DNA of 64,000 nucleotides from Planktothrix agardhii NIES-204. Its GTDB lineage: Bacteria > Cyanobacteriota > Cyanobacteriia > Cyanobacteriales > Microcoleaceae. Made by a program: the position numbers and the translations under genes. Each line of letters opens with the position of its first letter. The first letter of the stretch is position 1. Below are positions 1 through 64,000 of the stretch, in pieces. The notes under the pieces are model-generated. The model was not told where the DNA came from. It saw only the letters and a list, made by a program, of their open reading frames with translations, and did no database searches. Location: NCBI GenBank assembly GCA_003609755.1, contig AP017991.1, positions 3,645,001 to 3,709,000 of the forward strand, read 5' to 3'.

Positions 1-107
1 GTAGACTTGACTGCATCAATTAAGTGGCCCATTGAACCTGTGCCATCAATGCACATGACTAAATCAACGGCATACTTGACATATTTGTCCTCTGGTTCGT
101 TTGCCAT
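1..107 (-). CDS. vWA-domain protein, N-terminal fragment cut by window edge
   Basis: Only the first 35 codons are inside the window, read leftward from an ATG at 107-105. The peptide starts MANEPEDKYVKYAVDLVMCI and continues DGTGSMGHLIDAVKS. The DGTGSM segment is a MIDAS-type metal-binding motif (DxGxS-like) after a short hydrophobic strand, as in von Willebrand factor A domains of the TerY-like bacterial group. The family binds a divalent metal and usually mediates protein contacts. The rest of the gene lies outside the window, so domain composition beyond the vWA start and the true role cannot be given. Confidence 0.7.
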   Translation of the reverse strand, partial: MANEPEDKYVKYAVDLVMCIDGTGSMGHLIDAVKS

Positions 108-402
108 ACTGAGTCTTAACCTCCAGACGATTATGGGTAATCAGATTTGTCCTAAATATCTATAGGCTAGACTTGCGAACTTTACGCAAATTTCTCAAAA
201 AATTTTTTAACCTGGATTTTGTGATCATCGGGGGATGATGGCACAACGGAAATCCAAATCAAGAATGTTTCCTAAGTAGTAGCGAGTTAGAGATGAGGTA
301 AGCTGGCTCATTGTTAAGTATAAATTGATTGATCCTATTTATTCCCTACATTTAAACAGGATTTGTGTTAGGATAGTAACAGGATATTGAGGACGCGACA
401 TC

Positions 403-909
403 ATGACTTCCCTTGATCAACAGTTCAACCAGGCTGCACTCCATTGGGACTTGGACACGCTTTATACTGACCTCGCCTCTGCTAAGGGAAAACGCCTGAC
501 GCCGATGGAAAAGCTGCATTTGCGGGGGTTGTTGTGTGGGTTTAGTCCGGCGGAAATTGCCGAACAACTGGGAAAAAACGTTAAAGGAGTGAAAACTGAC
601 CTCTGTGTGACGTTATATAGATATGTGAAAAGTTTGGTAGATAAATTAGATGCTCGGATTGAAAGTTGGCGAGAAGTTACAGAATGGTTAGAAGAAGCCG
701 GATATAAACGACAGACACCCCCAGAGATTCCCGTTGATAGTTTGCTTACCGAAAAAAGTGTTGTTAATATTTCTAATATTCATATTGATAAAAATCAGTT
801 AGTTATTGCTTTTAATTTAAAAATCCCTACAACATCCGCCACTTCAGAATCAAAGAAATATTCAGAGATTACAGAAAATTCAATAATTGCCAAGAATTTA
901 GTTAATTAA
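403..909 (+). CDS. Helix-turn-helix protein of unknown role
   Basis: A 168-residue protein. Residues about 30-80 (RLTPMEKLHLRGLLCGFSPA followed by EIAEQLGKNVKGVKTDL) resemble a LuxR/sigma-region-4 helix-turn-helix. The same kind of domain sits at the N-terminus of many larger cyanobacterial signalling proteins. The remaining ~85 residues are polar and low in recognisable motifs, so no effector domain is visible. The start ATG at 403 has a GAGG element about 10 bases upstream. The gene stands alone, with a perfect palindrome downstream. DNA binding is inferred from the HTH only; targets are unknown. Confidence 0.6.
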   Translation: MTSLDQQFNQAALHWDLDTLYTDLASAKGKRLTPMEKLHLRGLLCGFSPAEIAEQLGKNVKGVKTDLCVTLYRYVKSLVDKLDARIESWREVTEWLEEAGYKRQTPPEIPVDSLLTEKSVVNISNIHIDKNQLVIAFNLKIPTTSATSESKKYSEITENSIIAKNLVN

Positions 910-949
910 CAGTTAAATATCAATCCTTTAATGTTTGCTACATATTCCC

Positions 950-989
950 CCTTCTGTAGAGACGTTGCATACAACGTCTCTACAGAAGG
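950..989. repeat. 18-bp inverted repeat, terminator or small mobile palindrome
   Basis: CTTCTGTAGAGACGTTG at 951-967 is followed by a 4-base loop and its exact reverse complement at 972-988; one more pair (950/989) closes the stem. The core GTAGAGACGTTG resembles palindromes scattered in many cyanobacterial genomes. It lies between the HTH gene and dnaG and could terminate transcription, although no strong T-run follows. Confidence 0.75.
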
Positions 990-1045
990 ATCATTTAGGA
1001 TATTTTATGGCAAAATAAAGACTAATCATTCTAGTTTAATCCCCA

Positions 1046-2986
1046 ATGCTGACTCCCCGGATTCATCCAGAAACCATAGAAGAAGTCAAAGAAAGGGCGG
1101 ATATTTATGATATCGTGTCCGAAAAAGTTTCCTTGAAACGACGGGGGAAAGATTTTGTCGGTTTATGTCCTTTTCATGATGAAAAAACCCCTAGTTTTAC
1201 GGTGAGTCCCACGAAACAAATGTTTTATTGTTTTGGATGTGGGGCGGCGGGAAATGCGATTAAATTTATTATGGATTTGGATAAAAGTTCTTTTAGTGAG
1301 ACGGTTTTAGAGTTAGCTAAACGGTATCAAGTTCCTGTGAAGACTTTGGAACCGGAAAAACGTCAGGAATTACAAAGACAGATTTCTTTACGAGAACAAT
1401 TATATGAGATTTTAGCGATCGCTACGGGTTTTTATCAATATACTTTAAGACAACCGGAAGGAATTCAAGCCTTAGATTATTTAAAATTAAAACGCAATCT
1501 CAAAGAAAATACTATTCAATATTTTCAGTTAGGATATGCCCCCCAAGGATGGGAAACACTGTATGATTATTTGGTAGAACAAAAACATTTTCCGGCGGAA
1601 TTAGTCGAACAAGCCGGGTTAATTGTACCTCGAAAAACGGGCAATGGATATTATGATCGGTTTAGAGATCGGTTGATGATTCCGATTCATGATAGTCAAG
1701 GAAAAATTATTGGATTTGGGGGCAGAAGTTTAGGGGATGAACTGCCAAAATATCTTAATTCTCCTGAAACTGAATTATTTGATAAAGGTAAGACTTTATT
1801 TGCATTAGATAAAGCTAAAAATGCGATTAGTAAGCAAGATCAAGCGATTGTTGTTGAGGGATATTTTGATGTAATTGCTTTACATACCGCCGGAATAGAA
1901 AATGCTGTGGCTTCTTTAGGGACTGCGTTAAGTTTGAATCAAGTTCGGCAGTTAGTTAGATATACGGAATCTAAACAAATTATTCTTAATTTTGATGCAG
2001 ATGCTGCCGGGAATAAAGCCGCCGAAAGGGCGATCGGAGAAATTGAAGATCTAGCTTATCAAGGTTATATTAATTTACGGATTTTAAATATTCCTTCTGG
2101 TAAAGATCCCGATGAATTTTTAACTCATAATTCTGCTGAAGATTATCAAAAATTATTGGTTAATGCTCCATTTTGGATTGATTGGCAAATTCAACGGTTA
2201 TTAATTGGAAAAAATCTTGAAACCGTTGCCCAGTCGCAGCAAGTCTCAAAACAAATGGTAGAATTATTGAGAAAAATCGAGAATGGAATGCAACGCACCC
2301 ATTATATTCAATACTGTGCTGAACTTCTGAGTCAAGGACAAAATCGGTTAATTTCTTTATTGGCTAAAAATTTACAAACTCAAGTCAATAAATATCATTC
2401 AGAACCATCAAAAAATAAACAATCTTCTGATACTTTAGTTAACATTAATTCTGAGCGGAGTTTATTAGAAGAAGCAGAAGTTAAACTCCTCAGAATATAT
2501 CTCCATTGTCCCGAATATCGTCCAATGATTGTTGATGGGTTAGAAGCAAGAGATTTACAGTTTAGTTTAGCTCATCATCGGTTTTTATGGCGAGAAATTG
2601 CCCAAATTGAGGCTCGATTTGAAAAGAGTTTAGATCCGGTGGATTTAATTCTGGAATTGCAACAAGTTTGTTTAGATAAAAATCAACAAACAAAACAATT
2701 TTATCATCTATTTTATCTGGATGAACATACAGAAATTGATATTTGCCGCGCCCAATTAGTTATTCGCAGTTCTATTGCGTCCATTGAAACCGTTATTTGT
2801 CAAAAAAGACGAGATATGGCATTAAAATTATGGGGAGAAACCGATGTTGCTCAACAGCAGAATTTAGCTCAAAAATATTATCAACAAATCGACGCAGAAA
2901 CCAAATGGATGTGGGAATTAAAAAGAATTAGAGATACCCAATTTCATGATTTAATTTCTGTTCCTTTAGGTGGGATGGGGAATTGA
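1046..2986 (+). CDS. dnaG: DNA primase
   Basis: A 646-residue protein of normal length for DnaG, which makes RNA primers at the replication fork with DnaB. The N-terminal CHC2 zinc-binding domain is visible ([11 protein letters not shown] near residue 42, then YCFGCG). The catalytic TOPRIM core follows, with [12 protein letters not shown] near residue 272 and the acidic metal-binding stretch [11 protein letters not shown]. The C-terminal ~200 residues fit the helicase-interaction region and are less conserved. The ATG at 1046 begins [15 protein letters not shown], typical of cyanobacterial primases. The stop is two bases before the start of the rplI remnant, so the two were once co-transcribed. 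Confidence 0.96.
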
Positions 2987-2988
2987 TT

Positions 2989-3197
2989 ATGGCAAAGCGT
3001 ACTCAATTAGTTCTGACCAAAGATGTGCTGTTACTGAAAAAGAATTAGCAGAATTGATTCAACAAGCAACGGGTCAAGAAGTTGATCGTCGGGAAATTAC
3101 TCTCACCAGTATCAGTAAATTAGGAACCTATAAAGCCAATATTAAGTTACATTCTGACGTGACGGCTGATGTGGAAGTTGAAGTGGTTTCCCTGTAA
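2989..3197 (+). pseudogene. rplI: Ribosomal protein L9 pseudogene, internal deletion plus frameshift
   Basis: The ATG at 2989 opens a typical cyanobacterial L9 N-terminus ([14 protein letters not shown]) but reaches a TAG at 3046-3048 after 19 codons. In another frame the DNA from about 3027 to 3197 encodes the L9 C-terminal end: [20 protein letters not shown], then [20 protein letters not shown]. Intact L9 is about 150 residues, so roughly 80 codons between the two pieces are gone and the deletion shifted the frame near 3025-3035. The open frame visible from 2970 is just this C-terminal piece read through from the dnaG tail and should not be annotated as a 75-residue gene. L9 is dispensable in some bacteria; whether another copy exists lies outside the window. 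Confidence 0.88.
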
Positions 3198-3225
3198 ATT
3201 TCATCAATTTCAAAGGTTTTTTTCC

Positions 3226-3260
3226 TAAGCCCGAACTGGAGTTCAGGGCTTATTTTTATT
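3226..3260 (+). terminator. Probable intrinsic terminator after dnaG/rplI remnant
   Basis: TAAGCCCGAACT at 3226-3237 pairs with AGTTCAGGGCTTA at 3240-3252, with one bulged base, and a T-rich stretch follows. Position fits the end of the dnaG transcript. Confidence 0.65.
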
Positions 3261-3275
3261 CTTGTTCTTTAAATG

Positions 3276-3388
3276 AATAATAGAGATTAGCAACGGTTAA
3301 ATCAGAAACTTTAGACGGTTTTCGAGATCCAGAAACTTTTTCTCTTTGAAAAAATAATAGAGATTAGCAACGGTTAAATCAGGAACTT
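3276..3388. repeat. Pair of ~35-bp direct repeats at the end of the 414-residue gene
   Basis: The sequence beginning AATAATAGAGATTAGCAACG occurs at 3276-3310 and again at 3353-3388, offset by 77 bp and almost identical. One copy lies inside the last codons of the minus-strand gene, the other across and beyond its stop, so the gene's tail was duplicated. Confidence 0.8.
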
Positions 3389-4541
3389 CTTTCCAGTTAG
3401 TTAAGGCTAATCCTTTAAAATCCAGAGCGATCGCTTTTTGAGTAATATAAGATTCATACTCAGAGCGTAATTCTGGTTTAATGATAAATTTGAGTTGATC
3501 TTTCAAAGCAACGAAATGTGATTTATTTTTTAATTCTTGATACAGTTCAAATGGCGATCGTTTTTGTAAAGTGTTAGATTCTTGGGATTGATTTAAACTA
3601 GCAATATCCGTTATATCTAAATTGGCTAGTTTTTCTTGATCCTCAATTGATAAATTTTGTATGACTTTTAGATTATTCTTCCAGAAATCAATTAAAAGTA
3701 TATCGTGATTGATAATAGAGTTAATCCTAGGAAATATAAAGTCAATTTCTTCTTGCGATTGACAGGATTCTGTTAAGTATAGGCAATCTTTGATAATTTT
3801 ATCTTTGAGGTGATTTAACTGAAAAATACAAGCATCAAAATCATTTTTTAAAATATCAATTAAAGCTAAGGTTTGTTCAATTGCCCAAGCACATTCTAAT
3901 CGCTTTAATTTTCCTGAAATCGAAGGACAAGAAATCAGTTCTTTATTGTTATAAATAGCTAAACAATTTTGTAAATTATTCCAAATAAAGTTTAATTTAT
4001 CATTTCTATCTTTAGGATTTTGTGTTATTAAAGCCGATGGGAGTTGATTATTATGAACTGATTGAAAGATTCCATAAGCCTTAATAAACTGAACGCGGTG
4101 TATTTCTTGTTGGATTTCTTGACCCACTTGATTGATCGTTTTTAAAATCTCATCTCCTTGACTATTAATAATTAATTTTAAATCTGTGAAACCTTTTTCA
4201 AGCCCTAACTGAACTTGATCTAATTGTCGATCTAATTTGCGAGTTTGCTGTAAATTTTGTGCGGAAAGTATTCCCAGTAAAGCAACACCGACTCCTAGAG
4301 TTGCCGTTGCTGATTCTAATATACTAGCCTTTTCCTGTAAGCTATCCATGCCTTTTTTCAGATAGTCTAAGTCTCGATCAAGATGGTCAGATTCTACCTT
4401 ACCTTGATAGGCTTTGAACGCGATTTTTGTGATAGTTACTACAATTCCCACATAAGGATTAACAGATGCTAATAAGGGAGATGCCATATCTAAAGTAAAA
4501 CCAATATACTTTAAAACAGGCACTAAATCTTGAGAGTCCAT
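3297..4541 (-). CDS. Helical protein with hydrophobic hairpin, unknown function
   Basis: A 414-residue protein that I do not recognise. Two hydrophobic stretches lie near the N-terminus (residues about 20-45, including ASVNPYVGIVVTITKIAF, and about 78-97, TATLGVGVALLGILSAQ). A long charged, coiled-coil-like region follows (residues about 95-150, rich in Q, E, K and L), then a helical C-terminal half without motifs. It diverges from another helical coiled-coil gene at 4649, and the ~100-bp gap must hold promoters for both. The 3' end carries a duplicated ~35-bp segment. Possible readings are a membrane-linked scaffold or an alpha-pore-forming-like protein; neither can be supported from motifs alone. 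Confidence 0.6.
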   Translation of the reverse strand: MDSQDLVPVLKYIGFTLDMASPLLASVNPYVGIVVTITKIAFKAYQGKVESDHLDRDLDYLKKGMDSLQEKASILESATATLGVGVALLGILSAQNLQQTRKLDRQLDQVQLGLEKGFTDLKLIINSQGDEILKTINQVGQEIQQEIHRVQFIKAYGIFQSVHNNQLPSALITQNPKDRNDKLNFIWNNLQNCLAIYNNKELISCPSISGKLKRLECAWAIEQTLALIDILKNDFDACIFQLNHLKDKIIKDCLYLTESCQSQEEIDFIFPRINSIINHDILLIDFWKNNLKVIQNLSIEDQEKLANLDITDIASLNQSQESNTLQKRSPFELYQELKNKSHFVALKDQLKFIIKPELRSEYESYITQKAIALDFKGLALTNWKEVPDLTVANLYYFFKEKKFLDLENRLKFLI

Positions 4542-4648
4542 AACTAAGTTAACCTGAGTGTCAGAAGTTAGTATAATTAATTATATCAGTGATACCTGTT
4601 CAAAGTTGTCTCTGATGGAAAAAAACCTTAATCCAGCAATTAAATGTG

Positions 4649-5665
4649 ATGAATGAATCTCTCAAAGCCTTTCTTGCTCTTAATCAAGCGGTTACACTAA
4701 TCCATTCTAATGATGATCAATCCTTAGAGTTAAAACAGTCAGCAACCGATTTAAGCCAATCAATTCAACTCTGTACCGATGAAATGAGACAGTCTGCTGT
4801 TAAATTAGAACAATTACTAAAAAATTGTTATCAGGATTTAGATCAGGCTGAAGAAGTTTGGAATAGTAAAGCTGGAATTTTATCTATCCCCAAGGATGAA
4901 ATTTGGGAACAGATCGCACAAATTAGTAATATAGATGTACGCATTCGTAATTTAAGAAAAAAATGTCAAATAGAAGTTATTAAAGAACTTAAAGAGTCGT
5001 GGACAAATCGAGTTACAGAACTCAAAAAACAGTGGTTTACTGAAAAAAATACCGGAAAACCTAAACAAGAGGCAGGTTTATCAGATAAAGAAGGTTTAAT
5101 CAAGGGTTTAGAAAAAGAATTAATTGATCAAAATCGTCAAATTATTTTAGCGATTAAATATAATATAGGATTAATAGATAAAGATTTATTTAATTTGAAA
5201 ATTAATCTATTAGAATCTCATATAAGTTATTATCAAATCAAGGACAAGAATAATTTGTTATCTAAAATCAGTAATTTTCGTTATCAACGAAATTTTTTAT
5301 TTTATGTAAAAGGCAACGTTTCTAACCCTTTAAGGGATTTAACAAAACCTAGGTTTGATGCCTTTGTAGGAGATAGTTTTTTAGTAATTAAAAGAGAAAA
5401 ATTTGAGGATCTTTCAAATATCGTTTTATTCTTTATCGAAAGTAGCTTATTGTCAAGGTTAGACGAGTGTTTCGATTTGGCTATATCAACTCTAATGTTT
5501 CATTTGACATTTTACAATGATTTATTAGAAAAACAAAATAGATATGAGCAAGAAATTCCTCAAAAATGGCAAGCCGAAAAACAATCTTTAGATCAACTGC
5601 GTTCACAAATTGATAAAGTGCAGACAGAAATTGATACGATTTTAAATTCTATTTCCACAAGTTAA
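4649..5665 (+). CDS. Coiled-coil protein, unknown function
   Basis: About 338 residues, no recognised domain. Residues about 20-60 and the last 40 residues are heptad-like and rich in Q, E, K and L, flanking a mixed middle part (SYYQIKDKNNLLSKISNFRY and onward). There is no signal peptide and no clear membrane segment. A GTG at 4646 precedes the ATG at 4649 directly; I prefer the ATG. The gene diverges from the 414-residue gene at 4541, which has a similar helical character, so the two may act together. A remnant of an IS200/IS605-type end follows the stop. Confidence 0.6.
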   Translation: MNESLKAFLALNQAVTLIHSNDDQSLELKQSATDLSQSIQLCTDEMRQSAVKLEQLLKNCYQDLDQAEEVWNSKAGILSIPKDEIWEQIAQISNIDVRIRNLRKKCQIEVIKELKESWTNRVTELKKQWFTEKNTGKPKQEAGLSDKEGLIKGLEKELIDQNRQIILAIKYNIGLIDKDLFNLKINLLESHISYYQIKDKNNLLSKISNFRYQRNFLFYVKGNVSNPLRDLTKPRFDAFVGDSFLVIKREKFEDLSNIVLFFIESSLLSRLDECFDLAISTLMFHLTFYNDLLEKQNRYEQEIPQKWQAEKQSLDQLRSQIDKVQTEIDTILNSISTS

Positions 5666-5682
5666 GAATAATCAAATAGATG

Positions 5683-5718
5683 GAATCCCCGCCCGTTTTA
5701 CGACGGGGTGGATGTCAA
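5683..5718. mobile_element. IS200/IS605-type right-end relic
   Basis: GAATCCCCGCCC, a short loop, and ACGGGGTGGATGTCAA give the subterminal hairpin followed by a TCAA-type end seen at right ends of IS200/IS605 elements. No transposase gene is present beside it. The TCA overlapping 5715-5717 supplies the stop codon of the minus-strand gene, so the insertion may have reset that C-terminus. Confidence 0.55.
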
Positions 5719-7016
5719 TCAGATTGATCTAACCGTTTTTGCCATTCAGCATCAATTTTATCAGAATTTTGTTCCTCTTGTTCTAATAAATCCGTTTCAG
5801 TTGTATAGGCTAAATTATCTTTATTAATCACAGTTTTCTTAGCAAATTGACGAGCATAATTGAGTTTTTCCTGTATAATTGAATTATCATCAGTCAAAAT
5901 ATTAACTCTGTTTTTTCGGGTTGTATTGCGAATATTGACTTTTTCATTTTTCCATTGTACCCAGAAATATCTAATTAAAGGAATGGTCAAAAATCCCACA
6001 CCGTAAATTAATAAAACTGGATAAATGACATGAACAAATCCTAAAAATCCGGTTAAATATCCAGCAATTTCTGGAGTTTTTAATAAACTCCCTAACATTA
6101 ATGCCCCAATCACATTAACCGAACCCAAGCCAATTGCCCCCATAATTTGCCCGGAACTAGCCAAACTAAACCGCCATTTTTTTTCTTTTAAATAACCAGG
6201 AACAGATTGAGATTGAGAGTTTATAGCTGTGGTTTGCAATTCGGGGAAATGATAGATTAACTGTCCCTCTGGACTCACCTCCGGTCTACCGTCAAATCGA
6301 GTTAAAATTGGTAACATATAATCTTCATATTCCTGAGCAACTGAACTCCCAATTTCATCTAAATAGGGGGTAATTTGTTCAGCAATAATCGCGCCTTTTT
6401 GGTTTTGAATCACCCGACCAATGGTTTGCCATCGGCGTTCTTCCAAATTGTAATTGGGGTTGCCATCTCCAAAAATAAACGAAAAAACAGATTCCAAAAA
6501 ATTCATCGGTTTCTTTTGATCGCTACTTTTAGCATTTTGGCGTTGATAATGGTTATTATCGACCGTGGAAAACCAACGAAAATCAGGCATCAACCAAGCG
6601 ATCCAAAACCAACTCCCACCGCGACTTCCCCCGGAGTTGTTATTATTTTGACTGTTATTAATCACCACTAAAATCGTAATAATAGCAGCGACAATCAGCA
6701 GAATTGAGGCAATTAAAATAATTCCAAAGGAAATTCTAATCAGATAAAATAAAACCTTCCAAATTTTATTCCACCAGTCTTTTAACTTCAATTGCCAATA
6801 TTTATTCCGCAAAATAGCCTGAAAATTGCGGGGAAATGCAAAGGCAATTTCGCCCGAATCAGCCACTTGTAAATGACCTCCGGCTTCGGATGCCAGGGCT
6901 AAAAGTTCCCGTTGGGCGATATTAATATCAATTCCAGCTTGAGTTGCCACATCGCCACTGGTGACACGATATCCCAGTTTTTCAACAGCATTAATAATAC
7001 TAGGATTAAGAACCAT
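5715..7016 (-). CDS. Conserved membrane protein with N-terminal winged-helix-like domain
   Basis: A 433-residue protein. Residues 1-65 (AVEKLGYRVTSGDVATQAGI, ending EIAFAFPRNF) look like a small winged-helix domain. Two similar domains occur in this window, in the genes at 27506 and 42621. A strong transmembrane segment follows (IILIASILLIVAAIITILVV), then a Gly/Asn/Ser linker, a soluble region, and more hydrophobic segments around residues 285-350. Related proteins occur across cyanobacteria and, from memory, in chloroplasts (At5g03900-like). It lies 8 bases downstream of thrB on the same strand, so co-transcription is likely, though a shared function is not implied. Molecular role unknown. 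Confidence 0.7.
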   Translation of the reverse strand: MVLNPSIINAVEKLGYRVTSGDVATQAGIDINIAQRELLALASEAGGHLQVADSGEIAFAFPRNFQAILRNKYWQLKLKDWWNKIWKVLFYLIRISFGIILIASILLIVAAIITILVVINNSQNNNNSGGSRGGSWFWIAWLMPDFRWFSTVDNNHYQRQNAKSSDQKKPMNFLESVFSFIFGDGNPNYNLEERRWQTIGRVIQNQKGAIIAEQITPYLDEIGSSVAQEYEDYMLPILTRFDGRPEVSPEGQLIYHFPELQTTAINSQSQSVPGYLKEKKWRFSLASSGQIMGAIGLGSVNVIGALMLGSLLKTPEIAGYLTGFLGFVHVIYPVLLIYGVGFLTIPLIRYFWVQWKNEKVNIRNTTRKNRVNILTDDNSIIQEKLNYARQFAKKTVINKDNLAYTTETDLLEQEEQNSDKIDAEWQKRLDQSD

Positions 7017-7024
7017 TGTTTCTC

Positions 7025-7957
7025 CTATTCAATATTCATTGTCGCCCCTTGAGTATCGAGTTGCAGCAACTTAACCTCTGGGTTGACGCCCTCTTGTTTC
7101 CAGGCGGTCGTCATCGCCACGGCCACCGCAGGGGCTGATATTTCATCGGTTAAAGCTAATAACGTCGGCCCTGCCCCACTAATCACTAATTCAAAGGCTC
7201 CGGCTATTAATGCAGCCCTGCGGACGGTTTCAAACCCTTTAATTAAGGATTTACGATAGGGTTGATGAATTTTGTCCTGGAGTGCCACCCTTAACCAGTC
7301 AGGGTTGCGGGTTTCTAAACCCCTAATTAATAATCCCAGATGGGCGGTATTAAAAATCGCATCCGCCCGACTATAGTTTGGGGGCAAAACCTTTCTAGCT
7401 TCTGCGGTGGATAATTCAAAATCAGGAATCGCCAGAACTGGAACTAGATCACAATGCCAGGGAATGGGGCAAATTTCCCAGCCTATACCATTTTCTCCTC
7501 TGGATACGGATAATTGACAATTGCCTAATAAGGCGGGAACCACATTGTCGGGATGTCCCTCGATTTCAATGGCTAATTGCAGGATCTCAATTTGGCTCAA
7601 GGGATTTCCAGCTAAGGTATTCGCCCCCAACAGTCCCCCGACAATAGCGGTGGCAGAACTCCCTAAACCCCTGGCTAAAGGAATTCCCAAATCAATCTCG
7701 ATCTGAACCGGGGGCGGGGTTTGACCGAGGTGCTGATAAACCCGAATAAAGGCTTGATAGGCTAAGTTACTTTCATCGGTTTGGACGATCGCGGCTTCTG
7801 TGCCCTGAACCGTAATGGTTAAAGTCTCATTTGATGTATTTTTTAAATAAGAAAAACGCAGCGTATTGTATAGAGTTAAGGCGGCTCCAATACAATCAAA
7901 TCCCGGCCCTAAGTTGGCGGTTGTTGCGGGAATAGTTACAGTAACAGTGTTGGGCAT
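7025..7957 (-). CDS. thrB: Homoserine kinase
   Basis: A 310-residue GHMP-family kinase that phosphorylates homoserine to O-phosphohomoserine in threonine synthesis. The N-terminal motif TVTIPATTANLGPGFDCIG and the phosphate-binding loop PLARGLGSSATAIVGG (about residues 93-108) are intact. A C-terminal GHMP motif (ELVISGAGPTLLAL) is also present. Length is normal. The ATG at 7957-7955 starts MPNTVTVTIPAT. The membrane-protein gene follows after 8 bases. Upstream is a short tandem-repeat region. Confidence 0.95.
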   Translation of the reverse strand: MPNTVTVTIPATTANLGPGFDCIGAALTLYNTLRFSYLKNTSNETLTITVQGTEAAIVQTDESNLAYQAFIRVYQHLGQTPPPVQIEIDLGIPLARGLGSSATAIVGGLLGANTLAGNPLSQIEILQLAIEIEGHPDNVVPALLGNCQLSVSRGENGIGWEICPIPWHCDLVPVLAIPDFELSTAEARKVLPPNYSRADAIFNTAHLGLLIRGLETRNPDWLRVALQDKIHQPYRKSLIKGFETVRRAALIAGAFELVISGAGPTLLALTDEISAPAVAVAMTTAWKQEGVNPEVKLLQLDTQGATMNIE

Positions 7958-7982
7958 GAGATATAAATATAGCAGGGAATGG

Positions 7983-8070
7983 GGAATTACGAATTACGAA
8001 TTACGAATGGGTAATACTTCGACTTCCCTCAGTAACAGGGTAATGGGTAATGGGTAATGGGTAATGGGTA
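7983..8070. repeat. Short tandem repeats (GAATTAC and GGGTAAT units)
   Basis: Three GAATTAC-type heptamers are followed by GGGTAAT heptamers in tandem up to about 8070. Similar heptamer arrays occur at 41617 and 46190. This is the short tandemly repeated repetitive DNA typical of filamentous cyanobacteria. Confidence 0.85.
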
Positions 8071-8188
8071 GGAGTTGGAGTATTCCTAGTTGTAGGGCGC
8101 GATCGCTATATTACCCTGTCTTTCTTTTTCTATTTTGCCCTAGTATTGATCCAATAGAACAGATCAAACTTATTGAGTTAATAACACT

Positions 8189-8557
8189 ATGTTACAGCCC
8201 ATTGAAACCGTAAAACTGTTTGAAAAACAGCCAGAACAACGGTATCTGGCCAATCAAGTGATTTTTGAGGAGGGCCAAACTGGAGAGGTCTTGTATGGCA
8301 TTCTCGAAGGGGAAATCGAGTTATGGGTGAATGGGAAAGTGGTGGAAACTCTGACGGCTGGAGATGTTTTTGGGGAGGGTGCTTTAGTTCAACCCGATCA
8401 CACACGAGCGTCCACGGCGATCGCTAAAACAGATTGTCTTTTGGCCACAATGGATAAATCTCGATTTCTGTTTGCCGTTCAGCAAACCCCCATGTTTGCC
8501 TTAGAAGTTGTCAAAAGTTATTCCGATCGTTTACGTCGGCTAAAACATTCTATCTGA
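8189..8557 (+). CDS. Single-domain cyclic nucleotide-binding protein
   Basis: A 122-residue protein made of one cNMP-binding fold: NQVIFEEGQTGEVLYGILEG, then the phosphate-binding cassette region FGEGALVQPDHTRASTAIA. The Glu of FGE and the Arg of HTRAS stand where CRP-family proteins contact the cyclic nucleotide. There is no HTH after the C-helix (YSDRLRRLKHSI), so it is a sensor module without DNA-binding domain. It ends 2 bases before the convergent stop of pfkA. The partner that reads its output is not evident. Confidence 0.85.
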   Translation: MLQPIETVKLFEKQPEQRYLANQVIFEEGQTGEVLYGILEGEIELWVNGKVVETLTAGDVFGEGALVQPDHTRASTAIAKTDCLLATMDKSRFLFAVQQTPMFALEVVKSYSDRLRRLKHSI

Positions 8558-8559
8558 AC

Positions 8560-9714
8560 CTAATTAATCTGAGCTATTGTCTCTAAAGAAAAAGGTTTTA
8601 AATTATTGATATTCGGGTTTACCGTAGGAATATTTTCTTGATTAAGTTCTTCTCCGAGATAAATTCCCAGGGATCGGGCCGTTTCCACCCAAAATCCCTG
8701 GGGGTCAACCAGTAGGGGACTATCGGCAAAAACCTGATCTAAGGGAATAGTGGTGACAGCATTATTATGCCAAGCCACCATCACCCCGTAGGTTTCCTGG
8801 GCGATTAAATCCACCGCCACCTTTCCGAAGGCTGTGCCAATTAATCTATCCAAGGCAGAAGGAGCCCCACCCCGTTGAACATGACCCAGGACAGTCACCC
8901 GGGCTTCTACCCCCAAATTTTTCTCAATTTCCGCAGCCACATATTCCCCAATTCCCCGCAGTCGGACTTCCCCCAGGGCATCTTTATAATATCGACTTTC
9001 CCCATCGGCGGTTTTTGCCCCTTCAGCGACTACCACAATGGCGAATTTTCGTCCCCAGAGATTGCGTAACTCGCGAATGCGTTTACAGAGGGTTTTAATT
9101 GAATAGGGAATTTCTGGGATTAAAATGGCATCGGCCCCCCCGACAATTCCCGAATATAGGGCCAGATGTCCGGTTGTCCGTCCCATCACCTCCACCACCA
9201 TTACCCGGTCATGGCTGGCGGCGGTATAACTCAACCGATCTAAACAGTCTAAAATTGTAGTGACGGCGGAGTTAAAACCAACCGATAATTCGGTATGGGC
9301 GACATCATTATCAATGGTTTTAGGGACAGCGACTAAATTCCAATTGCCTTTTTCGGCAAGTTTCTGCAAAATCGCCAGACTACCATCCCCACCAATAGCG
9401 ATTAAAGCATCAAGTCCTAAATCATAATATCCCTGAATAATTTCGTCGGTATTGCCTTCGGTATCTCCCTTATTAATCGACCCTAAAATGGTTCCACCCA
9501 TACTTAATAAGGGATCAATTCCGTGTCGCTCTAAACCATAGGAATTTAATACCACACTTTTTCGTTCAATCAGTCCCTTGGTGGCATAGGGAATGCCTCG
9601 GACTTCCCAGTTATATTCAGATGTGGCATGATTGACAACAGCCCGAATCACGGCATTGAGACCCGGGCAGTCTCCGCCACTGGTGAGAATGCCAATTCGT
9701 TTACGTTTGTTCAT
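8560..9714 (-). CDS. pfkA: 6-phosphofructokinase
   Basis: A 384-residue PfkA-family enzyme that phosphorylates fructose 6-phosphate in glycolysis. The N-terminal RIGILTSGGDCPGLNAVIRA, the GGDGSLA loop and the catalytic PKTIDNDV motif are intact. The GGDG form (rather than GGDD) suggests a nucleotide donor rather than pyrophosphate, whereas PKTIDND is also common in PPi-type enzymes; this mixed signature means the donor should not be assumed to be ATP. It is longer than E. coli PfkA (320 residues), with an extended C-terminus. It diverges from gap1, pairing two sugar-catabolic genes around one regulatory region. Confidence 0.93.
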   Translation of the reverse strand: MNKRKRIGILTSGGDCPGLNAVIRAVVNHATSEYNWEVRGIPYATKGLIERKSVVLNSYGLERHGIDPLLSMGGTILGSINKGDTEGNTDEIIQGYYDLGLDALIAIGGDGSLAILQKLAEKGNWNLVAVPKTIDNDVAHTELSVGFNSAVTTILDCLDRLSYTAASHDRVMVVEVMGRTTGHLALYSGIVGGADAILIPEIPYSIKTLCKRIRELRNLWGRKFAIVVVAEGAKTADGESRYYKDALGEVRLRGIGEYVAAEIEKNLGVEARVTVLGHVQRGGAPSALDRLIGTAFGKVAVDLIAQETYGVMVAWHNNAVTTIPLDQVFADSPLLVDPQGFWVETARSLGIYLGEELNQENIPTVNPNINNLKPFSLETIAQIN

Positions 9715-11078
<1,364 letters not shown>

Positions 11079-11083
11079 ATTAC

Positions 11084-11148
11084 AGAAACCGGGTTTCTCA
11101 AGATATCTTGATTTCCTACAATGAATCTAATGCAGAAACTCGGTTTCT
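11084..11148. repeat. Two AGAAACC-GGTTTCT palindromes
   Basis: AGAAACCGGGTTTCT at 11084-11098 and AGAAACTCGGTTTCT at 11134-11148 flank a small AAGATATCTT palindrome. They lie between gap1 and the first CHAT gene, which converge here, and could serve as a bidirectional terminator or be interspersed repeats. Confidence 0.7.
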
Positions 11149-11172
11149 AGGAACAGAATGCAGGTTAACACT

Positions 11173-14100
11173 CTAACGCCAATCTCCCTGAACTGTAAAC
11201 GCTCCCCAATAATAGGGAGATTGCCATTCTTCAGACTTCCACATTTCCAATTGTGTCTGTCTCAAAGCATGAATTGGATTTTCTTCTCCTTGTAACATTT
11301 TTTGATAAAACTTCGTCATTAATTCAGAAGTTGAAGCATCATTAACACTCCACAAACTCACAATGACTCGCCGCGCTCCTGCATACATAAAACCACGAGT
11401 TAAACCTACCAGACCTTCCCCTTTCATCTCTTTTCCTACGCCAGTTTGGCAAGCACTCAATACTACTAATTCTGTCGGTAAATCTAAGTTAAAAATATTA
11501 CTTAACCGCAAAAATCCATCTTGCTTATTGCCTGTTTTATCATATAAAGATAGAACAATGCCTGATAATTCAGGATTGACAGGATCAAATAATCCATGAG
11601 TCGCAAAATGAACGATTTGATATTCAGCTAAATTCGGGTTAGTTGCGGTTGCTAAAGAAGCCTCAAAATCTAAGGCTTTTAGTCTTGCATTCTCCGGGAC
11701 TAATTGGGCAATATTTTCCGCTTCATATCGGCTATATTTTAACCGATCTAACTCGGAAGCTGTATTCCCTAATAATCCTGAATTTCTGGTAGCCCTATTT
11801 CTGGCTAAATCATTCTGGGTGGGGGGGTGATTTTCCGAGACAATTTGATTATTTAAGCGCTGGTCGTTTGATTCAAAAATTGGGTCAGCAATCACCGCAA
11901 CCGTTTTAGGTGCAGAAGGTCGATTTTGTAATTGTTGTCGTTGAATAGCAACTGTGGAGATAGAAGGAAGAGTAATAATTTCGTTTTCCACTAAGAGTGG
12001 ATTTTGGGGAGTATTGGGAATAGGTAATGCGGCAAAGGGAATCAATTGTAAAGCTCCATCTCCTACAATTAATAGGCGTTTTTTGGCTAATTGATTGGCT
12101 ACAGGAGAAAGAAGGATTTGACTCAGAGGAAGTCCGTCTTTTAGGGTAGCATTCTCGGTATTGAAAGACTGGAGGTAAGTTTCAACAGCCGTTTTGATTT
12201 CACTTTGTTTTGGAAGGATATAAGTGTTGATGCTATTTTTGCTGACTAACCAAAGAAAACTGCGTTCTTCCCCCAGGGAATATTGTAATAATAAGGTATC
12301 TTCATCAAGGAGTTGTTGAACTTCTGGCAGATTTAAAGGTTGAGGATATTTCAGTGCAGCATAGCGGGGACTGGTAAGGCGAATTTGGGTTTGTAGTTGA
12401 TTGAGTTGATTACTTAAGGCTTGAGATTTGGCTTTGAGTTCATCGATTTGTGTTTCGGTATATTGACCTTGGGTGAGTTGATATCGTTGATATTCTAAGG
12501 CGTTGAGTTGTTGTAGTAAGTTCTGTTCCTGTTCTAATAGTTTGGGGTCTACCCCTTGACGAATATTAGCACCGGCTTCGGTCAGGAGTTCTACAAGACT
12601 TCTGGCGCGAGAACGTTCGCTGGCGTGAAAAGCTAAAGCATCATATCCTTTTTGGGGGTTTTGTTGATGCAGTTGCATTAATAAATCAATGTAGAATTTG
12701 TAATAATCCTGAACTGTGGCAAAGAAGGATTGACGAAGTTCTTGGGAACCGATTTTAGTGCGGAGGTCTTCAACAATAGTAATGGCAGTTTCGATGTCTG
12801 TAAGAGCTTCGCTGAGGTTGCCTTGATTACGTTTGAGGTAAGCAAAATTAAAGAGAGTATTGGCTTCCCCCCCTCTATCCCCCACTGCCCGTAATAGGGG
12901 TAAAGCTTGGTTGTAGTAGTCTAGGGCTTGCTGCATTTCTCCCAGGGAGTCGTACACAGCGCCAATATTGCTGAGAGTAGTGGCTTCCCCCCTTCTATCC
13001 CCCACTACCCGTGATAGGGGTAAAGCTTGGTTGTAGTAGTCTAGGGCTTGCTGCATTTCTCCCAGGGAGTCGTACACAGCGCCAATATTGTTGAGAGTAG
13101 CAGCTTCCCCCCCTCTATCCCCCACTGCCCGTAATAGGGGTAAAGCTTGGTTGTAGTAGTCTAGGGCTTGCTGCGTTTCTCCCAGGGAGTCGTACACATT
13201 GCCAATATTGTTGAGAGTAGCAGCTTCCCCCCTTCTATCCCCCACAGCCCTGAATAGGGGTAAAGCTTGGTTGTAGTAGTCTAGGGCTTGCTGCTTTTCT
13301 CCCAGGGAGTTGTACACATTGCCAATATTGTTGAGAGTACCAGCTTCCTGCCCTCTATCCCCCACTGCCCGTGATAGGGGTAAAGCTTGGTTGTAGTAGT
13401 CTAGGGCTTGCTGCTTTTCTCCCAGGGAGTTGTACACATTGCCAATATTGTTGAGAGTACCAGCTTCCTGCCCTCTATCCCCCACTGCCCGTGATAGGGG
13501 TAAAGCTTGGTTGTAGTAGTCTAGGGCTTGCTGCTTTTCTCCCAGGGAGTTGTACACATAGCCAATATTGCTGAGAGTAGTGGCTTCCATCCTTCTATCC
13601 CCCACTGCCCGTAATAGGGGTAAAGCTTGGTTGTAGTAGTCTAGGGCTTGCTGCTTTTCTCCCAGGGAGTCGTACACAAGGCCAATACTGTTGAGAGTAG
13701 CAGCTTCCACCCTTCTATCCCCCACTGCCCGTGATAGGGGTAAAGCTTGGTTGTAGTAGTCTAGGGCTTGCTGCATTTCTCCCAGGGAGTTGTACACATT
13801 GCCAATATTGCTGAGAGTAGTGGCTTCCACCCTTCTATCCCCCACAGCCCGTAATAGGGGTAAAGCTTGGTTCAAGTAGTCTAGGGCTTGCTGCTTTTCT
13901 CCCAGGGAGTCGTACACACCGCCAATATTGTTGAGAGTAGTGGCTTCCCCCCTTCTATCCCCCACTGCCCGTGATAGGGGTAAAGCTTGGTTGTAGTAGT
14001 CTAGGGCTTGCTGCTTTTCTCCCAGGGAGTTGTACACAGCGCCAATATTGCTGAGAGTAGCAGCTTCCCCCCCTCTATCCCCCACTACCCGTCTTAGGGG

Positions 14101-14628
14101 TAAAGCTTGGTTGTAGTAGTCTAGGGCTTGCTGCTTTTCTCCCAGGGAGTCGTACACATAGCCAATATTGTTGAGAGTAGCAGCTTCCCCCCCTCTATCC
14201 CCCACTGCCCGTAATAGGGGTAAAGCTTGGTTGTAGTAGTCTAGGGCTTGCTGCTTTTCTCCTAAATTGTCATTTATTCTGCCCATACCCAGCAGTGTGA
14301 CGGCTTCCGTTCCTTTATCCCCGGCGGCGTGATAGAGTTGGCGGGCGGCTTGCCACTTTTCTAGGGCTTGTCGTAATGATTCTGCTGTTCCTTGTTGAAA
14401 TAGTTCCAAGCCCTCATTCAATAATCGATCAGCTTCTGAATTACTGCTATTTTGAGCAAGAATTACAGGATTTAAATGAGAATATTGTGATTGATCACGA
14501 AGTGTAATTCTGCCTGCGGCTATAGGATTTTTTAGCTGTGATGAGGTAGCGAGGACTGACTCCCCTAGCATCACGGATAAGGAAACTGCTGTTAATCCAA
14601 TTTTGATGAATTGCTGTGGTTTAATCAT
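11173..14628 (-). CDS. Secreted TPR-CHAT protease, copy 1 (12 repeats)
   Basis: About 1151 residues from the ATG at 14628-14626, preferred over an in-frame start 57 bases upstream because GAGG stands 7 bases before it and the peptide then opens with a signal sequence (MIKPQQFIKIGLTAVSLSVM, likely cleaved after SVLA). A degenerate first TPR is followed by 12 almost identical 40-residue units (LGEKQQALDYYNQALPL core, residues about 122-601), then a helical linker. The C-terminal CHAT domain has the catalytic pair His (HFATHG, about residue 1011) and Cys (SACQTG, about residue 1060). CHAT domains are caspase-like cysteine proteases, and TPRs normally sense a partner. It is last in a same-strand series of three copies; substrate unknown. 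Confidence 0.9.
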   Translation of the reverse strand: MIKPQQFIKIGLTAVSLSVMLGESVLATSSQLKNPIAAGRITLRDQSQYSHLNPVILAQNSSNSEADRLLNEGLELFQQGTAESLRQALEKWQAARQLYHAAGDKGTEAVTLLGMGRINDNLGEKQQALDYYNQALPLLRAVGDRGGEAATLNNIGYVYDSLGEKQQALDYYNQALPLRRVVGDRGGEAATLSNIGAVYNSLGEKQQALDYYNQALPLSRAVGDRRGEATTLNNIGGVYDSLGEKQQALDYLNQALPLLRAVGDRRVEATTLSNIGNVYNSLGEMQQALDYYNQALPLSRAVGDRRVEAATLNSIGLVYDSLGEKQQALDYYNQALPLLRAVGDRRMEATTLSNIGYVYNSLGEKQQALDYYNQALPLSRAVGDRGQEAGTLNNIGNVYNSLGEKQQALDYYNQALPLSRAVGDRGQEAGTLNNIGNVYNSLGEKQQALDYYNQALPLFRAVGDRRGEAATLNNIGNVYDSLGETQQALDYYNQALPLLRAVGDRGGEAATLNNIGAVYDSLGEMQQALDYYNQALPLSRVVGDRRGEATTLSNIGAVYDSLGEMQQALDYYNQALPLLRAVGDRGGEANTLFNFAYLKRNQGNLSEALTDIETAITIVEDLRTKIGSQELRQSFFATVQDYYKFYIDLLMQLHQQNPQKGYDALAFHASERSRARSLVELLTEAGANIRQGVDPKLLEQEQNLLQQLNALEYQRYQLTQGQYTETQIDELKAKSQALSNQLNQLQTQIRLTSPRYAALKYPQPLNLPEVQQLLDEDTLLLQYSLGEERSFLWLVSKNSINTYILPKQSEIKTAVETYLQSFNTENATLKDGLPLSQILLSPVANQLAKKRLLIVGDGALQLIPFAALPIPNTPQNPLLVENEIITLPSISTVAIQRQQLQNRPSAPKTVAVIADPIFESNDQRLNNQIVSENHPPTQNDLARNRATRNSGLLGNTASELDRLKYSRYEAENIAQLVPENARLKALDFEASLATATNPNLAEYQIVHFATHGLFDPVNPELSGIVLSLYDKTGNKQDGFLRLSNIFNLDLPTELVVLSACQTGVGKEMKGEGLVGLTRGFMYAGARRVIVSLWSVNDASTSELMTKFYQKMLQGEENPIHALRQTQLEMWKSEEWQSPYYWGAFTVQGDWR
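12826..14265 (-). repeat. 12 x 120-bp in-frame TPR-coding tandem repeat
   Basis: Twelve 120-bp units encode the 40-residue TPR modules of CHAT copy 1. They differ mainly at a few codons: the residue before RAV/RVV (S, L, R or F), the pair after GDR (RG, RV, RM, GG or GQ), the residue in IGxVY (N, L, G, A or Y) and D/N before the terminal S. Confidence 0.93.
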
Positions 14629-14742
14629 AAAAGCCTCATGGGAGTAGAGAAATGCAGTCACTTTAGTGCTGAGAAGAAACACCACACAGGGGAATTTACT
14701 CTTTTAAGGGTCAAGTCTCACCTATAAAAAATCAGAGTTCAA

Positions 14743-15028
14743 CCCCTAGAGGGTTAAAGTTTAACTCCAAAGGGTCAGGTTTTATCCCCTAGAGGGTTAA
14801 AGTTCAACTCCAAAGGGTCAGGTTTTATCCCCTAGACGGTTAAAGTTCAACTTCAAAGGGTCAGGTTTTATCCCCTAGACGGTTAAAGTTCAACTTCAAA
14901 GGGTCAGGTTTTATCCCCTAGGGGGTTAAAGTTCAACTCCAAAGGGTCAGGTTTTATCCCCTAGGGGGTTAAAGTTCAACTCCAAAGGGTCAGGTTTTAT
15001 CCCCTAGACGGTTAAAGTTCAACTCCAA
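14743..15028. repeat. 43-bp tandem repeat array, 7 units, upstream of CHAT copy 1
   Basis: Seven units of about 43 bp, the last truncated. Each contains GGTTAAAGTTCAACT(C/T)C, AAAGGGTCAGGTTTTATCCC and CTAG. The units contain small palindromes such as AAGTTCAACTT and, in some, CCCCTAGGGG. The array begins about 115 bp upstream of the CHAT start codon, so it may be in the leader or promoter of the gene. Confidence 0.9.
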
Positions 15029-15076
15029 TTTGTTTCACCAGTTCCATTGTTTTTTGTACAAAAGCCCGACTTTTAT
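15029..15076 (-). pseudogene. 48-bp fragment of the 166-residue gene, in spacer 1
   Basis: This stretch (TTTGTTTCACCAGTTCCATT onward) matches 22745-22792, the interior of the intact minus-strand 166-residue gene. It abuts the truncated last unit of the 43-bp array and marks a deletion junction left from duplication of the CHAT region. Confidence 0.88.
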
Positions 15077-15083
15077 ACAAGTC

Positions 15084-15104
15084 ATTCCGAGCGAAGCGAG
15101 GAAT
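15084..15104. repeat. Small interspersed hairpin
   Basis: ATTCC-GA-GC-GAA-GC-GA-GGAAT forms a short hairpin, a common bacterial interspersed motif. An identical copy lies at 18834-18854 in the next spacer. It sits just downstream of CHAT copy 2. Confidence 0.6.
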
Positions 15105-15162
15105 CTCTAAACGTTTACGAATCACTTAGAATTGCTTCACTATCTGATCAATTATCCATTGA

Positions 15163-18100
15163 TTAGCGCCAATCTCCCTGAACTGTAAACGCTCCCCAAT
15201 AATAGGGAGATTGCCATTCTTCAGACTTCCACATTTCCAATTGTGTCTGTCTCAAAGCATGAATTGGATTTTCTTCTCCTTGTAACATTTTTTGATAAAA
15301 CTTCGTCATTAATTCAGAAGTTGAAGCATCATTAACACTCCACAAACTCACAATGACTCGCCGCGCTCCTGCATACATAAAACCACGAGTTAAACCTACC
15401 AGACCTTCCCCTTTCATCTCTTTTCCTACGCCAGTTTGGCAAGCACTCAATACTACTAATTCGGTCGGTAAATCTAAGTTAAAAATATTACTTAACCGCA
15501 AAAATCCATCTTGCTTATTGCCTGTTTTATCATATAAAGATAGAACAATGCCTGATAATTCAGGATTGACAGGATCAAATAATCCATGAGTCGCAAAATG
15601 AACGATTTGATATTCAGCTAAATTCGGGTTAGTTGCGGTTGCTAAAGAAGCCTCAAAATCTAAGGCTTTTAGTCTTGCATTCTCCGGGACTAATTGGGCA
15701 ATATTTTCCGCTTCATCTCGGCTATATTTTAACCGATCTAACTCGGAAGCTGTATTCCCTAATAATCCTGAATTTCTGGTAGCCCTATTTCTGGCTAAAT
15801 CATTCTGGGTGGGGGGGTGATTTTCCGAGACAATTTGATTATTTAAGCGCGGGTCGTTTGATTCAAAAATTGGGTCAGCAATCACCGCAACCGTTTTAGG
15901 TGCAGAAGGTCGATTTTGTAATTGTTGTCGTTGAATAGCAACTGTGGAGATAGAAGGAAGAGTAATAATTTCGTTTTCCACTAAGAGTGGATTTTGGGGA
16001 GTATTGGGAATAGGTAATGCGGCAAAGGGAATCAATTGTAAAGCTCCATCTCCTACAATTAATAGGCGTTTTTTGGCTAATTGATTGGCTACAGGAGAAA
16101 GAAGGATTTGACTCAGAGGAAGTCCGTCTTTTAGGGTAGCATTCTCGGTATTGAAAGACTGGAGGTAAGTTTCAACAGCCGTTTTGATTTCACTTTGTTT
16201 TGGAAGGATATAAGTGTTGATGCTATTTTTGCTGACTAACCAAAGAAAACTGCGTTCTTCCCCCAGGGAATATTGTAATAATAAGGTATCTTCATCAAGG
16301 AGTTGTTGAACTTCTGGCAGATTTAAAGGTTGAGGATATTTCAGTGCAGCATAGCGGGGACTGGTAAGGCGAATTTGGGTTTGTAGTTGATTGAGTTGAT
16401 TACTGAAGGCTTGAGATTTGGCTTTGAGTTCATCGATTTGTGTTTCGGTATATTGACCTTGGGTGAGTTGATATCGTTGATATTCTAAGGCGTTGAGTTG
16501 TTGTAGTAAGTTCTGTTCCTGTTCTAAGAGTTTGGGGTCTACCCCTTGACGAATATTAGCACCGGCTTCGGTCAGGAGTTCTACCAGACTTCTGGCGCGA
16601 GAACGTTCGCTGGCGTGAAAAGCTAAAGCATCATATCCTTTTTGGGGGTTTTGTTGATGCAGTTGCATTAATAAATCAATGTAGAATTTGTAACCATCCT
16701 GAACTGTGGCAAAGAAGGATTGACGAAGTTCTTGGGAACCGATTTTAGTGCGGAGGTCTTCAACAATAGTACGGGCAGTTTCGATGTCTGTAAGAGCTTC
16801 GCTGAGGTTGCCTTGATTACGTTTGAGGTAAGCAAAATTAAAGAGAGTAGTGGCTTCCCCCCCTCTATCCCCCACAGCCCGTAATAGGGGTAAAGCTTGG
16901 TTGTAGTAGTCTAGGGCTTGCTGCTTTTCTCCCAGGGAGTCGTACACACCGCCAATATTATTGAGAGTAGTGGCTTCCCCCCTTCTATCCCCCACTGCCC
17001 GTGATAGGGGTAAAGCTTGGTTCAAGTAGTCTAGGGCTTGCTGCTTTTCTCCCAGGGAGGAGTACACATTGCCAATATTGTTGAGAGTAGTGGCTTCCAC
17101 CCTTCTATCCCCCACTGCCCGTGATAGGGGTAAAGCTTGGTTTAAGTAGTCTAGGGCTTTCTGCTTTTCTCCCAGGGAGTTGTACACATTGCCAATATTG
17201 TTGAGAGTAGCAGCTTCCACCCTTCTATCCCCCACTGCCCGTAATAGGGGTAAAGCTTGGTTGTAGTAGTCTAGGGCTTGCTGCTTTTCTCCCAAGGAGT
17301 CGTACACAGCGCCAATACTGTTGAGAGTAGCAGCTTCCACCCTTCTATCCCCCACAGCCCGTAATAGGGGTAAAGCTTGGTTCAAGTAGTCTAGGGCTTG
17401 CTGCTTTTCTCCCAGGGAGTCGTACACACCGCCAATATTATTGAGAGTAGTGGCTTCCCCCCTTCTATCCCCCACTGCCCGTGATAGGGGTAAAGCTTGG
17501 TTTAAGTAGTCTAGGGCTTTCTGCTTTTCTCCCAAGGAGTCGTACACAAGGCCAATACTGTTGAGAGTAGCAGCTTCCACCCTTCTATCCCCCACTGCCC
17601 GTGATAGGGGTAAAGCTTGGTTTAAGTAGTCTAGGGCTTTCTGCTTTTCTCCCAAGGAGTCGTACACAAGGCCAATACTGTTGAGAGTAGTGGCTTCCCC
17701 CCTTCTATCCCCCACAGCCCGTAATAGGGGTAAAGCTTGGTTCAAGTAGTCTAGGGCTTGCTGCATTTCTCCCAGGGAGTTGTACACATTGCCAATATTG
17801 CTGAGAGTAGTGGCTTCCATCCTTCTATCCCCCACAGCCCGTGATAGGGGTAAAGCTTGGTTGTAGTAGTCTAGGGCTTGCTGCTTTTCTCCCAGGGAGT
17901 CGTACACACCGCCAATATTATTGAGAGTAGCAGCTTCCATCCTTCTATCCCCCACTGCCCGTAATAGGGGTAAAGCTTGGTTGTAGTAGTCTAGGGCTTG
18001 CTGCTTTTCTCCTAAATCGTCATTTATTCTGCCCATACCCAGCAGTGTGACGGCTTCCGTTCCTTTATCCCCGGCGGCGTGATAGAGTTGGCGGGCGGCT

Positions 18101-18378
18101 TGCCACTTTTCTAGGGCTTGTCGTAATGATTCTGCTGTTCCTTGCTGAAATAGTTCCAAGCCCTCATTCAATAATCGATCAGCTTCTGAATTACTGCTAT
18201 TTTGAGCAAGAATTACAGGATTTAAATGAGAATATTGTGATTGATCACGAAGTGTAATTCTGCCTGCGGCTATAGGATTTTTTAGCTGTGATGAGGTAGC
18301 GAGGACTGACTCCCCTAGCATCACGGATAAGGAAACTGCTGTTAATCCAATTTTGATGAATTGCTGTGGTTTAATCAT
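15163..18378 (-). CDS. Secreted TPR-CHAT protease, copy 2 (10 repeats)
   Basis: About 1071 residues from the ATG at 18378-18376, with the same GAGG site and signal peptide as copy 1. It has ten 40-residue TPR units at residues about 122-521, several carrying the variants LGEKQKALDYLNQ and IGLVYDS. The linker and CHAT domain are almost identical to copy 1, and the catalytic His (HFATHG, about 931) and Cys (SACQTG, about 980) are intact. Only scattered substitutions separate the CHAT halves (for example YSRDEAEN against YSRYEAEN in copy 1), so the duplication is recent. It is flanked on both sides by repeat-array spacers, so each gene may have its own promoter. Function as for copy 1: presumed secreted or periplasmic cysteine protease. 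Confidence 0.9.
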   Translation of the reverse strand: MIKPQQFIKIGLTAVSLSVMLGESVLATSSQLKNPIAAGRITLRDQSQYSHLNPVILAQNSSNSEADRLLNEGLELFQQGTAESLRQALEKWQAARQLYHAAGDKGTEAVTLLGMGRINDDLGEKQQALDYYNQALPLLRAVGDRRMEAATLNNIGGVYDSLGEKQQALDYYNQALPLSRAVGDRRMEATTLSNIGNVYNSLGEMQQALDYLNQALPLLRAVGDRRGEATTLNSIGLVYDSLGEKQKALDYLNQALPLSRAVGDRRVEAATLNSIGLVYDSLGEKQKALDYLNQALPLSRAVGDRRGEATTLNNIGGVYDSLGEKQQALDYLNQALPLLRAVGDRRVEAATLNSIGAVYDSLGEKQQALDYYNQALPLLRAVGDRRVEAATLNNIGNVYNSLGEKQKALDYLNQALPLSRAVGDRRVEATTLNNIGNVYSSLGEKQQALDYLNQALPLSRAVGDRRGEATTLNNIGGVYDSLGEKQQALDYYNQALPLLRAVGDRGGEATTLFNFAYLKRNQGNLSEALTDIETARTIVEDLRTKIGSQELRQSFFATVQDGYKFYIDLLMQLHQQNPQKGYDALAFHASERSRARSLVELLTEAGANIRQGVDPKLLEQEQNLLQQLNALEYQRYQLTQGQYTETQIDELKAKSQAFSNQLNQLQTQIRLTSPRYAALKYPQPLNLPEVQQLLDEDTLLLQYSLGEERSFLWLVSKNSINTYILPKQSEIKTAVETYLQSFNTENATLKDGLPLSQILLSPVANQLAKKRLLIVGDGALQLIPFAALPIPNTPQNPLLVENEIITLPSISTVAIQRQQLQNRPSAPKTVAVIADPIFESNDPRLNNQIVSENHPPTQNDLARNRATRNSGLLGNTASELDRLKYSRDEAENIAQLVPENARLKALDFEASLATATNPNLAEYQIVHFATHGLFDPVNPELSGIVLSLYDKTGNKQDGFLRLSNIFNLDLPTELVVLSACQTGVGKEMKGEGLVGLTRGFMYAGARRVIVSLWSVNDASTSELMTKFYQKMLQGEENPIHALRQTQLEMWKSEEWQSPYYWGAFTVQGDWR
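16816..18015 (-). repeat. 10 x 120-bp in-frame TPR-coding tandem repeat
   Basis: Ten 120-bp units encode the TPR region of CHAT copy 2. Units 4-7 correspond exactly in protein sequence to units 4-7 of copy 3, showing shared descent or gene conversion. Confidence 0.92.
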
Positions 18379-18492
18379 AAAAGCCTCATGGGAGTAGAGA
18401 AATGCAGTCACTTTAGTGCTGAGAAGAAACACCACACAGGGGAATTTACTCTTTTAAGGGTCAAGTCTCACCTATAAAAAATCAGAGTTCAA

Positions 18493-18778
18493 CCCCTAGA
18501 CGGTTAAAGTTCAACTTCAAAGGGTCAGGTTTTATCCCCTAGACGGTTAAAGTTCAACTTCAAAGGGTCAGGTTTTATCCCCTAGGGGGTTAAAGTTCAA
18601 CTCCAAAGGGTCAGGTTTTATCCCCTAGGGGGTTAAAGTTCAACTCCAAAGGGTCAGGTTTTATCCCCTAGACGGTTAAAGTTCAACTCCAAAGGGTCAG
18701 GTTTTATCCCCTAGGGGGTTAAAGTTCAACTCCAAAGGGTCAGGTTTTATCCCCTAGACGGTTAAAGTTCAACTCCAA
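18493..18778. repeat. 43-bp tandem repeat array, 7 units, upstream of CHAT copy 2
   Basis: It has the same unit, unit count and total length (286 bp) as the array at 14743, including the same truncated last unit. The order of variant units (CTAGACGG, CTAGGGGG) differs from the other arrays. Confidence 0.9.
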
Positions 18779-18826
18779 TTTGTTTCACCAGTTCCATTGT
18801 TTTTTGTACAAAAGCCCGACTTTTAT
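18779..18826 (-). pseudogene. 48-bp fragment of the 166-residue gene, in spacer 2
   Basis: Identical to the fragment in spacer 1 and matching 22745-22792. The same junction in both spacers means the deletion preceded one of the two duplications. Confidence 0.88.
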
Positions 18827-18912
18827 ACAAGTCATTCCGAGCGAAGCGAGGAATCTCTAAACGTTTACGAATCACTTAGAATTGCTTCACTATCTGATCA
18901 ATTATCCATTGA

Positions 18913-21900
18913 TTAGCGCCAATCTCCCTGAACTGTAAACGCTCCCCAATAATAGGGAGATTGCCATTCTTCAGACTTCCACATTTCCAATTGTGTCTGT
19001 CTCAAAGCATGAATTGGATTTTCTTCTCCTTGTAACATTTTTTGATAAAACTTCGTCATTAATTCAGAAGTTGAAGCATCATTAACACTCCACAAACTCA
19101 CAATGACTCGCCGCGCTCCTGCATACATAAAACCACGAGTTAAACCTACCAGACCTTCCCCTTTCATCTCTTTTCCTACGCCAGTTTGGCAAGCACTCAA
19201 TACTACTAATTCGGTCGGTAAATCTAAGTTAAAAATATTACTTAACCGCAAAAATCCATCTTGCTTATTGCCTGTTTTATCATATAAAGATAGAACAATG
19301 CCTGATAATTCAGGATTGACAGGATCAAATAATCCATGAGTCGCAAAATGAACGATTTGATATTCAGCTAAATTCGGGTTAGTTGCGGTTGCTAAAGAAG
19401 CCTCAAAATCTAAGGCTTTTAGTCTTGCATTCTCCGGGACTAATTGGGCAATATTTTCCGCTTCATCTCGGCTATATTTTAACCGATCTAACTCGGAAGC
19501 TGTATTCCCTAATAATCCTGAATTTCTGGTAGCCCTATTTCTGGCTAAATCATTCTGGGTGGGGGGGTGATTTTCCGAGACAATTTGATTATTTAAGCGC
19601 TGGTCGTTTGATTCAAAAATTGGGTCAGCAATCACCGCAACCGTTTTAGGTGCAGAAGGTCGATTTTGTAATTGTTCTCGTTGAATAGCAACTGTGGAGA
19701 TAGAAGGAAGAGTAATAATTTCGTTTTCCACTAAGAGTGGATTTTGGGGAGTATTGGGAATAGGTAATGCGGCAAAGGGAATCAATTGTAAAGCTCCATC
19801 TCCTACAATTAATAGGCGTTTTTTGGCTAATTGATTGGCTACAGGAGAAAGAAGGATTTGACTCAGAGGAAGTCCGTCTTTTAGGGTAGCATTCTCGGTA
19901 TTGAAAGACTGGAGGTAAGTTTCAACAGCCGTTTTGATTTCACTTTGTTTTGGAAGGATATAAGTGTTGATGCTATTTTTGCTGACTAACCAAAGAAAAC
20001 TGCGTTCTTCCCCCAGGGAATATTGTAATAATAAGGTATCTTCATCAAGGAGTTGTTGAACTTCTGGCAGATTTAAAGGTTGAGGATATTTCAGTGCAGC
20101 ATAGCGGGGACTGGTAAGGCGAATTTGGGTTTGTAGTTGATTGAGTTGATTACTGAAGGCTTGAGATTTGGCTTTGAGTTCATCGATTTGTGTTTCGGTA
20201 TATTGACCTTGGGTGAGTTGATATCGTTGATATTCTAAGGCGTTGAGTTGTTGTAGTAAGTTCTGTTCCTGTTCTAAGAGTTTGGGGTCTACCCCTTGAC
20301 GAATATTAGCACCGGCTTCGGTCAGGAGTTCTACCAGACTTCTGGCGCGAGAACGTTCGCTGGCGTGAAAAGCTAAAGCATCATATCCTTTTTGGGGGTT
20401 TTGTTGATGCAGTTGCATTAATAAATCAATGTAGAATTTGTAACCATCCTGAACTGTGGCAAAGAAGGATTGACGAAGTTCTTGGGAACCGATTTTAGTG
20501 CGGAGGTCTTCAACAATAGTACGGGCAGTTTCGATGTCTGTAAGAGCTTCGCTGAGGTTGCCTTGATTACGTTTGAGGTAAGCAAAATTAAAGAGAGTAG
20601 TGGCTTCCCCCCCTCTATCCCCCACAGCCCGTAATAGGGGTAAAGCTTGGTTGTAGTAGTCTAGGGCTTGCTGCTTTTCTCCCAGGGAGTCGTACACACC
20701 GCCAATATTATTGAGAGTAGTGGCTTCCCCCCTTCTATCCCCCACTGCCCGTGATAGGGGTAAAGCTTGGTTTAAGTAGTCTAGGGCTTTCTGCTTTTCT
20801 CCCAGGGAGTTGTACACATTGCCAATATTGTTGAGAGTAGCAGCTTCCACCCTTCTATCCCCCACTGCCCGTAATAGGGGTAAAGCTTGGTTGTAGTAGT
20901 CTAGGGCTTGCTGCTTTTCTCCCAAGGAGTCGTACACAGCGCCAATACTGTTGAGAGTAGCAGCTTCCACCCTTCTATCCCCCACAGCCCGTAATAGGGG
21001 TAAAGCTTGGTTCAAGTAGTCTAGGGCTTGCTGCTTTTCTCCCAGGGAGTCGTACACACCGCCAATATTATTGAGAGTAGTGGCTTCCCCCCTTCTATCC
21101 CCCACTGCCCGTGATAGGGGTAAAGCTTGGTTTAAGTAGTCTAGGGCTTTCTGCTTTTCTCCCAAGGAGTCGTACACAAGGCCAATACTGTTGAGAGTAG
21201 CAGCTTCCACCCTTCTATCCCCCACTGCCCGTGATAGGGGTAAAGCTTGGTTTAAGTAGTCTAGGGCTTTCTGCTTTTCTCCCAGGGAGTCGTACACAAG
21301 GCCAATATTGTTGAGAGTAGTGGCTTCCCCCCCTCTATCCCCCACTGCCCGTCTTAGGGGTAAAGCTTGGTTGTAGTAGTCTAGGGCTTGCTGCTTTTCT
21401 CCCAGGGAGTCGTACACAAGGCCAATATTGTTGAGAGTAGTGGCTTCCCCCCCTCTATCCCCCACTGCCCGTCTTAGGGGTAAAGCTTGGTTGTAGTAGT
21501 CTAGGGCTTTCTGCTTTTCTCCCAAGGAGTCGTACACAAGGCCAATATTGTTGAGAGTAGTGGCTTCCATCCTTCTATCCCCCACTGCCCGTAATAGGGG
21601 TAAAGCTTGGTTGTAGTAGTCTAGGGCTTTCTGCTTTTCTCCTAATAAGTCATTTATTGTGCCCATACCCAGCAGTGTGACGGCTTCCGTTCCTTTATCC
21701 CCGGCGGCGTGATAGAGTTGGCGGGCGGCTTCTAACTTTTCTAAAGCGGCTCGTAATGATTCTGCTGTTCCTTGCTGAAATAGTTCCAAGCCCTCATTCA
21801 ATAATCGATCAGCTTCTGAATTACTGCTATTTTGAGCAAGAATTACAGGATTTAAATGAGAATATTGTGATTGATCACGAAGTGTAATTCTGCCTGCGGC

Positions 21901-22008
21901 TATAGGATTTTTTAGCTGTGATGAGGTAGCGAGGACTGACTCCCCTAGCATCACGGATAAGGAAACTGCTGTTAATCCAATTTTGATGAATTGCTGTGGT
22001 TTAATCAT
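18913..22008 (-). CDS. Secreted TPR-CHAT protease, copy 3 (9 repeats)
   Basis: About 1031 residues from the ATG at 22008-22006, with the same ribosome-binding site and signal peptide as the other copies. It has nine TPR units (residues about 122-481) and a CHAT domain with His in HFATHG (about 891) and Cys in SACQTG (about 940). The pre-TPR segment differs from the other two copies (AALEKLEAARQ instead of QALEKWQAARQ). It is the first CHAT gene downstream of the orthocaspase and 166-residue genes on the same strand; its upstream array ends 8 bp from the stop of the 166-residue gene. This looks like the ancestral arrangement. It may be co-transcribed with those genes or driven from the array region. 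Confidence 0.9.
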   Translation of the reverse strand: MIKPQQFIKIGLTAVSLSVMLGESVLATSSQLKNPIAAGRITLRDQSQYSHLNPVILAQNSSNSEADRLLNEGLELFQQGTAESLRAALEKLEAARQLYHAAGDKGTEAVTLLGMGTINDLLGEKQKALDYYNQALPLLRAVGDRRMEATTLNNIGLVYDSLGEKQKALDYYNQALPLRRAVGDRGGEATTLNNIGLVYDSLGEKQQALDYYNQALPLRRAVGDRGGEATTLNNIGLVYDSLGEKQKALDYLNQALPLSRAVGDRRVEAATLNSIGLVYDSLGEKQKALDYLNQALPLSRAVGDRRGEATTLNNIGGVYDSLGEKQQALDYLNQALPLLRAVGDRRVEAATLNSIGAVYDSLGEKQQALDYYNQALPLLRAVGDRRVEAATLNNIGNVYNSLGEKQKALDYLNQALPLSRAVGDRRGEATTLNNIGGVYDSLGEKQQALDYYNQALPLLRAVGDRGGEATTLFNFAYLKRNQGNLSEALTDIETARTIVEDLRTKIGSQELRQSFFATVQDGYKFYIDLLMQLHQQNPQKGYDALAFHASERSRARSLVELLTEAGANIRQGVDPKLLEQEQNLLQQLNALEYQRYQLTQGQYTETQIDELKAKSQAFSNQLNQLQTQIRLTSPRYAALKYPQPLNLPEVQQLLDEDTLLLQYSLGEERSFLWLVSKNSINTYILPKQSEIKTAVETYLQSFNTENATLKDGLPLSQILLSPVANQLAKKRLLIVGDGALQLIPFAALPIPNTPQNPLLVENEIITLPSISTVAIQREQLQNRPSAPKTVAVIADPIFESNDQRLNNQIVSENHPPTQNDLARNRATRNSGLLGNTASELDRLKYSRDEAENIAQLVPENARLKALDFEASLATATNPNLAEYQIVHFATHGLFDPVNPELSGIVLSLYDKTGNKQDGFLRLSNIFNLDLPTELVVLSACQTGVGKEMKGEGLVGLTRGFMYAGARRVIVSLWSVNDASTSELMTKFYQKMLQGEENPIHALRQTQLEMWKSEEWQSPYYWGAFTVQGDWR
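20566..21645 (-). repeat. 9 x 120-bp in-frame TPR-coding tandem repeat
   Basis: Nine 120-bp units encode the TPR region of CHAT copy 3. The first three units (RRMEATT and RGGEATT variants with IGLVYDS) are specific to this copy; later ones are shared with copy 2. Confidence 0.92.
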
Positions 22009-22122
22009 AAAAGCCTCATGGGAGTAGAGAAATGCAGTCACTTTAGTGCTGAGAAGAAACACCACACAGGGGAATTTACTCTTTTAAGGGTCAAGTCTCA
22101 CCTATAAAAAATCAGAGTTCAA

Positions 22123-22425
22123 CCCCTAGAGGGTTAAAGTTTAACTCCAAAGGGTCAGGTTTTATCCCCTAGACGGTTAAAGTTTAACTCCAAAGGGTCA
22201 GGTTTTATCCCCTAGACGGTTAAAGTTCAACTTCAAAGGGTCAGGTTTTATCCCCTAGAGGGTTAAAGTTCAACTTCAAAGGGTCAGGTTTTATCCCCTA
22301 GGGGGTTAAAGTTCAACTCCAAAGGGTCAGGTTTTATCCCCTAGGGGGTTAAAGTTCAACTTCAAAGGGTCAGGTTTTATCCCCTAGGGGGTTAAAGTTC
22401 AACTCCAAAGGGTCAGGTTTTATCC
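22123..22425. repeat. 43-bp tandem repeat array, 7 units, upstream of CHAT copy 3
   Basis: Seven units, the last one complete here, running up to 8 bp from the stop codon of the 166-residue gene. This is the untruncated version of the array seen in the other two spacers. Confidence 0.9.
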
Positions 22426-22433
22426 TCAAAGCA

Positions 22434-22934
22434 TCAAGGGAGATTCTTTGACGCTGGGTTAGTCCCTTCGGTGGGTTCAGCAACAGCTTTATTAGATTTG
22501 CGGGCGAAGCGACGACCAATATTATCCAGCACCCCATCCAGACCCGCCCCTAAATTCGCTTCTTTGGCGTAGCGATAAGCTACGAGGGCGGCGGCGTAGG
22601 CTTCACTACCCACGACCATTAGGGTGTCTTCTACGAGTTCATTGAGTTGGTGCAAAGATAGCAATACAGGATAAAGATCGTTATACAGTTCCACATCCTT
22701 TTCCATTTCCTCAATATCAAAAGAACGCGGTAAAAAGTCCTGGTTTTGTTTCACCAGTTCCATTGTTTTTTGTACAAAAGCCCGACTTTTATCTCCGAGT
22801 TTCAGCATGGAAATCCGCTCCTCTTTCGTCAAACCGACTAGGAAAGGGAGCTTTTCTTTGATAGTGAGAATTGCTGCCTGGATAGCGGCAACATCTTCGG
22901 GCGTTAAGTTAGCACTAATGCGGTTATCGGTCAT
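22434..22934 (-). CDS. 166-residue soluble helical protein, unknown, in CHAT/orthocaspase cluster
   Basis: A 166-residue protein I cannot assign to a family. It is mostly helical by composition (TPEDVAAIQAAILTIKEKLP, later SLHQLNELVEDTLMVVGSEA) with a polar C-terminal tail. There is no signal peptide. A strong AAAGGAG stands about 8 bases before the ATG at 22934-22932, so it is probably well translated. It lies between the orthocaspase gene (89 bases upstream) and CHAT copy 3, all on the minus strand. Pieces of it (48 bp) remain in both CHAT spacers, showing that it was part of the duplicated unit. A role as partner or regulator of the proteases is inferred from position only. Confidence 0.7.
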   Translation of the reverse strand: MTDNRISANLTPEDVAAIQAAILTIKEKLPFLVGLTKEERISMLKLGDKSRAFVQKTMELVKQNQDFLPRSFDIEEMEKDVELYNDLYPVLLSLHQLNELVEDTLMVVGSEAYAAALVAYRYAKEANLGAGLDGVLDNIGRRFARKSNKAVAEPTEGTNPASKNLP

Positions 22935-23023
22935 GGCTGTTCTCCTTTAAAAATGGGTGAAAAAGAAAAATAACTGTAGGGGTGGCGTCCCTCCCAACTC
23001 TCTTAACGGCTATAGCACCAACC

Positions 23024-24217
23024 CTAAATACTCAACCGCAACAGTGTACCTTCTGTTACTGGTTTCTCAATTTTTGCCTGTGCAACGATCCCCTCCCGTG
23101 ACAAAACTCTCACCTGTCCGTTACCCTTAACCGCCGTAAAAACTGTTTTCGTTTCTACCTTTGACAAATCAACTCCCCCTAACCATAATTGCGCCGTATC
23201 CCCATTAACTTTTGTCACCACTGCCTGTGCCGTCGAATTAGGAGAATTAATAAAATATATAGGTTTCTCCTGATCTTGAGTCCCTGGCTTAACTTCATAA
23301 CCGGGTTTTTGCTTGAATTTTTTGGGAATTTCTGACACAATCTTGGTAAACAGCCGATCAATCTTCTGATCTTCCCGCCAGAGATAATGGGTCAGTAAAT
23401 AAGTAAATATTCCCGATTTAAAACCATTAATATTAACTTCTAGCGCCAATTGTTCAGGAGCAGTTGCAGCTAAGACGACACCTTTAGCAACGCCCGTGCG
23501 ATATCCTTTAACAAATTGTTCTGGTGACATATTTAACCGTGATAACCACTGTTGCTGATAAGTTTTTTCGTCAGAAGAAACTAAAACCTTTTTGCCTCCA
23601 TCACGAGAACGTATCCGTGAGTCTCTAGTCGCACCCCCAGAAAAACAACTATCTAATACAACGGTGACATTCTCTGTTTTGAGGGCAGACATCAGCAAAA
23701 ATAAAGTATGTCCCATGATATCTTCCACAGTCCCTCCAACGTCAGGATATCCAGCAGGTAAGTTACTATTTACTGGTACAAAGGTTCCATTTAATCCTTC
23801 CTGATTGGGCACCACAACAATCGGGTTAGGGTCAAAAATTTGCGAACCATGCCCAGAATAGTGATAGAATACTACATCTCCGGGTTTTGCTTGTTTAATT
23901 AAATGTTCTTCAAATGCCGTTAAAATTCCTGTTCGCGTCGCTGCTTCATCAGCTAAAACCAGAATATCTTTCGGGTTAAATCTAAAGCGATGAATCAGTA
24001 GATTCCGTTGCAACTCTAAATCATTGACACATCCTTCTAGGGGAGAGGAGGCATATTGATTAATCCCTACTAATAAAGCTAGTTTGCGGGGCGTACTTTG
24101 GGCTAGGACTTTGCCCGCTTGTTCAGCTTTTTGTTGGAATAGGAATTGATTAATTCCCAGAGTTGCTAGTGCTGAACTGGCAAATTTGAGGAAATGACGA
24201 CGAGTATTACGAGTCAT
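23024..24217 (-). CDS. Tat-exported orthocaspase (C14 caspase-like protease)
   Basis: 397 residues. The N-terminus NTRRHFLKFASSALATLGI is a twin-arginine signal with an RR-x-FLK core. The caspase fold follows: RKLALLVGINQYASSPLEGC, the catalytic His in HYSGHGS (residue 123) and the catalytic Cys in LDSCFSGGATR (residue 191), so the dyad is intact. The C-terminal ~180 residues contain the p10-like part and a beta-rich tail. Orthocaspases cleave after basic residues and have been linked to stress and cell-death responses in cyanobacteria. It lies directly upstream of the 166-residue gene and the three TPR-CHAT genes. A deleted paralogue lies at 25119-25969. Confidence 0.92.
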   Translation of the reverse strand: MTRNTRRHFLKFASSALATLGINQFLFQQKAEQAGKVLAQSTPRKLALLVGINQYASSPLEGCVNDLELQRNLLIHRFRFNPKDILVLADEAATRTGILTAFEEHLIKQAKPGDVVFYHYSGHGSQIFDPNPIVVVPNQEGLNGTFVPVNSNLPAGYPDVGGTVEDIMGHTLFLLMSALKTENVTVVLDSCFSGGATRDSRIRSRDGGKKVLVSSDEKTYQQQWLSRLNMSPEQFVKGYRTGVAKGVVLAATAPEQLALEVNINGFKSGIFTYLLTHYLWREDQKIDRLFTKIVSEIPKKFKQKPGYEVKPGTQDQEKPIYFINSPNSTAQAVVTKVNGDTAQLWLGGVDLSKVETKTVFTAVKGNGQVRVLSREGIVAQAKIEKPVTEGTLLRLSI

Positions 24218-24278
24218 TTTAACTTACAATGAATCAACTGAATCAATTGTAGCAATTCAGAGGAGCTAATTTTAGGAA

Positions 24279-24674
24279 TCAATATGAGATCGTTACCGTA
24301 TTCGGAGCAAAAAGAAGTGGCAATATTCCTCCCTCTTGTCCAAGCACAACACCTTCAATAAGATCCTCCTGAGTTAAGCCGGCTTTGCGAGAGCAATTGG
24401 GACAAGCAATCACTGTTCCCCCATCCTCTATAAACTTTTGTAACCTTTGATGAATCGTTAAATCACCATTACCTTCTGTTGCTGGAGATCGCCGTTTATC
24501 AGCCAGATATACCCCACGAACATTAAGGAAGATGGTGACAGGTTGATGTCCCATTCGCAAGGCATTGTGGGCAATAGAAATCGCCATACTTGCCGTCCAT
24601 GTATCATCACTGGTCAAATTGATAAACAGTGCTTTTGATAGCGAGGTCAAATAAATCAGGTTGACCGTAAGCAA
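24279..24674 (-). CDS. DsrE-like protein with start borrowed from a deleted doc gene
   Basis: From about residue 14 the protein is a normal DsrE/DsrF-like sequence (SKALFINLTSDDTWTASMAI, with a conserved-looking VIACPNCSRKAG that holds two Cys). The first ~13 residues (MLTVNLIYLTSLS) are the doc sequence read in another frame. A deletion removed the natural DsrE start and the 3' end of doc, and joined the two. The ATG at 24674 lies inside doc, so translation of DsrE is possible but altered. DsrE-family proteins handle sulfur relay or are of unknown function. Expression would depend on the upstream TA promoter. Confidence 0.7.
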   Translation of the reverse strand: MLTVNLIYLTSLSKALFINLTSDDTWTASMAISIAHNALRMGHQPVTIFLNVRGVYLADKRRSPATEGNGDLTIHQRLQKFIEDGGTVIACPNCSRKAGLTQEDLIEGVVLGQEGGILPLLFAPNTVTISY

Positions 24675-24810
24675 ATAAATGTCTTGGTCTAGCTAAACTC
24701 GCAGCCAGGAGATTTTCGTCCCTGATACCTAAACTACCACCATGCTGCTGAATTTGATCCTGATGGATAACTCGAACAATTTCTTCAAAAATCCATAAGG
24801 GTTCATTCAC
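24607..24810 (-). pseudogene. doc: Doc/Fic-type toxin, truncated by deletion
   Basis: 67 residues remain. IHQDQIQQHGGSLGIRDENL and SLARPRHLFAYGQPDLFDLA are the N-terminal half of a Doc (death-on-curing) toxin. After LFDLA the frame runs into DsrE DNA. The catalytic Fic motif HPFxDGNKR, which should follow within about 25 residues, is absent. The ATG overlaps the stop of the antitoxin-like gene by 4 bases (24807-24810), the usual TA arrangement. Without the Fic motif it cannot phosphorylate EF-Tu as Doc does. Confidence 0.8.
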
Positions 24811-25031
24811 TGGGCTAATTCCCTTAACGCATTTTTATATTTTTCGCTAATCACTTGATAAGCTGCCATTGCTTTGTCAAATTCAGTTTGATCAATAGTT
24901 GAGGAATTATCGGAGTGATTATTCTGTGCTTTCTCTGCGAGAGAATGCAAAAAGACCAGAGCTTCTGCTAACAGTTCATCAGGTAATTCTCTGGCTAAGG
25001 TAACGATTTCTTGACGCATTTCTTGAGTCAT
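24807..25031 (-). CDS. Antitoxin-like protein paired with truncated Doc
   Basis: A 74-residue acidic helical protein (MTQEMRQEIVTLARELPDEL; QVISEKYKNALRELAQ). Its stop overlaps the doc start by 4 bases, so by position it is the antitoxin of a Phd/Doc-like pair. The N-terminal part resembles small cyanobacterial antitoxins more than classical Phd, so the assignment rests mainly on context. With the toxin broken, it is probably a leftover. Confidence 0.6.
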   Translation of the reverse strand: MTQEMRQEIVTLARELPDELLAEALVFLHSLAEKAQNNHSDNSSTIDQTEFDKAMAAYQVISEKYKNALRELAQ

Positions 25032-25118
25032 GGTTATTGCCTATTATATTTTAAATGATAACAAAAGACATCTGATCACGGCTTGACCCGGTTTTTTTCT
25101 AACATATTAATATTCCTC

Positions 25119-25969
25119 TTAACTTATTAAATGTAAAAGCGTTCCTCCGGTTACGGTTTGCTCAATCTTTGCCTGCCCTACTAACCCATCACGGGAAATC
25201 ATTTTCACTTTTCCTGTACTATTAATAGCAGTAAATATTGTTCCCGTTGTCACCTTTCTTAAGTCAATTCCCGCTAACCATAATTGAGCAGTTTCCCCTG
25301 TTGCTGATAGTTTTTTTCATCAGAAGAAACTAAAATATTTTCACCTCCTTCGCGGGAACGCACCCGGAATTCTCGGGTTGCTCCACCGGAAAAACAACTA
25401 TCTAAAACCACCGTCACATTGTCGGTTTTCAGGGCTGACATTAATAAAAACAAGGTATGCCCCATAATATCTTGGACAACTCCCCCAACTTCAGGATATC
25501 CGGTGGGTAAGTTACTATTAATAGGAACAAAGGTTCCATTTAATCCTTGTCTATCTCCTAATCGGGTTATAATTGGGTCAGGATCAAAAATCCGAGAACC
25601 ATGCCCAGAATAGTGATAAACCACAATATCTCCGGGTTTAGCTTGTTTGATTAAATGTTCTTCAAAGGCGGTTAAAATTCCTGTCCGAGTGGCTTCTGTT
25701 TGGGGTAAAATATAAATATTTTTAGGATTAAATCCGAAGCGATGAATTAACAAATAGCGTTGTAAATCTATATCGTTGATACATCCTTCTAGGGGAGAGG
25801 AGGCATATTGATTAATCCCTACTAATAAAGCTAGTTTGCGGGGCGTACTTTGGGCTAGGACTTTGCCCGCTTGTTCAGCTTTTTGTCGGAATAGGAATTG
25901 ATTAATTCCCAGAGTTGCTAGTGCTGAACTGGCAAATTTGAGGAAATAGCGGCGAGTGTTACGAGTCAT
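25119..25969 (-). pseudogene. Second orthocaspase, internal deletion and frameshift
   Basis: The first ~225 residues are a close copy of the orthocaspase at 23024, with RR-x-FLK Tat signal, HYSGHGS and LDSCFSGGATR all present. After NYQQQ a deletion of roughly 120 codons joins the DNA to the C-terminal tail in another frame, giving GKLLNYG and a stop at 25274. The displaced C-terminus (TAQLWLAGIDLRKV, then TVTGGTLLHLIS) is readable to the TAA at 25119-25121. The truncated 231-residue product would keep the catalytic dyad but lose the p10-like part, so residual activity is conceivable yet unlikely. Confidence 0.85.
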
Positions 25970-26415
25970 GGTATACAGCCTTATCGTACTACAGGTTAAG
26001 TTATTTTTGAAGGGGGTTACTTAACATTATAGTCTTTGCTAATATTAGATAACCCAGGGGATAGGTTACAGTTGATCAACATCCATCTTGCAAAAATAGA
26101 CTTTTTAGCTTGACCGACGGGAATCCTCACACCATACCGCTTAGGTTGGTGTGGGATGAAAGGCGCGATCTGCTGAGGATTCCATCTCTTCGCAATCTCA
26201 AAGCTATGCTTTGAGCAGTGGGCAGATGGATGACGAGACGAACAAAAAATTTTTTTAATTGTTCGATCATTTGTGATAAAGTAACACTAATTGAGGCATA
26301 AGCTGTTCAGCATCTAAATTGGTCATGCAGAAATCTTGAATCTTATGCAGTGCGAGCGTCCTCGCTCGCTGGAATATACAGTTTAAATGCACAACAGCTT
26401 ATTAGTCACAACTCA
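25970..26415. other. Gene-free left flank of the tnpB element, with hairpins
   Basis: No gene seen. Hairpins: CACACCA at 26128-26134 with TGGTGTG at 26147-26153, and CTCAAAGC at 26197-26204 with GCTTTGAG at 26208-26215, the latter nested in a larger CCATCT/AGATGG pairing. A GCGAGCG/CGCTCGC inverted repeat lies near 26352-26368. The first hairpin resembles subterminal hairpins of IS200/IS605 elements, so the left end of the element is probably here, but I cannot fix the exact boundary. Confidence 0.5.
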
Positions 26416-27434
26416 ATGAAAGTAACATATCAGTACCAGTTCTATCCCGACACCAATCAAAAGATCAGCTTAAACCAATGGCTGAGAATTTGCCGTTATT
26501 GGTACAATCGCCAGTTGGGAGATCGCTTTGATTGGTGGGAAATGAATCGTACTGCTATCAATGCTTGCCCATTAAAAACTAGCATTGCTGCTCCCAGAGA
26601 AAAGCCTAATTACTACCATCAAAAACAACAATTGCCAATTCTTAAAAAAGACTTAGTAAAAGTATTTCACAGTGGCGAGTTGTTGGATTTTAAGCAGGTA
26701 GATTCAACTGTACTACAAGATGTCTCTAAGCGAATAGATAAAGCCTTTGAAAGATTCATTGTCGGTGACGGTAAAGGTACAAAATCGGGCAGACCCCGAT
26801 TCAAAACTGAAGCCGACTACCGAACCATGACTTTTTCAACGGCGGGTAATGATTGGATTAAATTGATTCGTAAGAATTGGGTTTATATTCGATTACCCAA
26901 ATTAGGAATTGTAAAAGTTCGGATGCACCGCCCAATTCCTAGTGGGTTTGTTGTTAAGCAAGTAAGTGTCACCAGAAAAGCTGACGGTTGGTTCATTCAG
27001 TTAATTCTTGAAGACATTTCTGTACCTCAATTCACACCAGATCAAGTTATTCCCAATCTGCTAAATCGGGACTCAATAAATCCTGGCTAGATGCTGCATT
27101 TGGGCAATTTTTTACGACGCTGAACTACATAGTAGAAAAAACTGGGGCAGTCGTCATTTCACAAAAACCTGCTTATACTTCAATGGTGCTCAGTTATCGG
27201 AATGAGATGATTTTCACCGATTGTAGTATCCGAGACTATTGGGATGAGCAAAATTCTTTGATGGTTGATCGTGATATCAATGCTGCGATTAACTTGAAAA
27301 GACTGGGGTTGGGCATTTTCCCCAGTATAAAACGCCGTAGTGGGAATCTTTCTGTAGTTGGTTCTATGGATAACAGTACCATTAAGGAAATCTTGCATAC
27401 CCTTCATCGGGCTGCTAAGAAGCCCACATCATAA
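26416..27434 (+). pseudogene. tnpB: TnpB-type IS200/IS605 protein, central deletion
   Basis: The ATG at 26416 starts MKVTYQYQFYPDTNQKISLN and reads a TnpB N-terminal half to about 27057 (FTPDQVIPN). The frame then breaks, and from about 27062 another frame gives the C-terminal part: KSGLNKSWLDAAFGQFFTTL, later YTSMVLSYRNEMIFTDCSI and LMVDRDINAAINLKRLGLG. Missing is roughly 100 residues that should hold the first RuvC Asp (GIDxGL) and the catalytic Glu, so the nuclease is dead. The region where most TnpB proteins have a four-Cys zinc finger lacks it, as in a subfamily I recall from cyanobacteria. No tnpA is present. Confidence 0.88.
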
Positions 27435-27472
27435 TCTGTACTCAGATTTGATGTGGGAGTATGTCACTCAAT
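27423..27472 (+). mobile_element. Right end of the tnpB element (IS200/IS605-type)
   Basis: CCCACATCA at 27423-27431 pairs with TGATGTGGG at 27449-27457, followed by AGTATGTCAC, the hairpin-plus-TCAC/TCAA arrangement of IS200/IS605 right ends. In active elements the guide RNA of TnpB would be encoded across this end. Confidence 0.7.
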
Positions 27473-27505
27473 ATTGAAGATATTACCTTTGTTAATATTC
27501 TATCC

Positions 27506-28204
27506 ATGTCAGACTCAAACCCAAAAATTAACCCGTCTGAACGGGGATATCTGACGCTTCTCCTCCCCGTCGCAGTCGTTTTGTTTATCCTCCAGAAAGC
27601 ATTCCCCTTAGCGATTTTAACCGTTGGCGGATGGGGGTCTTGGCGGATGTGGAAATATTATCAACAGCGTCAACAAAATCAGTTGGCGACCTTGGATGAG
27701 GTATTTTATCGGTTAATTCGGGAAAACCAAGGACGAATTACGGCCTTAGATTTGGCCATGCACACCCAACAGTCGGGGACAAAAGTACAGGAATATCTCG
27801 ACCAACGGGCTACCGAATTTGCCGCCCAATATGAAATTACCGATGTGGGCGGGATGATTTACTATTTTCCCACCGCCCAACCGTCTCAGATCGTTGTAGA
27901 CCCTCTCCCGGTTGTTTCTAAACCAGAAAACCCTAATTCCGTGGTTTTATTCCCCGTCAACCCGGCATCTAGTTCTATTTTACCCGAAACCTTGAATCAG
28001 TCGGAACTCGCCCAACGGTTAGGGGTACATCCAACGACCCTCAGCAAGTGGAAAACCAAACCGGAATTTTCAGTCTGGAGTTATCAACGTGACCCCGATG
28101 CTATCTGTTGGAGTTACTCGGCGGAAACGAAACGGTTTTCTTCCCAAAAGTCTCACAAAAAAATTAGCAAAATTAGTGAATTAATGAAGAAAAATAAAGT
28201 TTAG
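27506..28204 (+). CDS. Membrane-anchored winged-helix protein near gas vesicle genes
   Basis: About 232 residues from the ATG at 27506 (MSDSNPKINPSERGYLTLLL); an earlier in-frame start would lie in the IS end. One or two hydrophobic segments follow (LLLPVAVVLFILQKAFPLAI), then a winged-helix-like module (ATLDEVFYRLIRENQGRITA to GGMIYYFPTA). The second half contains a short HTH-like stretch (QSELAQRLGVHPTTLSKWKT). The winged-helix module resembles those in the genes at 5715 and 42621. It is upstream of the gvpV-like gene on the same strand, with a 53-bp gap. Function unknown; a regulatory role is only an inference. Confidence 0.65.
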   Translation: MSDSNPKINPSERGYLTLLLPVAVVLFILQKAFPLAILTVGGWGSWRMWKYYQQRQQNQLATLDEVFYRLIRENQGRITALDLAMHTQQSGTKVQEYLDQRATEFAAQYEITDVGGMIYYFPTAQPSQIVVDPLPVVSKPENPNSVVLFPVNPASSSILPETLNQSELAQRLGVHPTTLSKWKTKPEFSVWSYQRDPDAICWSYSAETKRFSSQKSHKKISKISELMKKNKV

Positions 28205-28257
28205 GACTTATGCAAATTCAATTGTTATAATGATTTCGTAGTTGTACCCAAATTATT

Positions 28258-28584
28258 ATGCGTCCTTTTCGTTCTCAACCCCCTATTTTACCAAAAATTA
28301 GTACCATGCCTCGCCAAAAAACCGAAGCAACCCTCTACCGCAGTTTATATCAATTAGCGGTAGAGAAAAAACGCTTACAAGAGGAGTTAGAAAGTTTAGG
28401 ACAACGTTTTGAAACCGTTACTCAACGTTTACAACAAATTGAAACTCAAATCCAAGGGTTAGAAACTGACGTTAAACAAATTGCCCCACCCAAACCCCCG
28501 GAAACCAAACCAAACCAACCATCGACTCCAACTCCTACTAAAGCTGAACCCGGTTCGGTTTCAACTTTTACTTTAGACTATTAA
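28258..28584 (+). CDS. gvpV: GvpV-like gas vesicle protein
   Basis: A 108-residue protein. The segment ISTMPRQKTEATLYRSLYQL followed by a coiled coil (EKKRLQEELESLGQRFETV) resembles cyanobacterial GvpV as I remember it. The C-terminus is Pro/Thr-rich. It is convergent with gvpG, with a 90-bp gap, and so marks the edge of the gas vesicle cluster. An alternative ATG lies at 28306. GvpV is an accessory protein of cyanobacterial gas vesicle clusters whose exact role is unclear. The call rests on the motif, size and neighbours. Confidence 0.62.
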   Translation: MRPFRSQPPILPKISTMPRQKTEATLYRSLYQLAVEKKRLQEELESLGQRFETVTQRLQQIETQIQGLETDVKQIAPPKPPETKPNQPSTPTPTKAEPGSVSTFTLDY

Positions 28585-28674
28585 TTGGACGGAAGAATAG
28601 AAAAAAAATTGATAATTGAGGGAAACACGAAGACACGAAGGAGGAGAGGAGAGGAGAGTTTTGATTTAATTAGC

Positions 28675-28932
28675 TTAATCTATTTCATCATTTTCTTGGT
28701 TTGCTTCATCTTCTAATGCTTGAATTTGTAGTAATAATTCCTCTTCTTGAACTTCAAAATCTTCTTCTGGAATATCCCCCATATCAAAAGCCAACTGGAG
28801 CGCCAATAACCGCTTTCCTAAGTTTTCTTTGTCATCAAGTTCGGCTTCCGCCCGTTCTAGGAGTTGTTCACCAATCCAGATTACACCCTCAAAGGGTGCT
28901 GTGATCGGAGATAGCAATAATCGTAATATCAT
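28675..28932 (-). CDS. gvpG: Gas vesicle protein GvpG
   Basis: An 85-residue acidic protein. MILRLLLSPITAPFEGVIWI is the conserved GvpG N-terminus, and the rest is a charged helix rich in Glu. GvpG is needed for gas vesicle assembly, probably as a chaperone-like helper with GvpF/L. It is the last gene of the minus-strand series, 11 bases after gvpF. The 5' boundary of the 2.02-kb duplicated unit (28921) lies within its first four codons, so only this copy of gvpG is complete. Confidence 0.9.
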   Translation of the reverse strand: MILRLLLSPITAPFEGVIWIGEQLLERAEAELDDKENLGKRLLALQLAFDMGDIPEEDFEVQEEELLLQIQALEDEANQENDEID

Positions 28933-28943
28933 AACGCCTCGGA

Positions 28944-29681
28944 TTAGGGGTTGAGTTGGGCAAAATTAAACGGGGCTGTAAAGTTATTATAGCGAATTCG
29001 GAGGCGGTTATTAAAATGGTGATCCAGTTCTTCTATTTTATCCCCAAATTGGGGTTCTATATCCCAAGGAATTAAATAGGCAGCGTTATAAATCATGGCA
29101 CTGGTTAAGTTATCATTTTCGACAATTTCTTGTGCTAGGGGGTTTAATATCTGTTGAAATTTATCGATAATTCCCTGTTGACGATCTTGCATCGCCCGTT
29201 CAATTTCTTGACCGATACCGATAATTTCATCCATACTCAGACGTTTACCTTCTAAGCTATCGCGTTTTTCCCTTAATTCCTGATTTTCTGTCATTAACAG
29301 GTTTAATTCTTCGGTTTCTTCCCAAAATATTTTTACCCCTACTTCCTGTTTTCCTTCTAATTTATGAAACAATTCTTTTAACCGATCTTGATAGGGAATA
29401 ATTAATTGTGCTTTGACATGATCCCAATCTTTTACAATTAATCCAAATTGCAAGGGTAAAACGCTTCGATAGCCATGTTGCATCACTTTTTCTAATACGT
29501 CTTCATGGCCTAATAGGTTGCGCCGACTGGCTAAATAACGTTCCTGTTGAGTCTCGGAATATAAAAAGCTAAACTCATCAACGGGATGGGTTTGTATCGG
29601 TTGTTTATCTAACCCATGCAAGGCTAAAGGTCGGACTCGGTTAGTCGGTAAAATCCCATATAAATATAAACCATTTCCCAT
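28944..29681 (-). CDS. gvpF: Gas vesicle protein GvpF/GvpL, copy 1
   Basis: About 245 residues from the ATG at 29681-29679 (MGNGLYLYGILPTNRVRPLA); an in-frame start 54 bases upstream gives an untypical leader. The N-terminal ferredoxin-like domain and the acidic helical middle fit the GvpF/GvpL family, whose members bind GvpA and help nucleate the vesicle. Near the end is the conserved-looking LIPWDIEPQFGDKIEELDHH. Copy 2 at 30964 differs at only a few residues (for example NLLM/DLLM, GKQEVG/GKREVG) and at the last two residues, which lie at the diverged edge of the duplicated unit. Confidence 0.9.
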   Translation of the reverse strand: MGNGLYLYGILPTNRVRPLALHGLDKQPIQTHPVDEFSFLYSETQQERYLASRRNLLGHEDVLEKVMQHGYRSVLPLQFGLIVKDWDHVKAQLIIPYQDRLKELFHKLEGKQEVGVKIFWEETEELNLLMTENQELREKRDSLEGKRLSMDEIIGIGQEIERAMQDRQQGIIDKFQQILNPLAQEIVENDNLTSAMIYNAAYLIPWDIEPQFGDKIEELDHHFNNRLRIRYNNFTAPFNFAQLNP

Positions 29682-29768
29682 AATTGAACCCCCATTAATT
29701 AAACCCTTGGACTGTGTAAGTGATCGCACCAACACCTATTATAAACCTTAATGTCAAACTCTCTAATA

Positions 29769-29934
29769 TATAGCAATCCTATTTGAGTTGTGTTTAAAAT
29801 CCCTGATCAAAAGGGAACACCGGAACAGCCCCCCCAAACCCCCCGTGGGGGCTAGGGGGGGAGGGATCTGGGGTAATACTTCTGGCCGTTTCATATCAGT
29901 ATTGAAATGTTACAACCTATTTAGGATTGCTATA
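29769..29934. mobile_element. MITE-like element between gvpK and gvpF, copy 1
   Basis: It is 166 bp with terminal inverted repeats TATAGCAATCCTA at the left and its complement AGGATTGCTATA at the right, without coding capacity. Inside is a C-run/G-run palindrome shared with other intergenic repeats in the window. TA-bordered ends suggest a Tc1/IS630-type parent, which is an inference. Confidence 0.72.
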
Positions 29935-29955
29935 GCAGAGGAAATGATACAAGAG

Positions 29956-30417
29956 TTAGAGAGGTTTGGAGGTTAGGACTAATCTTAGTTTTGCATGAAT
30001 TAAGTTGAGTTGTGCTAACCCTAAATCTACACTTCCCTCGACCACAATTCCCGTATTCATTAACCGATCTAATAATTCTAAAATCGAAGGATTTTGGGTA
30101 TTTTCCCCTGGATAATAGCTTCCTGATTTGGGTAATAATGTGCCAAATTCCGATAATTCAATATTCAAGTCTGTCGGGTCTATTTCAAAGATTTCGCACA
30201 GTTTTAATACCTGAATTTCTAATTGTTGTAAACTCTGTGCCGCCCGATCTAATTCTTCTTCACTGAGTGTATTTCCTTCCATCCGTCGAATGACTTGGGC
30301 TTCCATTAACTGTCGAATTAGTTCCACCAATGTCAACACCAATGGCGCTAAACCCGCATCTTTTCGAGAAGATTTCGGCGTAATAATGGTTTCTATCGAA
30401 GGTTCAGAAGATGACAT
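29956..30417 (-). CDS. gvpK: Gas vesicle protein GvpK, copy 1
   Basis: A 153-residue protein. GLAPLVLTLVELIRQLMEAQ and RRMEGNTLSEEELDRAAQSL are typical GvpK segments. The C-terminal part (IVVEGSVDLGLAQLNLIHAK) is also conserved. GvpK is required for gas vesicle formation in several bacteria, and its biochemical role is not settled. The protein is identical to copy 2 at 31975. The MITE-like element separates it from gvpF downstream. Confidence 0.92.
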   Translation of the reverse strand: MSSSEPSIETIITPKSSRKDAGLAPLVLTLVELIRQLMEAQVIRRMEGNTLSEEELDRAAQSLQQLEIQVLKLCEIFEIDPTDLNIELSEFGTLLPKSGSYYPGENTQNPSILELLDRLMNTGIVVEGSVDLGLAQLNLIHAKLRLVLTSKPL

Positions 30418-30484
30418 TTGTTTAAAATGCTATGGTTGTAATATTTTATCGTAGGGGTTTGATCTCCAAACCCTCTTTGCTTCT

Positions 30485-30952
30485 CTATCTGGGTCTACCT
30501 AATGTTGTAATATAAAGCACGGCTTCATCCGTAGGAATACCCAATACTTCATTCACCTGATCATCAAAAAATCCCCCAATTCCACTAACTCCTAAACGCA
30601 GATAAACAGAACCTAAATTCAAGCGTTGTCCGAGATGACCTGCATCTAAATGTAAATAGCGGTAAACCCGATCTCCATAATTGGCGATCGCTTTTTTCAA
30701 ATCCGCCGTATGAAATAATACCGCCCCTGCATCCCGTCCTAAATCCTGTTGTAAACACAAATAGTACAACTCCTTACGAAAATTCTTAAAGCGAATTTGC
30801 CTTAATTCTTGGGCTTTGGGAGCATAATAATAACACCCATCCTCTAAACCAGAGACTCCAGAAACCGCAATAAACGTTTCAATTAAACTCAAATCAAAAT
30901 AATCTGGAGAACCATCTAATCCTTGATGAATATAATGGTATCGTAATACCAT
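30485..30952 (-). pseudogene. SagB C-terminal fragment fused to gvpG start
   Basis: 155 codons. The first four (MVLR) come from the 5' end of a duplicated gvpG; from YHYIHQGLDGSPDY on, the sequence equals the C-terminal ~151 residues of the SagB protein at 32504. The fusion is in frame and keeps the gvpG start codon, so a half-sized nitroreductase domain could be translated. It lies between gvpF copy 2 and gvpK copy 1 and is a by-product of the tandem duplication. Confidence 0.88.
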
Positions 30953-30963
30953 AACACACCTGA

Positions 30964-31701
30964 TTAAGATCTGAGTTGGGCAAAATTAAACGGGGCTGTA
31001 AAGTTATTATAGCGAATTCGGAGGCGGTTATTAAAATGGTGATCCAGTTCTTCTATTTTATCCCCAAATTGGGGTTCTATATCCCAAGGAATTAAATAGG
31101 CAGCGTTATAAATCATGGCACTGGTTAAGTTATCATTTTCGACAATTTCTTGTGCTAGGGGGTTTAATATCTGTTGAAATTTATCGATAATTCCCTGTTG
31201 ACGATCTTGCATCGCCCGTTCAATTTCTTGACCGATACCGATAATTTCATCCATACTCAGACGTTTACCTTCTAAGCTATCGCGTTTTTCCCTTAATTCC
31301 TGATTTTCTGTCATTAACAGGTCTAATTCTTCGGTTTCTTCCCAAAATATTTTTACCCCTACTTCCCGTTTTCCTTCTAATTTATGAAACAATTCTTTTA
31401 ACCGATCTTGATAGGGAATAATTAATTGTGCTTTGACATGATCCCAATCTTTTACAATTAATCCAAATTGCAAGGGTAAAACGCTTCGATAGCCATGTTG
31501 CATCACTTTTTCTAATACGTCTTCATGGCCTAATAGGTTGCGCCGACTGGCTAAATAACGTTCCTGTTGAGTCTCGGAATATAAAAAGCTAAACTCATCA
31601 ACGGGATGGGTTTGTATCGGTTGTTTATCTAACCCATGCAAGGCTAAAGGTCGGACTCGGTTAGTCGGTAAAATCCCATATAAATATAAACCATTTCCCA
31701 T
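30964..31701 (-). CDS. gvpF: Gas vesicle protein GvpF/GvpL, copy 2
   Basis: About 245 residues from the ATG at 31701-31699. It is nearly identical to copy 1 and carries the same features: ferredoxin-like N-terminus, acidic helical middle and conserved C-terminus (ending FAQLRS instead of FAQLNP). It precedes the SagB/gvpG fusion by 11 bases. Both copies are intact, so the dose of GvpF/L and GvpK may be raised. Confidence 0.9.
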   Translation of the reverse strand: MGNGLYLYGILPTNRVRPLALHGLDKQPIQTHPVDEFSFLYSETQQERYLASRRNLLGHEDVLEKVMQHGYRSVLPLQFGLIVKDWDHVKAQLIIPYQDRLKELFHKLEGKREVGVKIFWEETEELDLLMTENQELREKRDSLEGKRLSMDEIIGIGQEIERAMQDRQQGIIDKFQQILNPLAQEIVENDNLTSAMIYNAAYLIPWDIEPQFGDKIEELDHHFNNRLRIRYNNFTAPFNFAQLRS

Positions 31702-31788
31702 AATTGAACCCCCATTAATTAAACCCTTGGGCTGTGTAAGTGATCGCACCAACACCTATTATAAACCTTAATGTCAAACTCTCTAATA

Positions 31789-31953
31789 TATAGCAATCCT
31801 ATTTGAGTTGTGTTTAAAATCCCTGATCAAAAGGGAACACCGGAACAGCCCCCCCAAACCCCCGTGGGGACTAGGGGGGGAGGGATCTGGGGTAATACTT
31901 CTGGCCGTTTCATATCAGTATTGAAATGTTACAACCTATTTAGGATTGCTATA
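31789..31953. mobile_element. MITE-like element between gvpK and gvpF, copy 2
   Basis: Same element as at 29769, one base shorter in its C/G run. It was present before the 2.02-kb duplication, since both units carry it at the same place. Confidence 0.72.
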
Positions 31954-31974
31954 GCAGAGGAAATGATACAAGAG

Positions 31975-32436
31975 TTAGAGAGGTTTGGAGGTTAGGACTA
32001 ATCTTAGTTTTGCATGAATTAAGTTGAGTTGTGCTAACCCTAAATCTACACTTCCCTCGACCACAATTCCCGTATTCATTAACCGATCTAATAATTCTAA
32101 AATCGAAGGATTTTGGGTATTTTCCCCTGGATAATAGCTTCCTGATTTGGGTAATAATGTGCCAAATTCCGATAATTCAATATTCAAGTCTGTCGGGTCT
32201 ATTTCAAAGATTTCGCACAGTTTTAATACCTGAATTTCTAATTGTTGTAAACTCTGTGCCGCCCGATCTAATTCTTCTTCACTGAGTGTATTTCCTTCCA
32301 TCCGTCGAATGACTTGGGCTTCCATTAACTGTCGAATTAGTTCCACCAATGTCAACACCAATGGCGCTAAACCCGCATCTTTTCGAGAAGATTTCGGCGT
32401 AATAATGGTTTCTATCGAAGGTTCAGAAGATGACAT
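31975..32436 (-). CDS. gvpK: Gas vesicle protein GvpK, copy 2
   Basis: 153 residues, identical in protein sequence to copy 1. It follows the SagB gene by 67 bases on the same strand and so belongs to the ancestral order SagB-gvpK-gvpF-gvpG. The structural genes gvpA and gvpC are not in the window. Confidence 0.92.
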   Translation of the reverse strand: MSSSEPSIETIITPKSSRKDAGLAPLVLTLVELIRQLMEAQVIRRMEGNTLSEEELDRAAQSLQQLEIQVLKLCEIFEIDPTDLNIELSEFGTLLPKSGSYYPGENTQNPSILELLDRLMNTGIVVEGSVDLGLAQLNLIHAKLRLVLTSKPL

Positions 32437-32503
32437 TTGTTTAAAATGCTATGGTTGTAATATTTTATCGTAGGGGTTTGATCTCCAAACCCTCTTTGCT
32501 TCT

Positions 32504-34036
32504 CTATCTGGGTCTACCTAATGTTGTAATATAAAGCACGGCTTCATCCGTAGGAATACCCAATACTTCATTCACCTGATCATCAAAAAATCCCCCAATT
32601 CCACTAACTCCTAAACGCAGATAAACAGAACCTAAATTCAAGCGTTGTCCGAGATGACCTGCATCTAAATGTAAATAGCGGTAAACCCGATCTCCATAAT
32701 TGGCGATCGCTTTTTTCAAATCCGCCGTATGAAATAATACCGCCCCTGCATCCCGTCCTAAATCCTGTTGTAAACACAAATAGTACAACTCCTTACGAAA
32801 ATTCTTAAAGCGAATTTGCCTTAATTCTTGGGCTTTGGGAGCATAATAATAACACCCATCCTCTAAACCAGAGACTCCAGAAACCGCAATAAACGTTTCA
32901 ATTAAACTCAAATCAAAATAATCTGGAGAACCATCTAATCCTTGATGAATATAATGGTAAGGTTGATAGGTAAAATCTAAAAGGGCTAGAAGTTCATTTA
33001 ACATTAATTCTGCCCCAGTGTAACCTCTTGTAGACCTCCGTTTTAAAATAGTTTTTTCTAAACCTGATAAATTTTTACCCCAATCAATTGAACTTGTCAC
33101 CGTTGAAATTTTTGTGCAAAACGGAAAATTATATTTATCTTCTAATATTCCGTCAGTTTCTAGGAGTTTCCAACCTTGACTTCCCGAAGAATCTGTTTCT
33201 AACTTAGTAGATTTATGTAAATAAGCCAGCAGTTTTCCATCGGGAATATTAGGGTAATCTATATGAGTTTCCGAGGGTAAAGCTGTTCTTGAAATCGGTA
33301 AATTTTCATTGATTTCTAATAAATCTGCTAAGGCTAAAACCGCGATCGCTCCTTCAGCATCCGTATCCAAATATAACAATTGATTCAGAATATCATCCCC
33401 AAATCCTCCGATTAAATGGGGTCGATAATCATTCATCGCCGCCATTAATTCAATATTACCTAATAAATGACCCGTATCTAAACAAATTCGCCGATAAGCT
33501 CGATCTTGATAGCGCCAAGAAGAACGGAAAAAAACCGCCGTTGTTATCAATGCTAAATGGGTATTTTCTAATGCTGGATGCCAAAAACAAGCATTTCGTA
33601 AATCAGGCCAAACTTGATTTTCCCAAAATTGAACTAAAGCATGGGTTTGGGCTTGGTAATGATATAAACCCGGCGATAAAATTGCCGTCCCCCTGGAAAT
33701 CAAATAAATTTCCGCAGGATACAAACCACCCGCCGAAGGTGCCGCCCTCAGATAATGGACTCCCGCCACCGTGGGGAGTTTTGCCGTTAAACCATAACTA
33801 TGCAGCAACAAATGGGATAAACGCTGCCAAAGTCGGATTTTAGGATCACTAGATACGGCTTCGTCTGTGTCCCGCAGGTAGGGTTTAAGATCAAAGACTG
33901 TACCGATTTTATACTCTTTGAAGGGAATGGGCTGTTTTTCCCAGTCCAAGGTCTGACCTTTTAACCCTAGGGTTTCAGGGTCATATTTCGTGCGTTCATG
34001 GTAGTGTTGGGCAATGGATTTCGGAGATTCTGACAT
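32504..34036 (-). CDS. SagB-type dehydrogenase (tandem nitroreductase domains)
   Basis: A 510-residue protein with two nitroreductase-fold halves. The first contains YLRAAPSAGGLYPAEIYLIS (about residues 110-130) and RICLDTGHLLGNIELMA; the second begins with ILKRRSTRGYTGAELMLNEL and includes DAGHLGQRLNLGSVYLRLGV. The PSAGGLYP and RRSTR motifs are FMN-site features of the SagB/ThcOx group. Members oxidise azolines in peptide natural products or have unknown substrates; no cyclodehydratase or precursor peptide is visible here. It heads the minus-strand gas vesicle genes, which suggests co-expression. Its last third was duplicated at 30485. Confidence 0.88.
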   Translation of the reverse strand: MSESPKSIAQHYHERTKYDPETLGLKGQTLDWEKQPIPFKEYKIGTVFDLKPYLRDTDEAVSSDPKIRLWQRLSHLLLHSYGLTAKLPTVAGVHYLRAAPSAGGLYPAEIYLISRGTAILSPGLYHYQAQTHALVQFWENQVWPDLRNACFWHPALENTHLALITTAVFFRSSWRYQDRAYRRICLDTGHLLGNIELMAAMNDYRPHLIGGFGDDILNQLLYLDTDAEGAIAVLALADLLEINENLPISRTALPSETHIDYPNIPDGKLLAYLHKSTKLETDSSGSQGWKLLETDGILEDKYNFPFCTKISTVTSSIDWGKNLSGLEKTILKRRSTRGYTGAELMLNELLALLDFTYQPYHYIHQGLDGSPDYFDLSLIETFIAVSGVSGLEDGCYYYAPKAQELRQIRFKNFRKELYYLCLQQDLGRDAGAVLFHTADLKKAIANYGDRVYRYLHLDAGHLGQRLNLGSVYLRLGVSGIGGFFDDQVNEVLGIPTDEAVLYITTLGRPR

Positions 34037-34339
34037 AAGATTAACCTGATGCAGAAGAATAACGCTTTTCTTTAGTGTAGACTTTTCTTTTCAGTTTCTT
34101 CCTATTTTCTGAAATTGATTTCTACTTTTGGGAATATTTGGGTGATTGACTCAACCCAACATTTTGAAACAGATCTCGCTACACCAGATCAAAAGGACAA
34201 AGCCACAGTGATCACAAAAATCAATCACTGTGCTAGTCTTTTTCCATCCCACAAAGCTAATGTCTATCATCAGTTACATCATTGACGTTTGCCATCGCCA
34301 TCTCTCCCAAATGGTTATTGTTAATACAAATTTCTCTGA
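34037..34339. other. Gap between manC and the SagB gene with one inverted repeat
   Basis: No gene. CACAGTGAT at 34204-34212 and ATCACTGTG at 34224-34232 form a hairpin that could end the manC transcript (minus strand). The rest is AT-rich and should contain the promoter of the SagB-gvp series; no boxes were assigned. Confidence 0.5.
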
Positions 34340-35389
34340 TTACAAGAGTTCCTGAAATTCTGGATCATCTCCTAGGGTTTTTAACACCTGTTTAATATCT
34401 TGAGTTCGATCTTTTTTAGCAATAAGGGTGACATTTCCATCCCGCACAATCACTAAATCCTCAATCCCTAAAGTTACAACCACATCTTCATCACTGGAAC
34501 TAAATAAAATTGTGCCTTTCGTATCTAAACCAATATGTTTAACCAATTCTACGTTAGGTTTATCTCCCCCTAATAATCGTTCTAACCCATTCCAATCCCC
34601 TAAATCATCCCAGCCAAATTCAACGGGTAAAACACAGGCTTTCTGGGTTTTTTCCATTAAGGCGTAATCAATACTAATTTTTTTCAACTCAGGATAAGCG
34701 TCTTTTCCTTTCAATTCTAAGGCGCTAACTAACTCAGGAAGATATGTTTTTAATTCTGCTAAAACCACTCCGACACGAAACACAAAAATCCCACCATTCC
34801 AACTAAATCTCCCGGTTTCTAAGAAATTTTCTGCCGTTTCTCGATTAGGTTTTTCAGTAAAACGAGCCACTTTATAGGTAGGAAATCCATCAAAGATTCC
34901 AATTTCTTCCCCCTGTTCAATATAACCATATCCAGTGGAAGGATATGTGGGTTTTACCCCCAAAGTAACAATCACATCTTGGGTTTTTGCTAATACCTCC
35001 GCCGCCTTTAAAGTTTGGCGAAATTTCTCCGGTTCCGCAATCCAATGATCCGCCGGAAAAAACCCAATTACTGCTTCTTCCCCGTAACGTTTTGCTACTT
35101 CTAAAGTTGTCCAGGTTAGGGCAGCGGCGGTGTCTCGTCCTTCGGGTTCTGCTAAAATATTCGGGTGGGGTAATTGGGGTAATTGAGTTTGAACTCCCGA
35201 CTCCAATAAAGCAGAAGTTACGACCCATAAACCCTCCCAACTTTCGGTTAAAGGTAATAACCGTTCGGCGGTAGCTTGCAATAAACTAATCCCACTACCA
35301 TCTAAACTCAAAAATTGTTTGGGTCGATGTTTCCGACTTAGGGGCCAAAACCGTTCACCTTTTCCGCCAGCCAAAATCACAGGAATCAT
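34340..35389 (-). CDS. manC: Mannose-1-phosphate guanylyltransferase
   Basis: A 349-residue nucleotidyltransferase that makes GDP-mannose from GTP and mannose 1-phosphate for polysaccharide synthesis. The N-terminal MIPVILAGGKGERFWPLSRK is the classical pyrophosphorylase motif, followed by PKQFLSL and FFPADHWI. The C-terminal isomerase domain of bifunctional enzymes is absent; length fits the single-function short form. Neighbouring genes are not polysaccharide genes; a glycosyltransferase lies far away at 58189. Confidence 0.92.
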   Translation of the reverse strand: MIPVILAGGKGERFWPLSRKHRPKQFLSLDGSGISLLQATAERLLPLTESWEGLWVVTSALLESGVQTQLPQLPHPNILAEPEGRDTAAALTWTTLEVAKRYGEEAVIGFFPADHWIAEPEKFRQTLKAAEVLAKTQDVIVTLGVKPTYPSTGYGYIEQGEEIGIFDGFPTYKVARFTEKPNRETAENFLETGRFSWNGGIFVFRVGVVLAELKTYLPELVSALELKGKDAYPELKKISIDYALMEKTQKACVLPVEFGWDDLGDWNGLERLLGGDKPNVELVKHIGLDTKGTILFSSSDEDVVVTLGIEDLVIVRDGNVTLIAKKDRTQDIKQVLKTLGDDPEFQELL

Positions 35390-35476
35390 ACTTAAAATTT
35401 AATTTTTTTCCTCATAATTTATTCTAAATAATTAACAAGAAAACGTCAATAGTTGAGAGCAAAAAATCAACAATTA

Positions 35477-38400
35477 TTAATTATGTATATTCACGGTTTC
35501 CTTAGATAATTCCTGTTCTAAAGTTGCTTTGACTCGTAACCATTCCGTTTCCATTTTAGATAACCCAGTCGCGGCTTTTCCCGATGTAAAACATTCCAAA
35601 CTTGTGCCATTTTCTGCGGCCATTCCTGCCCGTCCCATATATTCTAACTCCTTGCACAACTGGGAAAAAGTCAGGGCTCCTAATTGAGCACTACTGGATT
35701 TTAGGGTATGGGAGGCTTCTTTTAACCCTTGGATATCTTGGGTTTTGATCGCCGTTTGAATTTGGGTAATTTTTTGGGGAGTATCGGCTAAATAATCCTG
35801 AATTAAGGTATTGACAAAGGGATCATCTTCATCATCATATTCCCTTAAATTTTCTAATACTTGTTGATCAATTGCCGAAGATTCTGGAATATTACCATTA
35901 GAATTAACCAGAGATTCCGAAGATAAATTAGAATAGCCGTTACTGCCAAAATCCGATAAATCCTCTAAGGTTTGATGACCATTACTATTCTCAATTGGTT
36001 GACATTGGGAGATGGCTTTAGCCAGTTCTTCCCGACGCACAGGTTTAGTAATATAATCATTCATACCAGCGACTAAACACATTTCTCGATCGCCTTGCAT
36101 AGCATTAGCGGTCATCGCAATAATCCAAGGTTTATTAGGGCGATCGGCATATTCTTCACAGATCCGCCGAGAGGTTTCTAAACCATCCATTAAGGGCATT
36201 TGAACATCCATCAAAATCACATCATAATATTGTCGGTTTAAAGCTTCTAAAACCTCTAATCCATTTCCGGCAATATCAGCACGATATCCCAATCTTTGTA
36301 ACATTTGAATTGCCACTTTTTGGTTAACAACATGATCTTCAGCTAGAAGAATTTTTAAACTATTCGTAGGAACAATAGATAACCAATGGGATGATGCTGA
36401 TTGGGTAGAGGGTTTAATCGCCTCCTCTATAGCTTCACCCAAAACCTGAAGTAAAGTATTATAAAACTGTGATTGTTTCAAAGGTTTATTAATAAACCCA
36501 GCACAATTAATATTACTGTGTTCTACCTGTTTCACCAAATCGGTATTAACCACATAATTAAAGAATGTAATATTAATTGGTTTCTGTTCTGGGAATATTT
36601 CCGCGCGGCTTCGTTCCCAATCTCGAATCCGTTTAGCTAAATTAATCCCATCAACATCAGCCAAATTCATGCCTAAAATAATCAAATCAAAATCAGGATT
36701 ATTTTTTAACACATTTAAGGCTTCATGTCCGGTTTTAACCGAAATAGGAATCATGCCCCAAGATTTAGCTTGACGAATTAAAACCGTTTGATTAATTCCA
36801 TGATTTTCCACAATTAATAATCTCTTACCCACCAGGAAACCGGAAAGTTCATTGGCTTCAATTTTTGTAATTGCTTCCACTCGAATAGTAAAGTAAAAAG
36901 TTGAACCTGCATCTAACTCAAATTCCTTAACAAAATCATCGGGAGGATTGCCAGTTATTGTCGAAATAAAAGATTGATTGTCAGTATAAGAATTGGATTG
37001 AGATCGACTCACCACCCACATTTGTCCCCCCATCATTTCACATAACCGTTGACTAATAGCTAATCCTAAACCCGTGCCTCCATACTGACGAGAAGTGGAA
37101 GCATCGACCTGAGAAAAGGCTTTAAATAAACGATCCATCCGATCGGCAGGAATCCCAATTCCGGTATCCTTAACCGCAAACTGAATATCATAAATTTTAT
37201 GAGCTATTGTTGGGGCAGTATTCAGGTTAATTGGAAGATTAGTAACCTCGGAAGCTTTTACCGAAACTACCACCTCTCCCTGGGCGGTAAACTTCACCGC
37301 ATTACTGAGTAAATTCACTAAAACTTGGCGGAGTCGGGTCACATCGCCCAAAATAATTTGAGGAGTAGAAGGTTCAATTAAATAGGCAATTTCTAGACCT
37401 TTTTCTGCGGCTTTTCCTGAAAGTAAATCTAGGGATTCTTCTAAACAATCTCGCAGTTTAAACGGATTAGTTTCTAAGTCTAATTTACCTGATTCAATCT
37501 TAGAAAAGTCTAAAATATCATTAATAATCGTTAATAAAGCATCGCCACTGGTGCGAATGGTTTCGACAAAATCCAATTGTTCCGGGGTTAAATTCATATC
37601 CAATAGTAACCCCGTCATCCCAATTACTGCATTCATCGGAGTACGGATTTCGTGACTCATAGTGGCAAGAAATTCACTTTTCGCCCGACTCGCCACTTCT
37701 GCGGCTAATCTAGCTTCTTCTAAATCTTTATTTTGTTCAGCTAATTGTTGACGATTTTTAACCTCTGCTTCTAATAGTTTAGCCTGGGCTAAGGTTAAAC
37801 CAACTTGATTGGCAACATCTTCTAAAAATTCAATTTCTTCGGGTATCCATTGCCGCATTTTATCGCATTGATGCAGCATCATAATACCGTTAGCATCTCC
37901 TTGATAGGAAGTCCGAACCGCTAACATTGATTTTAACCCCATGCGCCGACATATCGGGGTAGAGGATTCTAATAAAGGTTCGGTAAAAACATCCACCGAA
38001 GCGATCGCTTGATCTTCAGCTAAGAGTTTTTCAATATAGGGATTATAACTTACAGAAATTTCAAAATTCAAGGTAGAATCATAACCGGATTCCAGATATT
38101 CTGCCACACAAGATAAATGGGCATAAGGGTCAGATCGATAGGTATAAATTGAACAACGATTTACCCCAAAAATTCTACCAATTTGCGTAGCAGTAGTTTG
38201 AAAAATCTCTTGCGTATCTAATTTAGAACGAACCTTATGGGTAATTTCTTTGAGTAATAATAAATGTTGATTTTGTTGTTGGAGAATTTCTTGAGAATGA
38301 TCCCTAGCAATTTCATTGCCAATATAATTTGCCATTAATTCCATAATTTCTAAATCCAATTCTTGAAATGGGGCGCGGGAATTGCGACTCATAAAACTCA

Positions 38401-40726
38401 AAGTTCCATAGACCCTTCCCCCCACCATCACCCGAATACCAATATAGGCTTCTAAACGTCGGGTTTGATAGGCAGGATGGTCTTTCCAAGGTGATTGTTT
38501 AATTGATTCTAAACAAACAACATCCTCTGTTTTTAAGGATTCCCATTCAAAGGTTTGTTCAATGGCTAAGGTATCGCCCTTGGCAAATCCAAAAGGAAAA
38601 TCATCAGCAAGATAGGAAGAAATCACTTCATATCGGTCGGCAAAAACTTTTCCCAGTAGACCAATATCCATACCAAACCGATGACAACCCAAACTCAAGA
38701 TCGCACTAATTCGAGTTTTAAAATCCGTATTATTACTAATAGTAATTTTGTAGAATTGATGAATTAGTCTTTCTCTTTCTCTGAGATAATTTAACTCTTT
38801 AAACTGTTCCGCAATATCATTTAATGTTCCTAAAACTCCTAAAATATGTTTGTGTTTATCTAAAATTAATTGACCTGAAATTAAAACCTGGCGAGTTGCA
38901 GGTTGAGAAGACTTTTCGCCCCCTTCCTTCTCTTTAAGATTAAACACTAACATTCGGACATCAAGTTGTTCCGTTTTGGGACGACCTAACATTAAGGATT
39001 CAAACCATTCGCTAACTTTTGTCCGATCTTGAGAATAAATATAATTTACAAATGATGTCCCTAAGCTATTTTCTATGGTTAATCCCGTTAACTGCGTCCA
39101 GGCGGGATTTAAAAATATAAAATTTCCTTGACTATCGGTTTTAAACACAATAGATTTTAATTGCTGAATCGGATCATCAATGGGATAATTACCATTCAAG
39201 GATGGAGTTTTTTCTAAGTGATCAGATGCTAGATCAATTTGAGTCCCAATCAAGTGCAAAGGTTCCCCTTGTTCACTCCAAAACCCCTGACCTTGACTGC
39301 GTACAGATTTATATTGACCGTCTTTACACCGGATACGATATTCTATAATATATTCACTATTTTTCTTGGAAAAATAATCTTTTAGAGCGACTTTAACCAG
39401 TTTCAAATCTTGAGGATGAATCCGACTTAACCATTCTTCTCGGGTATTTTTAATCTCATGATCTTGATATCCTAACATGGCTTTCCATTGGGAAGAATAT
39501 AAAATTTTATTCGTTTTTAAGTTCCAATGATAAATTCCTTCCAGATTTGATTTTAAAGGTTTCGTAACTGGATGATTTGAGGGTAAAGGCAAGGACTCAG
39601 GAGAAGATGGAGTTGCTTTTAATACCTGCTGAAATTGATGCTGCCAACTTAATAGGGTATTGTGCATTGATTTGGGTTGGAGAACTTGCAACAATAGGTT
39701 TTTAGGGGAGATGAGGGTGACGGGATTATTATGATCATCCACTAAAATTATGGGCAGTTGATAATAATATTTTCTCATTAAGTTTAATGCCGTTTTGAGG
39801 GAAACCTGCGATCGCAAAACCAAAGGCGGAGTATTACAAATCGTAATTGCTTTTACAGTTTTTAGATCCAAGCCCAATGCCTGCATGGAAATAATGTCAT
39901 GGGAAGTCACAACACCCACCCATTTATATTGAGATTGTGTTCTATAAATCTGATCCCCTGTTAACTTAGAATTAGAAGGAGAGGTTTCTGTAATTACAAT
40001 TTCATCCACACCATAGTTAAACATTAATTCCGTTAATTCTCGTAGAGTTGTCTCCCCCGATGTCGGCACAATTTTAGCAGCGGCAATAGGAGCAAGTTGA
40101 TTCAGTTTAATTAAATGATCGGGAATAAAAAGATGATCCATAAGTTGTTGGCAACTGGGATGATATTCAGGTAACACCAAATCCGAGTTATCAGATAATT
40201 CTGTAGAAATTTCTTCAGAAACAGAGGGTAAATATCTAGCTATTTTTCTAGCTTCTGAATCTCTTAAAGAGAGTTTTAGAATAATTTTAGGACTAATGAC
40301 CCCGACTAATTTTCCTTGATCATCAACAACTGGAAGCTGTTGAATTTGATGTTTTTCTAATATTCCCATCAGGGTAAATATATCATCAACCTCCGATTCT
40401 TTCACCGTGAGAAATGACCGAATCATAATTTGAGAAATTGGAAATCCTCGCAATGTATCTCCAATAGAATTAAGCTGAATAATATCTTGTTCTGTAAAAA
40501 TTCCGATAATCGTTGGCTTTTGATTGACACTATCATCCGCTTCAATCACAAAAATACAACTAGAATGGGTACTACTCATCAACAAAATCACCTCGGATAC
40601 AGGGGTTTCCGGTGTTGTGGTGAGGGGATAGCGGTTAATCGCTTGATAGACTGAGGGAATAAACATAGAAGGCTGATTGGGGTTGAGATTTCGGGTGCTA
40701 GGGGCCAGAGGTATTGTAGAAGACAA
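35477..40726 (-). CDS. Multidomain hybrid histidine kinase (CBS-PAS-GAF-HK-REC-REC-HPt)
   Basis: 1749 residues. In order: two CBS pairs (about 20-155 and 205-345), two PAS domains (about 395-510 and 525-640), two GAF domains (about 650-800 and 830-985), HisKA with [16 protein letters not shown], and HATPase with [21 protein letters not shown] and [11 protein letters not shown] first receiver follows whose acceptor Asp is replaced ([14 protein letters not shown] has Gly at that site), then an intact receiver ([14 protein letters not shown]) and a C-terminal HPt with [13 protein letters not shown]. It is a complete intramolecular phosphorelay with adenylate-type (CBS) and small-molecule (GAF/PAS) inputs. 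No membrane segment is evident, so it is likely cytosolic. The partner regulator is not adjacent. Confidence 0.93.
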
Positions 40727-40818
40727 AATCCAGATTGATGTTATCTTTGGAGATTAAACGAGAATCTTTACCTCTATTTTGGCTTCTTAATCGCCTTTAA
40801 ATTTAAAATTTTTGATGG

Positions 40819-40967
40819 TATAGCAACCGCCAAGGCAGTTAAGACACCAGACGGATCTTGGAACCCAGACGGTAAAGTGTTTTCCCCCGGTGTTCCCTCC
40901 CCCCCAAGCCCCCCGTGCACGGGGGGTTTGGGGGGGCTGTTCCGGTGTTCCGGTGTTCCCTGCTATA
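40819..40967. mobile_element. MITE-like element, family A copy
   Basis: 149 bp with ends TATAGCA and TGCTATA, no coding capacity. It contains an almost perfect CCCCCC...GTGCAC...GGGGGG hairpin at about 40908-40940. The left part (ACGGTAAAGT, GGTGTTCCC) matches the reverse complement of the element at 57934, so they are one family. Confidence 0.72.
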
Positions 40968-41083
40968 ACTTGACTGTGGGTTGTTCTGTTTGTCGCTGTT
41001 TCCTTGAATTTTTCCCTCTAATACAGGTTTGGTGTCAATCGACAAGGTTCAATCCTTTGTAAAACTTATTGTGCATTTGTTCT

Positions 41084-41602
41084 ATGAAAATTTTAGATTC
41101 TCAAGGTCGTCTCTTTGGTAGGATTAGCATTCTCGATTTCGGTGCAGCTTTAGTAATTTTACTGGTGCTGTTTGGGATTTTCTTTTATCCAGGCACATCG
41201 GGTTCAGTGGCTCAAGTCGGTGTGACAACCCGCCCCGTGACCATAGATGTTTTGGTGGTAGGACTCAAAAGCAGTAACGCCAAAGAATTATTCAAAACCG
41301 GAGAAAAAACTAACTTAATTATTCGGAATCAACCCTATGGTCAAGTTACTTTGAATAAAGTCAATTTTTTACCCAGAATTATCCCCGTGACTCAACCGGA
41401 TGGCACATTAAAAGCCCTACCTGACCCCACCGCCGATAATCTATTTAATAATAATTTGCTTTTAACCTTAGAAGGAAAAGGTCAAATCACCGAAAATGGC
41501 CCAGTTTTAGGCAATATTAAAATCAAAGTGGGTACTACCGTTGAACTTGACGGCAAAAACTACAACTTCAACGGTACAGTCATCGACGTCCGCGTTCAAT
41601 AA
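41084..41602 (+). CDS. DUF4330 family membrane-anchored protein
   Basis: About 172 residues from the ATG at 41084 (MKILDSQGRLFGRISILDFG); an in-frame GTG-type start 15 bases upstream is less likely. This N-terminus followed by one membrane helix (AALVILLVLFGIFFY) is the hallmark of the cyanobacterial DUF4330 family. The remainder is a beta-rich domain probably exposed outside the cytoplasmic membrane. Function unknown. It is followed by a long heptamer repeat and chlM. Confidence 0.82.
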   Translation: MKILDSQGRLFGRISILDFGAALVILLVLFGIFFYPGTSGSVAQVGVTTRPVTIDVLVVGLKSSNAKELFKTGEKTNLIIRNQPYGQVTLNKVNFLPRIIPVTQPDGTLKALPDPTADNLFNNNLLLTLEGKGQITENGPVLGNIKIKVGTTVELDGKNYNFNGTVIDVRVQ

Positions 41603-41616
41603 ACGGCAAATCCTTT

Positions 41617-41690
41617 GGGTAATTAATGGGTAATGGGTAATGGGTAATGGGTAATGGGTAATGGGTAATGGGTAATGGGTAATGGGTAAT
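41617..41690. repeat. GGGTAAT heptamer tandem repeat
   Basis: About nine tandem GGGTAAT units between the DUF4330 gene and chlM. The open frame through it on the minus strand is a repeat artefact. Confidence 0.92.
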
Positions 41691-41803
41691 AGTTTACTCC
41701 CCCTGCTCCCACTGCCTCCCCTGCCTCCCCTGCTCCCACTGTCCCCTCTGCTCCCGTATACCTTACAATCAAGGTTTGGACGGAATTAATTTCAAACAAA
41801 CCC

Positions 41804-42496
41804 ATGAGTGTAGCAGACGAGAAAACCGTAGTTCGGGATTATTTTAATAGCACAGGATTTGATCGGTGGAGACGCATCTACGGTGACGGTCAAGTGAATA
41901 AGGTGCAACTTGATATCCGTCAAGGACATCAACAAACCGTTGATCAAGTCTTAGAGTGGTTAAAAGCCGATGGTAACCTGCCGGGTTTAAGCATCTGTGA
42001 CGCGGGATGTGGGGTGGGTAGTTTGAGTATTCCCTTAGCAGAGGCCGGAGCCATCGTCTACGGTAGTGATATTTCCGAAAAAATGGTTGCTGAAGCCTAT
42101 TATCGGGCAAAAGACCGCCTGAACGTGATCCAGAAACTCAGCTTCACAGCCCAGGATTTAGAAACCCTACAAGGTCGCTATCATACGGTGATTTGTTTGG
42201 ATGTTTTGATTCATTATCCCCAAAATCAAATTCCTGAGATGATTTCTCATCTGTGTGCCCTAGCCGAATCACGGGTAATTTTGAGTTTTGCTCCTAAAAC
42301 CTTAGCATTAACTATACTCAAAAAAGTTGGGGAATTATTCCCAGGGCCGAGTAAAACTACTCGTGCTTACCAACATAAAGAAGCGAATATTGTTAAAATT
42401 TTTAGTGACAATGGTTTTTCGATTCAACGACAAACTATGATCGGGACTAGCTTCTACTATTCCCGGTTAATTGAAGCAATACGCAATACGGATTAG
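41804..42496 (+). CDS. chlM: Magnesium-protoporphyrin IX O-methyltransferase
   Basis: A 230-residue SAM-dependent methyltransferase that converts Mg-protoporphyrin IX to its monomethyl ester in chlorophyll synthesis. The start RDYFNSTGFDRWRRIYGDG and the SAM-binding motif ICDAGCGVGSLSIPLAEAGA are typical of ChlM, as is the end TMIGTSFYYSRLIEAIR. Length is normal. It stands alone between repeat-rich spacers; other chlorophyll genes are not adjacent. Confidence 0.94.
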   Translation: MSVADEKTVVRDYFNSTGFDRWRRIYGDGQVNKVQLDIRQGHQQTVDQVLEWLKADGNLPGLSICDAGCGVGSLSIPLAEAGAIVYGSDISEKMVAEAYYRAKDRLNVIQKLSFTAQDLETLQGRYHTVICLDVLIHYPQNQIPEMISHLCALAESRVILSFAPKTLALTILKKVGELFPGPSKTTRAYQHKEANIVKIFSDNGFSIQRQTMIGTSFYYSRLIEAIRNTD

Positions 42497-42620
42497 GAGA
42501 CACAGAAAAGGGAACAGGCAACAGGCAATAGGCAATAGTTTGCTCCCCCTGCTCCCTGTGTTCCCCCCGCTAATGCGGCTTTAATGGTGTTCCACGCTCT
42601 CTCGGTGGGGAGGAAAAACG

Positions 42621-43037
42621 ATGCAGTTCCTGAAGGTAATCACAGCGAGTTTATTAGTTCCGGTGGGAATGGGTTGTTTATTAGCGATCGCCACGGAATT
42701 AATGAGTCCTAATTCAACTGCTGATGGTAGACTCAGTATTATTTTAGGGGGATTAATTTTAGGTTTACCTTCCTTGGGAATTGGGGGATGGGTCGCATGG
42801 GAATGGTATCAAGAACGCCGTCAAAAAAATCAAGCTCGTTCTCGACGGATTAGTTCTATCTTTTGGCATTTAGTTAAAGTTCAAGGAGGGGAAATTAGTA
42901 TCCAAAAATTAGCTCAATATACCCATTTATCCCGACTCGAATCTAAATTATTTTTAGATAAAAAATCTCAAGAGTTAAATGGCAAATTTGAACAAAAATC
43001 AAACGGTGAAATTATTTATCATTTCCACGTTGATTAG
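42621..43037 (+). CDS. Small membrane protein with winged-helix-like tail
   Basis: 138 residues. Two hydrophobic segments at the N-terminus (VITASLLVPVGMGCLLAIAT; LSIILGGLILGLPSLGIGGW), a basic linker, then a small winged-helix-like domain (SIFWHLVKVQGGEISIQKLA to GEIIYHFHVD). The tail is similar to those in the genes at 5715 and 27506. It is upstream of map on the same strand, with a 77-bp gap. Function unknown. Confidence 0.65.
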   Translation: MQFLKVITASLLVPVGMGCLLAIATELMSPNSTADGRLSIILGGLILGLPSLGIGGWVAWEWYQERRQKNQARSRRISSIFWHLVKVQGGEISIQKLAQYTHLSRLESKLFLDKKSQELNGKFEQKSNGEIIYHFHVD

Positions 43038-43114
43038 TATTTGTGGTTATTTTTATGATATCGTAGTAGAAACGCTGATAACCTGCGAGACACATCCAGA
43101 TTTTTAACAAACAA

Positions 43115-43879
43115 ATGGGCAGTGAAACAATTGTTCTTTTATCCAGTCGAGAAATCGAAAAAATGCGCCAAGCCGGACGTCTGGCGGTGCAACTGTTAAA
43201 TTATCTCGAACCGATGATTAAACCTGGGGTGAGCACCCTAGAACTCAACGATGAAGCCGAAAGCTGGACACAGGAACATGGCGCTCGCAGTGCCCCATTG
43301 GGCTATCATGGATTCCCCAAATCAATCTGTACCAGCGTTAATGAAGTCATCTGTCATGGTATCCCCAACGCCAAACAGATTCTCAAAGACGGGGATATTA
43401 TCAATGTCGATGTTACCCCCATCCTAGACGGCTATTATGGTGATGTGTCTCGCACCTTTTTTGTGGGGACGCCTTCGGCCATTGCCCAAAAATTAGTCGA
43501 AGTCACAGAAGAATGTTTAAGGCGAGGAATTGAAGCCGTTAAACCCGATGGACGGGTGGGGGATATTGGGGCAGCTATTCAAGAATATGCCGAAGCCCAG
43601 GGCTTTTCCGTCGTCCGGGATTTTGTCGGTCATGGGGTGAATACGGTATTTCATACCGCCCCCCAAATTCCCCACTATGGAAAACGGGGAAAAGGAAAAC
43701 GTCTACGTCCGGGGATGGTCTTTACCATCGAACCCATGATTAATGAAGGGACTTGGGAAGCCAAAGTCCTAGAAGATGGTTGGACGGCTATCACCAAGGA
43801 TCAAAAACTCTCCGCCCAATTTGAACATACCGTTGCGGTTACAGAAACAGGTGTGGAGATTCTCACCCTAGCAGACTAA
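43115..43879 (+). CDS. map: Methionine aminopeptidase, type I
   Basis: 254 residues. It removes the initiator Met from new proteins. Metal ligands are visible: Asp in IINVDVTPILDG, Asp in YYGDVSRTFFVG, His in FVGHGVNTVFH, Glu in FTIEPMINEG and Glu in FEHTVAVTETG. The His in GYHGFPKSICTSVNEVICHG is the substrate-side one. There is no insert typical of type II. It lies 31 bases upstream of kaiB, a position that in most cyanobacteria would be held by kaiA, so map and kaiB may share a transcript. Confidence 0.94.
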   Translation: MGSETIVLLSSREIEKMRQAGRLAVQLLNYLEPMIKPGVSTLELNDEAESWTQEHGARSAPLGYHGFPKSICTSVNEVICHGIPNAKQILKDGDIINVDVTPILDGYYGDVSRTFFVGTPSAIAQKLVEVTEECLRRGIEAVKPDGRVGDIGAAIQEYAEAQGFSVVRDFVGHGVNTVFHTAPQIPHYGKRGKGKRLRPGMVFTIEPMINEGTWEAKVLEDGWTAITKDQKLSAQFEHTVAVTETGVEILTLAD

Positions 43880-43910
43880 GTGGATGTTACTTATTAACCC
43901 CTAAAAATCT

Positions 43911-44213
43911 ATGAGCCCTCTCCAAAAAACTTATGTCCTTAAACTCTATGTGGCTGGAAATACGCCTAATTCAGTCAGGGCGTTAAAAACCCTGAAAGAC
44001 ATCTTAGAACAGGAATTTCAAGGGGTTTATGCCTTAAAAGTGATTGATGTGCTTAAAAATCCTCAACTGGCGGAGGAAGACAAAATTTTGGCAACCCCTA
44101 CCCTCTCCAAAATTTTACCTCCCCCGGTGCGGAAAATTATTGGGGATCTGTCCGATCGCGAAAAAGTCTTAATTGGGCTTGATCTTCTTTACGAAGAACT
44201 AATGGATGAATGA
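43911..44213 (+). CDS. kaiB: Circadian clock protein KaiB
   Basis: 100 residues, almost the same as other cyanobacterial Kai[21 protein letters not shown], then [20 protein letters not shown] and [20 protein letters not shown]. KaiB is the fold-switching protein that binds phosphorylated KaiC and sequesters KaiA. The usual kaiA is not upstream; map is. The short acidic C-terminus (EELMDE) fits filamentous species. A 254-bp gap with an IS200/IS605-like relic separates it from kaiC. Confidence 0.96.
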
Positions 44214-44365
44214 AACTAGCCGATACTTTTTTGCTAACGTTTGTTAACAAATACATAAGTCAAGATGTTCTCTCAACCAAGGCGTATCAACCAATGCACG
44301 AAAGAAAATCCCTCAAGTTCCGGTATTTACCCCTATACAATAGTTTCTCAATTTGATCACCCCAT

Positions 44366-44404
44366 CTCCCGCCTTTGTAGGTTGGCTTGGCGGGGGAGTG
44401 TCAA
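44366..44404. mobile_element. IS200/IS605-type end relic between kaiB and kaiC
   Basis: CTCCCGCC at 44366-44373 pairs with GGCGGGGGAG at 44389-44398 (two extra G), followed directly by TGTCAA. This is the subterminal hairpin plus TCAA signature of IS200/IS605 right ends. No transposase remains; the small open frame here is not credible as a gene. Confidence 0.6.
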
Positions 44405-44467
44405 TGTTCCAGATTTTGTGGTAAATGTAGCATTATTATCAGCTACGTTTTTTAAAATTTAAAATTT

Positions 44468-46030
44468 ATGACTGAAAGTTCTCAGGATATCGAAAGTAAT
44501 GAACGCAAACTAACCGGGGTGCAAAAAATCCGCACCATGATAGAGGGATTTGATGATATTAGTCATGGGGGAATGCCTATTGCTAGAGCTACTCTAGTTA
44601 GCGGAACGTCAGGTACCGGAAAAACCTTATTTGCAGTTCACTTTCTCTACAACGGAATTGTCTATTTTGATGAACCAGGGATTTTTATTACCTTTGAAGA
44701 ATCACCCACAGATATTATTAAAAACGCTTCTAGTTTTGGATGGGATCTGCAAAAATTAATTGATGAAGGGAAACTATTTATCTTAGATGCTTCTCCCGAC
44801 CCAGAAGGACAGGATATAGTCGGAAATTTTGACCTATCTGCATTAATTGAACGGATTCAATATGCTATTCGTAAATATAAAGCTAGACGAGTATCAATTG
44901 ATTCAGTAACGGCTGTCTTCCAACAATATGATGGTGCTGGAGTGGTGAGACGGGAGATTTTTCGACTGGTGGCGCGACTGAAACAGGTGGGAGCCACTAC
45001 GATTATGACAACGGAACGAGAGGCTGAATATGGCCCCGTGGCTCGGTTTGGGGTGGAAGAATTTGTCTCCGATAATGTCGTAATTTTGAGAAATGCTTTA
45101 GAAGGAGAACGACGTCGGCGCACGGCGGAAATTCTGAAATTACGGGGAACAACCCACATGAAAGGGGAATATCCGTTTACGATTACTAATGATGGAATTA
45201 GTATTTTTCCCTTGGGTGCGATGCGACTTACCCAACGCTCGTCTAATGTTAGGGTTTCTTCTGGGAATACAACCCTGGACAAAATGTGTGGGGGTGGTTT
45301 CTTCAAAGATTCGATTATTCTGGCGACCGGAGCCACGGGAACAGGTAAAACTTTATTAGTTAGTATTTTTCTGGAAAATGCCTGTAGAAATGGTCAACGA
45401 GCTCTGTTATTTGCCTATGAAGAATCCCGATCTCAATTATTTAGAAATGCGAGTTCCTGGGGAATTGATTTTGAAGAAATGGAAAGCAAAGGATTACTGA
45501 AAATTTTATGTAGTTATCCTGAATCTACTGGTTTAGAAGATCATTTGCAAATTATTAAATCGGAAATTTCTGAGTTTAAACCTGATCGAATTGCGATTGA
45601 TTCCTTATCAGCTTTAGCGCGAGGGGTGAGTAATAACGCCTTCCGTCAATTTGTGATTGGGGTGACTGGTTATGCTAAACAAGAGGAAATTACGGGATTT
45701 TTCACCAATACAACCGATCAATTTATGGGGTCTAATTCTATTACGGATTCCCATATTTCAACGATTACCGATACCATTTTGATGCTACAATATGTGGAAA
45801 TTCGTGGGGAAATGTGTCGGGCGTTGAATGTGTTTAAAATGCGGGGTTCCTGGCATGATAAAGGGATTAGAGAATATACTATTAGTGAGAATGGCCCGGT
45901 AATTACGGATTCTTTCCGTGATTATGAACGGATTATTAGTGGTTCTCCTAGCCGAATTTCTGTTAATGAAAAGAATGAATTATCTCGAATTATTCAAGGA
46001 GTTCAAGGGAGAATTGATTTGGATGAATAA
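44468..46030 (+). CDS. kaiC: Circadian clock ATPase/kinase KaiC
   Basis: 520 residues with both RecA-like halves. CI has the Walker A SGTSGTGKTLFAVH and catalytic Glu pair in FITFEESP; CII has ATGATGTGKTLLVS and FAYEESRSQ. The phosphorylation segment SITDSHISTITDTI keeps the adjacent Ser and Thr (S431/T432 in Synechococcus) and T426. The C-terminal A-loop and tail (ERIISGSPSRISVNEKNELS) that KaiA binds are intact, so KaiA control is probably kept. It lies 254 bp behind kaiB with an IS-like relic between, so it may have its own promoter. Confidence 0.97.
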   Translation: MTESSQDIESNERKLTGVQKIRTMIEGFDDISHGGMPIARATLVSGTSGTGKTLFAVHFLYNGIVYFDEPGIFITFEESPTDIIKNASSFGWDLQKLIDEGKLFILDASPDPEGQDIVGNFDLSALIERIQYAIRKYKARRVSIDSVTAVFQQYDGAGVVRREIFRLVARLKQVGATTIMTTEREAEYGPVARFGVEEFVSDNVVILRNALEGERRRRTAEILKLRGTTHMKGEYPFTITNDGISIFPLGAMRLTQRSSNVRVSSGNTTLDKMCGGGFFKDSIILATGATGTGKTLLVSIFLENACRNGQRALLFAYEESRSQLFRNASSWGIDFEEMESKGLLKILCSYPESTGLEDHLQIIKSEISEFKPDRIAIDSLSALARGVSNNAFRQFVIGVTGYAKQEEITGFFTNTTDQFMGSNSITDSHISTITDTILMLQYVEIRGEMCRALNVFKMRGSWHDKGIREYTISENGPVITDSFRDYERIISGSPSRISVNEKNELSRIIQGVQGRIDLDE

Positions 46031-46048
46031 GTTGTTAAGGATTTCAAC

Positions 46049-46255
46049 TATAGCTATCCCAAATAGTTTGTAATAATACAACTGAAGGGAACACCGGAAC
46101 AGGCAATAGGCAATAGGCAATAGGTAATAGAAAGAGTTTACCTCCCCTGCTCCCCCTGCCTTGGCGACTGCTATATTATCCCCCTTCGTAATTCCCTATT
46201 CCCTATTCCCTATTCCCTGTTCCCTATTCCCTGTTCCCTATTCCCTGTTCGGATT
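46049..46255. repeat. Repeat-rich spacer: MITE-like piece and TTCCCTA/G heptamers
   Basis: From 46049 (TATAGCTATCCCAAATAG) to 46175 (CGACTGCTATA) the spacer has ends like the MITE families in this window and contains GGAACACCGG and GGCAATA repeats. From about 46190 to 46250 tandem TTCCCTA and TTCCCTG heptamers follow. A reading frame through them would wrongly extend the next gene by 35 codons. Confidence 0.75.
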
Positions 46256-46265
46256 AATACCTAAA

Positions 46266-47066
46266 ATGCGTTGGTTTCACCGAATTATAGTTCTATTTTT
46301 CAGTATCCTGATTTTTACTTGGGGAAATATAACCCCCCTAGGGGCTGAAAATCAATCCCTATCTTCTGATCTGGATACCTTACTTGAGCAAGCATTTACC
46401 GCGACTCAAAAGGGTCAGTTTTCCCAAGCAGAAACCTACTGGACTGAAATTATTGATCAATATCCTGAAAATCCGGCGATGTGGAGTAATCGAGGCAATA
46501 TTAGAGTTAGTCAAAATCAACTAAATCCGGCGATTTCTGACTATAATCAGTCCATAGAATTAGCACCGAGTTTTCCCGACTCCTATTTAAACCGAGGGGT
46601 GGCTTATGAAGGTTTAGGAGAGTGGGAAAAAGCGATCGCCGACTATAATAAAGTATTAGAAATTAACCCTAATGATCCTGTGGCTTATAATAATCGGGGC
46701 AATGCGGAAGCTGGATTAGAAAACTGGTCAGCAGCCCTTTTAGATTATCAGACCGCCAGTGATTTAGATAAAAATTATTCCTTTGCGCGGGGAAATTATG
46801 CTTTAACATTATATCAATTAGGAGAAACTGAATTAGCCCTAAAAACCATGAAAAATCTAGTGCGTAAATATCCTAATTTTGCCGATATGCGTGCCGCCCT
46901 AACAGCCTGTTTATGGGATATTGGTAAACCAGGAGAAGCGGAAAGTAATTGGGTAGCTGTGGTGGGACTGGATGCTCGATATAAAAATATTAATTGGGTG
47001 AAAACCGTTAGACGGTGGCCGCCAAAATTAGTCACCGCGTTAAATAATTTTCTAAATTTGAAATAA
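46266..47066 (+). CDS. Secreted TPR protein
   Basis: About 266 residues from the ATG at 46266. The start MRWFHRIIVLFFSILIFTWG is a signal peptide (likely cleaved after LGA). At least four TPR motifs follow, for example NPAMWSNRGNIRVSQNQLNP, PDSYLNRGVAYEGLGEWEKA and DPVAYNNRGNAEAGLENWSA. The upstream in-frame sequence is heptamer-repeat DNA and not coding. TPRs mediate protein contacts; the C-terminus has no extra domain. Likely periplasmic or lumenal; partner unknown. A strong hairpin follows. Confidence 0.82.
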   Translation: MRWFHRIIVLFFSILIFTWGNITPLGAENQSLSSDLDTLLEQAFTATQKGQFSQAETYWTEIIDQYPENPAMWSNRGNIRVSQNQLNPAISDYNQSIELAPSFPDSYLNRGVAYEGLGEWEKAIADYNKVLEINPNDPVAYNNRGNAEAGLENWSAALLDYQTASDLDKNYSFARGNYALTLYQLGETELALKTMKNLVRKYPNFADMRAALTACLWDIGKPGEAESNWVAVVGLDARYKNINWVKTVRRWPPKLVTALNNFLNLK

Positions 47067-47076
47067 ACTTGATCAA

Positions 47077-47123
47077 GTTGTTGGGCTTGGTGCCCATTCT
47101 TCTAGGGTCTAAAGCCCAACAAC
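47077..47123. terminator. Hairpin after the TPR gene
   Basis: GTTGTTGGGCTT at 47077-47088 pairs perfectly with AAGCCCAACAAC at 47112-47123 across a 23-base loop. It lies 10 bases after the stop codon and before the kinase gene, so a terminator or mRNA-stabilising stem is likely; no clear T-run follows. Confidence 0.55.
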
Positions 47124-47186
47124 GAACCTAAAACGCTATGCTTAAATTACGATTTATCAGCGCAACGGTTTTACCCCTAACTTGCT

Positions 47187-49310
47187 ATGCGGCTGCAACG
47201 CCAATTCAACGGACAAACCATCACTCTCGATACCCACACCCCTCTAGGGAGTGGGGGGGAAGGGCGCATCTATGGCATATTAGAAGATCCGAATTTAGTT
47301 GCCAAAATCTACCATAAACCCAACGAGGAAGACGCCGAAAAACTCACGGTTATGTATAACTATCCCCCGGCAACGGCGATGGTTTCCCCGGAGATGACGG
47401 CGATCGCTTGGCCCGTTGACCTGCTCCATACCGCCGACAATAAGCGCCAAATTGTCGGTTATTTAATGCCCCGGGTGCATAAAGCTACCCCAATTCATAT
47501 TTTTTATACCCCTAAAAGTCGCCGGGAACAAAAGCCTTTATTTAACTATTTATATCTCCATCGTACCGCGCGTAATTTAGTCGCTTCCGTTGCCGATTTA
47601 CATAGTAGTGGATATATTATTGGTGACGTCAATGAATCTAATATTTTAGTTAGTGATACCGCCTTAGTTACTCTGGTGGATACCGACTCCTTTCAAGTTA
47701 GAGATCCCGATACCGGGTTAATTTATCGCTGTCCCGTGGGAAAAGCCGAATTTACCCCCCCAGAACTCCAGGGACAAGCCTTTCGGGAATTAAACCGTAC
47801 CCCAGAACAGGATCGGTTTGGACTGGCGGTATTAATATTTCTGTTATTGATGGAGGGGACTCACCCCTTTTCCGGGGTCTATCAGGGCAGTGGCGACCCT
47901 CCAGCCATTGAGTCTAGGGTGCGGGCGGGTCATTTTGTCTATGGCACAAAACAGGTTCCCTATCAACCCATGCCCTATGCTCCTCCTTTTGAAATCTTGT
48001 ATCCAAAATTGCAACAATTATTTATTCAATGTTTTGAAACTGCATATAATAATCCTCAAGCTAGACCCGATGCGAAAACTTGGTTAATAGTATTAAAAGA
48101 AGCCGAAGCGAATTTAATTACCTGTAATCAACAATCAGAACATCGTTATGGTAATCATTTAAGCCATTGTCCTTGGTGTGATCGCACAGAAAAATTAGGT
48201 GGGCGCGACCCCTTTCCTTCCCGTCTAGCCGTCAAACAAAAACAGAATTTACAACCCCTAAAACGCAAACGTAAACGAGTTTTAAATAATAAACCTATTC
48301 CGGTTAATAATCGTCCTTTATTCACTCCGCCAAACCGTTCTATTTTTGCTCAACCTACAGCTAAAAAAACCTTGGTTTTGCCCCAAGCTCCTAATTTTTA
48401 TCTCCAAAATTTATTAGGTAATATATTTGAAGGAGTTGTCTTAGGCGGGTTGTGGGGAACGTCAGTTTTATCAGCAATTATTGCCCTAATTGTTGCTTTT
48501 GTGCAAGGAAAAGAAGCAATTATTGGCGGGTTAATGGTGGGGGCAATGTGGGGGGCATTTATAGGGATAGTAATTAGTGTGTATCTCCCTCCACCGGGGG
48601 GATTAAACCGAGTATTGGCGTTAATTGTGGGGGGCTGGTCAGGGATTTTTGTGGCGGCGGTAATTGCCGGATTAATTTTAGGAGTATGGAACACCGAACC
48701 CCTAATTGGTCAAACCTTAATGTGGGGGGCTTTAATGGGCATGGTTTGGGGTGCGGTTTGGCATTTATTTAAACCTCCTTTATCCTTACCTCATATTGGA
48801 CGGTTGTGGGGAAGACGTGGGGCATTTGTTGGGGGAGTTTGGGGGTCATATTTAGGAACTTTAGGGGGAATTTGTTTAGGGATTTTAGCCGTAGGTTGGC
48901 AACAATTTGAACAGACTAATTCTAATATTAATTCTACCTCAAATTCTTCGGAAATTGCCCTAAGAATAATGGCAACGGCGATTGTGGCGGCGGGTGTGGG
49001 AACTATTGGTGGAAGTTTGGCCGGAGGGTTATTTGGAACTGTTGGAGGCGCTCCCAGTTTGCCTTTATCCCTAAATTTATATGGACGAAGGGGAGCTTTT
49101 ATTGGGGCAATTTGGGGTAATTTTTTAGGGGCAATTTCTGGAGCAGGTTTAGGAGTTTTAGCCGCAACAAGTTTTGCTAATTTTTTAGATACTTCTGCAA
49201 CAACAGGCACAACTTCTTTATTAATTGGTTCAATTATTGTATCGGCTGGAATTGGCAGTATTTGGGGGATGATTTCCGGTTTAATTTGGGGAGCTTTTGG
49301 CAAACTTTAA
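47187..49310 (+). CDS. Atypical protein kinase with glycine-rich membrane tail
   Basis: 707 residues. Residues about 15-310 are a protein-kinase fold: PLGSGGEGRIYGI (glycine loop), VAKIYHK (Lys), and YIIGDVNESNILV, where the usual HRD is replaced by IGD but Asp and Asn remain. LVDTDSFQV stands in place of DFG, and PPELQGQAFREL is the APE-like part. A small CPWC motif (SHCPWCDRTEK) follows near residue 330. The last ~300 residues are Gly/Ala/Trp-rich membrane segments (for example GLWGTSVLSAIIALIVAFV, GAMWGAFIGIVISVYLPP). The kinase head resembles the YegI/TerY-associated type rather than Hanks Pkn kinases. Substrate unknown. Confidence 0.78.
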   Translation: MRLQRQFNGQTITLDTHTPLGSGGEGRIYGILEDPNLVAKIYHKPNEEDAEKLTVMYNYPPATAMVSPEMTAIAWPVDLLHTADNKRQIVGYLMPRVHKATPIHIFYTPKSRREQKPLFNYLYLHRTARNLVASVADLHSSGYIIGDVNESNILVSDTALVTLVDTDSFQVRDPDTGLIYRCPVGKAEFTPPELQGQAFRELNRTPEQDRFGLAVLIFLLLMEGTHPFSGVYQGSGDPPAIESRVRAGHFVYGTKQVPYQPMPYAPPFEILYPKLQQLFIQCFETAYNNPQARPDAKTWLIVLKEAEANLITCNQQSEHRYGNHLSHCPWCDRTEKLGGRDPFPSRLAVKQKQNLQPLKRKRKRVLNNKPIPVNNRPLFTPPNRSIFAQPTAKKTLVLPQAPNFYLQNLLGNIFEGVVLGGLWGTSVLSAIIALIVAFVQGKEAIIGGLMVGAMWGAFIGIVISVYLPPPGGLNRVLALIVGGWSGIFVAAVIAGLILGVWNTEPLIGQTLMWGALMGMVWGAVWHLFKPPLSLPHIGRLWGRRGAFVGGVWGSYLGTLGGICLGILAVGWQQFEQTNSNINSTSNSSEIALRIMATAIVAAGVGTIGGSLAGGLFGTVGGAPSLPLSLNLYGRRGAFIGAIWGNFLGAISGAGLGVLAATSFANFLDTSATTGTTSLLIGSIIVSAGIGSIWGMISGLIWGAFGKL

Positions 49311-49331
49311 GGGTTGTTGTTGTTTGTTAGT

Positions 49332-49616
49332 CTAAGTGTTAATTCTATTGAAAGTTTTATCAGGAATATGAATCACTAAAAATGCGATCGCATCTTGATG
49401 ATCACTATCGCTTAAAATTGTTTCTAGGGAACTGGGAACTGGAATTTCATCTCCATCAGCAACCATTAAATTAATATGACCTATTAAGGCTTCTTGAGCT
49501 ATAATTTGTGTGGCTTCTATAGTTTCTTCCGCAGTAATACAACCCGGAAAATCATAAAACTGCACTCCATAATCACTGTCAGTATCTTTATGAACAGTAG
49601 CAATATAATAAGTCAT
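49332..49616 (-). CDS. hicB: HicB-family antitoxin-like protein
   Basis: 94 residues. YYIATVHKDTDSDYGVQFYD followed by FPGCITAEETIEAT is the partial RNase-H-like fold of HicB antitoxins (the FPGC motif is typical). No HicA toxin with its dsRNA-binding fold is visible on either side, so it is an orphan or the partner is lost. A 39-codon open frame lies 12 bases upstream on the same strand but does not look like HicA. Confidence 0.75.
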   Translation of the reverse strand: MTYYIATVHKDTDSDYGVQFYDFPGCITAEETIEATQIIAQEALIGHINLMVADGDEIPVPSSLETILSDSDHQDAIAFLVIHIPDKTFNRINT

Positions 49617-49628
49617 TGTATCATTTTC

Positions 49629-49748
49629 TCAATTAGCAACTGCATCTGGATCATCACCAGTCCTTAAAATCATTTCTAACCAATTGACAACCACAATACT
49701 CATTTTAAGGTATAATGATTCTAAATCACTTCCAAAAACCTCAATCAT
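49629..49748 (-). CDS. Possible 39-residue small ORF upstream of hicB
   Basis: An ATG at 49748-49746 opens MIEVFGSDLESLYLKMSIVV and ends GDDPDAVAN at a TGA, 12 bases before the hicB start. It is co-oriented with hicB but overlaps the untranslated region of clpS on the other strand. No homology recognised; it may be chance. Confidence 0.2.
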   Translation of the reverse strand: MIEVFGSDLESLYLKMSIVVVNWLEMILRTGDDPDAVAN

Positions 49749-49818
49749 TCAGGTTTGGGTTGAGAGGATAAAAAATTATTGTTTAATTTGTATTGTGTTT
49801 GAAATTGGGGTTATTGAT

Positions 49819-50145
49819 ATGAACACAGGAATTTTAGCATCTATTAGAGGGATGGCAAGTTCACCCACTATTGCACCAACTCGCTCTCGTCAAACTGTTA
49901 ATCAAACCTATCCTAATTATAAAGTCATTGTCTTGAACGATGATTTTAATACCTTTGAACACGTTTCTAATTGTTTGATGAAATATATTCCTGGGATGAC
50001 CGCCGATAGCGCCTGGGAATTAACAAATCAAGTCCATTATGAAGGTCAAGCGACGGTATGGGTTGGCCCCCAAGAACAAGCGGAATTATATCATCAACAA
50101 TTAAGTCGAGAAGGGTTAACAATGGCGCCTTTAGAAAAGGCTTAA
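49819..50145 (+). CDS. clpS: ATP-dependent protease adaptor ClpS
   Basis: About 108 residues from the ATG at 49819 (MNTGILASIRGMASSPTIAP); the frame is open upstream but without family resemblance. PNYKVIVLNDDFNTFEHVSN and AWELTNQVHYEGQATVWVGP are conserved ClpS segments that bind N-degron substrates and dock on the ClpC/ClpA N-domain. Length is normal. It lies between hicB and the R-M module. Confidence 0.92.
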   Translation: MNTGILASIRGMASSPTIAPTRSRQTVNQTYPNYKVIVLNDDFNTFEHVSNCLMKYIPGMTADSAWELTNQVHYEGQATVWVGPQEQAELYHQQLSREGLTMAPLEKA

Positions 50146-50221
50146 TATTGATTAAAATTAACGGGATTTGATAGTATAAAATACCTAATCTATGTCAATA
50201 CCAGGTCTAATTCCTAGTAAT

Positions 50222-50410
50222 GACGATCAATCACATTTTGGGGAAATGCTAACTCATTAGGGTTTTACAGATTGCGATCGCACCCTTTGACTCCATTGAT
50301 TTAAAAAAGTCTCATAGGCGTGATTAATTCTTTGCATAACAGCGATCGCTTCTGATTTAATGTTATGATCAGGATGATATTGTTTTGCTAATTAATAATA
50401 GGCTGGTTGA
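50222..50410. repeat. Duplicated 3' end of the WD40-DnaJ gene (left copy)
   Basis: About 189 bp, same orientation and nearly identical with scattered substitutions to 52003-52192, which holds the last ~150 bp of the WD40-DnaJ gene and ~35 bp beyond. Several in-frame codons are altered here, so it is a non-functional stub. The methyltransferase ATG starts 2 bases after it. Confidence 0.88.
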
Positions 50411-50411
50411 A

Positions 50412-51563
50412 ATGGATTTACAGTTATCTTTATTTACCCCTACACAAACAGAATCTAATGCTAAAAAACAAAAAACAGCAAAATTAGGTCGCTATGAAAA
50501 ACTTCAACAGCAACTATTAACAACTCAACGTGATCCCTATCAAGTTTTTATTGATATTGACAATCAGCCTGTATCCTCATTTAACTATAACTTTATCGAT
50601 CTTTTTTGTGGTGCAGGGGGATTTACTCAAGGTTTAGTTCAAGCAAAATTTAATCCTGTAGCTAGTATTGAAATTAATTCTATTGCTTCAGCCACTCATC
50701 AAAAGAATTTTCCAAGTTGTAATCATTTTTGTGGTGATATTCATGAATTCAATGCAATAAAATCTTTGGAAAAATTGCATTTCCCCCCGATTCATCTTGT
50801 TGTGGGTGGCCCTCCCTGTCAAGGATTTTCTGTTGCTGGAAAACGAAACCCCGATGATCCCAGAAATAACTTATTTAAACAGTTTATTCGTGTTGTTTCC
50901 GAAATTCTGCCTTGGTACGTTGTGATGGAAAATGTACCGGGTATTCTAACCCTGAAAAATGGAAAAATTAAACAAGAAGTATTTGAACAATTTCAAGCCA
51001 TAGGTTACTCAAATATTTCAGTTGTTATTCTTGAATCTGCTGCCTATGGAGTCCCTCAAATTCGACCGAGAGCGATATTTATTGCCAATCGATTTGGACT
51101 CCAAAACCCTTATCCTAAACCTCAACTTTTACCCGAACAATATCAACCGATTGAATCCGCTATTTGTGATCTTCCTGAGTATACACCTATTCCTGAAATT
51201 AATCATGAATGGACTCGCCATTCTCCTGAATATATGCAGCGAATTGCACAAGTTCCCCCCGGCGGTTCTCTCTATGAAACTTATGTTGATGCGTTCAAAC
51301 GTCAATATTCAGGTAAACCTAGTATGACGATTAAAGAAAATCACGGTGGAACTCATATTCACCCTTATCTTAATCGAGTAATTTCTGACCGACACATCCT
51401 TTCTCGGCTTCCGAACCCGATTGAGGAATATTATCCAGCCATTTATCATTCCCAAAATACCAAAATTCGAGTCCTAATGGTTTTCCTCGGTTTCCTGTTT
51501 CAATACATTTCTCGCAACTTCTCGACTTTAAAAGATTATGATTTCCAGAACTATCTTTTTTGA
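50412..51563 (+). pseudogene. C5 cytosine DNA methyltransferase, C-terminus lost
   Basis: The ATG at 50412 starts MDLQLSLFTPTQTESNAKKQ. Motif I (FIDLFCGAGGFTQGL), catalytic motif IV (GGPPCQGFSVAGKRN), motif VI (VMENVPGIL) and motif VIII (QIRPRAIFIA) are intact. After HIHPYLNRVIS, where motif IX (xREAARLQxFPD) should continue, the sequence changes character and ends without motif IX or motif X (GNAVPP). The following bases are the reverse complement of the converging gene's 3' region, so a deletion joined both genes near 51390-51420. Methylation is probably lost. Recognition sequence unknown. Confidence 0.82.
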
Positions 51564-51720
51564 GAAGTTGGAATTTATTCCTTATTTCAGTTTCACTCAT
51601 ATTAACATTATGATTCGGTTCACTTTTACCCCAACGTTCCATTAATAAATCGAAAACTTTATACTGTGATGAGCCTAATTTCAGTTTGGATTTTAAACTT
51701 TCTGCTAATTCTTGGTTCAC
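51370..51720 (-). pseudogene. Probable restriction endonuclease, N-terminal remnant
   Basis: 116 codons, starting MNQELAESLKSKLKLGSSQY. The first ~100 residues (QYKVFDLLMERWGKSEPNHN; SETEIRNKFQLLKKDSSGNH) look like real coding sequence; the last ~20 are the antisense of the methyltransferase. It overlaps the stop of the HTH gene by 4 bases, as endonuclease genes do behind controller genes. I cannot name the endonuclease type, so the call rests on context (converging methyltransferase, upstream controller). Confidence 0.6.
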
Positions 51721-51965
51721 TCCACATTCCTCATCTCTGTTTCTAAGTTCTCAAGCAGTTCTGAAACAGTAATATTCAAACCACTAGCAAGAGAAACTAG
51801 AACCGTCAAAGAAGGGTTTCTTACGCCCCTTTCTAGTCCAGATATATAGGTTCGATCTAGGTGAGAACGTAACCCTAACTCCTCTTGAGAAATTCTGATA
51901 GACATTCGATATTGTCTAATCAAAATTCCTAAAGCCTTTAAAACTTGTGTTTTAGACTGTTCCAT
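51717..51965 (-). CDS. XRE-family controller-like regulator of R-M module
   Basis: About 82 residues from the ATG at 51965 (MEQSKTQVLKALGILIRQYR); a start 21 bases upstream is possible. The HTH is ISQEELGLRSHLDRTYISGL followed by ERGVRNPSLTVLVSLASGLN, the classical C-protein/XRE pattern. C proteins delay endonuclease expression until methylation is established. Its stop overlaps the endonuclease start. The HTH looks intact although both partner enzymes are broken. Confidence 0.82.
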   Translation of the reverse strand: MEQSKTQVLKALGILIRQYRMSIRISQEELGLRSHLDRTYISGLERGVRNPSLTVLVSLASGLNITVSELLENLETEMRNVE

Positions 51966-52002
51966 GAAATTATGATCCCCTTTCATAGACGATCAGTCTA
52001 CG

Positions 52003-52192
52003 GACGATCAGTCACATTTTGGGCAAATGCTAACTCATTAGGGTTTTACAGATTGCGATCGCACCCGTTGATTCCATTCATTTAAAAAAGTCTCATAGGC
52101 GTGATTAATTCTTTGCATGACTGCGATCGCTTCTGATTTAATGTTATGATCAGGATGATACAATTTTGCTAATTGATAATAGGCTTGTTTGA
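52003..52192. repeat. 3' end of the WD40-DnaJ gene (right copy of the direct repeat)
   Basis: Partner of 50222-50410. The pair brackets 50411-52002, exactly the R-M module. This copy includes the intact end of the WD40-DnaJ reading frame. Confidence 0.88.
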
Positions 52193-53873
52193 CTTGATTA
52201 GGTGTTGCCTGGGGATGTACTCCTAATACTTGCCACCAATTTTGATAACATTCAGATGCAATTAATTCCGGTAAACTCAATTGTTGATACCACAGTTGTA
52301 AAATACCCTTTTTGCTTCCACTAACCAATCTTTGACCATCGGCACTAAAGGCAACGGGAGAAAAACCGGAGAGCGTTTGCAATAATTCTCCTGTTTTCCA
52401 ATTCCATAATTTAACCGTTTGATCGACACTTCCACTCGCCAAAATTTTGCTATTGGGACTCAAAGCTATAGAAAAAATAGCGGCGGAATGTCCGGTTAAT
52501 GTCCGAATTAATTGCTGATTTTTCCAATCCCAGACTTTAATTGTATTGTCTGTACTCGCACTGATTAAAATTTGATCATTAGGAGTGAATAAAATCGAAG
52601 TCACCAAGTTAGAATGTCCGGTTAAAATAATAGGATTTTTATGGGTTTGGATATTCCAAATTCTAATAGTTTGATCAGCACTACCACTGGCTACAAATTG
52701 ACCTTTAGAACAGATAGCTACAGACCAAACTCCATCAGTATGTCCGTTTAAAATTCGTTTAGATTGTCCGGTTTTAAAATACCAAAGTCTAACGGTTTTA
52801 TCGCTACTTCCACTAATTAAAATTTGATTGTCGGGACTAAATACAAGGGACGTAATAATTCCCATATTTTTTTCAGGAAAATTCAGATCCAATAAAGTTC
52901 GATTCAGTTGTCGAGTCTGAAAATTCCAGAGGGTAATTCGACCATTAACACTCCCCGTGGCAACGATTTCTGAATTAGGACTAATGGCAACGGAATACAT
53001 CTCATAGGGCATAAACCAAGTATATTTTTTCTTAATTGTATTAACATCCCAAATATGAATATTGCGATCATCACTAGCACTGATCAAAGTTTGACCATCA
53101 GGACTAAAAGCCACCGCATGAATTGAATCTTGATGTCCGGCTAAACGTTGTGTTTCTGTCCATAATAAATCTGGTGAATGGGGACGAATAACAAGATTGT
53201 GATTTTCAATATTAGGTTTTTCTGTATTTTTTTGAGCAGATGATTTCTGGGGATCTTGAATATTTTGTTTAAGATTTTTTAATTCCTCGTCTAATTCTAA
53301 ATCATTGAATTTTTGGTTTAATTTTTCTTCTTGAAATTCAGGAATAAGTTCCAATACTTCTAATAACGCGGCGGTATAAAATTCCTGATCTAAAATCCGT
53401 TCTTCCATCCGGTCAAAGGCTTGAAATGCTGTTTCTGGGCTTCCGCCAGCATCAATTAATTGGGCAATTCCATATAATCCTAAGCCAACAATTCCGCCAA
53501 AAACCCCTAATGTTCCCATACCAATTCCGACGCCTGTTCCCGCAAAACCTAACCCCATTCCTCCCACAACTGAAGAAATTCCTACCCCGGAAATTGCCCC
53601 TAATCCTACTGCACCCCAAGCAATAGCATCCCCTTGATTAAGTGCTCTAAATGCCCCATAAGTTGCAGCCCCCGCCACCGCCCCCACACCCATTAATGGC
53701 ATTATTCCTAACCCAATTCCCCCAAAACTTCCCACCAGTCCAACGCCGCCAATTGTGCTATAAATTCCTGCCCCAGTCGCTCCACCGACGGTAATAAATG
53801 TTGTACCAGTGGTTAAGTTTTGCGAGAAATTATAATAACTTTTCATGATTTTTTGAAGTTCCGTAAATTTCAT
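52038..53873 (-). CDS. Glycine-rich membrane-WD40-DnaJ fusion protein
   Basis: 611 residues in three parts. Residues 1-160 are Gly/Ala/Val-rich repeats ([20 protein letters not shown] and onward) that look like glycine-zipper membrane segments. After a charged linker, about residues 240-530 carry six or seven WD40 repeats (for example [60 protein letters not shown]). The last 65 residues are a J-domain with the HPD motif in [12 protein letters not shown]-domain at the C-terminus suggests DnaK recruitment to a WD40-bound client at a membrane. The 3' end has been copied to 50222. It diverges from hypE. Confidence 0.85.
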
Positions 53874-53909
53874 TATAGAATTGATAGTAATTCTATCAAT
53901 AACCTCTCT

Positions 53910-54956
53910 ATGACCTCTAATCCAGATTTTAGTTTAACTTGTCCGATTCCGATTCAACAATACCCTCATATTTTACTCGCTCATGGGGGTGGAGGTAAAC
54001 TCATGCGTCAATTAATTGACAAAATGTTTTTACCTACTTTTGGGAGTTCTAATCAAGTGGAACATGATGCAGCTACTCTACAATTAAACGAAAATAAAAT
54101 AGCATTTACAACGGATTCCTATGTGGTGAATCCCCTATTTTTTCCAGGGGGAGATATTGGTTCAATGGCAATTTATGGAACCGTTAATGATTTGGCAATG
54201 GCGGGAGCTCGTCCTTTATATTTAAGTGTAGGTTTTATTTTAGAAGAAGGTTTACCAATTCAAACCTTATGGGAAATTATTATATCCATGAAAATAGCTG
54301 CCGAAAAAGCTCAGGTTAAAATTGTCACGGGAGATACTAAGGTTGTTGATAAGGGTAAGGGAGATGGGATTTTTATTAATACATCGGGTATCGGAATTAT
54401 TAAACATAATTTAACTATTAATTCCCTATCTGTTAAAGCTGGGGATGCTGTTATTATTAATGGGGATTTGGGGCGACATGGGATTGCTATTATGGCGGTG
54501 CGAGAAGGATTAGAATTTGAAACGACTATAGAAAGTGATTCCGCGCCTGTGGCGGATGTGGTTTTAGAGTTATTAGAGGCGGGAATAGAAATTCACTGTT
54601 TACGCGATTTAACCCGGGGCGGTTTAGCGAGTACGTTAAATGAAATTGCTACTGCTGCTAAAGTTGAAATTGAAATTCAAGAAACGGCTATTAAGGTATT
54701 AGAAGAAGTTAGAGGTGCGTGTGAAATATTGGGATTTGATCCCGTTTATGTTGCTAATGAAGGACGGTTTGCGGTGTTTGTTCCCGAGAAGGATATTGAA
54801 AAAACCTTATCAATTTTACAGGCAAAAATACCCGAATCTAGTTTAATTGGTTTTGTGAAACAAACTTCAAATCCTTTGGTTACTATGCAAAGTAGAATAG
54901 GAGCAAAACGGATTATTGATATGTTGAGTGGAGAACAGTTACCTCGAATTTGTTAG
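53910..54956 (+). CDS. hypE: Hydrogenase maturation factor HypE
   Basis: About 348 residues from the ATG at 53910 ([20 protein letters not shown]); an upstream in-frame extension overlaps the WD40 gene start and is not family-like. HypE dehydrates the carbamoylated C-terminal Cys to make the cyanide ligand of NiFe hydrogenase. [20 protein letters not shown] and [17 protein letters not shown] are typical, and the C-terminal LPRIC carries the essential Cys. Other hyp or hydrogenase genes are not in the window. Confidence 0.95.
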
Positions 54957-55030
54957 GGAGTTAATTCATCATGTCATCCGAACCCATTAAGTAGTTGCAC
55001 AAAATAAATTACCTAGTTGAGAGAGGGAAC

Positions 55031-55071
55031 AGCCCCCCCAAACCCCCCGTGCACGGGGGGCTAGGGGGGGG
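55031..55071. repeat. C-run/G-run interspersed palindrome
   Basis: CCCCCCGTGCACGGGGGG at 55043-55060 is the perfect core of a larger hairpin (AGCCCCCCCAAA ... CTAGGGGGGG). It is the same motif as inside the elements at 29769, 31789, 40819 and 57934 and is preceded by GAGGGAACAG-type repeats. It lies in the 256-bp gap after hypE, which has no gene. Confidence 0.8.
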
Positions 55072-55212
55072 AGGGAACAGGGTAGAGGGTAGAGGATGTG
55101 TAATTAATTTTGTTTAGGTACTTACCTATTACGGATTTAAGAGGACTACGCAGATTAACACAGATTAAAATTCGTGAAATTCTCTTAAATCCGTGTTTAA
55201 AAAATACCCAAT

Positions 55213-56139
55213 TTATGAAGAAGATAAAATATCTTCTAGGGCAGGTTTAACCGTCGGATATTGATAATTAAAATTGTAGGATAGGGTACGTTTAGGTAGG
55301 ACTTGTTGACCTTCGAGAATGACTTGGGCGGCATCTCCTAATAATATTTCCAGGGCAAAATCAGGAACCGGAAGCCAAGACGGACGATTGAGAACTTCCC
55401 CTAAAGCATGACACAATTGCCCCATTCTAACGGGGTTGGGAGCCGTGGCATTTAGTACCCCTTCGATTTGAGAATTGGTTAAACTTAATAGGATTAAATT
55501 AACTAAATCCTCTCGATGAATCCAAGAAAACCACTGTTCTCCCGAACCTAATGGCCCCCCGGCAAACATTCTAAAGGGAGTTAGCATTTTTCCCAAAGCT
55601 CCCCCCATGGCTAAAACAATCCCCAATCTTAAAATTACTAAACGAGTTCCGGTTTCCTTAACCTGTTGGGCTGAGGTTTCCCAAGCTAGACAGACATTGG
55701 CTAAAAAATCCTGTCCAGAGGGACTATGTTCATCAAATAGGGCGGTTTCGCTGGTTCCGTAATAGCCAATCGCCGAAGCACTAACCAGGACACTAGGTTT
55801 AGAATTAGCTTGTGCGATCGCTTCGACTAATTTTTGGGTAGCCGTAGCCCGACTTTCTAAAATTTCCTGTTTGCGTTGCGGTGTCCATCTTTCATCGGCA
55901 ATTCCCGCCCCGGCTAAATTCACCACCCCATCACATCCCGAAATCACCTGTTGCCAAGTACCGGATATGGTGGGAGTGTAACCAATAATTTCTAACTGGG
56001 AATAGACATAACTGGAAAATACCCGTTTTGCCCGCTCTGGATGCCGGGTGAGAACTAATACCGAATGTCCTTGCTGTTGGAGTCGTTCGACTAAACGACT
56101 GCCGACAAAACCTGTTGCTCCTGTAACTGCTACTTTCAT
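55213..56139 (-). CDS. TIGR01777-family NAD-dependent epimerase-like protein
   Basis: About 308 residues from the ATG at 56139-56137 (MKVAVTGATGFVGSRLVERL); the frame is open for 45 more codons upstream but without resemblance. TGATGFVGSRL is the Rossmann NAD(P)-binding motif; VSASAIGYYG and FSWIHREDLVNLI are typical of TIGR01777 proteins, with a C-terminal DUF1731-like end (LPKRTLSYNFNYQYPTVKPA). Plant relatives affect chloroplast division, but the bacterial function is not established. It diverges from the DUF3352 gene. Confidence 0.88.
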   Translation of the reverse strand: MKVAVTGATGFVGSRLVERLQQQGHSVLVLTRHPERAKRVFSSYVYSQLEIIGYTPTISGTWQQVISGCDGVVNLAGAGIADERWTPQRKQEILESRATATQKLVEAIAQANSKPSVLVSASAIGYYGTSETALFDEHSPSGQDFLANVCLAWETSAQQVKETGTRLVILRLGIVLAMGGALGKMLTPFRMFAGGPLGSGEQWFSWIHREDLVNLILLSLTNSQIEGVLNATAPNPVRMGQLCHALGEVLNRPSWLPVPDFALEILLGDAAQVILEGQQVLPKRTLSYNFNYQYPTVKPALEDILSSS

Positions 56140-56272
56140 TATTAATGGCTGAATACTCGCACCTTTGTCTTTAGAGTTTAACAAATCTTTAGCCATTCCC
56201 CCGATAGGGTAACAAGCTAACATAGAGGGAATTGTCTGAAACCCTGGGTGATCACCCCGCTTAAAAATCATC

Positions 56273-57916
56273 ATGCTGATCCGAAAAAAATCTAAGCTGC
56301 TTTTGGCCGTGGCAGCCCTAACTGTATGTGGGAGTGTCGCCGCCGCCTTTTACTTAACAACTCAGAGGTACAAAGCCTATAGTCCCCTAGAAAGTGGCAA
56401 ACTTGTGCCTGATGAAGCAATTATGGCAACTTATGTGTCGGCAACACCTCAAGTTTTATCAGAATTACAAAATTTTGGCACACCGGAAGCTCAAGCATTA
56501 GTCAGTCGGGGAATAAAAATTTTTCAACAACAGAGTTTAGCTGGGGCGACGATTAATTTTAATCAGGATATTCAACCTTGGATCGGTGGGGTGATGGTGG
56601 CTTTACTTCCTACTGATGGAATTAAATCCGCAACAGATGCCCAGTTATTAATGGTTGTGGGAATTAAAAATAAATGGAAATCTTGGCAATTTGCCCAAAA
56701 ATTAAAGGCTTCATCGGAGGTTAAATCTCAACAGAGTCAATATCGAGGGGTGACTCTATCGAGTTATACCGAAAAAACGGGAAAACAATATAACGTGGCG
56801 GTGATCAATAATCAGGTGGTAATTGCGGCTAATCCTGAAACCGTGAAACGGGCGATCAATACCTTCATGGGTTCTCCTTCCTTGGTCAGTTTATCGGGAA
56901 AATCTGACCTGTTTTTTCAAAGTGCAAATCTTGCTAATCCTTTAGTGACGGTGTTTATTACCGATTATGATCGGTTAACGCAGGATTTAAGTAGCACTTG
57001 GCCAGAAGTTTTGAGTTTATCCGGTCAATCTATATCTTCCCTGAAACCCATTCAATCTATGGTAATTGGAGTTGGGGTAGAAGGGGATGGGATGCGCTTA
57101 AAAGCGATGGCTCAGTTACGTCCCAATGGCAAGGTATCCCAACAACCACCGGAATTTGGGAAAATGATCGATCGTTTCCCCAGTGACACCCTGGCTCTGG
57201 TAAATAGTCATGATCTGCATCAAATTTGGTTACAGTTTTTAACTTTGGGGGAAAATAACCGGGATTTGAATAAGATAATTAGTCAAATTCGTTTGGGACT
57301 GCAAGCAATTAATTTAGATGCGGATAGGGAGGTGTTTGGCTGGATGGATGGGGAGTTTGCCTTGGCTGCGATCGCTTCTGAAAAAGGAGTATTAGCGTCC
57401 TTGGGATTGGGGGGAGTTTTGTTAATTGAAACTAGCGATCGCCCCGCCGCAGAAATAATGTTAAATAAACTCAATACTCTGGTTGCCGGGGGCAATCCTC
57501 CGATTAATATTGAACAACGGAGTTTATCTGGAATTGAGGTGACAGAATGGAATGACCCAAAACAGGGAACACTATTCGGACATGGCTGGTTAAGTCCTAA
57601 TGTGATTTTTGTTGCCTTTGGGGGGCCAGTGGTGGAAGCCATGACTCAGAATCCCACCAATCCCCTGAATCACAGCCAACGATTTCAAGAAATTAGCAAA
57701 TCTCTACCCAGTTCTCACCATAGTTATGTCTATTTGGATATTGAAAAAATTACTTCTTGGGCGATGGGATATCTATTAGCATCTCCGGCGATCGCCCTTC
57801 AACCCAATAGAATGACTATACTAAATTCAATTCGAGGTGTGGGAATTAGTGCCAGCTTTCCCGATCCTTCGCAGGTTGAGGTAGAAATGCTATTGGTACT
57901 CAAACCCAAAACTTAA
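56273..57916 (+). CDS. DUF3352 family membrane-anchored protein
   Basis: 547 residues. An N-terminal signal anchor (KLLLAVAALTVCGSVAAAFY) is followed by a soluble region typical of cyanobacterial DUF3352 proteins (LVPDEAIMATYVSATPQVLS; NDPKQGTLFGHGWLSPNVIF). No catalytic motif recognised. The bulk should lie in the periplasm or lumen. It is separated by 133 bp from the divergent epimerase gene. Function unknown. Confidence 0.82.
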   Translation: MLIRKKSKLLLAVAALTVCGSVAAAFYLTTQRYKAYSPLESGKLVPDEAIMATYVSATPQVLSELQNFGTPEAQALVSRGIKIFQQQSLAGATINFNQDIQPWIGGVMVALLPTDGIKSATDAQLLMVVGIKNKWKSWQFAQKLKASSEVKSQQSQYRGVTLSSYTEKTGKQYNVAVINNQVVIAANPETVKRAINTFMGSPSLVSLSGKSDLFFQSANLANPLVTVFITDYDRLTQDLSSTWPEVLSLSGQSISSLKPIQSMVIGVGVEGDGMRLKAMAQLRPNGKVSQQPPEFGKMIDRFPSDTLALVNSHDLHQIWLQFLTLGENNRDLNKIISQIRLGLQAINLDADREVFGWMDGEFALAAIASEKGVLASLGLGGVLLIETSDRPAAEIMLNKLNTLVAGGNPPINIEQRSLSGIEVTEWNDPKQGTLFGHGWLSPNVIFVAFGGPVVEAMTQNPTNPLNHSQRFQEISKSLPSSHHSYVYLDIEKITSWAMGYLLASPAIALQPNRMTILNSIRGVGISASFPDPSQVEVEMLLVLKPKT

Positions 57917-57933
57917 TCACGGATTTAAAGGAT

Positions 57934-58073
57934 TATAGCAGGGAACACCGGAACAGTCCCCCAAACCCCCCGTGCACGGGGGGCTAGGGGGGGAGGGAAC
58001 ACCGGAGGAAAAGACTTCACCGTCTAGCTTTGCTGCATCACTCTTTGTCCTAATAGGTCTGGCGACTGCTATA
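57934..58073. mobile_element. MITE-like element, family A copy (inverted)
   Basis: 140 bp with TATAGCA at the left and TGCTATA at the right end. It contains the C-run/G-run palindrome (CCCCCCGTGCACGGGGGG). Its reverse complement aligns with 40819-40967 (TATAGCAGTCGCCA against TATAGCAACCGCCA). No coding capacity. Confidence 0.75.
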
Positions 58074-58151
58074 CAAAGATTACACGGTTGAGAAAGCAAC
58101 AAAACTACTTGGCGAAATCAGTGTAATTCGCCTAAATTAGCGATAATTGAT

Positions 58152-58179
58152 CACTGATAACTGATAACTGATAACTGAT
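58152..58179. repeat. ACTGATA heptamer repeat
   Basis: Three to four tandem ACTGATA units just upstream of the glycosyltransferase gene. Similar units occur near 61235. Confidence 0.85.
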
Positions 58180-58188
58180 TTAAAGCGT

Positions 58189-59427
58189 ATGCGGATACTG
58201 ATTTACTCCTATAACTATTATCCTGAACCGATTGGTATTGCTCCTCTGATGACAGAACTCGCAGAGGGTCTGGTCAGGCGCGGCCATGAAGTTCGGGTAG
58301 TTACGGGAATGCCCAATTACCCAGAACGCCGGATTTATCAGGGATACCGAAATAAGTTATATCTGACGGAAGAACGAAATGGGGTGATAATTCAGCGCAG
58401 CTATATTTGGGTGCGTGGCCCGAAACCCGGATTATTAGATCGTCTGCTACTTGATAGTAGTTTTATGGTGACAAGCATAGTTCAGGCGTTTAACGGTTGG
58501 CGACCTGATATTATTTTTGCTACGGTTCCTCCTTTATTGGTGAGTGTTCCGGTGGGTATTTATGCCTGGGTGCGCCGTTGTCCGGTGATCTTGAATATTC
58601 AGGATATTGTTTCGGAAGCTGCCTTGCGGGTGAAGTTGGTTAATCCCGATGGTATTGTGATTAAAACTGCTAAATTTGTGGAAAAGTTTACTTATGAAAA
58701 AGTAAATCAGATTAGTGTAATTGCGGATGGTTTTGTTGATAAATTAGTGGAAGTCGGCATCCCCAACAATAAAATTGCTTATATTCCGAATTGGGTAGAT
58801 ACTAATTTTATTAAACCTTTATCAAAAACGAATAATTCCTTTAGGATTAAGTATCAACTTGAAGATAAGTTTGTCGTTCTTTATTCTGGAAATATTGCTT
58901 TAACTCAAGGTTTAGAAACGGTGATTAAAGCAGCAAAGTTATTAGGGTCTATTCCTGAAATCTCTTTTGTCATTGCTGGGGAACAGGAGGCTTTACAACA
59001 GTTAGAAAAGATCTGTCAAGAATATAAAACGGAAAATGTTTTATTAATTCCCCTTGAACCAAGGGAAAAATTGCCCGATATGTTGGCGGCTGCGGATGTG
59101 GGATTAGTGGTGCAAAAAAGACGAGTAACGGTTTTTAATCTACCCTCAAAAATTCCGGTTTTATTAGCCAGTGGTTGTGCTATTATTGGCTCTGTTCCTG
59201 ATACGGGAACCGCAAAAGAGGTGATTCTTAAAAGTGGCGGGGGAATTGTGGTACTTCCTGAAGATGCGGAGAGTTTAGCCCAGGCGATTACTGATCTTCA
59301 CAAAAATCCAGCACAATTAGAAGCCTTGGGTAAATCTGGACGAAAATATGCTGAGGAATATTATGGTATTGAACAGGCGTTAGACCAGTATGAACAGTTA
59401 TTTACACAAGCATTAACCCCCGAATAG
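58189..59427 (+). CDS. Family 4 glycosyltransferase (WbuB-like)
   Basis: 412 residues. MRILIYSYNYYPEPIGIAPL is the N-terminal domain of WbuB-like GT4 enzymes; the acceptor side includes VTGMPNYPERRIYQGYR. The donor-binding half has VVLYSGNIALTQGLETVIKA, FVIAGEQEAL and LPSKIPVLLASGCAIIGSVP with an acidic residue pattern typical of GT-B retaining enzymes. It transfers a sugar from an NDP donor in surface polysaccharide synthesis; donor and acceptor are not predictable. It stands alone. Confidence 0.9.
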   Translation: MRILIYSYNYYPEPIGIAPLMTELAEGLVRRGHEVRVVTGMPNYPERRIYQGYRNKLYLTEERNGVIIQRSYIWVRGPKPGLLDRLLLDSSFMVTSIVQAFNGWRPDIIFATVPPLLVSVPVGIYAWVRRCPVILNIQDIVSEAALRVKLVNPDGIVIKTAKFVEKFTYEKVNQISVIADGFVDKLVEVGIPNNKIAYIPNWVDTNFIKPLSKTNNSFRIKYQLEDKFVVLYSGNIALTQGLETVIKAAKLLGSIPEISFVIAGEQEALQQLEKICQEYKTENVLLIPLEPREKLPDMLAAADVGLVVQKRRVTVFNLPSKIPVLLASGCAIIGSVPDTGTAKEVILKSGGGIVVLPEDAESLAQAITDLHKNPAQLEALGKSGRKYAEEYYGIEQALDQYEQLFTQALTPE

Positions 59428-59786
59428 CCTATTTTATGTTTACTGTTTGCGGGCTGAATCAGAAGGATTATCAATGGCTGAAGTTCTTAGGGATTACATT
59501 AAAACCCTCACACCCCCTAAAGGGGGTCGCACTACATCCCACGACTGAAGTGCGTGGGCTTTGTGCGAGGTTGTTGTAAGATCGTAGAGAATCTTCATGT
59601 TAGTATATCAGGAGGTTGAGAAATCAACAGAGGAAATCCACCGGATTCCAGAAAGATTACTATTCTGTTGAATACAAACAATCAAGCTGGAAACTACACC
59701 CAACTAAAAGACAAATTACCTTAACCGATAAAAACATCCCCCCTAGGCTCCCCGTACACGGGGGGTAAACTCAAATTATTGGGTAA
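59428..59786. other. Gene-free spacer with IS200/IS605-like end relics
   Basis: No gene seen. ACCCCCT/AGGGGGT hairpin at 59512-59527; CCCACG at 59538-59543 pairing with CGTGGG at 59553-59558, in the CCCACGACTGAAGTGCGTGG context common at IS200/IS605 ends; and a CCCCGTACACGGGG palindrome near 59752-59765, which belongs to the C-run/G-run family. Confidence 0.6.
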
Positions 59787-61085
59787 ATGGGATATCCAAA
59801 TCTTTTGAAAAAAATTATGGAAAATTCAGAGATTGATTTTTCACAACAGGAACTGGAAGCATTACTCAATAATATTTTAACTGAGTTAGAACAGGGAGAT
59901 TTTCAACAACGATGGGAAGTGAGCAAGATTTTACCCAGTTTAGGAACCCCTGTCTTAGAGCCATTGCTTAATATTTTAAAAGATGAAACGGCTGATATAG
60001 AAATGCGTTGGTTTGTAGCTAGAACTTTGGGTAATTTTAAATCGGAAATCATTATTGAACCTTTAATTAATCTGCTCAAAAATTCTAAATCTGAACCAAC
60101 AGAAGCAGAAATATCCCTACAAGAAATAACGATTATTACTTTATCAAATCTAGGAAATTCAGCGATCGCACCTTTAATTCAATTATTAGAAAAACCCGAT
60201 TCTAAATTATTAGCAACCCAAGCCCTAGCTCAAATTCGCCATTCTGAAACCATTCCCCCCTTGTTAACTGTTGTTAATGATCCAAATTCTAAAATTAGAG
60301 CGATCGCCATTGAAGCATTAGGTAGTTTTCATGATCCGAGGGTGATTCCGATTTTATTAGAGGCTTTAAATGATCCCGTTGCTGATGTCAGAAAACAAGC
60401 GGTAATTGGATTAGGAGTAAGATTAAATTTATTAGAAAATATCAATTTAGTCGAAAAACTTAAACCCTTATTATGGGATATTCGACCGGAAGTTTGTCAA
60501 CAAACTCAACTCGCCTTAGCCCGTTTAAAAACCGATGAAGCTGCTACTGCTCTCTTTGAACAAGTACAATCTCAAAGTGTCCCCATTTCCTTAAAAATAG
60601 ATGGGGTGCGTTCCTTGGGATGGATCGAAACTGCTAAAAGTTTAGATTATTTACAGGAAATTCTCTTGACTTTTGATCCTCAATTCAATCTAAATTCAAA
60701 TCCAGAAACAATAGAAAAAATTACCCTAGTTAGAGAAATTATTCCGTGTATAGGAAGATTTGAAACCTTGGAATTGAGAAAACAAGCCCATCAAATTCTG
60801 GTCAATTTTATTAATAGTAATCATCCGGCAATTTCCGATCCTAAAACAAAACAATTGATTGCATTAGAATTGGGAAAACTAGGATTAATCGAGGCAATTA
60901 ATCCCTTAATTAAGCTTTTGATTGATCCGAATCCCTCAGTACGATTCCATTGTATTTCAGCCTTAAAACAAATTGAGCCCGAACAAACCTATCAATATTT
61001 ACAAAATTTATCCCATCAAAAAGATATTAGTTCTGATATTAAACAAGCAATTCTAATCGCTTTATCGGAAATCAGTAATCAGTAG
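59787..61085 (+). CDS. HEAT-repeat protein
   Basis: 432 residues, made of helical HEAT (PBS-lyase-like) repeats: VLEPLLNILKDETADIEMRW, IPPLLTVVNDPNSKIRAIAI, VIPILLEALNDPVADVRKQA and AINPLIKLLIDPNPSVRFHC are clear units. No catalytic lyase motif is obvious, so it is more likely a scaffold than a phycobilin lyase, although E/F-type lyases share the repeat. The ATG at 59787 is the longest; an ATG at 59817 (MENSEIDFSQQELEALLNNI) is an equally good start. No partner genes adjacent. Confidence 0.82.
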   Translation: MGYPNLLKKIMENSEIDFSQQELEALLNNILTELEQGDFQQRWEVSKILPSLGTPVLEPLLNILKDETADIEMRWFVARTLGNFKSEIIIEPLINLLKNSKSEPTEAEISLQEITIITLSNLGNSAIAPLIQLLEKPDSKLLATQALAQIRHSETIPPLLTVVNDPNSKIRAIAIEALGSFHDPRVIPILLEALNDPVADVRKQAVIGLGVRLNLLENINLVEKLKPLLWDIRPEVCQQTQLALARLKTDEAATALFEQVQSQSVPISLKIDGVRSLGWIETAKSLDYLQEILLTFDPQFNLNSNPETIEKITLVREIIPCIGRFETLELRKQAHQILVNFINSNHPAISDPKTKQLIALELGKLGLIEAINPLIKLLIDPNPSVRFHCISALKQIEPEQTYQYLQNLSHQKDISSDIKQAILIALSEISNQ

Positions 61086-61109
61086 ACACCTGCTATATGT
61101 CTCTACTGA

Positions 61110-61250
61110 TTACCGATAAATGTTTACCAATAACTATTTACTGTTTACTATTTACTGTTTACTGATAACGGATGACTGGTACAGATGCGCCAATAGCCTA
61201 CGGCATCGCTGCGCTCGGGCACGTCTCTACACCGATTACTGATAACTGAT
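61110..61250. repeat. Degenerate TTTACTG/ACTGATA heptamers
   Basis: Tandem TTTACTA/TTTACTG and ACTGATA units upstream of the LysR gene. The piece CACGTCTCTACACCG near 61220 resembles other interspersed repeats. No gene. Confidence 0.75.
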
Positions 61251-61267
61251 GATTGATAATTGTATTT

Positions 61268-62260
61268 ATGCGTTTAGAGCAACTGCAATCTTTTCTGTCC
61301 GTTGCTGAGACTGGAAGTTTTCAACAAGCAGCACGGAAATCGGGTCTAACTCAATCAACAATTAGTAGACAGATACAAGGACTAGAAGAAGAACTCGGTT
61401 TACCCTTGTTTCACCGCACGACTCAAGTTAAATTAACAATTGGGGGTGAACGCTTTTGGCCCTATGCTCGCAAAATTTGCCAAGCCTGGGATAGTGCTAA
61501 AGAAGAACTAGCATCTCTGTTGATGGGAAAACAGCCGGAACTTTGTGTGGCGGTAATTCATTCGGTTTGTTCCTCCTATTTACCTCCGGTTTTACAGAAG
61601 TTTTGTTATGCTTATCCAGAGGTTCAATTAAGGGTAACTTCTTTAGGAAGTGATCGGGCTTTAAAAGTGCTTAAAGATGGATTAGTAGATATTGCTATTA
61701 TTATGAATAATCGTTCTTTTACCGTCAGTGGAGAACTTTTAGTTGATGTTCTGTATCAAGAATCTATTCAAGTATTAATGGCAAGCAATCATCCCTTAGC
61801 CCAATATTCTCAAATTCCTTGGGATGAATTAATTCGTTATCCGCAAGTTGTTTTTAAAGATGGTTATGGAATGCAGCGTTTAGTTCAAGAAAACTTTACT
61901 AAGGCCGGAGCCAAATTAAATGCCGTTTTAGAGTTAAATACATTAGATGGGTTTCGTGGAGTCATTCGTCAGGGGGAACTGATTGCATTATTACCATATT
62001 CTGCCCTAGTAGAAGCCAAAACCGATCCGACTTTGGCGGTTAGAGAATTAGCTTCCCCTTCCAAATCTTCGGCTTCTTCTGAGTTAATGGCTGAGGATGT
62101 AAATACAAATTGGACTCGTGAAGTGGTAATTGTGACCACACCCGATCGAATGCAAATTCCTCCGATCGCCTATTTTTGGCAATTAGTTCATGACTGTATT
62201 CCTAATCAAAGTAATGGCTCAATTCATGCTTTAAATCCTCAAATGCCTCTGTTAAAATAA
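61268..62260 (+). CDS. ntcB: LysR-family regulator, NtcB-like
   Basis: About 330 residues from the ATG at 61268 (MRLEQLQSFLSVAETGSFQQ); a TTG 15 bases upstream is less likely. The HTH ARKSGLTQSTISRQIQGLEE and the effector domain (CVAVIHSVCSSYLPPVLQKF; RYPQVVFKDGYGMQRLVQEN) match NtcB, the nitrite-responsive activator of nitrate assimilation genes, as I recall it. The following TrpD-like and mobA genes fit, since MobA serves nitrate reductase. LysR identity is certain; the NtcB assignment is probable. Confidence 0.8.
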   Translation: MRLEQLQSFLSVAETGSFQQAARKSGLTQSTISRQIQGLEEELGLPLFHRTTQVKLTIGGERFWPYARKICQAWDSAKEELASLLMGKQPELCVAVIHSVCSSYLPPVLQKFCYAYPEVQLRVTSLGSDRALKVLKDGLVDIAIIMNNRSFTVSGELLVDVLYQESIQVLMASNHPLAQYSQIPWDELIRYPQVVFKDGYGMQRLVQENFTKAGAKLNAVLELNTLDGFRGVIRQGELIALLPYSALVEAKTDPTLAVRELASPSKSSASSELMAEDVNTNWTREVVIVTTPDRMQIPPIAYFWQLVHDCIPNQSNGSIHALNPQMPLLK

Positions 62261-62313
62261 CCTTAGCGTAGATTGCTATAGTGGATAATCTTACAATTTA
62301 AAACTTTATCAAC

Positions 62314-63426
62314 ATGAGTGATCGATTTAGGGATTTACTTCGTCAAGTGGGCAGTGGTACTCATACCAGTGAAGCATTAACCCGTTCTCAAGCGGCCGAA
62401 GCCATGAGATTAATACTATTAGAGGAAGCAACTCCGGCTCAAATTGGTGCATTTTTGATCGCCCATCGCATCCGACGCCCGACAGGGGAAGAATTAGCCG
62501 GAATGTTAGATGCTTATGAAGAAATTGGCCCTCAACTTCAGTCGGTGACTTCCGCGCCGTTTGTATTGGGTTGTCCTTATGATGGTCGGTCTCGCACAGC
62601 TCCAATGGCCCCCTTAACCGCTTTAATTTTAGTTACCGCCGGGGTGCAGGTGATTTTACATGGGGGTCAGCGAATGCCCACCAAGGAGGGAATTCCTTTA
62701 ATTGAAGTTTGGCAGGGGTTGGGTTTAGACTGGTCTAAATTATCCCTAGCACAAGTACAAAAGGTTTTTGCAGAATTGGGTTTGGGATTTGTTTATCTTC
62801 CCCAACATTTCTTAGCAGCAGAAAAGTTAGTTAGCTATCGTCGAGAAATTGGTAAACGTCCCCCTTTAGCGACGATGGAATTGATCTGGAAACCCTATTT
62901 AGGACAAGCAACAGTGGTTTGTGGGTATGTACATCCGCCCACAGAAACCATGTTTAGAGAAGCTTTTCATTGGCGTGGAGTAACGGATTTTATTACGGTT
63001 AAAGGGTTAGAAGGAAGTTGCGATTTACCCCGCGATCGCACTTGTATTATTGGGCTACATCAACCGGGTCAACAAACCCAAATAGTTAAAGATCCTACAA
63101 AAATATTAACAAAAAATCCTATCTTAGATGATGTTTTCTTTGAACGGTTATTATTACATCCCCGGGATTATGGATTTGACGGTAGGGAAGTTACTCTGTC
63201 CTCAACTCCGATTTTAATTGAACAAATTCAAACGGTTTTAAAGGGTCAAAGTAGTGAATTTATGAAAGCCACACTGTGGAATGGGGGTTTTTATCTCTGG
63301 CGTTCTGGGGTCTGTCAAGATTTAGAATCGGGATTATCAAGTGTTGAATCCTTAATAACAGAAGGGAAAGTTCAGGCTAAATTGCAGGAGATTCAAAATT
63401 ACTTTTTCAACGGGGATTTGAAATGA
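62314..63426 (+). CDS. Anthranilate phosphoribosyltransferase-like (TrpD2-type) protein
   Basis: 370 residues. N-terminal helices ALTRSQAAEAMRLILLEEAT and AFLIAHRIRRPTGEELAGML are those of the TrpD/nucleoside phosphorylase fold. The region equivalent to the PRPP-binding GTGGD is changed (VLGCPYDGRSRTAPMAPL), so it is unlikely to be the tryptophan-pathway enzyme. Such paralogues are often found beside cyanobacterial nitrate genes; function unknown. It overlaps mobA by 4 bases and follows ntcB by 53 bp, so the three probably form one transcription unit. Confidence 0.85.
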   Translation: MSDRFRDLLRQVGSGTHTSEALTRSQAAEAMRLILLEEATPAQIGAFLIAHRIRRPTGEELAGMLDAYEEIGPQLQSVTSAPFVLGCPYDGRSRTAPMAPLTALILVTAGVQVILHGGQRMPTKEGIPLIEVWQGLGLDWSKLSLAQVQKVFAELGLGFVYLPQHFLAAEKLVSYRREIGKRPPLATMELIWKPYLGQATVVCGYVHPPTETMFREAFHWRGVTDFITVKGLEGSCDLPRDRTCIIGLHQPGQQTQIVKDPTKILTKNPILDDVFFERLLLHPRDYGFDGREVTLSSTPILIEQIQTVLKGQSSEFMKATLWNGGFYLWRSGVCQDLESGLSSVESLITEGKVQAKLQEIQNYFFNGDLK

Positions 63427-64000
63427 ATGATCTATCTATTGCTGCTTTAATTCTAGCTGGAGGTCAAAGTTCTCGCATGGGTGAGGATAAGGCTTTTGTT
63501 CTCTATGAAGGAAAACCCCTGCTTCAGCGAGTTTATGAAGTGGCGGCTATCTGTAGCCAAAAAGTATATATTGCTACACCTTGGCCGAAACGGTATCAAA
63601 CTCTATTAACCGAGGATTACGAAGTTATATTAGAGAAGGAACCGAACCAAGGGCCATTAATCGCCCTATCCCAAGGATTATCAGAAATTCCCTTTGATTG
63701 GATTTGGTTATTAGCCTGTGATTTGCCGCGATTAGAACCCGCTATGATTCAACATTGGCAAACCCGTTTAACCGTTCTCCCCGATACAATTTTAGCCGTT
63801 ATTCCTCAAACCAAGTCCCGTTGGGAACCCCTATGTGGGTTTTATCGCCGTTCCGCCTATGACCATTTACAAGGGTTTATGGCTCCCGGCGGTCGATCTT
63901 TTCAACGCTGGTTAAGCCAAATTCCTGTGGAACCGATTGAGCTATCGGAAGCAGAATCACAAATGTTATTAAATTGCAATAGACCGGACGACTTAAAACC
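63423..64000 (+). CDS. mobA: Molybdenum cofactor guanylyltransferase, cut by window end
   Basis: 192 codons to the window edge. The ATG at 63423 overlaps the previous stop (ATGA). MNDLSIAALILAGGQSSRMG is the nucleotidyltransferase GTP-binding motif, followed by GEDKAFVLYEGKPLLQRVYE and LLACDLPRLEP, as in MobA. MobA attaches GMP to molybdopterin to form the bis-MGD cofactor of nitrate reductase. The frame is open at position 64000, and only a short C-terminus is missing. Confidence 0.9.
   Translation, partial: MNDLSIAALILAGGQSSRMGEDKAFVLYEGKPLLQRVYEVAAICSQKVYIATPWPKRYQTLLTEDYEVILEKEPNQGPLIALSQGLSEIPFDWIWLLACDLPRLEPAMIQHWQTRLTVLPDTILAVIPQTKSRWEPLCGFYRRSAYDHLQGFMAPGGRSFQRWLSQIPVEPIELSEAESQMLLNCNRPDDLK

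Follow-up and report, generated by a model that had tools for sequence, protein, structure and literature searches.

Organization of the locus

The window, the whole 64,000-nucleotide stretch of Planktothrix agardhii NIES-204 DNA that was analyzed, comes from an assembly of 5 contigs that is 99.99% complete. Five minus-strand genes, encoding an orthocaspase (OC), a 166-residue protein (P166), and three TPR-CHAT proteins, follow one another as a first-pass annotation had reported, with coordinates and strands that proved correct. The ORF list contains no further frame of at least 80 aa between them. Overlooked in that annotation were a 43-bp tandem array before each CHAT gene, scars of the P166 gene in both CHAT-CHAT spacers, and a truncated orthocaspase gene (OC1). 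In the direction of transcription, the features are:

25119..25969, minus: truncated orthocaspase OC1; lacks ~343 bp internally compared with its counterpart in the same-species genome G295
24607..25031, minus: putative antitoxin (74 aa) and presumed Doc-like toxin remnant
24279..24674, minus: DsrE-like ORF, overlapping the Doc-like remnant
23024..24217, minus: orthocaspase OC (OC2), 397 aa; Peptidase_C14, twin-arginine N-terminus, H123/C191
22434..22934, minus: P166, 166 aa, predicted all-helical; no family above cut-off; leads the P166-array module
22123..22425, minus: array 1, 43-bp unit x 7.0; directly after P166, before CHAT copy C
18913..22065, minus: TPR-CHAT copy C, 1050 aa as listed; 120-bp TPR units x 8.8
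18779..18826, minus: 48-bp P166-gene fragment (source 22745-22792); duplication scar, read by eye
18493..18778, minus: array 2, 43-bp unit x 6.7; before CHAT copy B
15163..18435, minus: TPR-CHAT copy B, 1090 aa; TPR units x 9.8
15029..15076, minus: 48-bp P166-gene fragment, same scar as 18779..18826, read by eye
14743..15028, minus: array 3, 43-bp unit x 6.7; before CHAT copy A
11173..14685, minus: TPR-CHAT copy A, 1170 aa; TPR units x 11.7; adjoins GAPDH

The pair at 24607..25031, which we take to be a Doc-like toxin remnant with a small antitoxin, is also found near CHAT and OC genes in several relatives. The overlap of the DsrE-like ORF with the Doc-like remnant is a rearrangement point. 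A TnpB gene is split over two ORFs, and remnants of the Doc-like and DsrE-like frames have been joined.

A conserved pair of putatively exported proteases

Orthocaspases carry out Arg/Lys-specific proteolysis. The window OC matched Peptidase_C14 in Pfam (E 1.3e-22), and both catalytic motifs, HYSGHG (H123) and DSCFSGG (C191), are intact; the C14 domain and His/Cys dyad identify it as an orthocaspase. Its putative Tat-type export, also proposed in the first-pass annotation, is in line with a TAT signal score marginally above the cut-off (17.6 versus 16.7 bits). All three CHAT proteins matched PF12770 (E about 1e-67) as well as TPR families, and the HFATHG and SACQTG motifs that mark them as CHAT peptidases are intact in copies A, B, and C. 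Translation of the CHAT genes probably starts at the ATG of MIKPQQF, 19 codons inside the listed GTG (near 22008 in copy C).

The orthocaspase and CHAT genes are linked well beyond this locus. In flanks of up to about 9 kb a side, CHAT genes were found near 25 of 31 relatives of the window OC versus 0 of 20 more distant Tat-orthocaspases, a control set drawn from one family, in contrast to the several families of the pair set. The baseline for chance adjacency is 14 CHAT and 8 C14 matches in the 5.08-Mb genome. CHAT genes flanked single-domain relatives in 15 of 18 stretches and longer ones in 10 of 13; among those 10, five had only a distant CHAT (26-36% identity) and one had its CHAT on the opposite strand. 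One locus with full flanks (L204) had no CHAT. The pair occurs in several cyanobacterial families, nearly always on the same strand; either gene can come first, and some loci (L188, L190, and L193) have CHATs in tandem. Every OC relative with its N-terminus present has an RR-type N-terminus, and most CHAT partners examined have a hydrophobic one. Therefore, two exported caspase-clan proteases is a sound reading. These comparisons show that a putatively exported orthocaspase and a putatively exported TPR-CHAT protease are kept adjacent across cyanobacteria, which supports the earlier suggestion that two caspase-type families are exported together.

Both protease families have long been discussed as cyanobacterial death proteases, and to our knowledge few of their partners have been described. 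The conserved, putatively exported pair directly suggests a candidate substrate or activator for orthocaspases. A search of open-licence PMC papers found no description of either the OC-CHAT pair or the P166-array.

Recent amplification of the CHAT gene

The last 1700 nt of the three CHAT genes are 99.2-99.9% identical, and the length differences among the proteins (1170, 1090, and 1050 aa) correspond to whole 40-aa TPR units. Judged from their sequences, the copies arose by recent tandem duplication and vary in TPR number; they are not three different proteases. The CHAT family is multiplied and repeat-variable, as had been noted, but this carries less weight than it might seem to, the multiplication being recent: at this locus the same-species genome G295 has one CHAT, and P166 is absent. 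Three other genomes (G001, G004, and G008) lack CHAT and an intact OC at this locus.

The 43-bp array was copied along with each CHAT gene, and a two-unit array query against the window's own genome matched these three arrays only. The 48-bp P166 scars in the two CHAT-CHAT spacers are identical. A possible history is that the P166-array entered between OC and CHAT, that a duplication with one end inside P166 then created a unit of array, CHAT, and P166 scrap, and that unequal crossing-over, with the array as homology, raised the unit to three copies.

P166 and its distribution

P166 gave nothing reliable against Pfam, NCBIfam, PHROGs, PADLOC, or PDB (sequence and fold; best fold E 0.74). Seventeen family members gave weak, scattered matches only, and the window P166 matched no Pfam model above cut-off. 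An earlier single-sequence scan of genome contigs with P166 returned zero relatives; an alignment scan returned 338, and the best 80 of these were used. The core of the protein is acidic (median -5) and the tail is +4. Because the core is acidic, RNA binding by P166 is not obvious. No export signal was seen by eye.

The first-pass annotation had treated P166 as a third partner of the proteases, to be checked by co-occurrence of the three families. The expected linkage was found for OC and CHAT but not for P166. Among 59 related genomes P166 is present only in the window's own, whereas OC-CHAT is common there, and BLAST (E < 1e-8, up to 8 kb each side) detected no CHAT or close OC near P166 in the best 80 of the 338 loci. 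A second set of 20 P166 loci, partly overlapping the 80, had no CHAT and one OC (36% identity, about 8 kb away). At L185 a more distant caspase domain follows P166, within a caspase-nSTAND1-WD40 gene. On this genomic distribution, P166 belongs to a module other than OC-CHAT.

Tandem arrays downstream of P166 genes

Tandem arrays whose period is 21 nt or a multiple of it lie downstream of P166 in 67 of 76 loci, compared with 72 of 1357 background windows; 4 of the 80 loci, with <300 nt behind P166, were left out. Upstream of P166, any array was found in 7 of 78 loci. In 8 of the 80 loci the P166 end was placed at a later stop, as the BLAST match overran the first one, and L143 was scored as lacking an array that begins before the P166 end used. 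The P166 loci are related to one another; after clustering, downstream arrays were present in 31 of 38 clusters at 90% identity, in 6 of the 8 assessable among 9 clusters at 80%, and in 2 of 4 clusters at 70%. In seven loci (L110, L144, L157, L180, L184, L186, and L187), the next large gene is itself followed by arrays.

Motifs and folding were analyzed in the 57 of 81 flanks with a delimitable lag-21 array; 24 were dropped, and the window is not one of the 57. A 21-mer shared across arrays carries 14.9 bits versus 4.3 in shuffles, with dyads at positions 2 and 12.5 of the 21-nt unit, and the pair 8-17 is Watson-Crick in 38 of 48 distinct units (14.3 expected). Autocorrelation has a trough at lag 10-11 and shoulders at 7 and 14. 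The window unit, at 43 bp, is neither 42 nor 21. No open sense frame was found in 20 of the 57 arrays, and codon-phase mismatch was below the null. A coding array, in which 21 nt would be seven codons, was ruled out by the stops, the codon-phase test, and the 43-bp unit of the window.

The sense strand was predicted to fold better than the antisense strand in 42 of 56 arrays (mean z -1.72 versus +0.34), one further flank having been dropped for length. The window array folds about equally on both strands (-107.1 sense versus -104.0 kcal/mol antisense; z of -4.7 versus -4.8 against dinucleotide shuffles), and under column permutation its z is only -1.3 to -1.5. In the one orthologous set that was folded, covariation was modest, with 13 double-changed cells versus 7.9 in shuffles (6 of 500 as high) but 6 pairs with a double change versus 5.1 (191 of 500). 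Thus, by sequence and predicted structure, the analyzable arrays are noncoding, dyad-symmetric, and mostly better folded on the sense strand. Rfam at the gathering threshold found no family at the arrays of 9 loci (136 kb), two matches falling elsewhere, and had no match up to E 1 in window positions 11000-27500, RF02399 (NsiR1) included.

Genes downstream of the P166-array

The next gene is on the same strand in 39 of 71 loci (9 of the 80, with <1200 nt, were left out), and 28 of these 39 genes were classified as STAND NTPases: 9 by Pfam (L184 below cut-off), 10 by P-loop, and 9 by BLAST clustering with NNH3-NACHT genes. Pfam was added because the strict P-loop pattern undercounted (10 of 39). 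The other 32 loci have no same-strand next gene within 1.5 kb; of the 29 next genes that are oppositely oriented or more distant, one has a P-loop. STAND genes follow in 17 of 25 clusters, and at 80% identity they are the majority in 2 of 4. The genes that the P166-array precedes include STAND, NACHT, and NB-ARC genes, and TPR or WD40 repeats are present in some of them. At L121 the N-terminal half of P166 is part of a STAND ORF. In the window, Pfam found no STAND NTPase among the 8 proteins scanned.

Interpretation of the locus

We regard it as an even question whether the locus is best read as two superimposed modules, an exported OC/TPR-CHAT pair and a P166-array that was inserted into it, after which the array-CHAT unit was amplified to three. 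OC and TPR-CHAT might then work one after the other outside the cytoplasm, either through activation of one protease by its partner or through a shared substrate, with the TPR array of CHAT as the variable recognition part. The most likely role of the pair would be self-digestion triggered by stress or an invader. A single three-part exported cascade of OC, P166, and TPR-CHAT would fit the contiguous, co-oriented genes, the widespread OC-CHAT linkage, and the P166 that precedes a caspase gene at L185. However, that explanation is quite improbable given the restriction of P166 to one of 59 genomes in which OC-CHAT is common, the 80 P166 loci with no CHAT or close OC by BLAST, and a P166 that by eye has no export signal. 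The CHAT amplification and P166 insertion could instead reflect chance, repeat-driven recombination in a decaying accessory locus, with no joint function. The truncated OC1, the joined Doc-like and DsrE-like remnants, the split TnpB, and the three genomes that have neither CHAT nor an intact OC here would be marks of such decay. We nevertheless consider this neutral history rather unlikely, in that each of the three CHAT copies keeps an open frame and intact motifs and both the OC-CHAT and the P166-array associations are seen again in other lineages. Nearly identical, repeat-rich copies can also arise through misassembly, but the copies differ in TPR number and array variants, the assembly is nearly complete in few contigs, and tandem CHATs occur at three other loci; an artifact is very improbable.

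For the second of the two superimposed modules, we tentatively suggest, with somewhat less than even confidence, that P166 and its 21-nt-phased hairpin array form an undescribed RNA-protein control module that is mobile among multicellular cyanobacteria and is positioned ahead of NLR-like STAND genes or, in the window, of a gene for a caspase-clan protease. The array would be transcribed into hairpins that, with P166, set the output of the downstream gene, keeping the effector silent in the absence of a trigger, which the hairpin RNA or P166 would sense; arrays would also drive changes in effector copy number. The effector would be the large same-strand gene, usually a STAND NTPase elsewhere and TPR-CHAT in the window. 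It is possible, if rather doubtful, that the arrays act at the DNA level only, as phased sites for a dimeric protein (perhaps P166) or as recombination sites. This would accord with a 21-nt unit that equals two helical turns, dyads 10.5 bp apart, the arrays behind the next large gene in seven loci, coamplification with CHAT, and the equal folding of both strands in the window. On the other hand, purely DNA-level sites would not readily account for the bias of folding to the sense strand or, in our reading, for the excess of G-U over A-C pairs in a consensus structure that was predicted for that strand. Pure helical phasing also does not predict the trough at lag 10-11 or the shoulders at 7 and 14.

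Comparison with known systems

In type III-E CRISPR systems the TPR-CHAT protein Csx29 stands alongside Cas7-11 (gRAMP), and gasdermin-activating CHAT proteases also exist. The window proteins share the TPR-plus-CHAT or CHAT protease architecture but differ in their signal-peptide-like N-terminus and in having an orthocaspase as partner. As the first-pass annotation had noted, gRAMP is absent from the 13 ORFs of at least 80 aa at 8-28 kb, of which those >400 aa are all TPR-CHAT; the 8 of these 13 proteins scanned with Pfam included no gasdermin match. Type III toxin-antitoxin systems have ToxI RNA repeats, with the gene for the endoribonuclease toxin ToxN behind the array. They resemble the P166-array in that a gene for a small protein is accompanied in cis by structured repeats (structure here predicted), but here the protein gene comes before the array, and P166 is predicted to be all-helical with no Pfam match above cut-off. 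The P166-array was rejected as a member of this class on the helical model, the gene order, and the lack of any Pfam match above cut-off.

The window OC shares the C14 domain, His/Cys dyad, and RR-type N-terminus of cyanobacterial orthocaspases (PMC8283722). Its distinguishing feature is a conserved neighbor, the gene for a putatively exported TPR-CHAT protein; the main text of that paper uses neither "operon" nor "gene cluster". The tandem NsiR1 array upstream of hetF likewise precedes a CHAT-family protease gene in a cyanobacterium, but NsiR1 is about 60 nt, with a promoter for each copy, according to the relevant passages of PMC9045159, whereas the units here are 21 or 43 nt and those in the window have no Rfam match. 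STAND-centered conflict systems of multicellular bacteria, as outlined in passages of PMC7159879 and PMC8195603, include caspase-type effectors and resemble the P166-array loci in their STAND, NACHT, and NB-ARC genes. These passages contain no P166-like gene or repeat array, and "tandem repeat" occurs 0 times in the main texts.

The P166-array offers a second, independent handle on the locus, consisting of a protein family that has no model in the libraries searched and an array that has no Rfam match in the loci searched. STAND NTPases are bacterial kin of NLR immune receptors, and the P166-array is strongly tied to their genes. Besides multicellular cyanobacteria, one Acidobacteria MAG contig carries the P166-array. 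If the array is an RNA that controls STAND genes, it would reveal a way in which multicellular bacteria restrain hazardous immune effectors, and the window would present a case in which a protease gene has co-opted this module and the module has been amplified.

Organization and rearrangement of the protease block

The minus-strand block of the window would have arisen when a module consisting of P166, the gene for a 166-aa protein, and the tandem repeat array behind it was placed into a conserved pair of exported proteases, an orthocaspase (OC) and a TPR-CHAT protease. The CHAT gene would afterwards have been amplified together with the array. The comparative sequence signal behind this reading is strong. 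In order of transcription the block contains:

25119-25969 (-): OC1, truncated orthocaspase
24607-25031 (-): small putative antitoxin, then a Doc-like remnant that overlaps the DsrE-like ORF at 24279-24674
23024-24217 (-): OC2, Tat-type orthocaspase (Peptidase_C14)
22434-22934 (-): P166, followed by array 1
18913-22065 (-): CHAT copy C, followed by array 2
15163-18435 (-): CHAT copy B, followed by array 3
11173-14685 (-): CHAT copy A

OC2 and all three CHAT genes have open frames with intact His/Cys motifs. The block is flanked by a GAPDH gene on one side and on the other by a TnpB-like gene in two ORFs (26350-27434), the first part of which adjoins the same genes in G295, a genome of the same species. 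The GAPDH gene (10035-11078) closes the CHAT block, and GAPDH is also near the P166-array module in three other loci (L070, L164, L172); it is possibly a shared landing site, or the recurrence may be chance.

The G295 locus has one CHAT gene, the Doc-like and antitoxin pair, and a full-length orthocaspase, and P166 is absent from it. CHAT and OC genes are also present in the related genomes G002, G003 (away from GAPDH), G005 (split over contigs), G006, and G007, and G001, G004, and G008 have neither CHAT nor a full-length OC at this locus. OC1 of the window is the G295 orthocaspase gene (97-99.5%) less about 343 bp, and OC2 with the DsrE-like ORF is a diverged copy (84.7%). Thus, the locus is polymorphic and rearranging. 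Within the genus, OC and CHAT have a Doc-like toxin and its antitoxin in their vicinity, and the Doc-like part was found near them in 7 of 10 loci from other genera of the family (L190, L192-L197). The pair may be a component of the protease module or a mere stabiliser.

The last 1700 nt of the three CHAT copies are 99.2-99.9% identical, and the copies differ by whole TPR units. Each is preceded by a tandem array of 43-bp units, and a two-unit query against the organism's own genome matched only these three arrays. The spacer sequences revealed an identical 48-bp scrap of the P166 gene in both CHAT-CHAT spacers, suggesting that P166 was already in place ahead of CHAT at the first duplication.

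Linkage of orthocaspase and CHAT genes

The first-pass annotation proposed that two caspase-type families, exported together, could form a protease cascade outside the cytoplasm. As a linkage, the protease pair is supported across cyanobacteria. Stretches were examined around 18 single-domain OC2 relatives from outside the genus (46-68% identity); 15 of them contained a flanking CHAT gene, which shared the strand of the scored OC. At one of these loci (L208) the OC scored was the longer neighbor (755 aa) of the single-domain OC, and its CHATs were distant (30-31% identity). Of the three loci without CHAT, one was at a contig end (L198) and one on a 5-kb contig (L206); the third (L204) had full flanks and simply no CHAT. 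Among 13 longer OC relatives (722-762 aa, near 50% identity), CHAT was near 10; in 9 of these the closest CHAT shared the strand of the OC, and in 5 of the 10 the CHAT was only distantly similar (26-36%). None of 20 control orthocaspases (33-40% identity) had CHAT nearby. The controls represent a single family and the test set several, so phylogeny could account for part of this contrast.

RR-type N-termini were found in 17/17 OCs of the single-domain set with the N-terminus present, 13/13 longer OCs, and 20/20 controls; when a hydrophobicity threshold was also applied, these fell to or stayed at 14/18, 13/13, and 20/20. The Tat signal is therefore not special to CHAT-paired orthocaspases. Among CHAT partners with more than 40% identity, the N-terminus was hydrophobic in 12 of 14 cases in the single-domain set and 3 of 5 in the longer set; of the remainder, L195 is truncated by the end of its contig, and the stretches examined for L194, L213, and L221 yielded no start. 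That one protease of the pair acts on the other is what we infer.

Independent distribution of P166

The 166-residue protein is not supported as a partner of the pair. Among 59 related genomes P166 was found only in its own, and BLAST with the window proteins (E < 1e-8) detected no CHAT or OC in the fetched flanks of the best 80 of 338 P166 relatives identified by pattern scan. Those 80 were mostly labelled as Nostocales. A sample of 386 genomes from across the phylum yielded 20 carriers of P166, counting the window's genome; 15 belong to a single family of the same order, and a carrier has as many as 7 matches, some of them broken. The predicted model is all-helical (pLDDT 81.6, pTM 0.63), and a fold search with it gave no confident match. 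A homologue (43%) on Candidatus Thiodictyon plasmid pTs417 (L010) lies between genes for pyruvoyl-dependent arginine decarboxylase and pyruvate kinase, with no array detected. One of the best 80, on a 188-kb contig of an Acidobacteria MAG (L137), carries P166 (58-59%) and a 21-nt array, reflecting either transfer between phyla or a binning error.

The array behind P166

Behind P166, 76 loci had 300 nt or more of sequence. In 67 of them a tandem array began within 600 nt, and its period was always a multiple of 21. Any array upstream of P166 was seen in 7/78 loci. Background 600-nt windows held any array in 236/1357 cases and one with a period multiple of 21 in 72/1357. Arrays accompanied 31/38 P166 clusters at 90% identity, 6/8 at 80%, and 2/4 at 70%. 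Autocorrelation peaked at 21, 42, 63, and 84.

Of 81 flanks, 57 contained an array whose limits could be set at lag 21. These 57 showed no coding capacity. A degenerate 21-mer is common to them (14.9 bits versus 4.3 for shuffled columns); its dyads fall at positions 2 and 12.5, and their paired bases change yet stay matched; for example, pair 8-17 was matched in 38 of 48 distinct units versus 14.3 expected. A similar array, in its words, lies behind P166 in L143.

The P166-sense strand folded better as RNA than the antisense strand in 42 of 56 arrays, with z < -2 in 23 versus 6. In 12 related arrays of one motif group, a 72-pair structure held in 95.9% of cells versus 30-61% after sliding by 1-3 columns; its excess over shuffles was modest, and absent on two measures. 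Both strands of the window arrays fold equally well, so an RNA reading rests on the family rather than on the window copy. The module may act through RNA, through DNA binding, or only by recombination. A match to the sRNA NsiR1 (L114, 14373-14423, minus strand) is about 6 kb from P166, away from the array.

Genes adjoining the P166-array module

The genes that accompany the module elsewhere point to control of immune-type effectors, a role predicted from gene order. For 39 of 71 loci, the first gene of 200 aa or more that follows lies within 1.5 kb and shares the strand of P166, and 28 of these 39 encode STAND NTPases, which are NLR-like. They comprise 10 with a GQGGVGK-type P-loop, 11 in an NNH3-NACHT cluster, NB-ARC (L110), NB-ARC-TPR (L126, L146, L161), nSTAND1-WD40 (L181), caspase-nSTAND1-WD40 (L185), and a weak AAA_16 match (L184). 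The other 11 are 4 TPR proteins, 2 with a Type ISP restriction domain, and 5 other or unnamed proteins. Genes before P166 fell into 74 families, and the 25 most frequent of these include no STAND family. A strict P-loop pattern occurred in 0/67 genes before P166, 10/307 background ORFs, and 10/39 next genes. In L121, the STAND ORF opens with 71 residues similar to P166. The window matches this family pattern, with P166, an array, and then a large gene that carries TPRs, all on one strand.

In seven loci (L110, L144, L157, L180, L184, L186, L187), a second array of the same motif lies behind the large gene, which is thus bracketed by arrays. In L108 and L161, two further arrays lie away from the locus-defining P166 with a P166-like fragment alongside, and are possibly decaying copies of the module.
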